The notes under the pieces: model-generated
Database searches by the model: none
Seen by the model: the letters and a program-made list of their open reading frames with translations, nothing else
Told to the model about the DNA's origin: nothing
Made by a program: the position numbers and the translations under genes
DNA from: Coemansia sp. RSA 487
Taxonomy: Eukaryota > Kickxellomycota > Kickxellomycetes > Kickxellales > Kickxellaceae
Direction of reading: 5' to 3'
Length of the DNA: 64,000 nt
NCBI GenBank assembly: GCA_027577595.1
Contig: JANBRJ010000001.1
Location: forward strand, 372,001 to 436,000
Shown: positions 1 to 64,000 of the stretch, in pieces
Layout of the letters: the number at the start of each line of letters is the position of its first letter
Position numbering within the stretch: the stretch's first letter is position 1

Positions 1-601
1 CCCTGGTTCCGCCGCCGGGCCTTGTGCCTCCCAAGTTCTGGCTGTAGCCGCAGTCCTGCCTCTCACTGCTGTTGACTGGCGGTGGCGACAACAGCCGGTC
101 TTCTCGAACTCTCAGTGCTATGCTCAACGTATATGCGCTCGGAACGTTGCTTCGGGCTGCTTTGGTTCGCTGCCAAATCCGAATCCTTGCGCTGCCATCA
201 ACCTCTTTCCACAAATTGAACGCCGTTGGTTGTTCTTGTTGGGGAGGAGAGCAACGGCCAGAAAGGGGGGAGACACTCGTTGCGCATCATCATCCTTGTT
301 ATCTGTGCTGAAAGGGCCCTTTTGGGCTTGTTTGTTTTGATTTCATGCTTGGTCTGAATAAAATAAAAAACAAGCTCAAAAGAAAGCATGGGTTGGGTCC
401 TTTGCCGATCCACAGACTATTTTTCAAGCTCATTTTTCAAGCCTTTTCCTGTATCGTCTGTATAAATCCAACTCAAGATCCCCTCTTCAGGTTTCGCTTT
501 GTGCTTCGTTGCCCGCGTGAAAAGAATAGGTCATTTTCTACCCTTTTGTGAAAAACGAAATGTCCTGTTCATGATAAATAATGGACTGTTTCCAGACCGA
601 C
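1..601. other. Left-edge region, no gene supported
   Basis: Positions 1-130 are GC-rich, like nearby coding DNA, so the edge may clip a gene. No frame shows a recognisable domain. A minus-strand ATG at 198 opens a 24-codon frame starting MAAQGFGFGSEPK that stops near 124, with no convincing donor before the stop. From about 300 to 601 the DNA is AT-rich and serves as the 3' flank of the USB1 gene. Confidence 0.3.
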
Positions 602-1626
602 TTACAGTGCAATGCAAAAGCGACGGTTTCCAAAAACGCACTCCAGCTGGCTGATCTGCACAGCTGGCAGCGCAAGGATCTCCTCGTGCATTGCCTGCCC
701 CAACCCCTTCCCGATCATCCCTCTTCCTCCTTTGCCTCTTTCTGCTCGAACAATACTGACGTGGAACCGCGGGTTGCTGAAAAACGGCTCCTTGCCGAAC
801 CGCCGCATCACCTCATCCACCGCACCCACTATCTTCGCCAGCCGCTCCTCGCCAGACCCAATGTCCAGCCCCACAAACTCCCGCGACCCCGTCTCGTTCG
901 CGTACATGCTGGCTTTGCTGAATCCGACCGCAAACGCGCCGTGGCTCGATGCCAGCACCGCTCTTTCCAGAATTTCCACAAATCCTGAGATTTCGTGCTC
1001 CTGTAAGTAAAACACGCGTGTCAGACTCACGTGAAGCCCCTCCATCCTCCGCACGCGACTTCTGATGTCCGCTTCTTTGATAACGGAAGTCTGTCCACAT
1101 TCTACGGTTTCTGCTTTGCCTGTCCCTGCGTCGTCCGACCGCTGGCAGATCTCCTCGATGCAAGCCTGACTAATTCTGCGCAGCCCTGCGCTTTCCTTCA
1201 CCACCAAATACACGTGTCCTGCCCATCCACCAGATACATGTCCCATGTCCATCGGCTTGTCCGCAAAGTCATCCACAAATACTTCTTTGCCTACACAAAA
1301 ATAAACCTTGTTATTATGTTGCTGCTGTCAGTAATTGATGTTCCCAACCATTTATCAGAGCAACCATGCCCTTTTCAAAATATATCCAAATCATCGCAAT
1401 GATAGACTTGCATTGTGCTTGCAAAAAAAATAATTTAGCCCCAATTTCCTCCCCCTTTTGCAATATACGCAGTAAACGTGGCTTTCATCATGGTTTGTTT
1501 GCTGCTTTTGCTATATTATTTTTTACCCAACCTGGATGTTTTCTTACCTTCATCGCACCAACCGTCACTGCTACTGGTTTCACTGCTAGAGTAATCCACA
1601 AGCGGCGTAATCTTATCTTTGCTCAT
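602..1626 (-). CDS. USB1: USB1, U6 snRNA 3' phosphodiesterase (2 exons)
   Basis: Exon 1 is 1548-1626 and exon 2 is 602-1290, with a 257-nt intron (GTAAGA donor, TGTAG acceptor); product 255 aa. The join restores a Gly codon (G|GC). Usb1 is a 2H-family exonuclease that trims the 3' oligo(U) tail of U6 snRNA in the nucleus. Both catalytic HxS motifs are visible: LHVSLTR in the middle and FHVSIV near the C-terminus. The tract GGWAGHVYL matches the conserved 'NWATHVYVP' strand of human USB1. Exon 1 supplies an acidic Ser-rich start (LVDYSSSETSSSD) like the human LVGYSSSGSEDES. Without exon 1 the frame would only begin at a GTG codon (1276), which is why the upstream exon is preferred. It lies co-directionally downstream of the ABC transporter. 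Confidence 0.9.
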
Positions 1627-1988
1627 TCTTGCCCCGTCCACTCTCAGATTTAACGAAATCAAATACAAAATCAATTCATACGTTCAAGCAATAAAAGTAC
1701 CATCATTTAACGAAACTGCTTTTGAACACAAGATAATGGCTATTAATATCGTACCTGTCATTCAATATAGCCCTTGTGGGTGTCATGAAAGAAAAAAAAA
1801 GTTATTTTATATATCAAGATTCTGCTACCTGTTAATTTTTTAAAATACGCCACATGTATATCAAAATACTGCTTCCACTGCTGTCTGTTACTATTGATGC
1901 TACTACCAACATACAATGTTTGGTACCATCCAAATAAACAGATCTAAGGTATAAACTAGACTATATCTATATCTATTATCGGGTGCTT
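1627..1988. other. Intergenic: USB1 5' flank and ABC transporter 3' flank
   Basis: This is 362 bp of AT-rich DNA between the ABC transporter stop codon and the USB1 start, both minus strand. It must carry the USB1 promoter and the ABC transporter terminator. No RNA gene, strong TATA box or repeat is evident. Confidence 0.5.
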
Positions 1989-4900
1989 CTAGCCGTGATG
2001 CCGCCTCTCTTGCATGTCGGATTGGTACTTGCGCTCTGCCGATGCAAACAGATAATCGTACTCTCCCGACTTGAGACACATGTGCCTAAACAGCCCATCG
2101 TCCTTTGACAAAAGATTGAATGGCGTGTCATACTCCACCACCTCGCCATGGTCAAGTACGAGCACCTTGTCATAGTCAACAATTGTGCGCAATCGGTGTG
2201 CAATACACAGCAGCGTTGACTCTGTGAATTCTGTCCGGATCGTGGTTTGGATCTTTGCATCCGTGTCAAAGTCTACCGACGCCGTTGCCTCATCCAGGAT
2301 AATCACACGAGTGCGTTTGACCAGTGCCCGTGCCAGCGCAATCAGCTGCCGCTGGCCCTGCGAAAAATTTGATCCGTTCTCCATAACCGCCATTTCCAGA
2401 CCAGTGATTGTACGTCCAAGGGCCACTACCCGTGAATCTGCACGACTGTTTCTACCGCCTGCGCTATCAGTTGTGCCATTATCGCTTATAACGCTCGTGC
2501 GGCTTGATCCGGCAAGTCCCATGCGTAGCTGGCTCTTACTGCTGGTGCCCACCAGGCGAGGATCGGCTTCCTCTTCACCTAGAAGATGTGCCCGGCGCAG
2601 CGCCAGCCACAGCTCGTCGTCTTGGTGCTCGTTGAACGGATCAAGGTTGCTGCGGATCGTGCCTGTGAATAGCACAGGGTCTTGCGGGATAATTGTCAGC
2701 CGCGAGCGCAAGTCTCCAACGCCAATTTGTGAAATGTCGACTCCATCAACAACAATTCGGCCAGCACTGGCCTCCATAAACCTAAACATTGCAAGCGTTA
2801 ACGTGCTCTTCCCTGCTCCAGTGCGCCCAACAATACCCACCTTCTCACGTGGGTTGACTGTGAACGAGATTCCTCGGATCACTGGAGGAAGATTGTCCGC
2901 ATACCGCAGCACCAGATCCTCGACACTAATGCATCCATCGGTTGGCCAGTCAGCAGGGGGCACACGATCCGGGATCGTCACAGGGGCCTCGGGATCGACA
3001 TCCAAATACTCCACCACGCGCTCCACAGAGTTGAGGTTCATCTCGTTGACTGAGTAGAACCGCACAACCCACAGGACATGCTCAGTGAAATTAAGTGCAT
3101 ACGTGAGCGACAACCCTGCAAGCCCAGCATCCATGCGTCTCGTCGCAGTTAACGCCAAAAGTCCGGCCATAAATGACACAAGTGCACCAACCAGATCTAC
3201 CCGGATGCTAAGCCAGCGATTTGCTCCCCACATGTAGATAAACGACCGGATATTCTCGTCAACCTTTCTGTAGTTTGTCTTTTGGAACCGCGCCTCCTGT
3301 CCGTACGCACGAATAGTCGACACTCCGTTGAGAGTCTCACCGAATTGCGTGTAGATCGGCGACTTTGTTACGCTCTCAAATCGCTTCACTTCCCTTGACG
3401 TCGTCAGGTACAGTATGCCGATAACCCAGTATATGCCTGCCACCAGGATTGCGCCTAGCGTAAAGGCTGGTGTAATAACGGCAATGACAATAAGTATAGC
3501 AATCGCCGATATCAACTCTGTTAAAAAGATCGCCAGAGACGAGCTTAGCGCCTGGTCTATTGTCTCCATATCCTTGGAGAACCGGTTAATCAAGCGACCT
3601 ACAGGTGTCGTGTCAAAGAAGCGCACCGGTGCACGCAGGATAGTGTGCAACAGCCGCTCATGTAGCTTTTTTGATGCTTGAAGCGACGCCCGAAACTGCG
3701 CCAGCGACTGACCAAAAATAAGCACAACACTTGCAATGGCTATCAGGGCATAGACGCCGATAAAATAGGAAAGATCCACGCCCTTGTTCCAATTGCCACT
3801 GCCTTCTGTTGAGTAGCGTGTTGCGATGTTTCCTGGGAGCTGTTGCTGGTTGATGCTCAGCATTGAAAAGCCTTGTGAAAGAAGCGGCATGTGAGATACA
3901 GACAAACCATCTGCAGCACTGCCGCTAGTGTGCAAAGGCAAAGAAGAGAGCGGCACACTGTTCGCCATAGAAGAAACATCGTTTGTCCCATTGTTGCTGT
4001 ATGATGCGGCCCATTCGCGCAGCCACCAGTCTTGGGCAACCATCAGTCCTTGTTTGATCACAAACATCATTATCAGCGCTATCCAGAAGACCATTCCACC
4101 ACTTGCGTTAAAGTACGCAGCATAGACGCTCCACTGGACATGTCCACGCGACCACCCTTCCTCGGTAGTGAGTTTTCCCTTTGTCTCGCTGTTGTTGCCG
4201 TTTGTCGCCTTGACTCCATCTGTAGCATTTGTAGCGCTGTCTGTTTTGATAGATGCCATCTTGCCGCCGGTACCATCAAAGCGCTTGCCAATTGCATTTT
4301 TCGAAGCACCGACATCTGCTGCTTTTTCTTTGCCTGCAGCTCTTGTCTCGGCACGCACAGCAGCGTTCTGCTGTTCCTCATCGGCTTCTCGCAGCGTCTC
4401 CTCGCTGAGCTTGCCACTCTGCAAAACCTCCATCGGCGTCCCCGAGGCAGCAATCCGACCGTCTTGCATAACCACAACCATTGTCGAACCCTTGATCGTA
4501 AGCCCAACAGCATGCGTAACGAGGATCCGGGTGCGCTGGGCCATATAGGGCGACATCAGGCAGCTCTCATACAGGTGCTTTGCGGTGTGCGCATCCACAG
4601 CTGACAGACAGTCGTCCATAATAACGTGGCGCGCAGGCGAGTACACCGCACGTGCCAGACAAATTCGCTGCTTCTGACCGCCAGAAAGCGCAACACCCCG
4701 CTCTCCAACCTCAGTCATGTCGCCAGCATCAAGGATCTCAAAATCCCTTGCCAACGCACACATACGAATCACCTCGTTGTAGCGCTGTTCATCATAGGGC
4801 ATCCCGAATGTGATGTTTCCACGGATTGTGTCGTTGAGCAGCCATGCCTGCTGTGCTACGTATGCAACGGACTCGTGTAACGCGAACGCATCAAGCGGGT

Positions 4901-7481
4901 TTTCGTTCAGAACCACATCGGAGTTGAACATTGCACCTGGAATCATTAGCTGGCCGCTAATAAGCCTCATTTCTCCCAGTAGCGCCATCAGCATTGATGT
5001 CTTGCCGGAACCAGTTGGACCAGCAATGATACTGAGTTTTCCTACTGGGAAGTTGGCTGTCAGCTGGCGCAGCTGGAATGTCTCTACGCTCTCTTCGTTT
5101 GGATCTACATCCGATGCCGCTGCTGTTACGGCCCCACTGGTGCTTGCCCCAGCGAGTAATGGCTCAACAATAGTCGGCACCCGCACTTCTGTCTCCAACT
5201 CTGCGAAGTGTTCATCTGGGTGGCTGTTGGAGCCAACGTTGCCCCCAATATCGGACTGCCAGCTGAATGATGCATCAATAAACCCGATATCCGTAGCTCC
5301 AGCAACCTCAGCATAACTCGGGCGCTTTCTTCCACCAACCATCCCAGTATGAACCTTGCGAGTTAACCTGGTCAGCTCATATTTCGGAGTATCTTCTTCT
5401 GTCAAGAACTTTGCGACACGATCAATCGAAACCTTGGCCTGCAGGCAGAACGAGAAGAAATCGGGCAGCTGGTCCATCGGTCCTCTAAGTGTCTTGAATA
5501 GCGCAAGTGCCGTGAATACCACAGAAGCCGTAAGCTGGCGACCCATGACCATTGTGTGCACACCAAATGTTGCCAGTGTAACAAATACCGGTGCCATAAA
5601 GAATAGTATGATAGAGCATGTTAAAATCAAGTAGCGTTTTCGCAGGACACTCAGCTCATTCCCGCGAACATTAGCAACCTGTTTCTCAAACTGACGCTCC
5701 CAAGCGAAAAACTTGATGATCCTCACGCCCTGCAAGATCTCGTTCATCATGCCCATGCGACGATCGCTTGCCTTCATCAGCTGGTTCTGGAACTCGCTCC
5801 ACACAGACACCAGGTACCACTGCACGGGAACCAGCGCAACGATTGTGCACAGCCCGGCAAGCGACGCTATCCCTAGGAGCTGGTAAAGCATCACTACAGT
5901 TATGACAATCTCGGCCGGCAGCTGATAAAGGAAATGCAGGTAAGCTGACACCTCTGAAATCTTGTGTGCATCGACAGCCATCAAATTCGTGATCTTTCCC
6001 AGTGATGACGCATTTTCAGAGTCGTCAGAACCAGTTGCATCTTGATCACCCTTCTTGGTCGGCTGGTCTTTTTTTGTAGACGCACCACTGGCCTCTTCGT
6101 TAGAGGAAGAAGAAGCAGCACCGCTGCTTTCACTGCTCGCCGCGTCCCTGCGGTGCAAACTCTTTGCATACACCTCACCAATAACAATTGCCTTTATCTG
6201 AATGCCAATCTTTCGTCCGATCCACAGTGCTTGGCTCTGGCAGACCGTGGTTATCGTACCACCGCCCAAAAGTCCAGCAACGTACCAAAATGCTTGTTCG
6301 CGCGTATATATTGTTGGATCTTCCATATATCCAAGAATACGCTTGAGCAAGAATGGACCAGTGAATATGAATATTGTATTTACCAGAGTCCACGCACATT
6401 GCAAAGCCAGGCGATAGCGAAAGAACCAAAACATGCGGCGAGTCAGGCTCCGTGTGTCTCTGCCATATCTACGAACGTACGCTTGGCCCTCGCGTCTCCA
6501 TCTGGCACAAACGTACGCAGAGCGATCCTCTGGCATAAGCTCGTACACGTCATTTGGCTCAAGCGGGCGTTTGTATCCCAGCCAGATCATAGGGTCCATC
6601 CATGAAAAGAACATGAGTTGTACAATCGAGGCTGTCTTCTCTGGCGCAGGCGGATTCTTATTCGAGACACCAACAGGCGCATAAGATGGAAGACCGTGCC
6701 TCCGCCGCTGCTGCGTAAAGCTGGCAAAGAAGAGCACGACCGCAGCCGCAGTCATCATTATCTCGATTTTTGGGACAACATCGGTCTTTCCGCGCGAGTA
6801 CGCTAAAAGGGCAGTGCGCATCTTTGCAGCATCAATGCAAAGTCCGGCTGTATACACAAAGCGGAGGTGTGGCGATGGCGACGGCCAGCGTATGCTTGGG
6901 CGATAAAAGAGATACGCGCACAGAATTGCCGCCCACAGCCACAGCAACAACTCAAATACAGTCATCTCGCTTGCGTTTTCGTCTCCAAACAGCAAGCAAG
7001 CCCACAAAAGCTGGAGAGCCGACAGAGAAATAAGAACTGTATCACGGATCGAGATCAAAGGGCGACTTTGAGGCGTTTGTGCATCGTCGGATGCTCTTTC
7101 TTCATCGTACTCAGCTTCATCATCGCTGTCGTCACTACAGCTGGTGCCGGACTGACGACTATTCCACCCCATGCCTGGATCTCCTTCAAGGCTGACAGAG
7201 CCATAGCTCCTTTGTGCGTTTGGAAGAAGCCCACCTTGCCTGCTGCGTGACTGCGTTTCGCCACCAAGGAGAGACAGATAACCAGATCGGCTGGAGTTTG
7301 ATCCAGGTGCCCTTTGTTTTCGAGCGCGCAGAATTGCCAAAAATATAATTGCAATGGATACCGCAGCAACGATTGCTGGAAAAGTCCCCTCAATAAACAA
7401 TTTCTGGAAGCATGGATCAAAGTCATCCTTGTACCATGGATGCTTCCATGGTATAGAAGCACACTTGCCAAGCTCCAGCAT
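1989..7481 (-). CDS. ABCC/MRP-type ABC transporter, long form
   Basis: This is a single 1830-aa exon with the order TMD0, TMD1, NBD1, TMD2, NBD2. An N-terminal group of membrane segments (first near residues 33-50) is the TMD0 of full-length MRPs. NBD1 has Walker A GPTGSGKTS (about residue 817), signature LSGGQKQR (about 930) and a Walker B followed by Asp (IMDDCLSAVDAH), the usual degenerate site of ABCC proteins. NBD2 is canonical: GRTGAGKST (about 1551), FSQGQRQ (about 1706), ILDEATASVD (about 1726). Fungal relatives (Ycf1, Bpt1, Ybt1, Vmr1) export glutathione conjugates, bile acids or metals into the vacuole; the substrate here cannot be read from sequence. A Ser/Gly-rich insertion of about 55 residues lies between Walker A and the signature of NBD2, and a charged linker follows NBD1. 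Confidence 0.93.
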   Translation of the reverse strand: MLELGKCASIPWKHPWYKDDFDPCFQKLFIEGTFPAIVAAVSIAIIFLAILRARKQRAPGSNSSRSGYLSLLGGETQSRSRQGGLLPNAQRSYGSVSLEGDPGMGWNSRQSGTSCSDDSDDEAEYDEERASDDAQTPQSRPLISIRDTVLISLSALQLLWACLLFGDENASEMTVFELLLWLWAAILCAYLFYRPSIRWPSPSPHLRFVYTAGLCIDAAKMRTALLAYSRGKTDVVPKIEIMMTAAAVVLFFASFTQQRRRHGLPSYAPVGVSNKNPPAPEKTASIVQLMFFSWMDPMIWLGYKRPLEPNDVYELMPEDRSAYVCARWRREGQAYVRRYGRDTRSLTRRMFWFFRYRLALQCAWTLVNTIFIFTGPFLLKRILGYMEDPTIYTREQAFWYVAGLLGGGTITTVCQSQALWIGRKIGIQIKAIVIGEVYAKSLHRRDAASSESSGAASSSSNEEASGASTKKDQPTKKGDQDATGSDDSENASSLGKITNLMAVDAHKISEVSAYLHFLYQLPAEIVITVVMLYQLLGIASLAGLCTIVALVPVQWYLVSVWSEFQNQLMKASDRRMGMMNEILQGVRIIKFFAWERQFEKQVANVRGNELSVLRKRYLILTCSIILFFMAPVFVTLATFGVHTMVMGRQLTASVVFTALALFKTLRGPMDQLPDFFSFCLQAKVSIDRVAKFLTEEDTPKYELTRLTRKVHTGMVGGRKRPSYAEVAGATDIGFIDASFSWQSDIGGNVGSNSHPDEHFAELETEVRVPTIVEPLLAGASTSGAVTAAASDVDPNEESVETFQLRQLTANFPVGKLSIIAGPTGSGKTSMLMALLGEMRLISGQLMIPGAMFNSDVVLNENPLDAFALHESVAYVAQQAWLLNDTIRGNITFGMPYDEQRYNEVIRMCALARDFEILDAGDMTEVGERGVALSGGQKQRICLARAVYSPARHVIMDDCLSAVDAHTAKHLYESCLMSPYMAQRTRILVTHAVGLTIKGSTMVVVMQDGRIAASGTPMEVLQSGKLSEETLREADEEQQNAAVRAETRAAGKEKAADVGASKNAIGKRFDGTGGKMASIKTDSATNATDGVKATNGNNSETKGKLTTEEGWSRGHVQWSVYAAYFNASGGMVFWIALIMMFVIKQGLMVAQDWWLREWAASYSNNGTNDVSSMANSVPLSSLPLHTSGSAADGLSVSHMPLLSQGFSMLSINQQQLPGNIATRYSTEGSGNWNKGVDLSYFIGVYALIAIASVVLIFGQSLAQFRASLQASKKLHERLLHTILRAPVRFFDTTPVGRLINRFSKDMETIDQALSSSLAIFLTELISAIAILIVIAVITPAFTLGAILVAGIYWVIGILYLTTSREVKRFESVTKSPIYTQFGETLNGVSTIRAYGQEARFQKTNYRKVDENIRSFIYMWGANRWLSIRVDLVGALVSFMAGLLALTATRRMDAGLAGLSLTYALNFTEHVLWVVRFYSVNEMNLNSVERVVEYLDVDPEAPVTIPDRVPPADWPTDGCISVEDLVLRYADNLPPVIRGISFTVNPREKVGIVGRTGAGKSTLTLAMFRFMEASAGRIVVDGVDISQIGVGDLRSRLTIIPQDPVLFTGTIRSNLDPFNEHQDDELWLALRRAHLLGEEEADPRLVGTSSKSQLRMGLAGSSRTSVISDNGTTDSAGGRNSRADSRVVALGRTITGLEMAVMENGSNFSQGQRQLIALARALVKRTRVIILDEATASVDFDTDAKIQTTIRTEFTESTLLCIAHRLRTIVDYDKVLVLDHGEVVEYDTPFNLLSKDDGLFRHMCLKSGEYDYLFASAERKYQSDMQERRHHG

Positions 7482-10047
7482 ATTTAAACAGCTAGTGTTG
7501 TTCTACAGATACAGAGCAGCAGTATGTATTTTGAGAAAGCCTGTAGTAGCAATAATAGATATACCACCGGCTATCAGCAACTGAAAGAGATGCTAGTTTA
7601 TAATGCATTCACTTGTGATATTTACCTTAAAGCGGTAGGTCAAAAACACAGAAGCGATCTGGATTTGTGACTTGGTGCAATACAATAAAGACCGAAAAGC
7701 TGAAGTCAGAAATTAAGAGAAGAGTAGAGAAACAAAAGCTTTCTTTGCTTTCCGCCTCCCGCCACCAGGATGAGAGTGTGCGCCTTTTTCAAGAGCTTCG
7801 TTTGTACAAGTATATGATGGCTGTGTGCGATAAGAACCCAATCCTACGGAATGGCACAAAATAACACTGGTGGGTCTAGGGGCCACAGACAGTGGTATAT
7901 TTATGCACGCACAGGAAGTAAAGCGATAGAACCAGAAAAAATAGCCAACTTTCTTTTTGCACAGGCACGAATATTCTCTTTGAATGGAAAAGAGTGTGTA
8001 GCGTATAAATAAAATAAAGCGGATGTCGAATACACGGCTTATATTTCCAAAGCTATATGAATAAGAAAAGAAAGAATAGGAGAGAACAACAGAGAAACCG
8101 ATTTAACGGCTCGAGTGTCCAGACAAGCTATTTAAATAGGCGAGCGTTATCAATTTTCGTCACTTTCTTTTGCATTGTATCTTGATAATCAATCGCAGCA
8201 TTGACGCACGTCTGTTGCCGAATTTATCATCTGCAGCGCAAGGATGCGTTCGTTCCTCCTTAAACTGTAATAGTTTGAGGTAGCGAGAAGCTCCTCTATC
8301 TTGGGTGGTGGGAAAAACAAGGAATATCAAAAGAAGCAATGCACGGACATCAGCCAAAAATGGCTTGCCTCATATTCCCCTTTTTGAGCTTCATTTTCTT
8401 GCTGAATTGCTGCGGCATGCGCCCAGACAGCAAGCGCTTTCTATTGTAAATTAACCTCTGTGGCGATCAAAAAAATCAGTTTTGGAATTGCTGTATTGTA
8501 TCCGCACAAATGGCATTGTGTGCACCATTTTTCTCAAAGAACTGGATAGAAGAACACTGATAGTATGTGCCATTTCAATGGAGCTTTAATTCAGGCTTTA
8601 CTCTCATCGATTTACACGCACAAAAGGAACGTATATTTTGAAGCCCCGAGTCAAGATAGGATGTAGCAGACATGTGGTCATATCATACGCTGCGTGTGAA
8701 AAAGGCACATTAATGACACAGCTTAAAGCCCAGGAGTAGCGTACGTTACTTTTGCAGCGAACACAGTGCCATCTGACCTCTGCTTCAAAACTACCTCTTT
8801 GGATATATCCAATAACAGTCATCCGATAAAGGTGTACGTCGCAATTGAGGATATATAGCCAGCTGTGCACAAGATCGCTAGTAATCGACCTTTGATCAGT
8901 GGGAAATTATTTACCCTATATGAAAAGCGTGAGATGCGCACAAAGTGCAATGCTAATGGCGTAGCCTGTTCCTGATTTCTAAATTCAGACCAGCAAGCAG
9001 TAAATTGATCCAAGAGAGGTACTTATTCGTGTGCGGAGAGACGAATCGTTCGAAACTCAGATTTGCGGCAAATTTAGCTATGCAGCATGTATCATGAATG
9101 CCTCTTTTGCAAAAAGAAGACCTCAAGCACATTACAGAAACAGCAAAAAAATAGAACAGCTCACACTAAGGTCAGCTGGGGTGCCTATCCTTTTCCGGCT
9201 GAGTATCAGTGAATGGGTGCGGACGCGAAAAAGAAGCGTGCTGATTTCGTCTACAAAGACGCGTATATCCTCTCTTTTTTAGCGGCATATTTCTTTATAT
9301 AAAGAGAAAGCCCTTACAAAGAACAGGTTTCTACAGAATGCGCATAGAGAGATGAGGGAAAGCATCGTGCATAGCGATATGCGGGCAGACTCATGCATGC
9401 AGCAACTTATTTTGTAGCAAGGAGTATAAGGGTGTCCAAATACCTTATCATGCGGGGTGTTTGAGCTGCAGCCCGCTCTTTCGGATGGTCTTTTTACGGT
9501 CTGCTGGACAAGAAAATTGGGGGCAAATCTATGATTGACACGGTATTGCCAAAGTGAGTTTTTATATATATATAAAGAATAGATCGAGAAATTTCGATAT
9601 CCGACACTTGGCGTGCTTGCATGCAATGCACACTTTAAAAGACTACATCTCTTTGCGCTGAAGGCTTTAGTCACAAGGCTGCTGCTGCTTGCGAGCCATA
9701 TGGCGGGGGGGGGAGGGTAAAGGCAATGCTGAGTATAGCAACTTTTCGTGGATGTGAGAAAAGAGAGTGGTGAGGTTGGCCATGTGTCCGTGTGCTGGCT
9801 TTTAGTATTGCGAATGACCACTTCCAACCACTGCCTAAAGCAAATAAATATAAGAACGTATCTTGGCAGCTGCTCCATTCTTCTCGCTTTTCCTATTCCT
9901 GTTCATCTTCATCTTCATCTCTAGCTATTTATTACGCATTGGCATATTTTGCATAACTCTTGCATTGCATCCCATCATAACTCTTGCATATTTCATTAAA
10001 TCTGGGCAAGTCCAAACACACACATTCTCATAACATACACTACTAAA
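7482..10047. other. 2.6-kb divergent intergenic region
   Basis: This separates the ABC transporter start (minus) from the small orphan gene at 10048 (plus), so it should hold both promoters. It is AT-rich with scattered short open frames that lack coding-like composition. A G-run near 9704-9717 and a short TA run near 9564 are the only simple repeats. No tRNA, snRNA or transposon was recognised. Confidence 0.5.
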
Positions 10048-10581
10048 ATGGATCGTATTATCGAGTCACACAGAGGCTTGCCGGACATCTTTGAGCCAGA
10101 TCTCCACAGCGGCCGCATAAACCAGATGCTTAGCATCAATATGGTGCTCTCCGGTGGCAACAGTGGCATGAACGAGCTGCTAAGCTCTGATTCGCCTGCC
10201 GGGAGGTACGCCAGGCGCCGCATGCAAAACTACTCTTCCAATGCTAGCAGTGAGTCTGAAAGCAGCAGCGAAGAGACCCAGTTTCCCATCATCGCAGGCG
10301 CCATGTATTCGCCGAGTGAAGAAAAATATCCGTTTCTCCAAAATGAGATTGGACTAAAAGCAAGTCAAAGCAAGCAGGCAACCTCTCGCTCCGTGTCTGC
10401 TGCAACAGCCGTGTCCTCAAAATTCTCAATGAAGAGCAAGCTGCGCAAAGTCAGTTCGTCTGCATCTTCAGTGACAACCGTTGCCTCTGGCAGGTCAAAA
10501 AAGCGCCTTTCTCGCAAATCATCCATCGAGAGTTTCCAAAAACTAGTCAAGGGTCTATTTTCAACTGGCTCAAAGAAATGA
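10048..10581 (+). CDS. Small Ser-rich orphan protein with basic C-terminal tail
   Basis: The product is 177 aa and I do not recognise the family. The N-terminal third (MDRIIESHRGLPDIFEPDLH...) looks like a possible short folded segment. The middle is low-complexity Ser/Glu (SSNASSESESSSEE), and a Ser/Lys-rich section follows. It ends in a basic amphipathic stretch, SFQKLVKGLFSTGSKK. That tail resembles the end of the Lys/Glu-rich protein at 15666-16538 (KGLVGKLIDFFSGKK), suggesting a shared membrane- or partner-binding tail. The start codon is the first ATG after an A/C-rich leader (CTACTAAAATGG) in good Kozak context. No signal peptide or membrane helix is seen. Coding is supported by uninterrupted frame, codon use and a clean start, not by homology. 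Confidence 0.7.
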   Translation: MDRIIESHRGLPDIFEPDLHSGRINQMLSINMVLSGGNSGMNELLSSDSPAGRYARRRMQNYSSNASSESESSSEETQFPIIAGAMYSPSEEKYPFLQNEIGLKASQSKQATSRSVSAATAVSSKFSMKSKLRKVSSSASSVTTVASGRSKKRLSRKSSIESFQKLVKGLFSTGSKK

Positions 10582-11083
10582 ATAATCCCCTTTGGTTTGG
10601 TCTAGGGACAGCCTGTATGTCAAGCTGCTCTTATCCCTCACCACCCATTCGTCTACTTTATCTATTATTGCACCAGTGACTAAGTGTTCCTGTTTGCATG
10701 CTTATTGTTTATTTATTTTTGTCAATATTTTGCATTTTACGTTTCTATAGTTTCTGTCATGTCTAGTTCATACCCTACGTCTTATATGTTGTAATAAACA
10801 AATGTTTCCTCCGTGAGTATTTGGTAGCTAGCTTCAAATGTTATCATGTAAGATACACATTCAATGTAGAAAACTAATCACTGGATCTGGAATCTGATCC
10901 ATCCACTTCACGTGGGCATGCCCGTAAATATCTGGTACATGTTGAAAGAGGCATCAACCTGATACCTGATGCCAGTGTCTGGCCGAGTTAATGGGCAAAC
11001 AGGGCTACACTCACTATACGTATTTCACATTTATTTGTTTTGTTAATGACCTACCGGTCCACCCACACAAGAATAACAGAGCA
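10582..11083. other. Intergenic, INTS9 promoter side
   Basis: About 500 bp of AT-rich DNA follow the small orphan gene. It carries the orphan's 3' end and the INTS9 promoter. The INTS9 frame stays open upstream to an ATG at 10991, but family alignment starts at 11084, so I treat 10991-11083 as leader. Nothing else is seen. Confidence 0.5.
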
Positions 11084-13174
11084 ATGCCTAGCATAAGCGT
11101 TATATCATTCTCTCCATACGAGAGATACCATCTGCTGCTCTGCGAGCTGGACGACACAATGTTTGTCGTTGACTGCGGGTGGCCAACAGATCCATACAGC
11201 ACCACACATAACACAGAGAGTGGCAAAACTAGCACTGCTTTTGCAGATAGTACACATGACCCGCGCGACGTGCTGAGCACAATAAACTGGGCGCGCATCG
11301 ACTTTATTCTTATATCCAATCACGAGCAGATGACGCTGCTCCCGTACATCACCGAGTACACAGAGTTCTCGGGACCCGTATACGCTACAGAGCCAGCCAA
11401 GGTATATGGGCGTTGCGTGCTGGAAGCAGGTGTTGTGTTTGCGGCACGAGCCGGCACTGCGCGTGCAAACAGCAGCCAGTACGAGCAGCTGCTGGCGACC
11501 GGGCCATTGGCATCGACGAGCAGCAGTGCTCAGCCCAGACATCAGCAGCATAATTTTGGCAAGAGAGGCGGTGCGCGGATGCCACTGTACTCTCAGCAGG
11601 ACATTGTCGCGACGATGGAGAAGATCACGGATGTGCGGCACAACGAGATCGTCAGCCCAGTGCCCTTTGTTCAAGCATACACGCGGAGCTCGGGCTACTG
11701 TATTGGCGGGGCGAACTGGACAATCGAATACAAGGGCCACCGCACGGCCTTTGTGAGCACGTCGTCGTTTGCCGCATGTCTTCATCCGCAGGAATGGGAC
11801 GGGCGGGTGCTGAGCGAAGCACACGTAATTGTCTTTTGCGACGCTAGCGACCCGGCGGCAAACGAGAGCGACACCAGCGAGGCCAACGTCCCGCAGAACA
11901 TCCAGGTGTCACAGAGGATGAATCAGCTGTGCTCGACAGCAATGGCGACGCTTAGACAGCGCAGCCGTGTGTTGTTGATCGGCGAGCCGTATGGAGTAAC
12001 CCAAGACATCTTACAGCTTGTTGCCGAAAACGTAGCGTCCCTAAACCTCCCTGTACCACAGTTCATCGTTGTTTCACCAGTTGGTGAGCGGACACTCCAG
12101 TACGGCAACATCATGGGCGAGTGGCTGTGCGAGGGCAAGCAGTCGCTGCTGTACCTGCCAGAGTACCCGTTTGCAGACAAGGACTTGCGCCTGAAAGGAC
12201 ATCTACATTTTGTGCGGTCACTGACGGACCTTGCGGTCATGAAGGTGCCCCAGGGAACGTGGTTTGTAATAGCGTCTCCACAGGACGTGCCAGCGATTGA
12301 GCACTTTATTCAGCAGTGGAAGAAAGATGCCAGCAACAGCAGCGGTGTCGACATTGCTACGAGCTCAGGCGCGGCAAGGTTTTCGGTGCTGATGCACAGC
12401 GACGACCTCGCATGGGCGCAGTCCCTTGTACGGCGGCTTTCTGTTGGCAGCGAGCTCACCTATGTCCCAGTATCGTGTAGGCTTACCTTCCGCAACATCG
12501 AGCAGAGTCTGGCCAGCGCCGAGCGCGCTCAGCAGGTGCTGGTTCCTAGCAGTATCTACACGAGACTGTCGCCCACGGGAGAAGCTGGAGGCAGCGGCGT
12601 TCCGCGCAGTCTAGCTGGAAGCGGCCTTGAATTCAAGCTCTTCGAATACTCGTATCTGCAGGCAACCACCGTGGACCTGGACACAGACCGCCACCTGCCG
12701 CTGAGCATACAGAAGGATATGACGCAGCAAATGCGGAAGAGCGGAAAGCAGCACGCCATTGTGTCGGGCACACTTTCGTTTGCCGCAGGAAAAATCAGGC
12801 TGGAACATGAGAACGCGACGGACAAGGAGAGCGAAGCTGCCGAGACGAACGAATCTGCTGGTCTGCATAGTGCTGGGATACATGCGCCAAACACAGTAGG
12901 ACCCACTGAGCTGATAGCTAGCAAGGGCGGTCTGGATATCGGGGCTGCCAAGATAGACCTTTCGCAGTGGACGCCAGAAAGGCTTGCCAGTGAGCTGAAC
13001 GACATCGGAATCAACGCAGCAGTACTCAATGATGCAGGCATCAAAATTGTGGTGCCTGGCGGGTCAGCCACTGTGCGCATACGCGACGGGTGGTCAGTCG
13101 ATTGCACGTCAACAGGCACGCAATGGACCGTGATGGATTCGCTGCGGCAGGTGCTGAAGCCTGCACAGCCTTGA
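11084..13174 (+). CDS. INTS9: INTS9-like Integrator subunit (inactive metallo-beta-lactamase/beta-CASP)
   Basis: The product is 696 aa if translation starts at ATG 11084. Human INTS9 starts at the matching place (a short strand, then a 'DCGL' turn; here FVVDCGW). Diagnostic matches: ILISNHEQMTLLPYITE against human ILISNYHCMMALPYITE, then VYATEP, the SSGY-IGGANW strand (human SSGYALGSSNW), and GEWLCEGKQSLLYLPEYPF (human AEWLCHNKQSKVYLPEPPF). The zinc-binding HxHxDH is absent, as in animal INTS9, so it should be a catalytically dead partner. In animals INTS9 pairs with INTS11 and INTS4 in the Integrator cleavage module, which acts on snRNA and promoter-proximal transcripts in the nucleus. The C-terminal 60-70 residues form the small C-terminal domain expected to bind the nuclease subunit. 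CPSF100 is the main alternative and fits less well. Confidence 0.88.
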   Translation: MPSISVISFSPYERYHLLLCELDDTMFVVDCGWPTDPYSTTHNTESGKTSTAFADSTHDPRDVLSTINWARIDFILISNHEQMTLLPYITEYTEFSGPVYATEPAKVYGRCVLEAGVVFAARAGTARANSSQYEQLLATGPLASTSSSAQPRHQQHNFGKRGGARMPLYSQQDIVATMEKITDVRHNEIVSPVPFVQAYTRSSGYCIGGANWTIEYKGHRTAFVSTSSFAACLHPQEWDGRVLSEAHVIVFCDASDPAANESDTSEANVPQNIQVSQRMNQLCSTAMATLRQRSRVLLIGEPYGVTQDILQLVAENVASLNLPVPQFIVVSPVGERTLQYGNIMGEWLCEGKQSLLYLPEYPFADKDLRLKGHLHFVRSLTDLAVMKVPQGTWFVIASPQDVPAIEHFIQQWKKDASNSSGVDIATSSGAARFSVLMHSDDLAWAQSLVRRLSVGSELTYVPVSCRLTFRNIEQSLASAERAQQVLVPSSIYTRLSPTGEAGGSGVPRSLAGSGLEFKLFEYSYLQATTVDLDTDRHLPLSIQKDMTQQMRKSGKQHAIVSGTLSFAAGKIRLEHENATDKESEAAETNESAGLHSAGIHAPNTVGPTELIASKGGLDIGAAKIDLSQWTPERLASELNDIGINAAVLNDAGIKIVVPGGSATVRIRDGWSVDCTSTGTQWTVMDSLRQVLKPAQP

Positions 13175-13620
13175 AAGAAGTGGGTGAGATGAACAGCTGC
13201 TGCACAATTGTGACCTCTTTCTTTTGCTACAAATGCGCGACGTACTGGAGTCAAGCTCAGTTGGATTTAGTAATCCGCTTCAATCCCGTCCCCTTTCTTT
13301 TCTTTCCGTTTTTTGTCAGAGGTTCCCTTTTTTTTCTGGCTTGCTTGCAGCTTCTGTGTTTATATTGTCTGTCGTGTTACCATAGTTTTTGTTCCAGCGC
13401 GCTGCCCTCCCAGGCTTCTTATCTGTGGTTCTCTATGGTTTGTATTATCTGTCTTATTCAGTCCAGCCATTGCCATTGCCATTGCATCCAGCCTTGAGCA
13501 AGCACGCACTTGTGCAGAGACTCTGTTGGCTTTATTTTATTTTGTTACCTATCCTTTTCTCTTGAAATACAACACTTTGGCACTTTCGCAAGGACAAGAG
13601 CCCTATAGAGCGTAGGGAAA
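13175..13620. other. Intergenic, INTS9 to nucleoside transporter
   Basis: This is 446 bp, C/T-rich on the plus strand, between two co-directional genes. It holds the INTS9 3' end and the promoter and leader of the next gene. No TATA box or repeat stands out. Confidence 0.45.
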
Positions 13621-15207
13621 ATGGCACACGAGACCCAACGGCTCCGCTACATATACTGGCGGTTTGTCGCCCTGGGAATAGCAACACTAATGGCGTGGAA
13701 CATATACATAGTCTCATCGGATTTCTTCCGGTATGAGCTGCGGAACACGCCATTCCGAGACAACTTTGAAAGCCTGTTCTCTGTGCTCTCGAACAGTGCC
13801 AACCTGGTGGCCCTCAGCTATGCGCTGTACACACAGCCCAAGGCAAACCACGACAGACGGATCCGTGTTGGCTTGCTGGCGACATTGGCGGTGTTCTGTG
13901 TCATTCTACTTCTCCCGCTGTGCGGTATTGATGGCTGGTTATCTCTGGCAGTGGCTCTCTTTGCGCTGTGTGTCGCTGCAGTGGCTGCGGCATACATCCA
14001 GTGCTCAATCTTTGGAATCGTCGCTTTGTTGCCGCCATGCTGCGCTGAAGGGTATATGAGTGGACAGGCCATCGCTGGCACAGTGGCTAGTGCTGCACAG
14101 TTGCTAGCTGTATACTCTGGTCCTGCCGATCCAGGAACTGATGGGACGGCGTCTGCTAGTCTAAACGACAAAGATTTGTATCAGGACCGGTTGCGTTTGC
14201 GCACCACTGCATACTTTTGCATCTCGGCTTTGTTTATGGCTCTGTCAACCGTTGCCTGGATACAGCTTCATGCGCGACTACCACTGAAGCAGCAGCAGAA
14301 AGTGGAGATGGGAGTGGAGGGCGATGGGCACAGAGTTCTTCAGGACTGCGAGTATCAGGAACTACTGGCTGATACAGCAGAGGACGAACAGAACAGCAGA
14401 ACGCTTGTTACATATATGGTTGAAGGTTCGCCTCATCTGGTACATGAAACGCTTGATCACCAGGGTGAAGAACCAACATCTACAGCTATCGCAGAAGGTT
14501 CTCAGAGACAGCAACAAGTGGATATATTGACCGAAATGAATCGCTCAACCAGTCGTACAGATGAAGCTACTGACCATATACCCGCATTTGCGGAACACCA
14601 ACCTCCACAGTGGATGACAGCACTAGGACTAGACAATACGCATCTAGTCTATACCACATTTCGTGAAATATTGCCATACGTCTACATTTGTGCTATCGTA
14701 ATGGGCCAAACGTTGGCTGTCTTTCCGCCTCTGACAGAAGCTGTTGTCAGCTCACCTGAAAGCAAGCCTCGTGTCGCGCATCTGGCTGCGTGGCATTTCC
14801 TCGTTTTCAATCTTGGCGATTACCTTGGACGCCTCAGCACTCAGCGGATCAAAGCCAGCCCGTCGTTGTCTGCTGGACATAGCTCATGGCTAGCTGCACC
14901 AAGGATCCTTCACTTAGTCAACGGCGCTCGCTGGCTGCTGGTTGTCATTTTCCTGCTCTTCCCAACCAATGTGGTAGACCCGCCGTTCGTTGGCGCTGTG
15001 CTGCACTCAGACCTCCTGTTTCTGTTCCTTGTGGCTGTTCTTGGCTGGTCGAATGGTTGGGTCGCGACAACAGCGCTTATACTTGGCCCACAGTCCGCAT
15101 CAAACAAGGAACTAGCTGGGTCGATCCTTGGGTTTGCGCTGTGCGCTGGGCTTGTTGTAGGTGCGCTGGCATCGTATCCAGTACTTCTCGCCGCCGGAAT
15201 ATCCTAA
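13621..15207 (+). CDS. Equilibrative nucleoside transporter (SLC29/ENT family)
   Basis: A single-exon 528-aa membrane protein. The first helix carries the ENT hallmark 'MAWNIYIVSSDFF' (compare 'PWNFFITA..YF' in animal ENTs). About 11 hydrophobic segments can be counted: six before and five after a long hydrophilic loop at roughly residues 225-325. The penultimate helix, LGWSNGWVATTALILGPQ, matches the ENT 'SNGYL..L.M..aP' motif. ENTs move nucleosides or nucleobases down their gradient; the yeast member Fun26 is vacuolar, and location here is unknown. The central loop is acidic and Gln-rich and is the least conserved part. The gene converges on the Tc1 remnant and the Lys/Glu-rich gene. Confidence 0.88.
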   Translation: MAHETQRLRYIYWRFVALGIATLMAWNIYIVSSDFFRYELRNTPFRDNFESLFSVLSNSANLVALSYALYTQPKANHDRRIRVGLLATLAVFCVILLLPLCGIDGWLSLAVALFALCVAAVAAAYIQCSIFGIVALLPPCCAEGYMSGQAIAGTVASAAQLLAVYSGPADPGTDGTASASLNDKDLYQDRLRLRTTAYFCISALFMALSTVAWIQLHARLPLKQQQKVEMGVEGDGHRVLQDCEYQELLADTAEDEQNSRTLVTYMVEGSPHLVHETLDHQGEEPTSTAIAEGSQRQQQVDILTEMNRSTSRTDEATDHIPAFAEHQPPQWMTALGLDNTHLVYTTFREILPYVYICAIVMGQTLAVFPPLTEAVVSSPESKPRVAHLAAWHFLVFNLGDYLGRLSTQRIKASPSLSAGHSSWLAAPRILHLVNGARWLLVVIFLLFPTNVVDPPFVGAVLHSDLLFLFLVAVLGWSNGWVATTALILGPQSASNKELAGSILGFALCAGLVVGALASYPVLLAAGIS

Positions 15208-15246
15208 TATGTACATCATTGCTATAGTGGCGAGCCAATGGTCTTT

Positions 15247-15510
15247 CTATTTATCCTTTTTCTTAATGTCCATCATGTGCTTAGGCATGCCTTCGATTAA
15301 ATTGTTGATATATTTTATTTCAATGCTATTCCAGAGCTTGTGAAGGAGTGCTTCCTTGGCACTGCGGTATCGAGTATCTTGTTAATTTCTTGAAAAACCT
15401 ACACTTCAAAATTCTCTGCAAATTTTCAATTGGGTTGAGATCAGGAAAATTCGCTGGCCATGTTTGCTGTTCATATCTACTTTTTTACTGGAACATTAGA
15501 CTGTTTTTAT
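15247..15510 (-). mobile_element. Decayed Tc1/mariner transposase C-terminal remnant
   Basis: The minus strand encodes WPANFPDLNPIENLQRILK (from 15460), the conserved Tc1/mariner block around the third catalytic acidic residue. One frame over, it continues as LWNSIEIKYINNLIEGMPK and ends at a TAG at 15247-15249, the usual end of Tc1-type transposases. The two parts are in different frames, and the N-terminal domains are missing: upstream only a trace (LMFQ) resembles the 'QQDNDPKH' strand. It is therefore a dead, 5'-truncated DNA-transposon copy between two genes. Its age cannot be given, but the C-terminal residues are well preserved. Confidence 0.85.
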
Positions 15511-15561
15511 GTTATAGAGTCGGACCAAAGACTGGATCTAAACCACACAGCACGGGAGAGC

Positions 15562-15588
15562 TTGTATTTATACAAACTTCCCTTAATA
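15562..15588. repeat. Short dispersed repeat, copy 1 (possible transposon end)
   Basis: This 27-bp tract begins TTGTATTTATACAAAC and matches positions 57204-57230 at 25 of 27 bases. The flanks also look related (cACAGcAC before this copy, tACAGtAC before the other). A TACAGT-like start is typical of Tc1/mariner inverted repeats, and this copy lies beside the Tc1 remnant. That function is inferred. Confidence 0.45.
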
Positions 15589-15665
15589 TAAAAAAATATG
15601 AAAACGGATAGAAGAAAAATTAAAGATCAGCAAGCAAAAGTGTAAAACAGCCATAGGCTTTGGCC

Positions 15666-16538
15666 TTACTTCTTCCCGCTGAAAAAGTCGATGAGCTTGC
15701 CAACGAGGCCCTTGCGCACACCCTTGCTCTCGTCAGAGGATGTGCCCTTATCCTCCCGGTGGTGGCCGTGGTGCTTCCTGGGCTGTGTTTCGGGCTTGGA
15801 ATCTTCGGGCTTCTTGGAATCGTCGGTCTTCTTGGGCTCCTCCACTGGATTCTCGTCCTTCGCCTGATCAACCTTTTTCTCGGCCTTCTCTTTCGCCTCC
15901 TTCTCCTTATCGTCCTTGGCCTTCGCCTCCTTTGCTTCCTTCTCCTTTTTTGCCCTTTCCTCCTTGGCTTCCTTTTCCTTCTTTGCCTTTTCCTCCTTGG
16001 CTTCCTTCTCCTTCTTCGCCTTTTCCTCCTTGGCCTCCTTCTCCTTCTTCGCCTTTTCCTCCTTCTCCTTCTTTGCCCTTTCCTCCTTGGCCTCCTTTTC
16101 CTTCTTCGCCTTCGCCTCCTTGTCCTTTGCTTCCTTGTCTTTCTGTTCCTTCAGCTTCTTCTCTTTAGCCTCCTTGGCCTTCTCCTCGTCCTTGGCGGCT
16201 TTCTCCTTGTCAGACTTCTTTTCCTTTGACTCCGCCTCAGAATCCGTTGGCTTCTCGGCAGCCGCGGCAGAAGCAGCCTCGGGCTTCTCAGCCTTATCCT
16301 TTTCTGCATCCTTGGCCAAAGGATCCGCCGTAGCGGCGTTTCCAGCCGGTGGAATCACCGAGGAAGCGACCTTTCCTGGGTCGCCAAGGCTAGGGTACTC
16401 GGCTCCAGCAGCGGCTCCAGCAGTAGCGGCGGCAGCAACAGGGGCAGCAGCAGGGACAGCAGCAGCCGGTGCAGGCGAGGCCGTGGCTGTCGCGCTCTTG
16501 CTCTTCTTTCCGCCCTTGTTCTTGCTCTTTCCGCCCAT
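15666..16538 (-). CDS. Lys/Glu/Ala-rich repeat protein, probable single alpha-helix domain
   Basis: A 290-aa protein of no recognised family. The N-terminus is MGGKSKNKGGKK followed by an Ala/Pro-rich stretch. Residues roughly 95-220 are highly charged, built largely on an 11-residue unit KEKEAKEE(K/R)AK. This i/i+4 alternation of acidic and basic residues is typical of stable single alpha-helices or long coiled coils. A His-rich patch (KHHGHHRED) precedes a basic amphipathic end, KGLVGKLIDFFSGKK, resembling the tail of the protein at 10048-10581. The MGG start does not fit the N-myristoylation pattern well (Lys at the position that should be small). A role as a spacer or membrane/cytoskeleton tether is a guess. 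Confidence 0.75.
   Translation of the reverse strand: MGGKSKNKGGKKSKSATATASPAPAAAVPAAAPVAAAATAGAAAGAEYPSLGDPGKVASSVIPPAGNAATADPLAKDAEKDKAEKPEAASAAAAEKPTDSEAESKEKKSDKEKAAKDEEKAKEAKEKKLKEQKDKEAKDKEAKAKKEKEAKEERAKKEKEEKAKKEKEAKEEKAKKEKEAKEEKAKKEKEAKEERAKKEKEAKEAKAKDDKEKEAKEKAEKKVDQAKDENPVEEPKKTDDSKKPEDSKPETQPRKHHGHHREDKGTSSDESKGVRKGLVGKLIDFFSGKK
15880..16130. repeat. 33-bp coding minisatellite
   Basis: Imperfect 33-bp units (plus strand TCCTTGGC(T/C)TCCTT(C/T)TCCTT...) encode the 11-residue KEKEAKEE(K/R)AK repeat. At least five adjacent units are visible, with one shortened unit near 16055. Copy number is likely to vary between strains. Confidence 0.75.
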
Positions 16539-18043
16539 GTTTTCTGTTTTTACAGTAAAAAGCTATGGAATATATGTGTGGTGTGATACGAGTCGCTTTA
16601 GTTTAATCGTTATTGCTGGCTACAGAAACAAACAAAATTGCAACAGAGAGAACATACAATGTTTTGAATAATGGCTGTTTTGTTTTGTGCATTAGCATGC
16701 ATGGCGATTGTATCTCACCTGAATCTATCATGATCAGAGTGCAGATAAACTGGTCCCACGCCACACGCCCAAAGATCAAAAACGCCTTTAAAAAGACAAG
16801 AGAATAGTGGTGGTCTGTGCTTGTCCCGGATAAAAGAAAAGTCTATATTGCATCTCTGTTCAGGATTTATTCTGTATCAAAGAGCAAAGACAAAATATAA
16901 AAGGAGGAGTTTGAAATGGTGCAAACGTTGGACAGCATCATCTCTTCTCCTGTTGTATAATGAGTTTATAGACTTTTCTCAGAAACCGGGTAATGTAAAA
17001 AAATACTAGCGCACTGGTGGAGATAAGGGTACATTATATACCAGTCCTTACGCGTTCATCTCATAGCCAAGAACTAAATTACCAAAATACCAAAAAACCA
17101 AAGTGTTTTGGCACTCAGCCTAAATACGTGATTGCATCGTTTGTCTCCAAGAAACCTACCTTCTATATTACTTTAGCAGTCGGGGCCAACAAAAGATGCA
17201 GACGTACTCGCGTATAAAGCGTATTCTACTTTTGGTCAAAAAAAGTACTCGAAAAGAAAAAAAAAGTTAAAATAATAGGTGAAGAAGAAAGAGTTGCAGA
17301 AGACAAGCTTTTGCATTTTTCGATTATGCAGTGTGAAAAAAGTACTTCCCCCTTTTTACGTTTCTGCTTATTTGTTTGCTTCTGAAATGGCCGCTCCCTC
17401 GTTGGTCCATTGTAGCTTCTTTGTGCGAATCGAGAATGAATGCTCCATTTTTCTCGGCCTCTCAAATGGAAATGGGTCTTTCATTAGCTGGCAAAAAGGT
17501 TGTGGGCACGAAAGAGGCTCATTGCCTGGACTTGGGGTGGTTGAGTGAGAAATATGTGGGGACAGAGAGAAACTCAGCCGACAAATTACAACGCAGTATA
17601 CTTCGCCCTTGTTCTGGGCTTTGAATCCTTCATTCTCTTACTCCACCGGGTCGCGTACATTAATATGTAATTATTACATCACATTTTTATCGCTTCAGAG
17701 AATGTCAGGAAACCTGGACTGGACTGGGCTGGGCTGGGCCAGACCGGATGCAAGGGCCGGGCACGGATTTTTAATCATTCAATACTAACGATGGTTCTCG
17801 AAGAATGTCAGAAATACTCTGATTAGCTAGTGCACGAATCTAATCAGATCAGATCCTTGTCTAAGAAATTCGCCGCTGCCTGTGATTTTCATGGCTTGTG
17901 ATTTTATGGTGTTTTGCTCTCCGTGTGCTCCGGCGGTTATTGCCAAGTATTTATCTTCTCTCTTCTTTCAGAGCCTGCTCTATATATTTTCTATATTCTG
18001 TGTCTTCAAGAGCCTCCTGCTATTCTTTCACTATAGCTGTACC
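16539..18043. other. 1.5-kb divergent intergenic region
   Basis: This lies between the Lys/Glu-rich gene start (minus) and PEX6 (plus). It is AT-rich, with a short CTGG(A/G) pentamer run at about 17713-17742 and a TATA-like GTATAAAG near 17212. No open frame with coding-like composition is seen. Confidence 0.45.
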
Positions 18044-21000
18044 ATGCCGAGCTTCTGGACCTCCGACACCCCGCTGGCCGAAATTAAGGCGCGAATCTAT
18101 GTGGACGCCCAAACGGCCGACCATGAGCGTACGCTTTCGATATCCAATACGGCTTACAATGCACTCCAGCAGTCACTAGTCCGGCGAAAAGCCCTTCATA
18201 GGTGGTCTACAACCAGCATAGACGCCATTGATGGTATGTTCTAACACAGAGTGTATATATACATCAGAACAGAACCAGCACCACAACATGAGCAGCATGT
18301 AAAGTAGGATGGCAGTTGTTAATAGCACGAATTATCTTTAAAAGAATACTACAGTTGATCTCTTTTCTTTCGTAGATATCTGCTATGCCAGCATAAAAGT
18401 CAATGGAACTGACAGGATGTTGTGTGTAGCTCGCATTGTTCGGGATATCACACTGGACAGCACAAGGCTATCAGATCGCGACATCTATGCATGCAGAGCA
18501 AGCCGTGCTACATGGACGGCCATTGCAAAATGCGTGGATACAGACAGTTTGAATGAGGCATCGATCGTTGCAAACATAGAGCCCATCGTCCCTGTGGAAT
18601 TATCGGAGATTGTTCTCGGCGTTGTGAGTGATCAGTATGCAGATGCACTCGATGCGCAAGACAGAATTGCCGATTATATCAGATCGCGATCCCAGCTGTA
18701 TTACCAAGGCCACAATATTACAGTCCGAACCAGTGCGGATATCTCTGGAAGCCAAGACACTGGAGTTTCGATTTCGTTGACATGTCTTATGTGCCAGCCA
18801 GTGATGCAAGGTATTATTCGCCAGGGAACCAACCCACGTATAGTCATAACGAAGCTTCCCACAAATGTGCCAAGTATCACAAGTCAAACATCCAATGTTT
18901 CGAACCAAGTCGCAAATGAGGACATGGACGATGGCCAGTGGGATTTGGGCGTCGAGTGGTTTATCTTGGGTGATATTCCGCTTGGAAGTAACAGGGACAA
19001 AATTGCAGGCGCAGCATTCAACGACATGCTTCTTACTAATAAGGCAGACACATTGTCGTTAGATCAGCTAAACAAGCCAGGTCCAGCAAAACCTACACAA
19101 CCAGTGAGCGTCAGCGCTTCTGTTCCATTTACTGCAAACATGTTGCAAAGCCCAATTGACATTTCGCAGGTGTTGCCGTCTCCGTATGCCAACGAGGACA
19201 TTGATAACCGTGGCTACATATCGTTAGCTGCTTCGGCAAAGGCTGGTATTATCAGTGGAAGTTGGGTCCTTATCAAGCCGGAATTTAAACGCTCTTCATC
19301 AACATGCTCTTTGAACTCGCCAGGAAACAGTGGCATCTCATCAGATCTGGACGACAACCACAAGTCGTCAAGATGGTCTCAAAGAGCCATTCGTGTTTTT
19401 GCGCTGGATAGCATACCATCAACCAGCACGCTAGTGCTCCCACCACTCTTGTTCCACAATGTATTTTCTGCTTCTGGGAAGAGTTCACAATTAGCCGTCC
19501 AGTCGGCAAAGCGGTCTTGTGAAGCTCGCGTTCTGGTTACTCCGCTTGGATTTTCACCAGATGCTCCTAGCCCTGCATATTTAGAAAGTATACAGAGTCT
19601 GGCACCAAAAACCAAAGCAACACCGCAGCCCCCACTTCCAGTTGCCAAACGGGTATACATCGCACGTATTTCTTCGCCTCTGTCTGAGCGCCGCGATCTC
19701 GAAACGCATACACTTGCAGCCCTCGAAAGATGGCTTTCACCGTTGGTATCTGAAACAAGCAATATAGATGATGTTCCGCTGAGGGTGGTCAAAGAAGGCG
19801 ATCTGATAGCAGTGCATGTTTCTCTTGCTGATGCTGTTGTTCGCACTAGTATTGCAAAGGTCGCAGGCACTGATGTTGTAAACAGACTACGCGACAATGG
19901 ACAGGAAGTAGATGCTAGCGCAGCTGATGTTAACCCAGTAACCGATCTAACATTGGAACGTCCAATTGTTCATTGCGACGATTTGCACACACAGGCGCTT
20001 GTATCCGAAAATGAGTTGGTGTTCTACCAGGTCGTAGCAGCGGAAGGGTTTAGACGCGCGCCTGAAACCTATGCTTTGCCTTATTCGCTCAAGGCGCTTG
20101 ACAAAGGAGGTTCAAACGAGAATGACGAGGTGACAGATAGCAGCGACAGCGAGAGTGAGAGCGAATATGATAGTGACGAGGAGTTTGATTATGCCTTGTT
20201 TAGACCAGTCACCTCAGATAATTCTGCTGACAGAAAATGGGCTATGTGGTACCACCAGGTACATGGCAAGGGCTTTATTGTCCTTCCACAAATAACAATG
20301 GTTGTTCAGGCCGGATCTGTGCATGGCCATGTTCCGTACCAGACTGTGCGTATGTTTTCGATGTCGCAAATGCAAAGCCCTTGTGAAGATCCAGCAAGCC
20401 CAAGCACCGACAACGGCGCCAGCACATTGAGCGTTCCATACGCAAGCGTTCAAGACCAGCTTGTCCGTCTCGGAAATGCATCACTGCACCCACTTGCTAT
20501 CGCACACAAGCTTGTTAGCGCAACGTTATTGAAAGGCAATGCGGGGACCGGGAAGCGTCATATAATACGCGCCGTTGCGGATACACTGGGAGTCCATCTG
20601 TACGAACTGAGCTGCTACGACATACTGTCCGATACTGAAGACAAGACAGCCCAGGTTTTGAAAGTGTACTTTGAAAATGTCGGGCGCTACACACCATGCG
20701 TTCTCCATCTACGCAACCTTGAAGCCTTGGCACTAGCTACCAACGCCCCACCTGGTCAGGATAATTCTGACGATTTGCCGATCGCGCGTGTCTTTGAAAC
20801 ATGTATTGCAGATATTAGCCGTATCCATCGCCAGTCAGGGTTCCCGATTATTGTCGTTGGCACGACCAATCAAGCAGACAAGCTTCCAACATCACTTGCT
20901 GCAGTGTTCCGCCATGAGGTTGAACTTTCGGTACCAGATGAACAGGCTCGTCTATCGTTGCTAAACAGCATAGCTAAAGGCGGCTTGCGGCTTGCGCCTG

Positions 21001-22592
21001 ATGTTGATCTTGCCTACATTGCTCAACAAACAGCGTCGTTTGTCGCTAGAGACCTCACTATGCTCATCAAGCGGGCTGAGAAACATGCCTGGAGACGTGC
21101 GCATAGAGTAAATTCAAAGGCCAATAATTCCTATCCTGCTGCTGTACCTGACAGCACTCCGATAATAATTCGCGATCTTGCTCTTTCTGGTCAAGCAATC
21201 ACCCACGACGATCTTCTTGGGGCACTGGGCGAGGCAAGAGCATCCATGTCCGATACACTTGGAGTCCCAAAGATTCCAAATGTGAAGTGGGACGATGTTG
21301 GCGGCCTGGCAGATGCAAAGAAGGACATCCTAGACACAATTAGACTTCCGATGGAGCAACCACATCTGTTTGCTTCTGGACTAAACACCCGATCTGGCCT
21401 GCTGTTTTACGGGCCGCCTGGAACAGGGAAGACCTTGCTTGCAAAGGCAATTGCTACCGAATGCGGCCTCAATTTCTTTAGCTGCAAGGGACCAGAGCTG
21501 ATCAGCCCGTATATAGGCGAGAGCGAGGCAAATGTCCGGCGTATATTCCAAAAGGCACGCGAGGCTAGCCCCTGTGTTGTTTTCTTCGACGAATTGGATT
21601 CGCTTGCTCCCAAGCGTGGCCAGCAGGGCGATTCTGGAGGCGTGATGGACCGGATTGTCAGCCAGCTTCTCGCAGAGCTTGACGGTATGAGTGGTGGATC
21701 TGGAAACGAGAATGAGGACAGTAGCAAGTCAGGCGAAGATGGCGACAAGGCACTGTCGAGTGCGTCTGCTGTCCAGGTGTTTGCAATCGGCGCGACAAAC
21801 CGCCCAGATCTTCTCGATCCTGCTTTACTGCGCCCAGGCCGCTTTGACAAGCTGGTGTATCTTGGGGTCAGCGAGACCCACGAGGCACAGCTGAATATTA
21901 TACAAGCGCTGACGCGGAAGTTCCATCTTCATCCGGATCTCAACCTGCGCAAGGTCGCTGATCAATGCCCATTCCATTATACCGGCGCTGATTTCTATGC
22001 ACTGAGTTCAGATGCTCTACTCAAGGCAATGCTGCGCACGGTTGACGAAGTCGATCTTCTGGTTAAGGAATGGGATGAAGGCAAAAGACCCGGGTCCATG
22101 GACACGGAATCCCAGAACGAAGGTGGGTCTTCCGACAAGCATTATCCAGTGCCAATGACGCCACAGTACTATCTGGACCACATTGCGGACGATAGTGTCA
22201 AGCAAGTAACTGTGACTCTAGATGATTTCGAAAAAGCGCTTGATGAACTAATTCCATCGGTGTCTGCGGATGAGCTAGAAAGGTACCAGACGCTTCGGCA
22301 TCAGTTTGACTCGGCGCTAAAGGAAAAAGAAAAGGACAAGCTTAAGACCAAGAGCCAACAATCATCTGGCGATACTGGTGTAGGCGACATTTATGAACAA
22401 GAAACGAATGCTTCCGGCGATCACTTTTACACGCCCCTGAACGAGTCAGTATCATCATCGCAGCAGCTACCCGAAAACGATTATTCTTCTGTTGCTCCGA
22501 AAGCAAGCATTGAATCTGACAGTGTGGCAAAAATGACGGGAAGCAAAAAGAGTAAAGGCAAAGGCAAGGAGCCAGTGTACTACACTTCCTAA
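18044..22592 (+). CDS. PEX6: PEX6, peroxisomal AAA+ ATPase (2 exons)
   Basis: Exon 1 is 18044-18233 and exon 2 is 18376-22592, with a 142-nt intron (GTATGT...CGTAG); product 1468 aa. The join rebuilds an Asp codon (G|AT). Pex6 pairs with Pex1 in a hexamer that pulls ubiquitinated Pex5 from the peroxisomal membrane. The N-terminal half holds the divergent N-domains. D1 has a Walker A (GNAGTGK, about residue 784), but its Walker B is degraded to VLHLRNLEAL, as in known Pex6. D2 is fully active-looking: GPPGTGKT (about 1075), FFDELDSLAPKRG, and GATNRPDLLDPALLRPGRFDK. Two features separate Pex6 from Pex1 and Cdc48: KGPELISPYIGESEANVR and CPFHYTGADFYALSSDA. An acidic Ser/Asp/Glu stretch precedes D1. 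The Lys-rich C-terminus lacks a typical targeting signal. Confidence 0.93.
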
Positions 22593-22838
22593 GAAGCAAT
22601 TCATTTTGGCTGCTGTCAGACTTGGGGGCGGGCTCGGCACATTTCTACATCTTATAAACGTGGCCATTAAATACATAAAGAATCCATGTATACTAGAGAA
22701 AACAACGATGTTGATAGGATGGATATTTTGTGACAGGGAAAAACAGAAGATGTAAGCAAAAAAGGAGGAAAGAAGCGAGCACAAAAATGACCAAAAGAGG
22801 GCACACTTCATGTCTTCCAACGACAAAGACGCCAGTTA

Positions 22839-23566
22839 TTATGACGACGGAGGCGGAGGGGCAATGACTGGGGGCTGCTGTGCAAATGCTCGGCTCATAG
22901 CAATACCAACACCCTCGATAAGTGCCAGTAGCACACCACCAAATACGGCCGAAACGCTAGCTGCTTTCCAACCGCCGCGAGCCGCAAGAAGACCGCCGGT
23001 GATAGCCCCAGAGCCGATTGCATTCCAGGGATCTTCCTTGCGCCGCACGCCTTTCAGCACGCATTCGAATGTGGAAAACATGCTACCCCATACTGCAAAG
23101 TTGCCGCCGATGATCGGTCCGCGAGCCCGCATTGCAGTCACGCCGCCGCGGAACCGCTCGCCGAGTGGAGAGTTACGTGCACCCTTGATGAAGTGCCACG
23201 TCCCGCCTCCGATTGCACCCATGGCAAAGGCACCTCCAGCGTCGTTTAAAATGACCCACGGGCTACGGCACATAATAATAATGCATTACCATTAAAACAG
23301 ACAGATGAAGGCCATTAGTACAAGCATAATACAAATAATGTACATGTGCATAAAGGAGCTATAGTGTCGTCATGTGTTTTTGTCGCTGGAGGCAACGTAT
23401 AAACGGTGTGGAGCTGCTGTGTGGTCTTGCAGCAATTCAGCTCAGTATCGGCACCGAATGATCCACATGCTTACGCGATCCTTCTCTCTTGTTCTAAAAG
23501 TCTGAATTTACAAGAAGGATTTCATTTCCCTTACCATGGATCTCTGCTCACATCCGCTCCGCGCAT
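22839..23566 (-). CDS. TIM17: TIM17, mitochondrial inner-membrane translocase subunit (2 exons)
   Basis: Exon 1 is 23535-23566 (32 nt) and exon 2 is 22839-23262, with a 272-nt intron (GTAAGG...CGTAG); product 151 aa. The join makes a Cys codon (TG|C) and gives SRDP-C-PWVILND, the invariant Tim17 start (yeast HSRDPCPIVILND). Without this exon the frame would begin MCRSPW, which lacks the conserved acidic N-terminus. Tim17 is the core of the TIM23 presequence translocase. Four hydrophobic segments with GxxxG-type motifs follow ([24 protein letters not shown]), then [19 protein letters not shown], a Tim17 signature. The C-terminal tail is short and Pro-rich. It is convergent with PEX6 (246 bp between stops). 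Confidence 0.92.
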
Positions 23567-24007
23567 TTTTCAGGTGATGTGTTGTGATTCGCGTCAGAGA
23601 ATTATCCCTTGTCGCTGTATGTTATATATAACAAGTGCTTTTTAGTGCTTCTAGGCTACAGGAGGGCCCTAGTTTTGTATGCTTTACTTTGCGTCTGAGT
23701 GACTGCGTTTCTGGCTGCTTAGACTCTGTGCCCAATGTTGTGCTCTTTTTGACCTGTTGGCGGATATAAGAAGAGCAAGTGAAATCTATACAAAGGCAAG
23801 CAGAGGGGAGAAATAAGAATTAGAGGTTATTCTATATTGTAAAAAGGCAAAGATAAAGAATATTTGTCTGCAAAATCAATAACTTTTTTAGTTGGCTGAA
23901 AAAAAGCGTGTGCAATTTTTGAGATCAAAAAAAATCTGCTTATAATAATTTTTGCACAAGAAAATGCCCGCAAAAATAAAGCCCGTTAATTTGCCATCCT
24001 CCATTAA
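23567..24007. other. Intergenic: TIM17 promoter, TRM140 3' flank
   Basis: This is 441 bp of AT-rich DNA between two minus-strand genes. It should contain the TIM17 promoter; no canonical TATA box is placed where expected. No repeat or RNA gene is seen. Confidence 0.45.
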
Positions 24008-26049
24008 TCAGTCAGTGTTGATCGGTTTACGGAATTTTGCCTGCAACCAAACCCGATACATTTTGAGCTCGCGTTTGCGGTTGACAAGAAGGCGCCGATC
24101 GACGGCGTTCTGCTCAACCGCAAACCGCTTGCCAAATATTGTTGCCAGCTCCTCGTTTGTGAAGAAGTATACACGTGTGCCGTCTCCGCGGATATAAAAG
24201 TTTTCAGCAAGAAGCCTCGACTTTTTGAATCGCAGCTGGGCAAGGTCGTTTCTGCCGTAGTCACGGAAGAGGATCACACCGCCTGGCTTGACGAGTCTAT
24301 ATGCATTTTCGACCGCCTGGCTCCATTGATCGGGGTGCAATGCTGAGAATACGAATATCATCAGCAGAATGTCGATGCTTCCAGACTCGACCTGCGGCGG
24401 GAGCTCGGTGCTCGACAAATCCCAGGCAAATGCCGAGCATCTGTCCTCGTTGTATGCTTCGCTCGACTACAAAAAGGGGACTTGCAGTTTTGGCAATCGT
24501 TGAGATAAAAATAAACGTAATTAGAAATGATGCAGTGTCAATTATGTGAGATATACACACTGCGTTGCATCTGAATCAGTGCAGCGTCTCGCCTTGTCAG
24601 TGCTTTTCTAGGGAAAACGCGTTTGCTGCTATATTTAGCCAGATGACATGGGAGTAGGTTCTGCCTTGGAGATCTCTCCTTCTTTTTGCCCTCTTCGTGC
24701 TTACAATTGCAATCCGAGAAAAAGGCTGTTGCACTGGTAAATGCATTTGGCATTTTGATGTGCTTGTCTTACCTTTACAACATCAACTGCTGTCTTCGAG
24801 TAGTCGCAGGCATAGACAAAAAGACGTGGATCATAAACGTCGTCCAAAAGAGGGAACACTGTGTTTCCGGCGCCACAGCCAACCTCCATGATCTGGAATT
24901 TTTCGTTGGCTGCTTTAGGCGCTGTTCTGTATTTAACAGTCGTAGCACAAATGTCACTGATCAGCGCTGCCTTGGCTGTATCCGTATCATTGCTGTTGTA
25001 TTCCTCTCCCTTCTTTGACCCTACGTAATCGTCTGATCTTGCTGATTTGCGGTTGTCTGTCCATTGAAACAACTCTGCAAACTCCACACGAAGCCAATGC
25101 CGATCTTTAAAGAACTTGTCTTTGTTGTTCTCGTAGAAGTTGTCCCAGAACTCCGCAGGCCGGTCATTATACCGTCCTAGCTTTGCACAACCAAGCGCAG
25201 TTCGAATGTGACACATATACCAACTTAACGTACATGGAGTTAGTCATTGCCGCAAATCTTTCCACTCTTCTAATGAAATCAAGACAATTCATGAATTTGT
25301 TGTGACACGGACAAAATAATAATAATTAACCTACCTCGTTCTTCCTCGGGCACTGGGTGCTCATGGTGAAGACGAATCTGCCCCTCCGCATATTTCAGAT
25401 GGTCGTCGTCGGGTTCGACGTGATCCCTAGCATCCTCTCCAAAAATAAATAATAAATGACATTCAACCACATAACATTAGACATGTGTTTTTTGTAAAAT
25501 AACTCAAGGAAATCAGTCACCACAATGGCAATATATGGCAACTCAATAGGGAGAACATTCTGCAAGCTGTCACTGCCTACGATGCTCAGTGAATCTAGAC
25601 AGCACCGCATATTTGTGCGACTACGGACGACAGCAGATAGCACAATTGTCAATGCTATTCTAAACATATTAACGCACGGCACTGAAAAAGAGAGAAAGAG
25701 AGAGCATTCGGACAGAAAAGCTTGGTGATCAGCTCACATGCACTGCATGTTAAAAATACCATGTAAAAATAGATGCATGCGATTTTTTCATTTTTATTTT
25801 CGCTGCCCAGGCTTCTACCGCTTCCACCTACCATGCATTGTGTTCAAAGACATTGCGGTCAGACGACAGCATCCGACTGCCAAAAGCTCCTGCTACATCA
25901 TTTACCACAGCATTAGGGGCTCCTTGGCCGCTGCTATTCACTGGGCCAGTGCAGTCACTGACAGGAGCAGCTGATGAAACCTGTTTTTTATGTGGAGACC
26001 CTGCAGCTGCGGTTGGCGGCGGTATACCAACAGCATGCTTCTCGCTCAT
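24008..26049 (-). CDS. TRM140: METTL2/TRM140-type tRNA m3C methyltransferase (4 exons)
   Basis: Exons are 25832-26049, 25335-25426, 24773-25176 and 24008-24466; product 390 aa. All joins keep frame and restore conserved residues. Exon 1 ends FEHNA-TG and exon 2 opens G-GAT, giving NAWDHV (METTL2: NAWDNV). Exon 2 ends PVPEEER and exon 3 gives RYNDRPAEFWDNFY. Exon 3 ends DYSKTAVDVVK. The FGSR start motif lies in exon 1. The family makes 3-methylcytidine at position 32 of tRNA-Thr/Ser using S-adenosylmethionine. Visible motifs are KDRHWL, the SAM-binding VGCGAGNT, ILLMIFVFSALHP, RLVKPGG, RDYGRNDLAQLRFKK, RGDGTRVYFFT and VDRRLLVNR. Introns are 405, 158 and 306 nt. Unlike yeast Trm140 there is no actin-binding extension. 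Confidence 0.92.
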
Positions 26050-27435
26050 AGCGTCCTCGCAAGATCCTGCGCCTGGGTTTCTAATTGGGTGTGTGCCTGT
26101 GTGCCTGTGTAGCTGTGCGTTTGCGCACAGATATTATACTATATGCCGCAAACGTCTGTATATCCGTTGATTTCAGAAGAATGTACCTCGGCGGCGTACA
26201 AGATGGCGGATTTGCGAATATGCAGACAAACGGACAACAGCAATAATTATATGTTTATTTGAAGCTACAACACAAAAATCCGTGCAAAGCCAAACCCAAA
26301 CGAAATTCCCAGGCACAGGTTGCTCTTGCTGCCAATTGCCCAAAAATCACACGGGTTTGTGGGGCAAGGGCACGTGGCTATCAAAGAGCGAGATCTTTTT
26401 AGAAATTAACGATTTGTTTTCTTGAAAGGTAAAAAGAAACGAAAGTAGGGATTACTGGCATGTTTGAATCGTACATCTCCAGATGCTTGAATAGCGGACA
26501 CGCCTCGTGTTCTATTCTTGTCAAGGACAATGCGGCATCCTAACAAGAAATCAAACAAACAAATAAAATTTTGGCTATCAAAAAATGAATGCTACATGAT
26601 ACGTTCCAAAAAACAAAAAAGGACACATTTGACAGACTACATGTGTGACATTTGCTTGTTTTATTTTCTTCAAAGAACAAGAGCAATACCGTTTCTCGAC
26701 AGCAGCTACTTGTGCATACATACATTGCCCTGGAGACTAAACAAAATGTAACAATTCCAGCCGGGAAACGATTCTGGAAAAGCTTGAGCATATCTGCTTT
26801 TCGTGTTTAATTTATTTCCTGATATTCGTTCTCCAGTGACGCATGCCAATTGCGTTTTGCAGAACTGTAGTTATTTGCTGGGCAATTCTATATCAGCCAA
26901 ATTTGAACAGCACTTGTCTGATTCACAATTTGAATGTTTCGGTTGTACCTCCAAAATGAAGACAAAATAGCAGCACCCTGCGGCACCCCTCTGCTTTCGC
27001 TGTTTGCATCAGCATACCCCGCTTTTCTTGTGGCAATGTGGACAAACAAGAGTAAAGTCACCCGCTCGTGTTGCTCCGCACAGACTAGCATATCCACCGA
27101 TCCTTAAAATAGAACGACACACGGGACAGGCGCCATTCAGGGGCGGGGTGCACATCTAGACTGCATCTAAAAATGGAACCCATCCAGCACAAGTACAAGT
27201 GATATACCCTTTTTATTTGTGCCTGAATGTTAGCATGTTTAAATCTGACATCCAACAGCAGCGGCGCACAGCAGAAATCGCAGCGGCATTCGTTTGTAAA
27301 AATAGATGCCTCCTTATTTGTCTGAGAGAGACTACATTTGGGTGGTGGAATAAACAGGAAAATTTACAAAGGAAGAAGAAAGCAGCACTGCTTTAGTAAA
27401 CAAAATAGAATCATTTTGTGCTGGCATCTCATATG
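26050..27435. other. Intergenic, TRM140 promoter side
   Basis: About 1.4 kb of AT-rich DNA separate the divergent TRM140 and first CBM19-like genes. It holds the TRM140 promoter. A minus-strand frame near 26888-27097 contains GVPQGA, reminiscent of a reverse-transcriptase motif, but nothing around it fits. No gene is supported. Confidence 0.45.
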
Positions 27436-27443
27436 TATATAAA
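27436..27443 (+). promoter_or_regulatory. TATA box of CBM19-like gene 1
   Basis: The sequence TATATAAA lies 142 bp before the start codon at 27585. The two other CBM19-like genes have a TATA box 121-123 bp upstream, so the arrangement is shared. Confidence 0.6.
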
Positions 27444-27584
27444 GCGTCGAGGATCCTGGCTTCTCCTTCCAATTTTTCACCAGACAAACATACCAACCGT
27501 CTTTTTCTCTTTCTATCACATTGCCAGCGCCTTATAAACATATCGCCTTTTAACCAAGTACCAGTAACATCCACTACGTCTAAA

Positions 27585-28001
27585 ATGGTTCGCATCGCTA
27601 CTTCTCTCCTTGCTCTTGCCTCGATCGCCGGCATGGCCGTCGGCCAGCAGTGCACTGGTAGCGGATCCATGTGCCCCAACAACCAGGATGGCGTGTCCTC
27701 CACCTACCTCCAGTGCAACTCTTGGTCTCATCAATACGATACCATGAACTGCCCTTCTGGACAGGTCTGCTATGCCAACCCTAACAAGCCCGGCACTGCC
27801 ATGTGTGGACTTCCTGGCACCGGTGGTGTTCCGGGCAGCGGAAAGTGCACTGGAAACACGGCCAAGTGTACCGCAGCTGGACAGACGGGCGCATACCTCC
27901 AGTGTGAGAACTGGTCGGGTCAATACGTGCAAGGAAACTGCCCAAGCGGACTCAAGTGCTACAACAATAGCAGCAACACTGGTGTCTACTGTGCTCAATA
28001 A
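27585..28001 (+). CDS. Secreted double CBM19-like chitin-binding protein 1
   Basis: A 138-aa protein with a cleavable signal peptide (about residues 1-20, MVRIATSLLALASIAGMAVG). Two homologous modules of about 50 residues follow, joined by a Gly/Pro linker (GTGGVPGSGK). Each has six cysteines in the pattern C-x(6)-C-x(11-12)-C-x(10)-C-x(5)-C and a final Cys, with the motifs YLQC.(S/N)WS..Y, NCPSG and CYAN/CYNN. The spacing resembles CBM19, which binds chitin; substrate and family are inferred. No catalytic domain is attached, so it would be a free wall-binding or effector-like protein, possibly shielding fungal or arthropod chitin. It is about 1.2 kb from its paralogue on the same strand and closely similar to it. 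Confidence 0.85.
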   Translation: MVRIATSLLALASIAGMAVGQQCTGSGSMCPNNQDGVSSTYLQCNSWSHQYDTMNCPSGQVCYANPNKPGTAMCGLPGTGGVPGSGKCTGNTAKCTAAGQTGAYLQCENWSGQYVQGNCPSGLKCYNNSSNTGVYCAQ

Positions 28002-28830
28002 TTAGTGTCTAATAGTTAGCAAGGTGATGCAGTGAGGCCAAATAACAACCGAAATCGCTTGTTATTCTTCTTTCTTTACTAATTCAAATATCCAAGAAGT
28101 GGCAAATGTTATCTTTTTTCTTTCTCTATTTTTAAACATTTAGCTGAATATACCTTTTTGATTAAATTATTATATACTTTTCATTTTTGGATAAATTTAG
28201 GATGTGAGACTAGAGCTGTCTTTGAAGCAATGCATGATTATAAGTTGACGTCATCCGCATTTGTATATCTTTTTTCAAACACATGTGCATGTCTTGACAT
28301 AACAGCTAAAGTGCGCTTATTTGCACGCTGATGTCCACTAAATCAAGCAATGAAGTTTTGTATTGGAAAGAAAAAGCCTTGAACAAAGGGTAATTCTATG
28401 AAACAAGAGCGTAACTTAATAGTCTGCATTTTAAAATACTTTAGTGCTGTTTGATACGCACGCGGGTTAGAGTACACCGTTTTCATAAACATGTGGAGTT
28501 GGGGAGGGGTTGTACATACTTGCTCCGCATCTCCTTTACATGCACAAATATAAAATGTTTATCCTGTATGTTGGTACTAATAGCTTCTATTCTGACAAAA
28601 CATGGACACGTGTACCTAAAACACTGTGTTGTCTTATATTCATAATAGTTACACATATTTGTAGATAATTTACGACCTAACTGGAGGATGGGAAAAACTA
28701 AAATTAATATAAATTGGCTGCTTTAGCAGCTTGTTTGCGCATCTGCTATTTTATCAGTATCACCACATTCATACACAACATTATCAATTCAACATCCATA
28801 TAACAACAACAACAACAGAAAATCGGAAAT
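28002..28830. other. Spacer between CBM19-like genes 1 and 2, with TATA box
   Basis: This AT-rich spacer is unlike the region upstream of gene 1, so the coding part is what stayed similar. TATAAAT at 28708-28714 lies 123 bp before the gene 2 start. The leader ends in an (AAC) run, AACAACAACAACAACAG (about 28803-28819), similar to the AACAACAACAG just before gene 3. Confidence 0.55.
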
Positions 28831-29244
28831 ATGGTTACTTTTGCCCCCGTCATTCTTGCCCTTGCCTCGATTGCCAGCATCGTCGTCGGTCAACAGTGCT
28901 CTGGAAACGAGTCAAAGTGTCCTAACAACGCCGATGGTGTTTCGCCGACCTATCTCCAATGTGACAGCTGGTCGCATCAGTTTGTCTCCGCCAACTGCCC
29001 CTCTGGACAAGTTTGCTACGCTAACCCTAACAAACCCGGCACTGCCATGTGCGGTCTTCCGGGAACCGGCGGTATCCCAGGACAGGGCAAGTGCACCGGA
29101 AACACAGCCAAGTGTGTTTCGAATGGAACGAGCGGTGACTACTACCAGTGCAATCAGTGGTCTGGCCAGTACGTCAACGCAAAATGCCCAGCCGGTCTCT
29201 TGTGCCACAACAACGCAAGCAACACTGGTGTGTTCTGCCAGTAA
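28831..29244 (+). CDS. Secreted double CBM19-like chitin-binding protein 2
   Basis: A 137-aa tandem paralogue of gene 1. A signal peptide (about residues 1-20, ending in IVVGQ) is followed by two six-cysteine modules with the motifs YLQCDSWSHQF, NCPSGQVCYANPNKPG, then CNQWSGQYV and CHNNASNTGVFC. The second module has NGTSG and NNAS sequons that could be N-glycosylated. The same chitin-binding inference applies as for gene 1. A TA dinucleotide run directly follows the stop codon (29245-29262). Nothing suggests loss of function. Confidence 0.85.
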   Translation: MVTFAPVILALASIASIVVGQQCSGNESKCPNNADGVSPTYLQCDSWSHQFVSANCPSGQVCYANPNKPGTAMCGLPGTGGIPGQGKCTGNTAKCVSNGTSGDYYQCNQWSGQYVNAKCPAGLLCHNNASNTGVFCQ

Positions 29245-29455
29245 GATATATATATATATATAAAACACAACACATGTAATGCATATTTAGCAGCATATAG
29301 CATCACACATAATCAGTAGCCATGTTCATATTAATACAAAAAAATTGAACTGTCAAATTGGAATGATGACTAATCTTGAGTTAAAAGGAAACGACTAGAT
29401 AAAAAAGAAATCGATAAAGTGCGTGGTTCATCGTTAAATATAAGAACGCTAGCGT

Positions 29456-29980
29456 TTAGCTCTGGTTCTCCGGGCAGTCGCGGCTAATATGACCGGTATT
29501 GTTGCACTTGTAGCAGACCTTTGCCTCTGGACAGTCCTGGTTCATGTGGCCCTCCTGTTTGCAGTTGTAGCACACCTTGGCCTGGGCCTGCTCCGTGCAT
29601 TCGTTGCGCATGTGGCCCGGCCTGCCACAGTTGTAGCAGGACTTTGGCTGAGGAGGCATGGCACAGTTGTCGCGGGTATGGCCAATTTGGTGGCAGTTGT
29701 AGCACTCCTTCTCGCGTCTATCCCTGAAAGAGTTGTTGCCGCGGGGAGTTCTTTGGTACGGCTTTTCAGCAACGGGCTCTGGGCAGTCGATCTTCTGATG
29801 GCCGGGCTGGTTGCAGTTGTAGCATATTCTCTCAGTGGGGTTATCGCAGTCCTTGGCCCTGTGTCCAAACTGATTGCAGTTGTAGCACCTAACGACAGAT
29901 TCCCCAGCGGTACAATTACGCGACAGATGGCCAGGTTTCTGGCAATTGAAGCAGCATTTCGGTTGGTAAGTCTGTTCCAT
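29456..29980 (-). CDS. GIS2: CNBP/GIS2-like protein with seven CCHC zinc knuckles
   Basis: A 174-aa protein starting at ATG 29980 (MEQTYQPKC...); the frame opens further upstream only from a TTG. Seven C-x2-C-x4-H-x4-C knuckles can be counted, from CFNCQKPGHLSRNC to CYKCNNTGHISRDC, joined by short linkers. A basic Arg/Asn-rich patch (TPRGNNSFRDRREKE) separates knuckles three and four, as in CNBP-type proteins. Yeast Gis2 and human CNBP (each seven knuckles) bind G-rich single-stranded nucleic acid and associate with ribosomes and stress granules. Retroviral-type Gag is excluded because the protein is only knuckles with no capsid. It is divergent from the KICS2-like gene across about 500 bp. 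Confidence 0.88.
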   Translation of the reverse strand: MEQTYQPKCCFNCQKPGHLSRNCTAGESVVRCYNCNQFGHRAKDCDNPTERICYNCNQPGHQKIDCPEPVAEKPYQRTPRGNNSFRDRREKECYNCHQIGHTRDNCAMPPQPKSCYNCGRPGHMRNECTEQAQAKVCYNCKQEGHMNQDCPEAKVCYKCNNTGHISRDCPENQS

Positions 29981-30466
29981 TTTGATTTGCAAATTAGCTG
30001 TTGCGATTGAAAGTATTTATATAGTATGCGCAAGATGAAGCAAAGGACAAATAGTGTCAAAAAAAGGCAAAACGAAAATTAAACGAAGTAAAGTGGTGCC
30101 AAAAAAAAAGTGTTGCATCAATGTTTTTTGCGAGCTAGAAAAAAATTCTCTCATTCTCTGAACCCACCAACCAGCTTCTAATCAAATCCTCTATAATCAT
30201 TGGTGATTGGACAATCGGCTAATGCAGCCGTAATCAGTGGTTAAAAAGGATTCAGGGATTTGCCACGCATAAATGGTGCTGCATTTCGTTTCCCTTTCTT
30301 TTCTTCTCCTGTTTGTCAATGCAAGACAGGCATTTTGTGTGTCTCGAACATCTTAGTTGGCAAGATACAAAGCATTGGCGCAAAATGTCTGTTTCCTGTC
30401 TCCTGTCCCTCTTTCTAACAAACGTTGTTTTTCTGGTACTTTAGCTGCACCTGTATATTTATTTTT
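29981..30466. other. Divergent promoter, GIS2 and KICS2-like gene
   Basis: This shared upstream region contains two close ATTGG (reverse CCAAT) pentamers near 30199-30212. A TATTTATATAG near 30014 is a possible GIS2 TATA box. The plus strand becomes pyrimidine-rich toward 30460, as in leaders elsewhere in the window. Confidence 0.45.
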
Positions 30467-30511
30467 ATGGCGTCCCACGAAATATGCCCAAACTGCAGCT
30501 GTCGTCTTTAG
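30467..30511 (+). promoter_or_regulatory. Upstream ORF overlapping the KICS2-like start codon
   Basis: An ATG at 30467 opens a 14-codon frame (MASHEICPNCSCRL) that ends at a TAG inside the main coding sequence. It is 17 nt upstream of, and out of frame with, the proposed start at 30484. If the transcript begins upstream, this would reduce initiation at the main start. The true transcription start is not known. Confidence 0.35.
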
Positions 30512-33500
30512 ACGAGTTTATTGCGAGCCTGAGTAAGCAGGACTACGAAGCCGCCAAGATAGCCAGCGGCAAGGTCATGGAGGTAAGCAGCAACAAAGTA
30601 TCTGCGGAGCCAGTATACTGCCAATGAGTTCAAATTCAAGCAAGTAACTAGCGGTTTTCCTGGCCTCTCTCTTTCCCAGCAGCCATTTACAAACGCTATC
30701 CCTTTTCCAGAACAGATACACTTAGTAACTTATTCGCATATATCCCCCTTCTCTTCCAACCTACTGCTTTTTGATTTTGCTCAAACAAAGCATAGGACCA
30801 CATACAGATGGGCGCACTCATGTTTTCGTTGCTTACGATTGAGATGATGTACACATCAATGGACTATCTGACGCCAGGGAACTTTCAGCGCGGGAACGGC
30901 TACATGCTGAGCATGTACAATGGCTTGCCTCGGCGGCTGCGCAGACTGCACAAGAGGTTGGTACTTGAGTACCAAGAGGAGCACCAGCGGTTGGTAGCGT
31001 CGTTTGTGCACCCGATGCAAAGCGATCCCACGGCACGCACAGACCCAGGAAAACAGAATCATTCAAGTCGTAGCGCTTCGAGGCTTTCTGGGCGTCCAAA
31101 CAACACAGCGTCTGCATTCCAGCCAGTTAATTCAGAAGGTGGTGGCAGTAGCAGCGGTGGATGGCGACTCAGTGCTCGTGATGTTCGGCCAAACAGCGAC
31201 AACCACAAATCGGCGATATCGCAGCATTCAAAGGCCAGTGCACCAGATTCCTTTGATCCAAAACACTATCTAGGCAGCTTGGAAAGGGCCGAGAAGGTTC
31301 TCGAGGATCTGGAGGCCTTGTCGCTGTTTGTGGAGTTTATCATAAAGTTCATCGACGTGCGTAAAACAATGGTTGTGCTTTATCGGTTCGTTGCAGTAAC
31401 AAGCCCAGTTCTTTACGTACAAAAGCTGGATATCATGCTCAAGCGCTGCAAAAGGCTGATCGAGTCGATACAACCAAGCCATCACTATCAAACACTACTT
31501 GATAGTGTCCGCAGCGAGGTGTGGCTTGTGCGCAATATAGTTGACTGGGATTCGCAGATTTTGGCGTACAATTTTGTCAAAGCAGTCACGACAATGCAAA
31601 ACACACGAGGGCTACTAAAATCGTGGCAAGAGGCATTTCCTGAATGTGCAGGCACTCGGACGTCAGCAGAGGCGATAGAAGCAGCGAGGGCGCACTCAAA
31701 GGCTGTGGCAGATGCGTTAGGCTCGGCCCATAATACAAACGACGGCGGCTTAAGCGAGGGAGCTGGCGACTCGTTTGCGATGCAGCAGCATAACGCTAGC
31801 AGCCGGGGCTCTGCGCGCTCCTCCTCGCAAGGGCTGCTTTACATGGCGTTTACAAAGTCTTCTCAGCTTGTACAGAATTTGTTTTGGGGAGGAGGCAATA
31901 CCAGCTCAGCAGACGAAAATCAAGAGTCGGGTCATGCTCGCATACATGGGGTTGTCAAGCTGCTGGACTGTTGGGTGAGCTTTCTTTCATTCAAGACCAC
32001 CGCTTACTTTCAACAGATCATTGCATCCTATCGATCGCTCTACTACGATGACATGGCCGCACAGGCAAAGAGAACGGCCGTGATTAACGACATATGGTCA
32101 CGCCCAGAGCTTTCAAAAACAGATCTCGGCGAAACTCTGCACAAATTCATGACAAGCAACGATGCATGCTTTGTCACGCTTTTGTTCGAATCCTCAAAGC
32201 AACATCCATTTACTGCTGATGGATTTGCACTCCGCGGCACAAAGATCAGCGTTTCTGACTACCGAGTTCAGGCGTGTGCAATTCTGTTCTGTATAACTAA
32301 TGAAAGCCTGATGGTAGCGCGCGGGCGCTCGCTAAAGGAATCGATTGTTCATGATGTTTACTCGATAAATTCTGGGCCACCTCAGAGAGCAGCTGGAAAT
32401 GTCGCACTGCAGTCGGACGTCGAGTGGTTTAGACAAAACTGCCTGCCAGACATACTTTACATTCTAGACGGCGACCGCGAGACATTAGACTATGAGTTAC
32501 TCGGATCAAGCCCTCTTGTTGATCGGCTAGGTGCAAATGCAGACGAACTTCTTGTAGAACTTGGCGATTTGGTGCATGAAGTTGTTGGGGAGGCTACCGA
32601 GCCTGTTCATTCGGCACAAGAGAGCGCGGGCGATACGCTAAGCTCCATGGAGCACGATATATACCATGCCGAGTATCCATCGGATGATGCAGCTAGCGCC
32701 AAGCCAAATGAAAATTCAAATGTACATGTACACAACCCACAGTATCTTGGATACGAGCAACACAACCAACAGCCACTAGAGGCGCCTCACCACGGCGCCC
32801 ATAGTAGCACTGTAGGCAGCGACCACGCAGTAGGCCTCGGAGAGGACCACCACGATAACCCGAACCTGTATTCTACATATTTGCTAAAGTCGCACCTACG
32901 CAACAATCTACAGCACGAAGAACAATTGTACAGCGGACGTGGAAACAGGCGCTTCGCCGGCCGACATTCTAGCCAGGCCATGCGGAATAAACAGGGCCAA
33001 GCTCGCGTTACTGGCGACACAGTGGAAAGAATCGGCCCGCAAAACAATCGAGATAGCGGCAAACACAACAGTCGGGACCACACATTAACACAGCAAACAA
33101 CCGGGTATACAGGTCCAGTAGAATCTGCAAAATCCGCACAAGCAAACATAAAGGGTTCACAGAAACAAGGTGGCGGCATTCAGCGTCTTAGAAACTCTGC
33201 TGCAGACCTTTCGCTATCCCATGCTGCTGTCGCATCATCGGGAAACTCTGCGAAGCGACGCGTAGCATCTACATCTAGAGTGTCTGGCATTGGTAAGGGG
33301 TCTGGGTCTGAAAGCAGCCTTCCAGATCAAATATCTCCAACTAGCTATATGCGGGATACTAGTGGCCGGCATCGCGTAGCTTCCATCCAAGCTATCGGCT
33401 CCCAGCCACAGCAAGCGATGCGCAAGAACGCAAATACAATCAGCACGCCAAGCCCTGGACGCAGACGGGCAGCACAAAGTATCCGCTCTCTGTTTAACCC

Positions 33501-34230
33501 ATCCCTTTTATTGGGAATGGGATCGCATCAGACATCGCCCCAGGAGCAAATTCCGGCGGAAGAAAGCGCAGTTGAAAAGCGCGTGCGTCGTGGAATGAGG
33601 CTAAGAGAGCTGTTTGGCTCGTGGAACATGCGTGGCGGCGATGCTCCCGAAGATACCTCAGCGCTATTTTTAGGAAATGGAAGAAGAGGCTCGATCCACT
33701 CATTCTCATTCAGCACGCCAACACGAGCAAGCGTAGGACCAAGACCTGCTGGCGTCACTGCTGCAGCGTTGGATGCCGCCACATCGCAAGCAGATGAAGC
33801 TGGTGGCGGATTAGCCTACCGCCTGTCACGAGCAGCAGCAGCATCTAGTATATCTATGGAGTCTGACGCGCCAAGACGCACAGGCGAAGTTGAGTCGATG
33901 AGCACACTGGACCAATTGCGGCGCTTCAACCAGCTGCTACCTCAGCAAATATTACGTGTGCCGCATGCAAAGCAGCAGCAGCAGCAGCAACCGCCGCCGC
34001 CACTGCATTCGGGGCATTCGTCGTCTGATGCTGTGGCTGGAGTTACGTCTGAAACATACACGTATTTGTATGCGCGTGTTGGTTTGCCCAATGTTGTCAT
34101 GGTAGCGGCTCTGCTGGACACAGAACGGGGGCTGGCGTGCCGCAGCGACACACAGCGCGAATGGGATAAGATTGTTGACAAGCTGCGGGGAATGACACTG
34201 TTTGAGCAGATGATGACAGTGGCAGGCTAA
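30484..34230 (+). CDS. KICS2: KICS2 (C12orf66)-like KICSTOR subunit homologue (2 exons)
   Basis: Exon 1 is 30484-30582. Exon 2 starts at 30796 (TAG acceptor, preferred) or 30808 and ends at 34230; product about 1177 aa. Similarity to the animal KICSTOR subunit C12orf66/KICS2 (DUF2003, about 445 aa) is seen in order. An N-terminal helix is followed by SLLTIEMMYTSMDYL (human [22 protein letters not shown] region). Helices around residue 190 include FVEFIIKFIDVRKTM. LLDCWVSFLSFKTTAYF lies near residue 420, and KFMTSNDACFVTLLFES near 485 (human FIRKYDAANVSLIFD). The C-terminal strand is GLPNVVMVAALLDTERG (human HWPNVIMIMTDRTSD). A Ser/Gln/His-rich, probably disordered insert of nearly 500 residues splits the domain before this last strand. 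In animals KICSTOR anchors GATOR1 on lysosomes for amino-acid control of TORC1; a vacuolar role here is inferred. Confidence 0.75.
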
Positions 34231-35166
34231 GTTTTTTCTTTCTCTTGCTAGTTGTATTGAAAACATTAGGATTGTCACTTGGTACTGTTTTGACAAGGGG
34301 AAAACACACATCCCCACATTGCTTACCTATATTTGGATTGCCGCATGTTTTACGGCAATGCTTGATTTTCCTCATCATAAACAACCGGTATGTGAAATGC
34401 GCCCAGACGAAAATAACGGTTTCCTTTTCCAGAACATAAACCGATAAGAGAAAAGACGAATGCAGGTGCATTGACAATAGTTGTGGAGAAACTGAAAAGA
34501 CACCGCAGCACAAAGATGCGGTTGCCACAGACATGTGCGTCATGTGTTCAGCCGTTGTCACTGATTTCTCTCCTCTCATGTTTGGTATAATTGAAGTTGA
34601 TGAAATAACATAGGTTTATTTCCAGCATGTCTGCCTGTCTGGCTATCTGGAAACGAATGGGTTGTTTGCTGATGGTGTTTAAAAATAGGAGCAGATACAG
34701 AGGATGGTATAGTTCTTTGTTTGTCGTGTATTTCTGTATTCTCCATTTGGAAAGAGAAAAGCTAGACAATGGTATCCAGAAAAATAGAAAGTGACATCTG
34801 CCCCTGTTTCTAAACATAGAATGGAATGTTCCATCGTCTAAAGAGTCTGCAGATTGCAAGATTTACAATGTCTCTTTTTGTAGAGAAGAATAATTTGTCA
34901 GATGAGTTTTGTGGCATTGTTCTGAATGGCTTTTGCATGGTTGGCCGATCGAGCATGCGGAAATGGAAATGAAAAAAGAAAACGATGCGCGAGTGAAATG
35001 TGTGCACAAAGACAGGCAATGGAATTCGACGCACAAGACATGGGACCGAGTGCCCAGAAATCCGTTCTTGTGGTTGCCAGGTAAAGGAACGATGGTGGGG
35101 TTAAAACGATTGTCTATATCTCTCCAACGCGTATTTGCCAAGGAAACACCCTAGCTCCAAGGTAGA
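34231..35166. other. Intergenic, nothing recognised
   Basis: AT-rich DNA between the KICS2-like gene and the TATA box at 35167. Short frames on both strands lack coding-like composition. No repeat or RNA gene is seen. Confidence 0.45.
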
Positions 35167-35682
35167 TATAAAAGAGCGAGAATCCTCTCTGGCCGCCTTC
35201 ATCTGAAGCAGATAACTATATTCTAAATACAAACTTTTCTTGGCATAAGCATATCCTCTTTAGTACTAATCCATTTTTCCACTTACCCTTCCAAGTCCCA
35301 TTTAATAATCGCTATCAGGCATTCGCTGTTTAGTCACAGCAACCATATTGGTTATCTCTATCTTTTTGTTCTTGTTCACAGATAGATCCCTCACCTCTGT
35401 TTCAATTTGCTCGTAGTTTCTAGGACACTGCTACCCCCACTTGGCATCACGCAGTGTCAATCGACCATAGTTTCAAGGATTAAATTTACCGCAAAACACG
35501 CTTCACCATACTCTTTCTCTTCAAAGAGAGGCCCTCAATTGCCAACAGCGCTGCAGCACACAGACAGAAGCGGCAGCAACGGTTTGAATACTAGCACGAT
35601 CGACAGCAACAGTACATCGACTTTCAGAACGCTTTATCTATCATCTACAAAGAAAAACTCAAAGTGCAACGACAAAAACACC
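35167..35682 (+). promoter_or_regulatory. TATA box and ATG-free leader of small zinc-finger gene
   Basis: TATAAAA at 35167-35173 is followed by about 500 bp in which I find no ATG on the plus strand. The first ATG, at 35683, sits in an ideal context (ACACCATGG). The combination points to a real promoter and scanned leader. The start near 35200 is inferred from TATA spacing. Confidence 0.55.
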
Positions 35683-35850
35683 ATGGATGTCGCAATGATG
35701 CCGCCACCAAACCAGATTTATCTGTGCAAGATGTGCTATTCGGAGAACACAAACATTCACTCTGCGCGTAACCATCTGTTGACAGATCACTCACTGTGCC
35801 TTTCAACCGATGACACGTGGGAGTATGTAAATGTCACCAGATTCTCATAA
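35683..35850 (+). CDS. Small C2H2-type single zinc-finger protein (55 aa)
   Basis: This 55-aa frame starts at the first ATG after a strong TATA box, in perfect Kozak context. It contains CKMCYSENTNIHSARNHLLTDH, a C-x2-C-x12-H-x4-H arrangement fitting one C2H2 zinc finger. A short acidic/aromatic tail, DDTWEYVNVTRFS, follows. There is no signal peptide and no second finger. A single finger rarely binds DNA alone, so it could be a protein-interaction or regulatory microprotein, or the first exon of a larger gene. The same frame is open upstream to 35407 without an ATG. It is small and lacks recognised homologues, so the call depends on promoter, leader and motif together. Confidence 0.55.
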   Translation: MDVAMMPPPNQIYLCKMCYSENTNIHSARNHLLTDHSLCLSTDDTWEYVNVTRFS

Positions 35851-36392
35851 ACTCTTTACATCCTCAAGCCTGAGCCCTCCGTATATATTCTCAGATCGTG
35901 AGCCCACAGAAGCATACCATTTACTGTATATGAACCCCATCCGCATACCACCGCTATAGCCATCACTCATTCTACTACGATGCTTGGAAATGGCATAAGC
36001 CATCTATCGTATAGAAATTTCACATATTACGCATATTATTTTCATACTTTGCAATTTTAAACAACTATTTAGATTAGATATACCTCTTTTTAGTACGGTT
36101 CATTACAAGAGCACCATACCAAAAACGTTTCACTCTCCGGTGCTACAAAAATAATCAATTTCTAGAGTGCTTTCATATTATTCTTCACCTCAGCACACAC
36201 GATATCCTCAAACGGAAATGGTGTTGGACAATTCCCAAAGCAGTATATGTGCGATCCTACTGACAGTAAACCGAAGTAGGAATATATCCTTTTTGCGCCC
36301 TGACATTGGCTTGTCTGTGCCAAAGCGGGGTAAATTTCTAACAATATCTGGCACAAGATGTGGGGGAGGAATAGAGGGCCGTCACTTAGCGG

Positions 36393-36989
36393 ATGGAGAA
36401 TTCGCAAGCCTACAATTTCAAGCAGGTTCCACATAATGTTGTAGATACTACTACACCATTTAAGTCAAAAGACAAGACAACACAGACTGTTGCATGTTCC
36501 ATGCTTATGCGAACTTTATTAGACATACAAAAGTACTCTAGCTACACGCAGGATCGAGCACTCATGCCAATCAGGCCAACCACTGTTTTTGTTTCAACGC
36601 CAGAATCGCACTCAAACGACACTTTGCTCTCTTGAAGACTAAAGTGTTTACTTTTTTAATTATAGAAGACAAGCGTAGCACGATCACTAAAGATGGTAGT
36701 GCGAGTTCCCGATATTCTCCTTTTTTCTGTGTGTGGAGAACCGACAATTGGTCTTACCAACATGTTTAGCATATTCCCACCAGCTTATGTGACTGTTAGT
36801 CTTGCGTGGTCGTCCGATGTTTCTTCTCTAGTCGCAAGAATGGTAATGATAGAGAACCTCTATCAATTGTCTACCGAGTATCAAAAATACACCTATCTGA
36901 TATACTTTTCTCTTTTGCTTCCGTCTCTCTTTTCTAGTACTTTTTGTCGTTGCTGTTGGTCTCTTTTTCATGCATTTAACTGTGTCTGA
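36393..36989 (+). other. Coding-like fragments, possible orphan gene or gene fossil
   Basis: Two segments in the same frame look protein-like: MENSQAYNFKQVPHNVVD... (36393-36635) and, after an acceptor-like TTAATTATAG at 36667, KTSVARSLKMVVRVPDILLF followed by SVCGEPTIGLTNMF. The short stretch between them has in-frame stops. A GTTTTT donor at 36587 would keep phase but is not canonical. I recognise no family. It may be an uncharacterised two-exon gene or a decayed one. Confidence 0.25.
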
Positions 36990-37207
36990 AAAAGAATCCT
37001 ATATGCATTTCTAAGCGTACATCTACAGTTAGTTTACTCTATTTGCACGGCTTCTTTCTATAGCTCTTGATTTTGATTATTTTTATATTTTTATATCACG
37101 GTACGAAGGCTTATACTGACACACCCCAAAAGGTAGGCGCCTCTAATATCGCATTGCTCGCATAATGAAATAAAGATATTTTCACCAACAATGGTAAACG
37201 ATAACTA

Positions 37208-37408
37208 CTAAATCGGATATGCATATTTTGTCCAATTCACAAAATCCCAATTGCCAATGCCACACGTCTCCTTCCATAGAAGCCTTCTTACATAAATATC
37301 AGCCGTTAAAAGGGGAGGAGCAGAAATTGGTCTGTAACAAGCCGCGACTCTAAAGCCAACGCCTACGCACAGATTCTTAAAATTGGACCCAAACAAACGA
37401 ATAGCCAT
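37208..37408 (-). mobile_element. Possible LINE endonuclease fragment
   Basis: A 66-codon minus-strand frame contains VGVGFRVAACYRPISAPP and then ETCGIGNWDFVNWTKYAYPI. This resembles the 'vyRPPsSP ... GNwvvlGDFNyPdI' block of the endonuclease domain of non-LTR retrotransposons. No reverse transcriptase lies next to it, and the key Asp-Phe-Asn is altered, so any element would be a small dead fragment. It may be chance similarity. Confidence 0.3.
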
Positions 37409-38216
37409 TGCCCTTTCAAGTGAACCGCTTTAACAGCTTGAACATTAGGTAGGTTCATGAACAAGCCCGTGTTTTATACACACAATAAATGCATAATAGC
37501 ATGAACATGGAGCCACTGGGTACTTTACTGCTTGGCCTTTTTGGCGCCATTTGTTGTACTGTCTTCTTTTGTTGGCTCAGCCATTTCCATATTACGTTTT
37601 ATCCTGAAACCCACGCCACAACAACTGATCTCCTCCCTTTTTGGGATGACCATATCCCGTATGATCTGTTATAGATATTTTTCTATAGCATTGAGATTTG
37701 TGCGATTGGTTACATGCGCCTTCTGTGCTGACAGTCACATCCATTGTTACTAGCACTGAAGTGTACATAAAGGACTCCTTGCATAAAATATGTATGCTGC
37801 AGTTGTTGGCGTGTATCTACAAGAGATAAATGACAGCATTCTAAAACAGCATCGAGTGTGAATTACCAGTACCTGTAGCCGCATTGCTAATGTTTTGTTT
37901 ACCTTTTCTTTGTCATGACCGCCCATATACTATTTTTAAAGAACAGCATAGGCACATTATCCCACCGAAAGCAGACGACAAACAACATAGAAAATTAACG
38001 AGGCAGGCGTTCAGTATTGGCAAGTACATTCATTCGATTATATTTATTCACAGTTGCACCCTGCCAGCCGTTTTTCGTCAGCACATTAATATTGCGTCGG
38101 ATCTTGCGAAAACACAGCATATTTTTTCAACCCATTTCCCCTCATTTTCATCGTCTATCACTTTCTTCTGCTCTGCACTATTTCATCGCTTGCCATTTGT
38201 TGGTAAAGGAGTTCTT

Positions 38217-38411
38217 TATATATCCAATTGCACTCATCGTCTTCTGGGCATCCACCAACACTTTGTTCTCAGTCGATCGTGTCCTGTTTGTAGAATCCGC
38301 GCTTCACTGTTTTCTACCAGAAATTCGCTGTCTTTTACACAATCGCAGCCCCTCGCGCTGTAACAATCTAGCAAGCAAGCCCTGTGACTTCAAATCATTG
38401 CAGCCTTCAAA
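38217..38411 (+). promoter_or_regulatory. Candidate leader exon A (TATA, ATG-free, 5' splice site)
   Basis: TATATA at 38217 is followed by pyrimidine-rich sequence ending at a good donor (TTCAAAG|GTAAAG at 38411/38412). No ATG occurs between about 37920 and the donor. This is what a non-coding first exon should look like. Which transcript it belongs to is unknown. Confidence 0.35.
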
Positions 38412-41400
38412 GGTAAAGTAATATCCATTGTAGAGGGTGTTTTTTAATATTATGCGTGTGCCTGTCAACTGGTGCTAATTGGACTCGACATTGGCTTTGC
38501 CAAGTGTGCTGTTCACTGTATTGAGCAAAGTTCAAAAATGTATTCTGCTTCTTTATTTAACCAAACGCTGACGTTGCTTTCGTTCCCATGGCCTTCAGCT
38601 GTGCCCTGCCAATCTGTCAGCGAAGAAATGGTGTTAGATAAACGCAATCTAATGTGGCGTCTACATTAATTTGTTTACACGTTTGCGCAATCCAATGCCA
38701 TTTCTTAGATACACACGTAATTGTCACTCTTTTGGTTTATAAAATGCATTGGTCGTACAACCACCTCTTGTTATCGAATTGTTTGCGCGTGCGTTCCAGG
38801 TCCATGTTGTGACTTTAGTCCATTGCATGTTCATGTAGTGCTGCATTTATTACTTGAGTCTTAGCCTTTGTCAAGGCTGCTAGCGCATTATACTAAAAAT
38901 ACATTGTCTATCTTGGGTTTGTCAAATTTGCATATTTCTTATGGAAGCAGAAAATACGAGTAGTTTTGGCCGTTAATACGTTTCCACAAAATTTTTGGCC
39001 GAAAAAATCAAAACGCGCCATTCGAGATACCGTTACTCAAGTTGGAGCGCGCTGGAAAAGTCGCTGGAACTCAGAAAAAGGTAAAGTATCCTTTTTATGT
39101 ATGCTTGCTGTCTAAATGGGAAAACACCTCTAGCAAACGATCCAGCATTGCTCATTGCCTCCAAGCTCCTGGCAGTCATTTTTGACATTGAGCTTATAAA
39201 CTCGCTGTGTATTCCCTTTCTCCACTGAAAAGCTGCCCATTGATGCGGCTGCAAGCATGCTACTACTCCTCGCGCCTTTTCTTTGAAATTCTCGTTTTTA
39301 TGCCACCACTATTCTCATTTTCATGAGAAAGTCAGAGTCCGAGCCACATAGAAATTGGCCGCATTGCATATGGCATACATTGCACGACGTTTCTCCTTGC
39401 ATTTGGCAAAAATGTTTGGTTATTTTTCAATTCTCGGCAACCGAACATCTTGTGGAGATAGTAGAGCATCACATCATCGTTGTTGGCATTACCAAATACG
39501 AGCAGCAAATGGTATCAACATGTGCAGATGTTGGAGTTCCCTTCGGGAATCCCTCAGTCGATGTTTGCCCGCTTCAAAAAAGAATGCGCAGATATACCCT
39601 TTTCGATTGTTTCATCCACCCAACAATCTGTACATATTCTTGAACCGAAACACCACCCGCCCTTTGTTCGTGGCTGATCCCTGTCGTTTATATTTTTGTG
39701 GGCACGAGTGGTTGGCATGCCTAAATGATTGGGTTGCCGCAAATATCGAGGGGGAAAGAATAGAGCGGAAGGGTGCGCATATACAATTGCTGCTGGATTT
39801 CTGGCTGGAGTTGCATTAACAAAGCAACCAAGCCACGCATCCAGGTCATATCACTCACCCTGTCCACACAATCCTTTCTCTCTGACGACTTTCATTGTTT
39901 TATAAAGCAAGTAGTCCTACATGTTGCTCGTTGTCTTTTATTTGGGGAAGAGAACAAGGCTTTGCTGGTTGTTGCTTGCAAATTATTGTTGTCTTCCGAA
40001 ATGAAGAACAAGAAAAAACAGCAACAGGCGCTATCCCATCCGTGCCCTATCTCTAGCCACGAGTCTGTGTGATTTGCTACTGCTTGAATTGACAGCTGAG
40101 AGGGCGCCAACCACTTTGTTGGATCCGTGGCAGCACTTAATGCTGAATTCTCTCGGTTTCAAATCATCTGATTTTTGTTGCTGCCAGCATTTATTGAATG
40201 GTGCACCAGGTTGCTGCATGCTCTGGATCCACTGAGGATAATGGCTGCTTCTGGATCTTCTAGACCCTAGTAATCTGCAGACAATGCTCCTGCCAAATGT
40301 GTGCCTTACTTTATGCCCAGCATCCATGCTGCCTTGTTTATCTCTTGCTCTTGTGCGACTATTTGTATGTGTGTATGCGACAACAACAACCATACAGAGG
40401 ACCGTGGTATTGCCAGATATCCACAACGATGCATCCATGTGCCTTTCCATGCTCGATCCTAGTGGCATTTCCTTGTTCTGAGAATACCATCCCTTTTGCC
40501 TGTGGGTTGTCAGAGCAATGGCTTTTGTGTTACAGCCTCTGCCACAGACAATTCACACACGAGAAGTGGACGATTCATACTTTAGTTGTGGTATTGGTGT
40601 TGCTAATGGGTGCTAGTGTTCTGAGAAAACGAGAAACAATGCATGGAAGGTACACCTGTTTGATTGTGGATCACAAAAACGGCAAAAGGAGTTAGACGTA
40701 GAGAGCGAGATTTCGCTTCTGGCAATGGGCGATGGGGTGCACAATTGTCAAAATAGGGCACATGGTTTAGGGCGAGTGTAGTGTTTCTGCTGCGCGTATA
40801 ATCGCTTGGGTGTCTCTTTTTCTGTATTGGTGGAGAGGAGCTGACCAGCAATGCTGAAGCGAGACCTACCAGTTGTGTCTGGCTGTGTTTTTGTGCAGCT
40901 CTGGGCCTTTGTTCGCCGCATGCAAGGACCTGTCCATTATTCCTCGCATTGCTCTGTTCTAGCAATGAGGACATACACACATGTGTGCGCATCATTTGCC
41001 AATTTGCTCTCTGCTGTCTGCATGTACAGAGGGAGTGAGAGCTCATCACATAATCAGCTTTCTGGACATTCTCCGTTCAATACATGTGCCTGGCGCCATC
41101 TCCAGCTTTGTAACTCCTCCCAATAGAGTTTTGTCTTGCTCAGACTCTTGCACTCTTTGTACCTCTGCTTGTTCTGTCTATCCCCTACATTGGCTTTGTA
41201 CTATCTGTAAGGGTCCACAGCTATTCTTCTCGGATCGGAGCCAAATGTTTCTGTCCCAGCTGCGTCCCCTTGCTTTGCGGGGGAGATGGGCACACCTTGT
41301 TGCTGGCTGCCCTTTGGTTGGAAACACACCTAGCTTATTAAAGCGGATGTAGCGCTTGCTTTGTCCCCAGAACATCCAGCAAATCTCATCAATTTTTTCC

Positions 41401-41564
41401 TTTTTCCTTTGACATTCTGGTTCTTTTCTTCCTCGGGAACATCAGGGGCTACAGCAATCCTTCACAAATTCTGAATAACTTTCTGGCCATCGCGTGCCCC
41501 TCTGTACTGCACTGTTTTCCTACTACAACCTGGGACCACCCTTTCTTATTCCGCTTTGTAAATG

Positions 41565-42112
41565 CCTCAAGCGTGTTCCTTGCTTGGTTTCTGTGTTTGT
41601 CAATTTCTACTTCTGCCTCCTCTTTTCTGTGACATCGACTCGAATTATTTGTTATTTGTCTATTTACGTTTTCAAACGCTTTTTTCCGTATACTTTTCAT
41701 TTTCGCTCGCTGAACCGCACTTGTACTTTTACTATCTGTCTCTTTATTGCATACAGGCTCGGTTGTTTCTAGCGCTCACACCGCCGGCTTTTGCGTGTAT
41801 TTCTATTCTCGCAACATTCTCTTGCATTTGTGCCGAATTCGGTGTTTATTTTCACGCCTTTCTGCATTCTATCCGTCGCATCATTTGCTTCAGAAATAGC
41901 TTGCTCGCACTCTCTTTAGCCATCGCACCACAACAGTGTATTTTCCAGTTGCAGTTTGCGTTCTAGTTCCACGACTCACGGCTTTGTCACCGGACATATC
42001 CACTCCACTGCCCGCTACTGCGTCCGCCGCCCCTTCTCCATTCACCATCGTCTTTGTTAACCAGACAACAAGGATACAGACACTTAACAAGGGCACAATA
42101 AAGTAAACAAAG
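41565..42112 (+). promoter_or_regulatory. Candidate leader exon B (ATG-free, 5' splice site)
   Basis: About 548 nt without any ATG end at AACAAAG|GTAAGC (donor at 42113). A possible acceptor TTGCATACAG lies inside at about 41757. The composition is C/T-rich like the known CSL leader. No clear TATA box precedes it. Confidence 0.3.
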
Positions 42113-43456
42113 GTAAGCAACAATTGCCCATTGCAAACTCCCTTTCCCCTTGCTTATCTTGCGACCATTTCTTGTGTGCTTTCGATGATTGAGCGGGTGC
42201 TTTGATTGTGTGCGGATTTGCTATGCATCGCGTTGTACAGGGTGTGTGCGTGTGCGTGCCTGCCATATCGCATTGCAGCAAAAAAAAAGACCCTGCCGCG
42301 CCAGCTTCCCCCCTACTCCTGGCCCGTCTACTGTATCTATTTTCTCTCGTATTGCCAGCTCAAGAAGCCAGGTTACATATCATTTGCTCTCCTGCCATTG
42401 CTTTTATGTTTATTTCAAAGGCGATATGCAGCAAAGGGTCGCCGAATGTTGCTTCTTGGAATAAGCCACATTAATTTGCCCCATCCTGGGTTGGCGTTGT
42501 TAAAAACAAAAAGGGATTGGATGTGGCCGACGCACACACGGCCACCATGCCACATATCCATTCTACGCCCAAGATCGCAATCACATCCCCTCTCTTTTTT
42601 GTATGTGTATGGCGCCTGCAGCCACTTGCTATATAGCCTCTGCTGCTCGGTTGCCACTTTGGAGAGCTAAAAGACGGTATGTTGCTGCACGTTCTGGCAC
42701 GACTATTGTTTAGCAAGCCAGCGCAAAAAAACCCCTGCTTGCTGCCTATGACTTTAATAGCCTCCTGCAACAGCTCCTGCGGAGCTGGTAACAATAGCTG
42801 CTGTCCAGTCAAAATGGCGCTTGGACATGCGGGAAAAGCAGGATATTGCCAGATTCGTAAATGTTGAATTTGATGATTGATACTCACTATATGATTTGGG
42901 CGAAAGTGGCACACTTCTCTTTGCGTCGTTTTTCTGATGTCCTAAACACTGCGCAAACAGCGCAGAAAAGTGCTGTTTTCCTCCATTGAACCACCTCCCA
43001 AGAGGCTTTGAGCTGACGGACCCCTGCGCCATCTCTTGAAATGAAAGCAAGCCGACATCTCGCCTCTTGTTCTGCACTATTTCTGGGGAGAGCAGAGTAT
43101 GAATGCTGTTATGTTTCCCTGTCTCCCCCACTCAGCTGTATTTGAATACGGGTCAGGCGGCTGTTATTCCATTGCTTGCGCTATCCACTGCAATCACTCA
43201 CTGCAAGTACACCAACCCAATAGCTATGTTGCAGCCTGGAAGTCCTTGGAAAGAACGACCCAAACGCCATTTATACCCAGCGTATATATAGCTGCTACCA
43301 TGCCTGTTCTGCACGTCAGTGCACAGGCGTTGGATCTGAAGTGTAGTATGATTGCCTTCTTTTTTTCTTCGTTCATTATTTTCCTTGTCGTTGTTCGTTA
43401 TTTGGTGGCTATCAATTATATATGTAGATTGCCAACCATCTCCATCTCTCATATGT

Positions 43457-43805
43457 TATAAACCGCATCTTGCAATAGTCTAATTTATTGTTTATACACA
43501 ACATCCTTTCACCAACCATCTGTTTGACTGGTGAGGATTCTTATTTGCTTGCTCGTCTGTCACAACCTTGTAGAATCTACTACACTTTCAGTCCGAGTTT
43601 GAACAAAGCCCCTCACGCGCTGCTCACTAGATCAAACTCCCTTCAACCAGCATAGTTTGCTCGTTTTTCTGCAACTTGAAACCCCACTTCACAAGGTAAG
43701 TGCGATACAGTGTGATGTTCTGATTCTCTACATATGCATGACTCTATCAAAAAATCCCTGCGTAGCTGTGGTATCTTTGGTGACATCATTCCTTTTTTAT
43801 TCTAG
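43457..43805 (+). promoter_or_regulatory. Candidate leader exon C with TATA box and 110-nt intron
   Basis: TATAAA at 43457-43462 is followed by an ATG-free stretch to a consensus donor (CACAAG|GTAAGT, intron 43696-43805) and acceptor (TTTTTATTCTAG). The first ATG then follows three bases into the next exon (43809), opening a 36-codon frame starting MNQTQRPGSKK. The intron size is normal for this genome. It could be a short-peptide gene, a leader RNA, or a distal CSL promoter. Confidence 0.4.
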
Positions 43806-45862
43806 GATATGAACCAGACACAGCGACCCGGATCAAAAAAGTGTTATGCGCTAGCTATGGCTTGGAATGCACGCGTGTGTGGGTGTATATATACGTCGTG
43901 CTTCTTCTCTTTGCTCATCTGAGGAATTCTCAGGCGTCTATTCCTGGCAATCGCAAGGGCTCTTTTTTCCTGATCGCACTCTTGAGCATATCTGCATTTC
44001 ACAGTATTAACGTGGCGGCTCTTACCTACATTATATCCACTGGCCGATTCCTTTTGCTCGTATATATTATCTGTAGAGATATTCTTCTTCTAGCGAACGC
44101 CACGTATAGCCTGCAACATCGACATTTATTCCACATTCGAAAGAACCGGACTTTGACGCTTTGGTGATCAAATTTTATTGTAAGTATTCTTCGTCAAATG
44201 ATCGTGGCAAGCTTGTATTTCGCTGTTTTTTTCTGTCATCTGGTCAGCAGGGACAAGCATGCGGTGGCTGCTGCTGCTGCTGCTGCTATGGAGAGACGAA
44301 TGCAACTGTTTCCGCTTTGATTTGAAAGACGTGGTTCTGTGCACGAAGCAGCTGAACTTGCTGTGTTGTACGCTTGTTGTGCGGAGCTTTTCGCCATTTC
44401 GTCCACAATTCGGGAATTTTACTGAGGAGAGAAAAGGATCCTCCCTCTCTTTCGTCACGCGCTTGCGCTTTGACCACCTCCCCCTCCTTATCCAGTCAAA
44501 TATCTCTTTTTTCTTCAATGGGGAAGACGGACATTTGCTATTTTAAGCGGTTCCTATGTCTTTCATGGCTTCTTGTCCGCATAGTCTGTGACATCTAGAG
44601 ATGGCGCGGTGGCAATGCGTCCTGGCCGTACTCTAATTGAAAACGACAGTTTTGATCAAATGGCCTTTTCCTCCCTTCCGATGGTACTGATTGACCGGAA
44701 AAAGGTCATCCGCAGCAATCCAAATGACAACAGTCAGTACACGCTCCAGTTCCCCATCTGCTTCTATGCATTTCTGTGTTTGAACCACGCGGTAGCATGA
44801 AATAAGAGGGAGAAAGAGCAGAGGTAAACCTTATTTTTCCTCCTTGTGTATGGTTGATTTGTTTTCTTGCAGCAAGAAAGCATTATCAAATTCGCTTGTC
44901 TCTTATGTCCGCTTTTTGTGCAACGTTGCTGTGCATACCTTCGTTTCTACAACAGGAAGGATGCTTATTGCGCTCTGCCACTTATGGACAGCCGGTCTGC
45001 TGGCCCAGGCTTTTGCGTGCCTGCCTACTTTGGAAAAAAGCCCAAGCGCCGATCTCAATGATCTGGTTGGTCTGGAGCAGAGGGGCGGCGGGTTTGTGTG
45101 GAGATGATGTGACTTTTGTTTGCCCATTTCTCCTCCATCTGCCAGTGGACGCATAATAATAGAGACTTGGTCACTTTTGCCTTTCTCTTTTATACTTCTG
45201 TTCTGTGTGGGTGTGGGGTGCATCCTATGCCTCTTTTGGGAGAGGTGGTAGAGCTGATTGGGTGGGGACTGTGTAAGGCAAGATGCTGTTCTGGTGGCCA
45301 GCAAGCAGTTATCATCCAGTCTTCCCCTCCCCTCCCTTCCATTGCTTTGCCATGCTTTTTTCTCCGACTTGTCCAAGCTGAGTGCGCATTTCCCCTTCTT
45401 GCTGCGATGCGATGCACGCTAACCAGATGGACAAGCACACACTGCACTGCCTGCTCTGCTTTTTATTGTGTTTGGCAGCGCATGGGTGGTGCATAATTCA
45501 TATGTATCGGAGAGATACACAGGCAAGCGCTGAAATCCTACTTGTTGGAAGAGGGCATAATATAAGCAGCACAGATAGCGGAGCAAACCTGGCCGATATG
45601 ATCATCTTTTCCTTTCTGTCTTTGCCATCTTTCATCGCGTTTATTTGTTCCATGCAATCTCCGTCTTTTTCGTAGCACGAGAAGCGTGAGACTTTTCCTT
45701 TTTTTATTCCTTTCCAACTAGCCAGCCAACACTATCTGTTTTATTTTGAGGCATATTCCACAAAAGCAACACCCCCTGCTGTCTTGAGGAAAGCCTCTAG
45801 CTACCTTCTTCCTCTTTGTTTCTCTGTTCAACTTTCCCACACTCTCCAAGCTGTGCTGCTTC

Positions 45863-46658
45863 TATATATCCATATTTTCCTTTCCTGCATACAGCGAGAA
45901 CAATACTAGACATAGCATTTCTGTGTTTACTATCTCGCATCTACTTTTATCCAGTGTTTTTATTTTTCCTGGATTAATTACCACACAGTCGGTCAGGAAC
46001 ATATCCTCTATCTTTTCCCTTTTACTTCTTTTCCTACAACGCACAGTAGCAGAACCCTTTTTTCCTTTTTACGTCTTCTTTTATTGCTTGACGGCAAACG
46101 ACAACAATTGGGAAAGCCCTGACTGCAGCTTACTGTTCTTCGTCTACTGCTGCCAAAAAGCACCCTTTATTTATTTTACCTGTTTCTGTCCATTATCGAT
46201 CTTTTGCAGGGACAGCAATTGTTTTCTCTCCGGGAGTACAAACTCTATTTTCCTATTGCGCGTGTTGGACCTGTCCTGTGTTGTCAACAGCATAACGCGA
46301 GGGAGAGCCCTGTTTTCTTGTTTTGGCTGCTCACTGCGTCACATCCAGCAATCCATTTGCGTAGTAGCAGCAGTTACTCTTGGATCCTCTTGGCTTGTTT
46401 TTTTTTTGTTTTTCCGTCCCGTGGTTTTGTCCTTCAGGACGTCGTCCTATTGTTTTCCAGTTTCTCTTCTCTCCTTTTCTCCTACCATCGCTGTTCTTAT
46501 AGTTTACCCTGCCTCCCCTGTTATTTGTGCTTCTACAATCAGCTTTCCCTCTCCCCCACAGAAGGCTCCCTTATATTTTTGTAATTCTATATTTTTATTA
46601 CGATATTTCTCTTGCCTGCTAATCTAAGCACACGAAAAGATATCGTTGTTACTTCGCC
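45863..46658 (+). promoter_or_regulatory. CSL gene promoter and long ATG-free 5' leader
   Basis: TATATAT at 45863-45869 lies about 790 bp before the CSL start codon. The last upstream ATG is at 45652, and none occurs from there to 46659, about 1 kb. The sequence is C/T-rich. Acceptor-like sites (TTTTGCAG|G at 46209; CCCCCACAG at about 46562) could receive upstream leader exons. A long scanned 5' untranslated region is the simplest reading. Confidence 0.5.
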
Positions 46659-49600
46659 ATGTGCCCAGCTCCGCTATATAGTTATTTCGACGCCCAACAG
46701 CTGGCCGATTTCATCATGAACAGCGAATTCCCCGGCTACGATGGCGCGAACACCACCCCAGCAACCAGCGACTCCACATTCAACCATATGCACAACATCG
46801 CTGCTTCCTTCCCCGGGGCACCAGACGATTACGAAAGCTACGACAATGCACGCGCACGCAAGCGCCGAATGACCGCTTCCGACGAGCGCCGGGCATCTGG
46901 CAGCTTTTCTGGGTTCACACTTCCTGATACCAGCAATGGACTGTTCTGTATGCTTGATCAGCAGCATAGCGGCTTTGTCGGCAGCGCCCAGCAGCAAGGC
47001 TATGGATCCTCCGGAAGCATGTTGCATTCGGCAGGGCTGTCGTCGCTGCCTGCTCCTCCAGATTCCGGAAATTCGTCCTTGAGCACTGGGTATTCCGCAA
47101 ACCCGAGCACCGACAGCAGCACTGGTAGCGTCGGCCTTGTGCAGCAGACTGCGTCTTTTTTCAGCGGAGGAAGCTACAATGGTGTCGATGGGATGACATC
47201 CCAGAGCATGATGCTAGGCAGTCCTTCCTCTAACTCGAGCAGACCCGTAAACGGACGGAAGCACCAGTCGCTAAGCATTTCCGTCGGCCGCACCTCTCAT
47301 AACGAGTAAGTATTGCTGTTTATGCCTTCCGTCTTTTATTGGCAAATATCTCTTTTCCGCTGACGCATTTCTGTTCTCGTGTTTAAGCTGGCATGCATTC
47401 CCGAGCTTGGCTTGTCTGTGCGTGGATAGGCTTGCTTCTTTATTTACCTTTTTTGGGCCAAGCCGCATACGAATAGTGTGGCCCACTTTATGCGCGCCGC
47501 CCGTTTCTCGTAACTCCCTCTTCCCGCAAATTTTACTGCGCTTCTTTGTGCGCCTTTTTCTGCTCTTGTCTGCTGCCCAAATTGACTGTGATTGACACAT
47601 GTTTCGATTTACTCCTTTCTGTTTTCCGCCAAAAAGCTGGACGCCGTTCTTTATTTTGGGCGTGATCTGGCCATGAGATTTGCTTGTGTATCGCGGGTCT
47701 CTCCTTTTGTTTTGTTCCTGTTTGTGTGTGAAAGAAGCCTCCATTGTTTCTTTCCATTTTGGTTTCATCCAAAAGCCCTGCTCAGACGAACAAATGGGGG
47801 TTATGCATTGCTAGCCGTGTGTACGAACAAGCTGCTGCTGTGCTCATATGATGTAACCCGCGTTCATCCGCCAAGTCCTTCTCAACCGAGCCACTGGTCA
47901 TAAACAACCTACCTTTGCTTTCTGTGGCTGCCTAATGTAAAAGTCAGCAGAGCAACGCCCCTCTTCTTTTCTCTCTCTCTGTTGAAATCCTAGAGCCATT
48001 TATCATTTCGAACTGGCATCTATCAATCATCTGCTACAGATGATTTCTCTCTTTCTCATCGCTTGGCTATCATCATGTTATGCTGCACATCCATTTCTCA
48101 TGTGATCGCTTCTTGTCTACAATACACTTTCTTTTGAAAATCCTCTTTTCTGGTGACAATCTCCCCTCCATCGCACCAGAAAAATGCTAAAAAAAATAGC
48201 TGGCACAAATTACTAAACACAGCAACACCTATTGCCTCGGTTTGCCAATTGATTTTGATTCTGCACCTTCGTTCTCCATAGATTTGGCGGCAGCTCACAG
48301 GAGCCTCCAACGCCAGGGATGTTTTCGCCCTCGTTTATGGACGCCATGGAGGGTGCCGCTGCCGCTGCCGCAGTCGCTGCTGCAGTGAGCATGTCCTCGC
48401 CGCCTATGGTTTACAATGTTGCTTCGCCATACACGCCTGGACATTCCCATAATGCTACACATCACAACGGCTTTCCTGTGCCATGCTCTGGGACGCAACA
48501 GCAACATCATCAGCATCAGCAGGGACAAAGCACTGCAGAGTTCCTTCATGGTGCAGCAAACACAGCAATTGACGCAGAGAACAGCACCATCAGCCCTGGA
48601 TCAACAGCCATGTCCAGCACGCTGAATGCGACAATGCTTCGGTCAAACACTGTCGGATCTTCCGTCAGCGGAGGCTTCGGTAGCGCTGAGGACTTTACTG
48701 CTGGTCTACATATCAATATGAATGCTGCTGCAGTTGCCGCTATGGGCAGTTCGTATGACGATGGCGCCAGTAACGCCGGTGCTGGCTCTGCATTTTCCAG
48801 AGTCCAAGATGCAGGAGACATGTCGCAGCTGCTATGTAGCAGTGGGAGCATGCCTGGCCAGACCATTGCCGGAATGGATCTGACCATGGGCTCTAGCTTT
48901 GCCCCATTCACCAACATTCCGGGGCTCGAGCAGTTCTCGCCGAACCCGTGGGACCGTCAGAACCTCTTCTTGAATACCGGTGCAGCCATTAACAACGGAG
49001 ACATTGGCTCATCATACGGCATGATGACCACCGATCCTTCGCTGCTGCATAGCATGGATGGGTCAGTGATGCTTCACGATGGCAGCGCCTCCGACAACTC
49101 TCGGTTTTCCTTGGCTTGTGGGCCAGCAGCAACTCTAGGAGCTATTTCGGCGGTAGGTTGTGACGTTTCTATCGCTTCTCCGCTTGCAAGCGCCAAGAAC
49201 ACCAAGCCCCGGAGCCCAGTGGCAATTCCAAAAAGATCCCGCAAGCGCGCGGCAACAGTGGCCAACATCCACTCCCAAGACAGCCAGCAGTCGATATCTT
49301 CTGGTGCCCTTGACGCAAGATCTGCCAACTATGCGAGCAAAGACACGCCTTCAACGCACTCGAGATCGTCCAGTGCAACGGCTGCGTATACTGGCCCAGT
49401 ATTCAACAGCCAGGCCGTTGTTAAGGGAACAGGGAGTAAGGTGATGATGGTGCTGACATCAAAAGTTGCGCAAAAATCGTATGGAACCGAAAAGCGCTTT
49501 TTGTGCCCTCCGCCTACCATTCTGATGTTTGGCACCTCGTGGCAGCTTCCCACGCTAAACTCCAACGACGGCTCCGTCCAAACGACAAACGGTGGCAGCG

Positions 49601-52221
49601 ACATGAATTCGGCGATGCCACGCATATCTGTTTCCGTGACATCCTCTGATACCTCTGGACAGGGCGGCGACAGTGACTACATGAATGATGCTGGCGCATG
49701 TACTCGCCGGCTTTCGGTGTCTGGCTCGTCTGTAGAATCGCGCACATGCCAGCTCGAATGGCTTTCCCAGCCAGAACTAACGCCCAAGCCAAAGGCACAC
49801 GTTCCGCACAACCCGGTCCCTCCAGTGCGGCCGCCGCAAGAAGGAGAGCCAGTTACCGGGCGCTATGTTGCAAAGCAGTTGTTTATCAACGACGTCGATG
49901 AAAAGCGCAAAAAGGTCTCTGTCAAGGTTAGAGTGCACGATCCGTCAGGAAAGCTAATGCTAAACGAGTTTGACTCGCGGCCGATCAAGGTGATCAGCAA
50001 ACCGTCAAAGAAGCGCCAGAGTGTCAAGAACGTCGACTTGTGCATCCACCATGGCTCGACAGTTTCGCTTTTCAACCGCTTACGGTCCCAGACTGTCTCT
50101 ACAAAGTATCTTGGCGTCACACGCTCGATGTCTGTTGGTGGGCCGCGCCCATTCTGGTTCCCGGCCCTCAGCGACGAGTCCAAGGCAGCAATGCAGCAAC
50201 CAGGCAGTGATGGGCGGACCCCAGGACCCGCAAACAACACGACATTCGTCGCCCGCAACGCAGTGTGGGATCCATTTATCATTTGGATTGTCAACACGCA
50301 CTTGGACCAGAAGGAGATTGATGCGTTCAATGCACGCATCACTGAAAACCCGACACCAGTACCAGGATACCCGACACCACCAACGTTTGCGTTGCACCCG
50401 CAGTGCCCGCCAGACTTTGACTCTGGTAATAGCAATGTTGACGAACACGGTCTTGGTGGTAGCTGTGGCAGCAGCATCAACGGTGACATTGCAGGACAGC
50501 CTCAGCCAAGAGCCCCGATCCCCATCCTCTATAACCAGCCAGTCATACTGCAGTGTGTCAGCACTGGAATGTGTTCGCCGGTGCTTACCCTGCGCAAGGT
50601 CGAAAAGGGGAGCCTTGCGGTGGGATGCTTCTACGGCCGCGACCACAGCCGCGACGTTCTTGGAGATCCTGTTTCGCAGCTGCACAAGGTTGCCTTTGAG
50701 GTGCGCGTTCAAACGCTGGAGGAGCTGCCTGCCGTGACAGTCACTCCTGCCGGGCTCAACACTCGTGTCGGGTCTTACTTGACGTGCATGGGCGATGTTG
50801 TTGGATTAAATTCCACATGCGATGGCCGCCAACTTACCAGCGATGCTTCGAGCGGAAGCAAATCCAGCGGTGGCTCTCGTGCAGCGGCGGCGGCGCCCGT
50901 CCAAGGACGCAAGCAGGCGAAGGACAGCGCTTCTGTGGGGACAACATCGTGGGCTGAGGACGTGGGGGATAACGCAGTGTGGACTGTGGTTGGCACCGAC
51001 TGTGCAATCTATCGCTTCGACTACCCAGACGAGTCTGAAATCGTCGAGAGTCTTCAAAAGCCTGTTTCCGTTTATAACAACCGCAATGCATCGAATGCCT
51101 CTGCGTCGGCGGCAGCAACTGGTTCCGTGTTGCCGCATGCATCGCTTAACCTGCCGCCAACGCCAACCTCACCCCATGGTGTGCAGGACTACTCACATCA
51201 AGCGCACCAGCAAGACAGCGGCTTTTCGCTAGATATGATGCTGGCGAGCCAAAACACGACAGGAGTCTCTTCTGGAGCTAACGCAGAATTCCACGGTACT
51301 GGGTCCCTTGATGCGTCGTTTGCGGCCGCGATGTATGGAATGTCCGTTCCTCCTGGCATGGGTGATAACCTGGCATCCCATTTGCTTTCATCGTCCCCGC
51401 AAATGATTCAGTCGACCGCTGCTGTAGATACAGCAACACTGTTTGACAGCATCGGAAACAGTGGCAATAGCAGCAATGCAAACATGGTTGGACACCCAGG
51501 AAATGTCTCGGCTGACCAAATGAGCTCGCCAGTGGCAGGCGACAGCTTGATTCCAATCGTCTTCAAATCATCTGTCCAACATCCCCCTGCAATCAGCCCG
51601 CTGTGTCGCGACGCAAGCAACAATGGCGGTGGCATGCAATCTGTGACTGAGCGCGCCGTGATCACAATGCAAGGCCTCAACTTTACGCCTGATATGGTTA
51701 TGCTATTCGATGGCAAGGCGAGTCTTTATACGGAATTCAAATCATCCGATGGCATTGCGTGCTTAGGGCCGCTGCCGTCAGAGTTTGCCGATGTTTTGGC
51801 GCAAAAGGCGGGGGCAGAAGACGATGAATGTGCTGGCAGCCGCCACGACGCAATCAACCAGAGCAATGGTAACAAGCAGCATCTATCATCTCCAAGCATC
51901 AGCGACTCGTCTTTGTCGTTGCACCATTCGAGCAGCGATGAAACAGCAGCGTCCTTTGTGCAGTTGGACCAGAACGATTCGCCGCGTACGCATCGCGCAT
52001 CATCGGCCGAATCGACAGCATCATCCACCAATTCTACACTCAACAGCTCCAGCTCTAGCAGCACCTCTTCAGAGAAAGCTGGCAAAAATAACGGTGGTAG
52101 CAACAGCCGCGTTCTTGCAAAAGGAACGAAAAGGATGCTTAAAATTCCAATATACCTGTCGCGGAATGGCGGAGCAGGGCCAACTTTCAAGACTGGCCAG
52201 TTTTATACGATGCACTTTTAA
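46659..52221 (+). CDS. CSL (CBF1/RBP-J/LAG-1) transcription factor, long fungal form (2 exons)
   Basis: Exon 1 is 46659-47305 and exon 2 is 48282-52221, with a 976-nt intron (GTAAGT...CATAG); product 1528 aa. The join gives GA|A and reads TSHN-E-FGGSSQEPP in frame. CSL proteins bind GTGGGAA-type sites; in animals they are Notch effectors, while fungal members (S. pombe Cbf11/Cbf12) act without Notch in adhesion and lipid or cell-cycle control. RHR-N begins near residue 620 (RFLCPPPTILMFG). The beta-trefoil core has the diagnostic LFNRLRSQTVSTKYL near 812. The C-terminal Ig-like domain lies near 1300-1370 (MQGLNFTPDMVMLFDG). The first 600 residues are Ser/Gly/Met/Gln-rich, with a poly-Ala run near the start of exon 2 (GAAAAAAVAAAV). 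Long Ser-rich loops interrupt the core, as in fungal class F2. Confidence 0.92.
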
Positions 52222-53964
52222 GCGCTGCGATATGATTTCTAGAAATTTACGGAGTTGATATCATCCGTGTGCCGCATTTGCATCCCGGACAAAAAACAAC
52301 CCTCCTGTCTTCATATTTTTTCTTTATTTTCTTTTGCAAAAACATTTGAGCATTTTTTGGTTTGAAATACACGTCTAAATTATATTTAAAAAACGTTCCA
52401 ATACAGAGCTTGCTCTCTGATTTTCAGTGCCTGCGAGGCTTTTTTTCAATTATCCATCGATTGTATGGCGGATGTGTGATTTCGCACTACAAAAAACTGA
52501 AGTAGGGAGGGAAAGCCATCGTGAGTGCACGTTTGTAAAAAAGCGTGCGTATTTTGGGTCAAGTGGGAAGAAGCGGCGACGTTGCGCGTGCGGGGAATTG
52601 TTGTGTAAAACAGCAGCGATGGTTGCGAGAAAGAAGAGTTGGGGTTGTGTGGTTGGTGAATCGGCAGCAAAGTGCAAGTGAAGAGTGATGGAAGCAAGAG
52701 ACAATTTGCAGTTAATACTTTGTATACGCTGAATAAAACCACATAAATATGTTGTTTGTGGGAAAATAACACAGCCTGCATAACCACATTCCAAAAACCA
52801 CAGCCAAATTTATGCGGTTTTATGTGGTTTCACACACTTTTTTGCGATTTCAAGCACAAGTTACAAGTACAATCAATTGGTGTGGTGGATGGAACGACAG
52901 AAAGAGAAAAGAATGGAGCAATACCCAAGAAAATGAAAACATTGGATCTGCTTTGCTTAATCTGCACAATACTGCTGCTGGGTTTCACCAACCGGTAACC
53001 GCAACTCAGCCGTCCCGATCTTGTCGCATACGCCATGTTTTCCAGCCGGTTGTCGTTTTTCAGCAGGATAAAAGAAAACTAAAAAGTCAAGCATCACACT
53101 TCTGCATGTTTGGTGAATAAAAGGTCTTGACGCACGTTGCTATAAAAAACCAACACTGTTTTGGTTGGAAAGGGATGGCTTGTCTGTCCTGGAAAAGCAT
53201 AAATGAGGCAGTTTGCTAAGCCTCTTTTGGTCATTCAGACATTTAGCGGTAAACTAATGTGTAGATTGGTTGTATAAACTTTTTCTTGTGCTGCATTTGT
53301 GGCGGACAAGCAAATGCTGCCTATCAACAACAACGCAAGGCGCATGTATTTTCAGACTCTTGGTTTGTGTTTTGTGCTCGGGCGGGTGTATACAAAAGTA
53401 GCAACGTTTCGGTTTATTTATATGTTTGGGATTCTGGCAACCGCCATATCGCGCCGCTATTGTGCAAGAAATTTATGGAGTGAATGCAAATTGAAACAAC
53501 AAAGGACCATATATGCGGAAAGGAAGGATTCAAAGGAAAGGCAAATAGGGGTCACTAGCGTGGAGTACTTTTTTTAAAAATAAAAATAAGCCGAGCCAGA
53601 AAGACAGGAAAGAGAAAGGTGGCAAAGCTTCAAGACAAAGAGATTAAGCATGTGTATGCATACACAGCAGCAAAAAGAACAAAGAACATGTGCTTACTGG
53701 GTCTGCTGCAACCACCGAAAAAGCACAGAGGTTGGAGGCGTAGTTTAGAACTGGTGTGAAATATTTAATGTCCACATTCTGGCACTCGCCTTCTATCCAG
53801 TTCTTTTTCTCAACCTACCGTAGTCAATTCCATACTTGCATACTATTTTGACTTTTATCCTCATCTATAGAACCACCACCATTGGTCTCATATTGTGTTA
53901 CTAGGACCAGGAAACATCCTTATATCCCTTATTTATCTCGTATATCTTATCACTTACACACAGC
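52222..53964. other. 1.7-kb intergenic, strand composition flips
   Basis: After the CSL stop the plus strand becomes purine-rich (about 52.4-53.7 kb), opposite to the upstream desert. A 12-bp inverted repeat, AAACCACATAAA (52736-52747) and TTTATGTGGTTT (about 52819-52830), could form a hairpin with a 70-nt loop. No gene or RNA is recognised. The last about 195 bp before 53965 lack an ATG. Confidence 0.45.
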
Positions 53965-54159
53965 ATGTCGGCGTTGAGCATATTGCCAGGGTCTTTCAAC
54001 CGCATTGGCCTTCGGCGGAGTCTTATGCGTCTCTTTCGGCGCACCACCGCACGCAAAAGCAGCAAACACAATGGCATGGGCCAGTTCTGTCCAAACTGTG
54101 GGGCGCACTTTTTGCTGGAAATGACATTTGCCCGTCATATGTACGAGTGCTCTGGTTGA
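53965..54159 (+). CDS. Small C2HC zinc-finger protein (64 aa)
   Basis: A 64-aa frame starting at the first ATG after an ATG-free pyrimidine-rich leader. The N-terminal 35 residues are Arg-rich (RIGLRRSLMRLFRRTTARK) and may bind nucleic acid or act as a nuclear or mitochondrial targeting segment. The C-terminus has FCPNCGAHFLLEMTFARHMYEC, a C-x2-C-x12-H-x3-C finger very like one C2H2/C2HC unit. No family is recognised. It parallels the 55-aa finger ORF at 35683: one finger, a short ORF, an ATG-free leader. It could be an independent microprotein or a relic of a larger factor. Confidence 0.6.
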   Translation: MSALSILPGSFNRIGLRRSLMRLFRRTTARKSSKHNGMGQFCPNCGAHFLLEMTFARHMYECSG

Positions 54160-55178
54160 ATCGTCCTTCCACTTCTATCCACTGCATTCTATAGAGAAAA
54201 CTTTATTCTTTAATTATTTCATTTTTACTTGCTGGTTTCATTTGTATTGTTTTGGTATTTTCTTACACACACTGTCATTTTTATATAATCGTATTCTTGG
54301 TCACTTCCTTGTTTTTTTCGTATTGCAAGCAACATGTGCGTTTGCTAACCAACACAGATGCAGCTCTGATAGAAGCGCACATCTAACGGTAGAAACAGGC
54401 CTGGCCTTCGGGACGAACAGTACCGAAAGAGAGAAAACTCCAAGCGTGAGAATGAGGATTGCCGCCATTGCCCTTGGTACCTTGGCCTTCTTTGACATCT
54501 TCGCATCCAAACTAGATGTCCGCTTTTGCTTTATATGCGGAGCACTGCCGGCCAAGAGATTGAGAAACTGAAGAAAACGCATAGATTCAGAAAACCTCCG
54601 CAAAGATCTGCTTCTGGTCAAAGCACGCTACAATCTTGTCACGCGCTCCACTTTCACTCACTGTCATGTTTCAGCGATTAGATGAATGTTGTATTCTGAC
54701 ATGGACAAGGATTAACCTTGTGCGCATGGTTCGTGTATTAATATGGAAAAAATGGCTCAATGGTGTATGATTGTCCACAGCCTCTACCTTGCTAGTCTTT
54801 TTTTGGTACCCGTGACGTTTTATCTTTTCCGTTCCATGGTTGTTAATCTTTTGTAGAAGAAAAATCCATCCAAAAAAATGTGCGATCGACACGCGCCGAA
54901 TTGTCGTCGGTTTTGGCAATATCCGAAGATAACATCCTTTTGCCATTCCTGTGCGTGTTCGTGCGTACGTGCAGGCCGTTTTAGAGCAAAATATTCACAC
55001 CAACTGCCCAGAAAGGGGCTGAACATGTAACCAGTTGCTGTAACACGAGGACAATCACAATAAAAGAAAAACACCCGAAGGAACAAAATGCAAAGACGCT
55101 GGCTTTCTTAATTTATAAGGCACAACGGCTCCATCCATCTGGTGGCCTATTCACAATCTAATCGAGGAGGTGGGGCCA
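54160..55178. other. Intergenic with an ambiguous small ORF
   Basis: From about 54350 to 54620 GC content rises and both strands are open. The minus strand gives a frame including MSKKAKVPRAMAAILILTLG, a possible single-pass membrane protein. The plus strand gives one ending LPAKRLRN at 54571. Neither is recognised, so no coding call is made. The rest is AT-rich spacer. Confidence 0.3.
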
Positions 55179-55184
55179 TATAAA
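55179..55184 (+). promoter_or_regulatory. TATA box of MFS transporter
   Basis: TATAAA lies 192 bp before the start codon at 55371, and the sequence between contains no ATG. Confidence 0.6.
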
Positions 55185-55370
55185 GAGCTGGATAGCGCTC
55201 AGGACAGTGAGAGAACAACCTTGTCTCCTTCATATTTTTGCAGCTATATTTTTCTTTTTCCTTACTAGTTACCTGTACTAAATACTTAAATACCAATATT
55301 TGCAAGCTACAGCACTGATATTCAAGCATCAAACCCCTAATTTTAGTAGACTCTACGCCTATTGTTCAAG

Positions 55371-56852
55371 ATGTCTGAAAAGAAAGAAGAGATACTCGCA
55401 TCCGAGACTGGGGCTGACAACAAGGACCTCGTCGTGGTGCCGCAGTCAGGTCCCGAGCGCGAGGCTATTGTTCGGCGGCTCAAGCTCAAGCTAGACCTGC
55501 GTCTCGTCCCCTACCTTGCCCTCCTCTACCTCTTCAACGCTCTGGACCGTGGAAACATCGGAAACGCGCGTCTAGCTGGTCTGGAAAAGGGCACGAACCT
55601 TAAAGGCAATGACTTTTACAATGCACTGTCCTTCTTCTACTTTGGCTACACAATCTCGCAGATCCCAAACATGTTCATTCTCAAAAAGGTCACTCCGTCG
55701 GTACTTGTTGGCGTGACCATGATCCTGTGGGGCGTCTGCTCGACATCCATGGCTGCTGCAAAGAGCTACTCTGATCTCGTTGCAACGCGCTTCTTCATGG
55801 GCATCTTTGAGGCAGGTGTTGGGCCAGCAGCGCCCATCATCCTGTCCTTCTTCTATCTTCGCCACGAGCTTGCCTGGCGCACAGCTCTGTTTTACGGATC
55901 ATCCACATTTGCTGGTGCCTTTGGCGGCTTGATTGCATACGGCGTGTCAAAGAACCTGGCTCACGAGAGCTTGGCTCCTTGGAAGCTACTTTTCATTATC
56001 GAGGGTATCCCGACAATAGTTCTCGGCATCCTCACGATATTCGTACTTCCGAACTCGCCCGAGACACTCGAGCGCTGGTTCGTCACCCCTGAAGAGAAGC
56101 AGGTTGCCATTGAGCGCTCCCGCTCTGGCCTCAATGCTGACAACTCGCTTCTTGACAAGCGCCAGCTGCTAGCTGCGCTGAAGGACTACAAGAACTTCTT
56201 TACCTGCATAATTTACATTGGCCTCAACATCCCGCTGGCTTCATATACCTCGTTCTTGCCAACAATCGTCTCCGAAATGGGATACACGGATGTCAAGGCT
56301 CAGCTTATGACGGTTCCACCGTACGCCTGCGCCATTGTCACTGTATTCGCCGTTTGCTACAGTTCTGACCGCACAAGGAACCGTGGATACCACGTCGCTG
56401 CTAGCGCTCTGGTTGCGTGCATCGGCTACATCCTACTTATCTCCTCGAACAAGCTTGGTGCCAATTACACCGGTGCGTGCTTTGTCGCTATGGGTCTGTA
56501 CCCGATCATCCCGCTGATGCTCAGCTGGGTTGCCAACAACAACGTCGGCCACATCAAGCGTGCAGTCAGCGTCGCCATGCTTAACACGTTCGGCCAATGC
56601 TTTGCCACGGTGGGCACGCAGATCTACAAGTCCAAGACCGCCCCGCGCTTCTTCATGGGCTACGGCGTCTGCCTTGCTTTTACCGTGGTTATGGTCGCGT
56701 TTGCGCTTGCGCTTTCCTTTGTTCTGAAGCGGGAGAATGCCCGTCGCGATGCAGAACATGGCGAGCCAAAGGAGCTGACTACAGAGGAGCAGCAGGAGGC
56801 AATTCAGAACGGCATCTACGACAGCCACCCTTCGTTCCGCTACTACTGTTAA
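55371..56852 (+). CDS. MFS anion:cation symporter, DAL5/TNA1-type
   Basis: A single-exon, 493-aa, 12-helix major facilitator protein. The start at 55371 (MSEKKEE) is the first ATG; the open frame 9 nt earlier begins only at TTG. Family hallmarks are the first-helix LALLYLFNALDRGNIGNARL, the GRFFMGI/EAGVGPA block (here ATRFFMGIFEAGVGPAAP), FYLRHELAWRTALFY, and WKLLFIIEGIPTIVLGI before the central loop with LPNSPETLERWF. This is the fungal anion:cation symporter family, which imports nicotinate, allantoate, pantothenate, biotin and similar anions with protons. The substrate cannot be fixed here. The N- and C-termini are charged and cytosolic. Codon use is more biased to C-ending codons than in neighbours, suggesting good expression. 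Confidence 0.9.
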   Translation: MSEKKEEILASETGADNKDLVVVPQSGPEREAIVRRLKLKLDLRLVPYLALLYLFNALDRGNIGNARLAGLEKGTNLKGNDFYNALSFFYFGYTISQIPNMFILKKVTPSVLVGVTMILWGVCSTSMAAAKSYSDLVATRFFMGIFEAGVGPAAPIILSFFYLRHELAWRTALFYGSSTFAGAFGGLIAYGVSKNLAHESLAPWKLLFIIEGIPTIVLGILTIFVLPNSPETLERWFVTPEEKQVAIERSRSGLNADNSLLDKRQLLAALKDYKNFFTCIIYIGLNIPLASYTSFLPTIVSEMGYTDVKAQLMTVPPYACAIVTVFAVCYSSDRTRNRGYHVAASALVACIGYILLISSNKLGANYTGACFVAMGLYPIIPLMLSWVANNNVGHIKRAVSVAMLNTFGQCFATVGTQIYKSKTAPRFFMGYGVCLAFTVVMVAFALALSFVLKRENARRDAEHGEPKELTTEEQQEAIQNGIYDSHPSFRYYC

Positions 56853-57288
56853 ATTTGCCTGCTAACCTACCTTGCTCTGGGGGGGGGAGCTAGCTTATAT
56901 ATATATTTCGTTAATGCTGATAACTTGATTATGAACCAAAAAAGACAAATATGAAACAAATGCTAGTAAAAAATATTCAACCAGACACATAAAAGCAGTA
57001 GCAACAACAGTAAGCACAACATAACAAAGCAAAATGGCATTGCACAGTGCTTTTTGTTTTTATTGATGGGAATAATTGTTTTCCGCTTGCAAATATTTTC
57101 TAATATTAACCCCATGTCTATTTAAAATAGTCATGTTATATCGATTTGTATACTCTTATTATCCCCTGATCTGAAGTTCGTCAACCAAATACAGTACAAT
57201 GGGTTGTATTTATACAAACCTTCCTTAATAACAGCAATAGCAATATGTGCATCTGTTCAAAAAGGAAGCGGACGTGTTGTATTGCGGA
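56853..57288. other. Intergenic between convergent genes
   Basis: AT-rich spacer with an eight-to-ten-base G run just after the MFS stop (about 56879-56888) and a TA run after it. The second copy of the short dispersed repeat lies at 57204-57230. No gene is seen. Confidence 0.5.
57204..57230. repeat. Short dispersed repeat, copy 2
   Basis: Matches 15562-15588 at 25 of 27 bases and is preceded by TACAGTACAATGGG. It looks like one end of a small Tc1/mariner-type element, but no partner inverted end was found nearby. Confidence 0.45.
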
Positions 57289-58422
57289 TCAGCCGCGGTT
57301 TCCGCCGCGATTCCCTGATCCCCTAGGGTTGTCGTCCTTAAAGTCGTCCCACTCGCGCTGCTTAGCTGTCTCGGCATCAAGCGCATCGTAGTCATTGTCA
57401 TCGATCTCTGGCTTCATGTCAGGTTCCTTGCCTCCGCCGCTGATAATGTTCCCACGCTCTTTTTCCTGCTGCAAGTACTCGTCGACAGTCATTGTTGGTA
57501 GAGCCCATCCCGGTCGAAACACGCCATCCTTGATCCGCTGCCGGTCGTTGGTGATCACAAAGGGCTGTGTTGGCCTACCGCTCTTGTCAAAGATCGTGCG
57601 AACGGGCTGTCCAGTTCTGGGGTCGATCTGGCCATACGAGCCCGAGTCCAACCGCCAATCTTCCTCACGGGACTGCTCTGTTACTCGGACATCGCCAGAC
57701 ACGGCTCCGCTTGCGTGTCGCTTCATCTCCTCCATCTGTTTGGCCATTACGATCTCGTCGCTTATGGCGCTCATATCATCAATTACTTGGTAGCTTTTTA
57801 AGTCGATGAGCTTAATAGCATGCTCACGCTCAGCCTCATCCATATCATCGTCACTTCTTGAAGAGAGCTTTGCCTCTAGATCGGCGATAGCCTGCTGCAT
57901 TGCACGCATCTGCTTGAACCGCGCGATCTTCTCCATCCTGCCTTGCCCCGCAGCTAACGGGTTTCTATCGCTTGCAGCTGAGTCGCCAGAACTGGTCTGA
58001 GCTGCACTACGGTTCGAGAATCGAGAAATCAGCTTCTTTTCTGCTTCACTCGACGGCTTAAATATGCCGAGCATGAAACAGTTTGTCAGAAACTGCCTGT
58101 ATTGTTCCTGCGCCTCTTCCAAGACACTCACACGGTTTTCGGGAGCATGCAATTTCTGAAGCGCTTCTCCGAGGTACGCATTGACAAGAATTAGTTTCAA
58201 TTCGCCGGTCGAGTAGTCATCGGGTGTCTCATTACTGCTAAACAACGATAGTTGGTGTACTTGTGTGTCGCATTGCCGCAAGCGTCCCACAAGACTCATT
58301 GCCTGTTTTTGGTACTCCTCGCTGCTGGAGCCATGCTCAGAGCTGTTGAGTGCTTGCAACTCTCGTTGAGAACGCTCGAAATTCACGCGTAGTGAGTCCT
58401 GCTTTCCGTCCTTTGGGTCCAT
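57289..58422 (-). CDS. TAP42: TAP42/IGBP1 (alpha4), PP2A-associated TOR effector
   Basis: A 377-aa protein starting at ATG 58422 (MDPKDGKQDSLRV). The frame continues 31 codons upstream, but that part is Phe/Leu-rich leader, so 58422 is preferred. TAP42 proteins bind the catalytic subunits of PP2A, PP4 and PP6, and in yeast are controlled by TORC1. The N-terminal alpha-helical domain has LSLFSSNETPDDYSTGELKL (yeast LALFSTNETIDDVSTASIKF), the strongest family match. Also present are FLTNCFMLGIF, the basic RMEKIARFKQ helix, ITNDRQRIKDGVFRPGWALP and MTVDEYLQQEKERG near the C-terminus. The tail is acidic then Gly/Arg-rich. It is convergent with the MFS gene. Confidence 0.92.
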   Translation of the reverse strand: MDPKDGKQDSLRVNFERSQRELQALNSSEHGSSSEEYQKQAMSLVGRLRQCDTQVHQLSLFSSNETPDDYSTGELKLILVNAYLGEALQKLHAPENRVSVLEEAQEQYRQFLTNCFMLGIFKPSSEAEKKLISRFSNRSAAQTSSGDSAASDRNPLAAGQGRMEKIARFKQMRAMQQAIADLEAKLSSRSDDDMDEAEREHAIKLIDLKSYQVIDDMSAISDEIVMAKQMEEMKRHASGAVSGDVRVTEQSREEDWRLDSGSYGQIDPRTGQPVRTIFDKSGRPTQPFVITNDRQRIKDGVFRPGWALPTMTVDEYLQQEKERGNIISGGGKEPDMKPEIDDNDYDALDAETAKQREWDDFKDDNPRGSGNRGGNRG

Positions 58423-58589
58423 TCTAATGTGTATTTGAAACAAAAGCAATGGAATAAAAAGCAATTTAATGAAAAAAGCAAAGAGTGAAAAAAAAAAACC
58501 TGTAAGCAGTGCCACGAAAATAGCTAAAGGAAAGAATCATCCAGTTTTCCGTAAACGCTTGCTCTCTGAAGTTTCTGTATTGCCCACCG

Positions 58590-60286
58590 CATCATCAGTC
58601 AGCTTGTGCTTGGAGTTGGAGGATGATGCTTCAGCAAACAACAGTTGTACTGTCTACTCGTCCATAAGCTTCTTTGCATACTTGTTTTAGAGTTGTTGCT
58701 CATATTCTTTAGTGTGCAAAAAGCTCCCTTCAATATACTGCTTGTCCTGGGTGAACAAGAAGCAATACATTGCGTCAAGGATATTGAAGGATATTGCGCA
58801 TATTGGTGCACGCATCCTTAATGCCAAAGCACTTGTAAAACCTGGATTTGCTCATCAGAAATGCAATACGAGATCACGCCAAGCCATGCCTGTCAAAGCA
58901 CGGAAACTCGTTTGGCCTTTCTTTATCATCAGTTCCATTCCACTCTGACAACGCATGCAGAACCACATAAAACAGGGACTCCAGATCATGAGCAAGACCG
59001 CGCGATTTCCCCTAGGAGGGCTTGGATGCTCATATACCATACCGCTCCTGTCAACATGTCATGTTCTGCTTCGGTATCAATAACATACTTTGGCATATTT
59101 CAAGATAGGTTCACCGCAATCCTCCATAATGATGTATTCGAGTCGATAATCGAATATATCCTTTTCGATTATGCCACATTTGTAAATAGCTGGAATGTTT
59201 GGCACGCTGGCATTATGTAGAATGGCGTGTGCTGCTCTTTCCGCAACCCTGTTGGCTTGAACCCAGCTGAGCTTTAGAATCCTGCGTTCGCTGCCATGTT
59301 TGATTACAAACACGTAGACCACACGCCCACGCAATAGCTGAGTATGCGATATTTGGTCATCCAGCTTGATATTGGATTGTAGCCCCACTGTGATTCTCGT
59401 GGCAAAAATGTTGGTATTGTTGGTCTTGTTGAAGCTAAGTGGCATTCGCCATTTGGAGATGTCGCAGTGTTGGCCAACTCGTCTGGAAGGCGAGGTCAAA
59501 AAGAGCCAAAGCCATTGTAGTTTGGTACGCAGTTTAACAATTTGAATTGGGCTTTGAAAGAACGAACCGTAACAGACCATGCCTAGATCAATGCGCCTGC
59601 AACTACAACGCCAGCGCGCGAAGATGAACAGCGAAACGGGCTTTCAGTGTAAAAGGAAAATGGGAGCAAATTTGCGCGTCGGTTGACATTTCCAAAGTGC
59701 ATTTGCATAGGTTGCGATCTGGCCCAGCGCTTCTGTTGACAAGTCTGTTGTATTCGCCGACCTTTGCTTCTACTACTGGGTGTGCTTCCTAAAAGCCCTT
59801 TTTGCTATTTCCTTAGTAATAGAATATGCCGTCCGCCTTTTTTGTCGATTTGGTAAGTGCTTTCACTTGGTGGTCACTAAACGACCATGACGGCATACGG
59901 AATTTTGCATTATCAGTGCTCGACTGATTTGTCTCTTCGATATTGTACATCTTGTTCCAAAGCGAGTTGTAGGTTAAGATACCATGCATGATTCTTAGGA
60001 GCGAGCGCTTTGCCGCTCAAAACTGGCACATCTCCGGCTAGTTTTTAAACAAACTGTCTGTGTTTTTCCTCTCAAAGCTTTCGTACTCGTCCACCATCTC
60101 GGGGCAATTTAATAAATGTACAAATTCCATTGGGTTGACATAGTTCTGAATTTCTTTCGCGAGTTTAACACGATGAATGCGCGTGAGAGTATCTGTTTCA
60201 TCGTTTTCCTTTATGGCTCCAAGGCCAACTCCACGTCGTTGCATTGCTGGCATTGAGTTTACATGGCTGTATTGAGCCTTCTTCAA
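58590..60286 (-). pseudogene. Decayed FunK1-type fungal kinase gene
   Basis: Several frames on the minus strand together match a FunK1-family protein kinase, an expanded fungal-specific group. In order these are: an N-terminal part (60286-60038, NPMEFVHLLNCPEM); a middle part with KCQPTRK and FARWRCSCR near 59600-59680; VGQHCDISKWRMPLSFNKT; YVFVIKHGSERRILKLSW; ASVPNIPAIYKCGI; YIIMEDCGEP; then, after a gap, DMLTGAVWYMSIQALLG; DLESLFYVVLHALSEWNG; and MAWRDLVLHF. The catalytic-loop segment (HRD-type) between EDCGEP and DMLTG is missing, and the frame changes several times, so it cannot make an active kinase. The decay is moderate and motifs remain easy to read. It lies beside the duplicated CBM19-like locus. 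Confidence 0.75.
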
Positions 60287-60780
60287 GTGTTAACTTTATC
60301 GAAGTGGAATCCATGTCTGCAGTATAAATTTCAAAGTAAAAAAGAAAGTGAAAAGAAAGCAAAGAAAAAGTGGCTTGTGAGCCGAAATATTAATGTTTAC
60401 AGTTTTATTTTATCACGACTGCAAAAGGAGGCTAAGTGAGAGAAATAGCAATTCGCAAAATTCCAAGGCCAATCGTCACGCATAAAAATCAATTGCATTG
60501 AATGTGCAAGTGTTGTTATGTGGCGTAGTTTGATGAAATGGGCAGCAGCTCTAGTTGCAAGGTGATGCCATAAAACGCAGATAAAAGAAACAGTGCAAGC
60601 GCTATTTTGTAAAACTAAAGACCAGCAAACAAAGTAGGAAACCCAAGTAATTTGATCTTCACAGCAAACCATGTCAAGCCAGAACACGCTTGACATATCA
60701 TATGTGAACTATTTGGGAGTGGGTATCCGCTAGTGCGTATGCTTTGGAATAGAAAAATTCTGATTTTTAACTTTGCTCAT
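60287..60780. other. Intergenic, nothing recognised
   Basis: AT-rich sequence between the kinase pseudogene and the start of the duplicated segment. No gene or repeat is seen. Confidence 0.4.
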
Positions 60781-61470
60781 ATTGAATATGCGCACAATGA
60801 CGTGTGGATGGTCTATTTTGCAGCAATGTATATGCAGATAAAGAAATAGCGCTTTGATTTATCTTCTCCACTAAATGTTTGCTGGTCATGCACACTGGCC
60901 AAAATTCTATAAATAATGGTGAGAATATTGGAATGTTCTTCCTTGTAAGCCAAATATTATGAGCACGTCGACAAAAATGTTACACAGGTAAAAAAAGATC
61001 ATCTGAGATGCTGGAACAGTAGCAATGTATTGTTCGGCGACTCTATTGTTAGCACATGGTGGCGTAAGATATTGCATATTTATTCCGCACACTTTTCAGA
61101 TACAGGGAAGCAGTGGCATGTATTTGTGTTAACATGTGTTGTGTTCTTTGAGAAATATGTGATGTTTACATGGATTCAAACTATCATGCACATTATTGTT
61201 CTATTCTTGGATACGGAACTCGCAGGGGAGAGAAAAAAGGGGAGAGTGGATAATGTGTTTTGATTTTTCTTGAAATAGCAATAAGCAAGTGGAAGGGAAC
61301 TGTTGCGTCTCTTGACAGTTGAGACATGTGCTTGTGGAGGAAAGAAACATCTTTCATTCCATATAAATATGACATGAGCAACCATAGAATGAACAGAGAA
61401 AACCTCACAATCATTCTTTTCTTCAACCAATCGAGCTAGAAAAATCGCACACCATATTCCTCAATAGGCA
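60781..61470. repeat. Segmental duplication, copy A (upstream of CBM19-like gene 3)
   Basis: This segment matches 63388-64000 in the same orientation. The last 190 bp (61281-61470) are identical to 63811-64000. Before that, roughly one base in ten differs, with small indels and about 75 bp extra in this copy near 60955-61030. TATAAAT at 61362-61368 is the probable TATA box, 121 bp before the gene start. The two copies are 2.53 kb apart. Confidence 0.9.
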
Positions 61471-61482
61471 ACAACAACAGAA

Positions 61483-61956
61483 ATGCGCGCGTCAACATTC
61501 AGCACTGGTACAACTGCTTGTGTCCTTGCACTTGTGGCACTCATGAGCACAGCGCCACCAGCAGCCGTGGCACTACCCCAGGGTCTGAGCTCCACCGCTG
61601 CGCCTCAATGCACTGGGAACACAGCTATCTGTCCCAACAATGAGGACGGCGTATCATCGACTTATTTGCAGTGCAACAGCTGGTCGCAGACGTACGAGAC
61701 GGCCAACTGTCCGGCTGATCAAGTGTGCTACGCCAACCCGACGTCGCCAGGCTCTATTATGTGTGCACCTCCGGGCAGCGGTGGCGTTCCAAGTGCTGGA
61801 ACATGCACGGGCAACGAGGCAAAGTGTGCAAATGCAGGACAGTCGGGCGAATACTTTAGCTGTGAGTCATGGTCGGGTCAGTTCGTGAAGAGCGAGTGTC
61901 CTTCTGGTCTCACCTGCTACAACAACAAGAACAACACTGGTGTTTTGTGCCAGTAA
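61483..61956 (+). CDS. Secreted double CBM19-like chitin-binding protein 3
   Basis: A 157-aa paralogue of the genes at 27585 and 28831. A longer N-terminus (signal peptide to about residue 30, MRASTFSTGTTACVLALVAL...) and a short Ser/Ala spacer precede the two six-cysteine modules. Motifs match: CTGNTAICPNNEDGVSSTYL, CNSWSQTYETANCPADQVCY, and the second module CESWSGQFVKSECPSG and CYNNKNNTGVLC. The chitin-binding function is inferred from cysteine spacing. It lies downstream of a duplicated promoter whose second copy sits at the window edge, so the gene is probably one of a tandem pair. It uses the same AAC-rich leader style as gene 2. Confidence 0.85.
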   Translation: MRASTFSTGTTACVLALVALMSTAPPAAVALPQGLSSTAAPQCTGNTAICPNNEDGVSSTYLQCNSWSQTYETANCPADQVCYANPTSPGSIMCAPPGSGGVPSAGTCTGNEAKCANAGQSGEYFSCESWSGQFVKSECPSGLTCYNNKNNTGVLCQ

Positions 61957-62247
61957 ATTTTTCTTCTCATCGTTCAATTAACCTATTCAAATTGATGGTA
62001 CTATTTTAACAGATCAATTTTCAATAATGATATTTTTCAACGATCAACTCCATATTTTCGAGACATTAAAAATAGGAGAAAAGGCGTATACCTCCCTCAC
62101 TGTCCACAACTTTCTTCTCTCTATCCATATGCACTTCAATAAACTTTATCGTAGGTTCATAATTCCAAGCGCTATCTCACTTCATTGTTTCCTTTTACTC
62201 TTTTTGTTGTCCTTGCTCGCCTTTACATAAATGAATTATGTCCTTAT

Positions 62248-62403
62248 TTACATCGATACGTAGCCGTTTTGAATCATACCAGCGCTCTTGTCATTGTGGT
62301 AGCCATCCTTGGGAGAGTAATGATGTGTGCTGTCTAGACCAAAAGTAGGTTGCAGATAGTAGCCCTGTACCAGAGTGTCTTTGTCAATATCAGATAGGCG
62401 TAA
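62248..62403 (-). pseudogene. Orphan 3' coding-like fragment
   Basis: The minus strand reads RLSDIDKDTLVQGYYLQ, then PTFGLDSTHHYSPKDGYHND, and ends GYVSM with a TAA. It looks like a genuine protein C-terminus, but an in-frame stop lies just upstream and no matching 5' exon was found. I do not recognise the family. It is probably a remnant of a gene broken when the locus duplicated. Confidence 0.35.
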
Positions 62404-63021
62404 TTACTGTCTATATTGTGTTCAGATCCTCACAACATAGTGTATACCCAGTTCAACCTAGTCTAGCCATCAAAAGGGCATCGAGGCATGCTATTGACAC
62501 TCAGTGTAATGTAAGGCTACACATACCCCTTGTGTTCACATCTCTTTACGACATGGACAGTGACGTACAGCCTTTTTGACACAGTGATTGCTATGCCGTT
62601 GGAGCTTCTGCATCCACCAGAACAACGGCTAAAACGTTTAGCCTGTTTACAAAGTATAAGGATGCTGTAACAGCACAGTGTCACTATAAAACCATCTAGT
62701 ACTTGTTTCAGACACTGTGCAAGCATAATTCTCTTATTGTAATTACCCACGCATAGTATGGATGTTTGGTTCAGCGTGGATACATGAACTTATACATCCT
62801 GTATTTAATAAACAAATAGCACACAACCTGCGCTCTCTCTAGCCAATACAAAAATGCCCAAATGCACTCGCGTTAAGACCACCACAGCGTATGAGTGAAA
62901 TTGACTGGCCAGCTGCCTAGCATATGTTCTAGTGTTTGCAAATTCGTTGAATGTAAATCAACAATCAAAGCTAAAGTGTACAGTTACATGTTAAATTACG
63001 TTTGTTTGGCGTATATTGTCG

Positions 63022-63046
63022 TATATATATATATATATATATATAT
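63022..63046. repeat. TA dinucleotide microsatellite
   Basis: About 12 TA units lie in the spacer between the duplicated promoters. Confidence 0.9.
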
Positions 63047-63387
63047 GATAACAAAGTATACATTGGTAAATACGACATATAGAAAAGAATTGAAAATATA
63101 AGAAAATGCTTGCTTCCTTGTGGCCCTTTTCTTGGAGTTATTTGCCTTTGTCTGCCCTTTCGCTTTCCGTTTGGGTGTTTCTGGCGTGCAAGGAGCTGCT
63201 AGAACTCAATTAGCCAGCCCAACAATGGTGCATAGTAAATTGTAGTCTATAGGAAAGGAGATCAGGGTGATAAACAGCATTAAAGTATTAAATTTTAACG
63301 AATAGGGCATATTTGACTTTTTGGGGTGCAGAGGAGGCATTTTGGTAAATAAAAAAAGTGAGTGGAGGGGGAAATCTGCCTTTTCGT

Positions 63388-64000
63388 ATTGAATATGCAC
63401 ACAATGACGTATGGATGGTCCATTTTGCAGTAATGCATATGCAGATAAAGAAATAGCGCTTTGATTTCTTTCCTCCACTAAATGTCTACTGGTCACGCAT
63501 GCTGACCTAAACTCTGTAAATAATAGTGAGATCGAATATTCTCCTTTGTAAGCCAAACGCTGTTTGGAGATCCTATTGTTAGGGCAGGGCGATGTAGGAT
63601 GCTGCATATTTATTCCGCACACTTTTCAGATACAGGGAAGCAGTGGCATATATTTGCGTTAGCAGGTGTTGTGTTCTTTGAGAAGTATGCGATGTTTACA
63701 CGAATTCAAACTATCGCTCGCATTATTGTTTGTTCTATTCTTGGATACGGAACTCGCAGGGGGGAGAAAAAAGGGGAGAGCGAATGTGTTTTGATTTTTT
63801 CGAAACAGAAATAAGCAAGTGGAAGGGAACTGTTGCGTCTCTTGACAGTTGAGACATGTGCTTGTGGAGGAAAGAAACATCTTTCATTCCATATAAATAT
63901 GACATGAGCAACCATAGAATGAACAGAGAAAACCTCACAATCATTCTTTTCTTCAACCAATCGAGCTAGAAAAATCGCACACCATATTCCTCAATAGGCA
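63388..64000. repeat. Segmental duplication, copy B: promoter of a fourth CBM19-like gene
   Basis: Second copy of 60781-61470 in the same orientation, with TATAAAT near 63892. In copy A the start codon follows 13 bp after the matching end point, so a paralogous gene should start at about position 64013, just outside the window. The final 190 bp are identical to copy A, and the older part has diverged. Confidence 0.85.

Follow-up and report, generated by a model that had tools for sequence, protein, structure and literature searches.

The closest described relative of the protein analyzed here is human KICS2 (C12orf66; Pfam PF09404), a 445-residue protein that helps to halt growth when amino acids are scarce and is represented in the PDB by entries 25gf, 9v6e, 9van, and 9o5a, with the mouse protein as 2gnx. 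In the accessible portion of a 2021 review, KICSTOR was still called mammalian-specific (PMC8534245). The accessible text of Barua et al. 2025 (PMC11836306) has since reported KICSTOR in non-Dikarya fungi, with the fungal subunits found by homology; Kickxellomycota is given there among the phyla in which one or more KICSTOR components are absent, with no statement of which ones, and Coemansia is not named in the main text. The search described in that text used BLASTp at 1e-5 with human, mouse, budding-yeast, and fission-yeast queries, and losses were confirmed by tBLASTn with sequences from the closest relative; such a search may have missed a protein that has diverged as far as the one described below. 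Besides Barua et al. 2025 (PMC11836306), no reports of KICSTOR in Kickxellomycota or Coemansia were found in a literature search. The original prediction had reasoned from a KICS2-like gene in a fungus that this arm of amino acid sensing would predate the animal-fungal split and persist in early fungi. As an evolutionary inference this is not new, since a KICSTOR common to animals and early fungi was published in 2025 (same source, accessible text), whereas the KICS2 homology behind it is supported here.

The gene occupies 30484..34230 on the forward strand of the window, i.e., the whole stretch of 64,000 nucleotides that was analyzed, itself part of contig C1 in the 17.8-Mb, 184-contig genome that was searched. 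Its source, Coemansia sp. RSA 487, is a member of the order Kickxellales in the phylum Kickxellomycota. Two exons and one intron make up the gene, which encodes 1177 aa. Exon 1 (30484..30582, +; aa 1-33) starts with the ATG at 30484 and its frame is open to a GTAAGC donor, while exon 2 (30796..34230, +; aa 34-1177 plus stop) is an open frame. The 213-base intron between them (30583..30795, +; GT...AG, GTAAGC...CATAG, phase 0) is predicted, and a hypothetical protein of strain RSA 986 (NCBI; IW138_000166, here P0001) starts identically and has the same junction. P0001 is of the same length and shares 1176/1177 residues with the window protein; the sole difference, at residue 409 (Q in the window, H in P0001), may reflect the different strain, a variant, or sequencing itself. 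It was P0001, not the window protein, that served for structure model 1 and as the first row of the core profile A2 used below, and residue 409 lies outside the A2 core. No second KICS2-like copy was found in the genome at E ≤ 0.01. The two-exon translation, together with conservation and hydrophobicity, agreed with the original prediction as to the gene, its coordinates, and its long disordered insert.

On its own, the window protein matched PF09404 at E 0.017 (14.3 bits, under the Pfam cut-off of 22), and against the PDB, mouse KICS2 (2gnx) ranked third at E 1.8, with replication terminator proteins first (E 0.33). At E ≤ 1, PF09404 was nevertheless matched by 19/22 relatives, with a best value of 3.3e-5, compared to 7/22 for the runner-up family (best 0.053). 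Pfam's own cut-off for the family was passed by 2 of the 8 relatives tabulated singly, and relative P0036 carries a precomputed PF09404 label. We also searched 177,635 distinct PDB sequences with the core profile A2, which consists of nine of the 22 relatives with the variable segments (insert included) removed. Ranks 1 to 3 were the three KICS2 sequences of the PDB (E 2.6e-4 to 1.3e-3), and the next match was at 0.075; the profile search with the insert left out, a check that had been proposed for this gene, thus put KICS2 first. The untrimmed 22-member profile also had KICS2 first, yet only at E 0.044. Likewise, hhalign of the trimmed core with an 18-row KICS2 alignment (A3) paired 8-366 with 40-355 at E 5e-4 and a modest probability of 31%, compared to 1.2% with the untrimmed alignment. 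Both the PDB profile and hhalign scored better once the variable segments had been taken out.

As a forward control, 19/19 KICS2 sequences (the human protein, 17 from named vertebrates, and one without a name) scored above 2000/2000 human shuffles and 19/19 reversed sequences. In the reverse direction, 16/22 fungal cores beat 2000/2000 shuffles and 6/22 did not, with the P0001 core reaching only E 5.1. When the whole genome was searched for the PF09404 family, nothing was obtained at E ≤ 0.001, although the control genomes were silent too, so that absence is not implied. Among the matches listed (at least 33 by protein, out of 7991 candidates scored, and at least 18 by core profile, out of 7996), relatives of the window protein came only from Coemansia, Kickxella, and Martensiomyces, and the best 120 of 237 matches to a human KICS2 query were from vertebrates wherever named, some rows being nameless. 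No fungus bridging Kickxellales and animal KICS2 was seen among the matches listed for the protein, core-profile, and human KICS2 queries. The A2 profile against the PDB and PF09404 in 19/22 relatives, along with two fold searches and the partner matches in the genome presented below, bear out the proposed KICS2 homology. We consider it very probable that the window gene is orthologous to KICS2, one of the scaffold subunits of KICSTOR, and represents it in Kickxellales; it is a known subunit in a divergent form.

The original prediction had described five ordered blocks shared with animal KICS2 and had pointed to a last strand, GLPNVVMVAALLDTERG, as key evidence. Each block was therefore compared singly with human KICS2, using 2000 shuffles of human KICS2 as the null. 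For block 1, the N-terminal helices (aa 1-104; 30484..31008, +, split by the intron), which aligned with human KICS2 17-105, 0/2000 shuffles scored as high, albeit narrowly (5.2 versus 5.1 bits). Block 2, the helical core and site of the PF09404 match (aa 185-316; 31249..31644, +), aligned with 151-230 at 13.5 bits, and block 3 (aa 418-515; 31948..32241, +) aligned with 285-330 at 10.5 bits, each with 0/2000 shuffles as high. Block 4, the presumed start of the C-terminal domain (aa 574-640; 32416..32616, +), was matched or exceeded by 375/2000 shuffles, and block 5 (aa 1117-1177; 34045..34227, +), which contains the last strand, by 276/2000, so neither was better than shuffles; mean conservation within Kickxellales was 0.77 for block 4, and the value for block 5 was also 0.77. 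The claim of five blocks thus holds for blocks 1-3, in order, and fails for blocks 4 and 5, and the last strand is not significant by sequence. Homology is accordingly carried by the N-terminal and middle parts. In model 1, block 5 has predicted strands at 1121-1128 and 1133-1140 and a predicted helix at 1149-1164, with the same elements in the second model; the last strand may fit a KICS2 strand by position and this predicted strand-strand-helix shape alone, and the C-terminal part as a whole is assigned on the same two grounds. In sum, the Coemansia protein resembles human KICS2 in the ordered helical blocks 1-3, the helical fold, and the set of partners matched, and differs from it in its length (1177 versus 445 aa), in C-terminal blocks that are unrecognizable by sequence, in additional loops of low conservation (aa 105-184 and 317-375), and in a disordered insert of about 476 residues that interrupts the C-terminal region and carries four conserved islands.

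This insert (aa 641-1116; 32617..34044, +) had a mean conservation of 0.41, compared to 0.71-0.79 for the core blocks, with pLDDT blocks of 23-43 and 19% hydrophobic residues versus 40% in the core. Within it, island 1 (aa 721-741; 32857..32919, +; NPNLYSTYLLKSHLRNNLQHE), with a predicted helix at 724-740, and island 2 (aa 924-936; 33466..33504, +; RAAQSIRSLFNPS) were present in 21/22 relatives, both missing in P0012, while island 3 (aa 955-977; 33559..33627, +; EESAVEKRVRRGMRLRELFGSWN), with two short predicted helices, and island 4 (aa 995-1015; 33679..33741, +; GRRGSIHSFSFSTPTRASVGP) were present in 22/22. In a short orthologue of 786 aa (P0031), islands 1-3 were recognizable and island 4 partly so. 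Island 4 resembles what we take to be a basophilic kinase site, RRxS, and the RRxS part is itself variable among the relatives. The insert would loop out of the C-terminal region and leave the helical core unentered. Islands conserved in an otherwise variable insert fit docking or phosphorylation motifs, and they probably add a lineage-specific input. This KICS2 architecture, with four motifs present in 21-22/22 relatives, is new.

Matches to all three partners of KICS2, whose search in the genome had also been proposed, were found in long frames. ITFG2 was matched through PF15907 (E 2.4e-28) in an open frame of 2652 residues on the minus strand of contig C12 (C12:118151-126106). For KPTN, an 806-residue frame (C50:59614-62031, plus) matched three kaptin PDB sequences at E 6.2e-12 to 7.2e-12, with the next match at 0.071. 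The same frame also matched the BBS7 beta-propeller family PF23743 (E 2.1e-6, just above the cut-off), pointing to a possible link of KPTN/ITFG2 with BBSome propellers. SZT2 was matched by a 5024-residue frame (C4:197515-212586, minus) plus an upstream frame. The two matches run colinearly to human SZT2, of which 75-141 falls in the upstream frame (E 0.028) and 246-438 in the long frame (E 6.1e-6). Against the PDB, a 491-residue piece of the long frame returned only SZT2 at E ≤ 10 (E 9.8e-8 to 1.2e-6), while two long SZT2 pieces returned no SZT2 from the PDB by phmmer and no Pfam match. The comparison covered the N-terminal part of SZT2. The GATOR1 subunits IML1, NPR2, and NPR3 were matched as well, as was the Rag family at 12 places, two of them strong. 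PF11968 (SAMTOR/Bmt2) also has matches in the genome; this family presumably includes the rRNA methyltransferase Bmt2 too and is therefore ambiguous, and no SAMTOR is claimed. To judge from these matches, a full four-subunit KICSTOR set is probably present in a Kickxellomycete, which would be new; it differs from the report of Barua et al. 2025 (PMC11836306, accessible text), where components are absent in Kickxellomycota, in that all four are matched here in one member.

All four Coemansia frames are longer than their human counterparts (KICS2, 445; KPTN, 436; SZT2, 3432; and ITFG2, about 447 aa), those of ITFG2, SZT2, and KPTN being open frames and candidate gene models. It is tempting to speculate, if only tentatively, that all four KICSTOR subunits are enlarged and that the islands are regulated docking sites through which a second signal, such as that of a basophilic kinase, reaches GATOR1/TORC1. 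If true, the Coemansia KICSTOR would be a signaling hub and not a passive tether.

The most likely function of the window protein is that of a scaffold that would retain GATOR1 at the vacuole, with inhibition of TORC1 as the outcome. We propose that KICS2, with SZT2, ITFG2, and KPTN, would form a vacuole-associated scaffold that would bind GATOR1 (Iml1/DEPDC5, Npr2, and Npr3) and keep it at the vacuole. GATOR1 would then promote GTP hydrolysis by the RagA/Gtr1 GTPase, and TORC1 would thereby switch off at low amino acids. It could also be hypothesized that the protein is a true KICS2 descendant that has left KICSTOR and been re-used, e.g., as a disordered signaling hub, given its strong divergence, its two C-terminal blocks unrecognizable by sequence, and the location of its conserved motifs in an insert that human KICS2 lacks. 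However, GATOR1 and each of the three partners still have matches in the genome, and conservation of the KICS2-like blocks 1-3 within the order is high (0.72-0.79), which makes such a re-use distinctly unlikely.

The KICS2 homology also accords with predicted structure. In the comparison with human KICS2 that the original prediction had suggested, KICS2 was the best fold match of two AlphaFold models, the four highest VIA rows being KICS2 in both, and the C-terminal domain (blocks 4 and 5) was poorly resolved in both. Foldseek ranked KICS2 first for each model, though at E 0.25 and 0.57 and with Bro1 close behind. The Bro1 domains of BROX, HD-PTP, and ALIX were the best structural matches behind KICS2 in both models, and the KICS2 helical domain may be related to Bro1 domains. 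The least probable reading, and a very unlikely one, is that the window gene encodes a Bro1-domain protein of the ALIX/BROX/HD-PTP type acting in ESCRT sorting, which would resemble KICS2 in helical layout alone. The helical arrangement that these domains share with the window protein comes with a lower Z and lower identity (7-8% to BROX, compared to 15-18% for the four chains of KICS2 from cryo-EM), the 22 relatives matched 10 Pfam families at E ≤ 1, none of them named BRO1, with 19 relatives matching PF09404, and KICS2 came first by profile and by fold.

Several neighboring genes in the window were also recorded. A small zinc-knuckle protein (29456-29992, -), presumably of the Gis2/CNBP type, adjoins the KICS2-like gene and is divergently transcribed from it (PF00098, six stretches passing, E 1.3e-44). 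A short ORF (28831-29244, +) begins much like a signal peptide, contains two cysteine-rich repeats that resemble each other (QC..WS.Q.V.A.CP.G..C), and looks like a small secreted protein. A TAP42 family gene of the TOR pathway (57289-58536, -; PF04177, E 5.1e-85) lies about 23 kb from the KICS2-like gene, a proximity that is probably due to chance. Furthermore, the window contains a CSL/LAG1 transcription factor of the Suppressor of Hairless type (48259-52221, +; 1320-aa frame; PF09271, E 2e-38), a PEX6-like AAA ATPase frame (18342-22592, +), an ABC transporter frame (1989-7502, -), and a nucleoside transporter frame (13609-15207, +).

Together, these results suggest that the KICSTOR arm of amino acid sensing is complete in one member of Kickxellomycota, and that an apparent absence of KICSTOR can reflect divergence and long inserts and not loss. 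Maps of gene loss in the fungal TORC1 pathway can thus be tested anew with insert-free profiles, and the Coemansia gene provides a naturally occurring KICS2 to which conserved motifs have been added.
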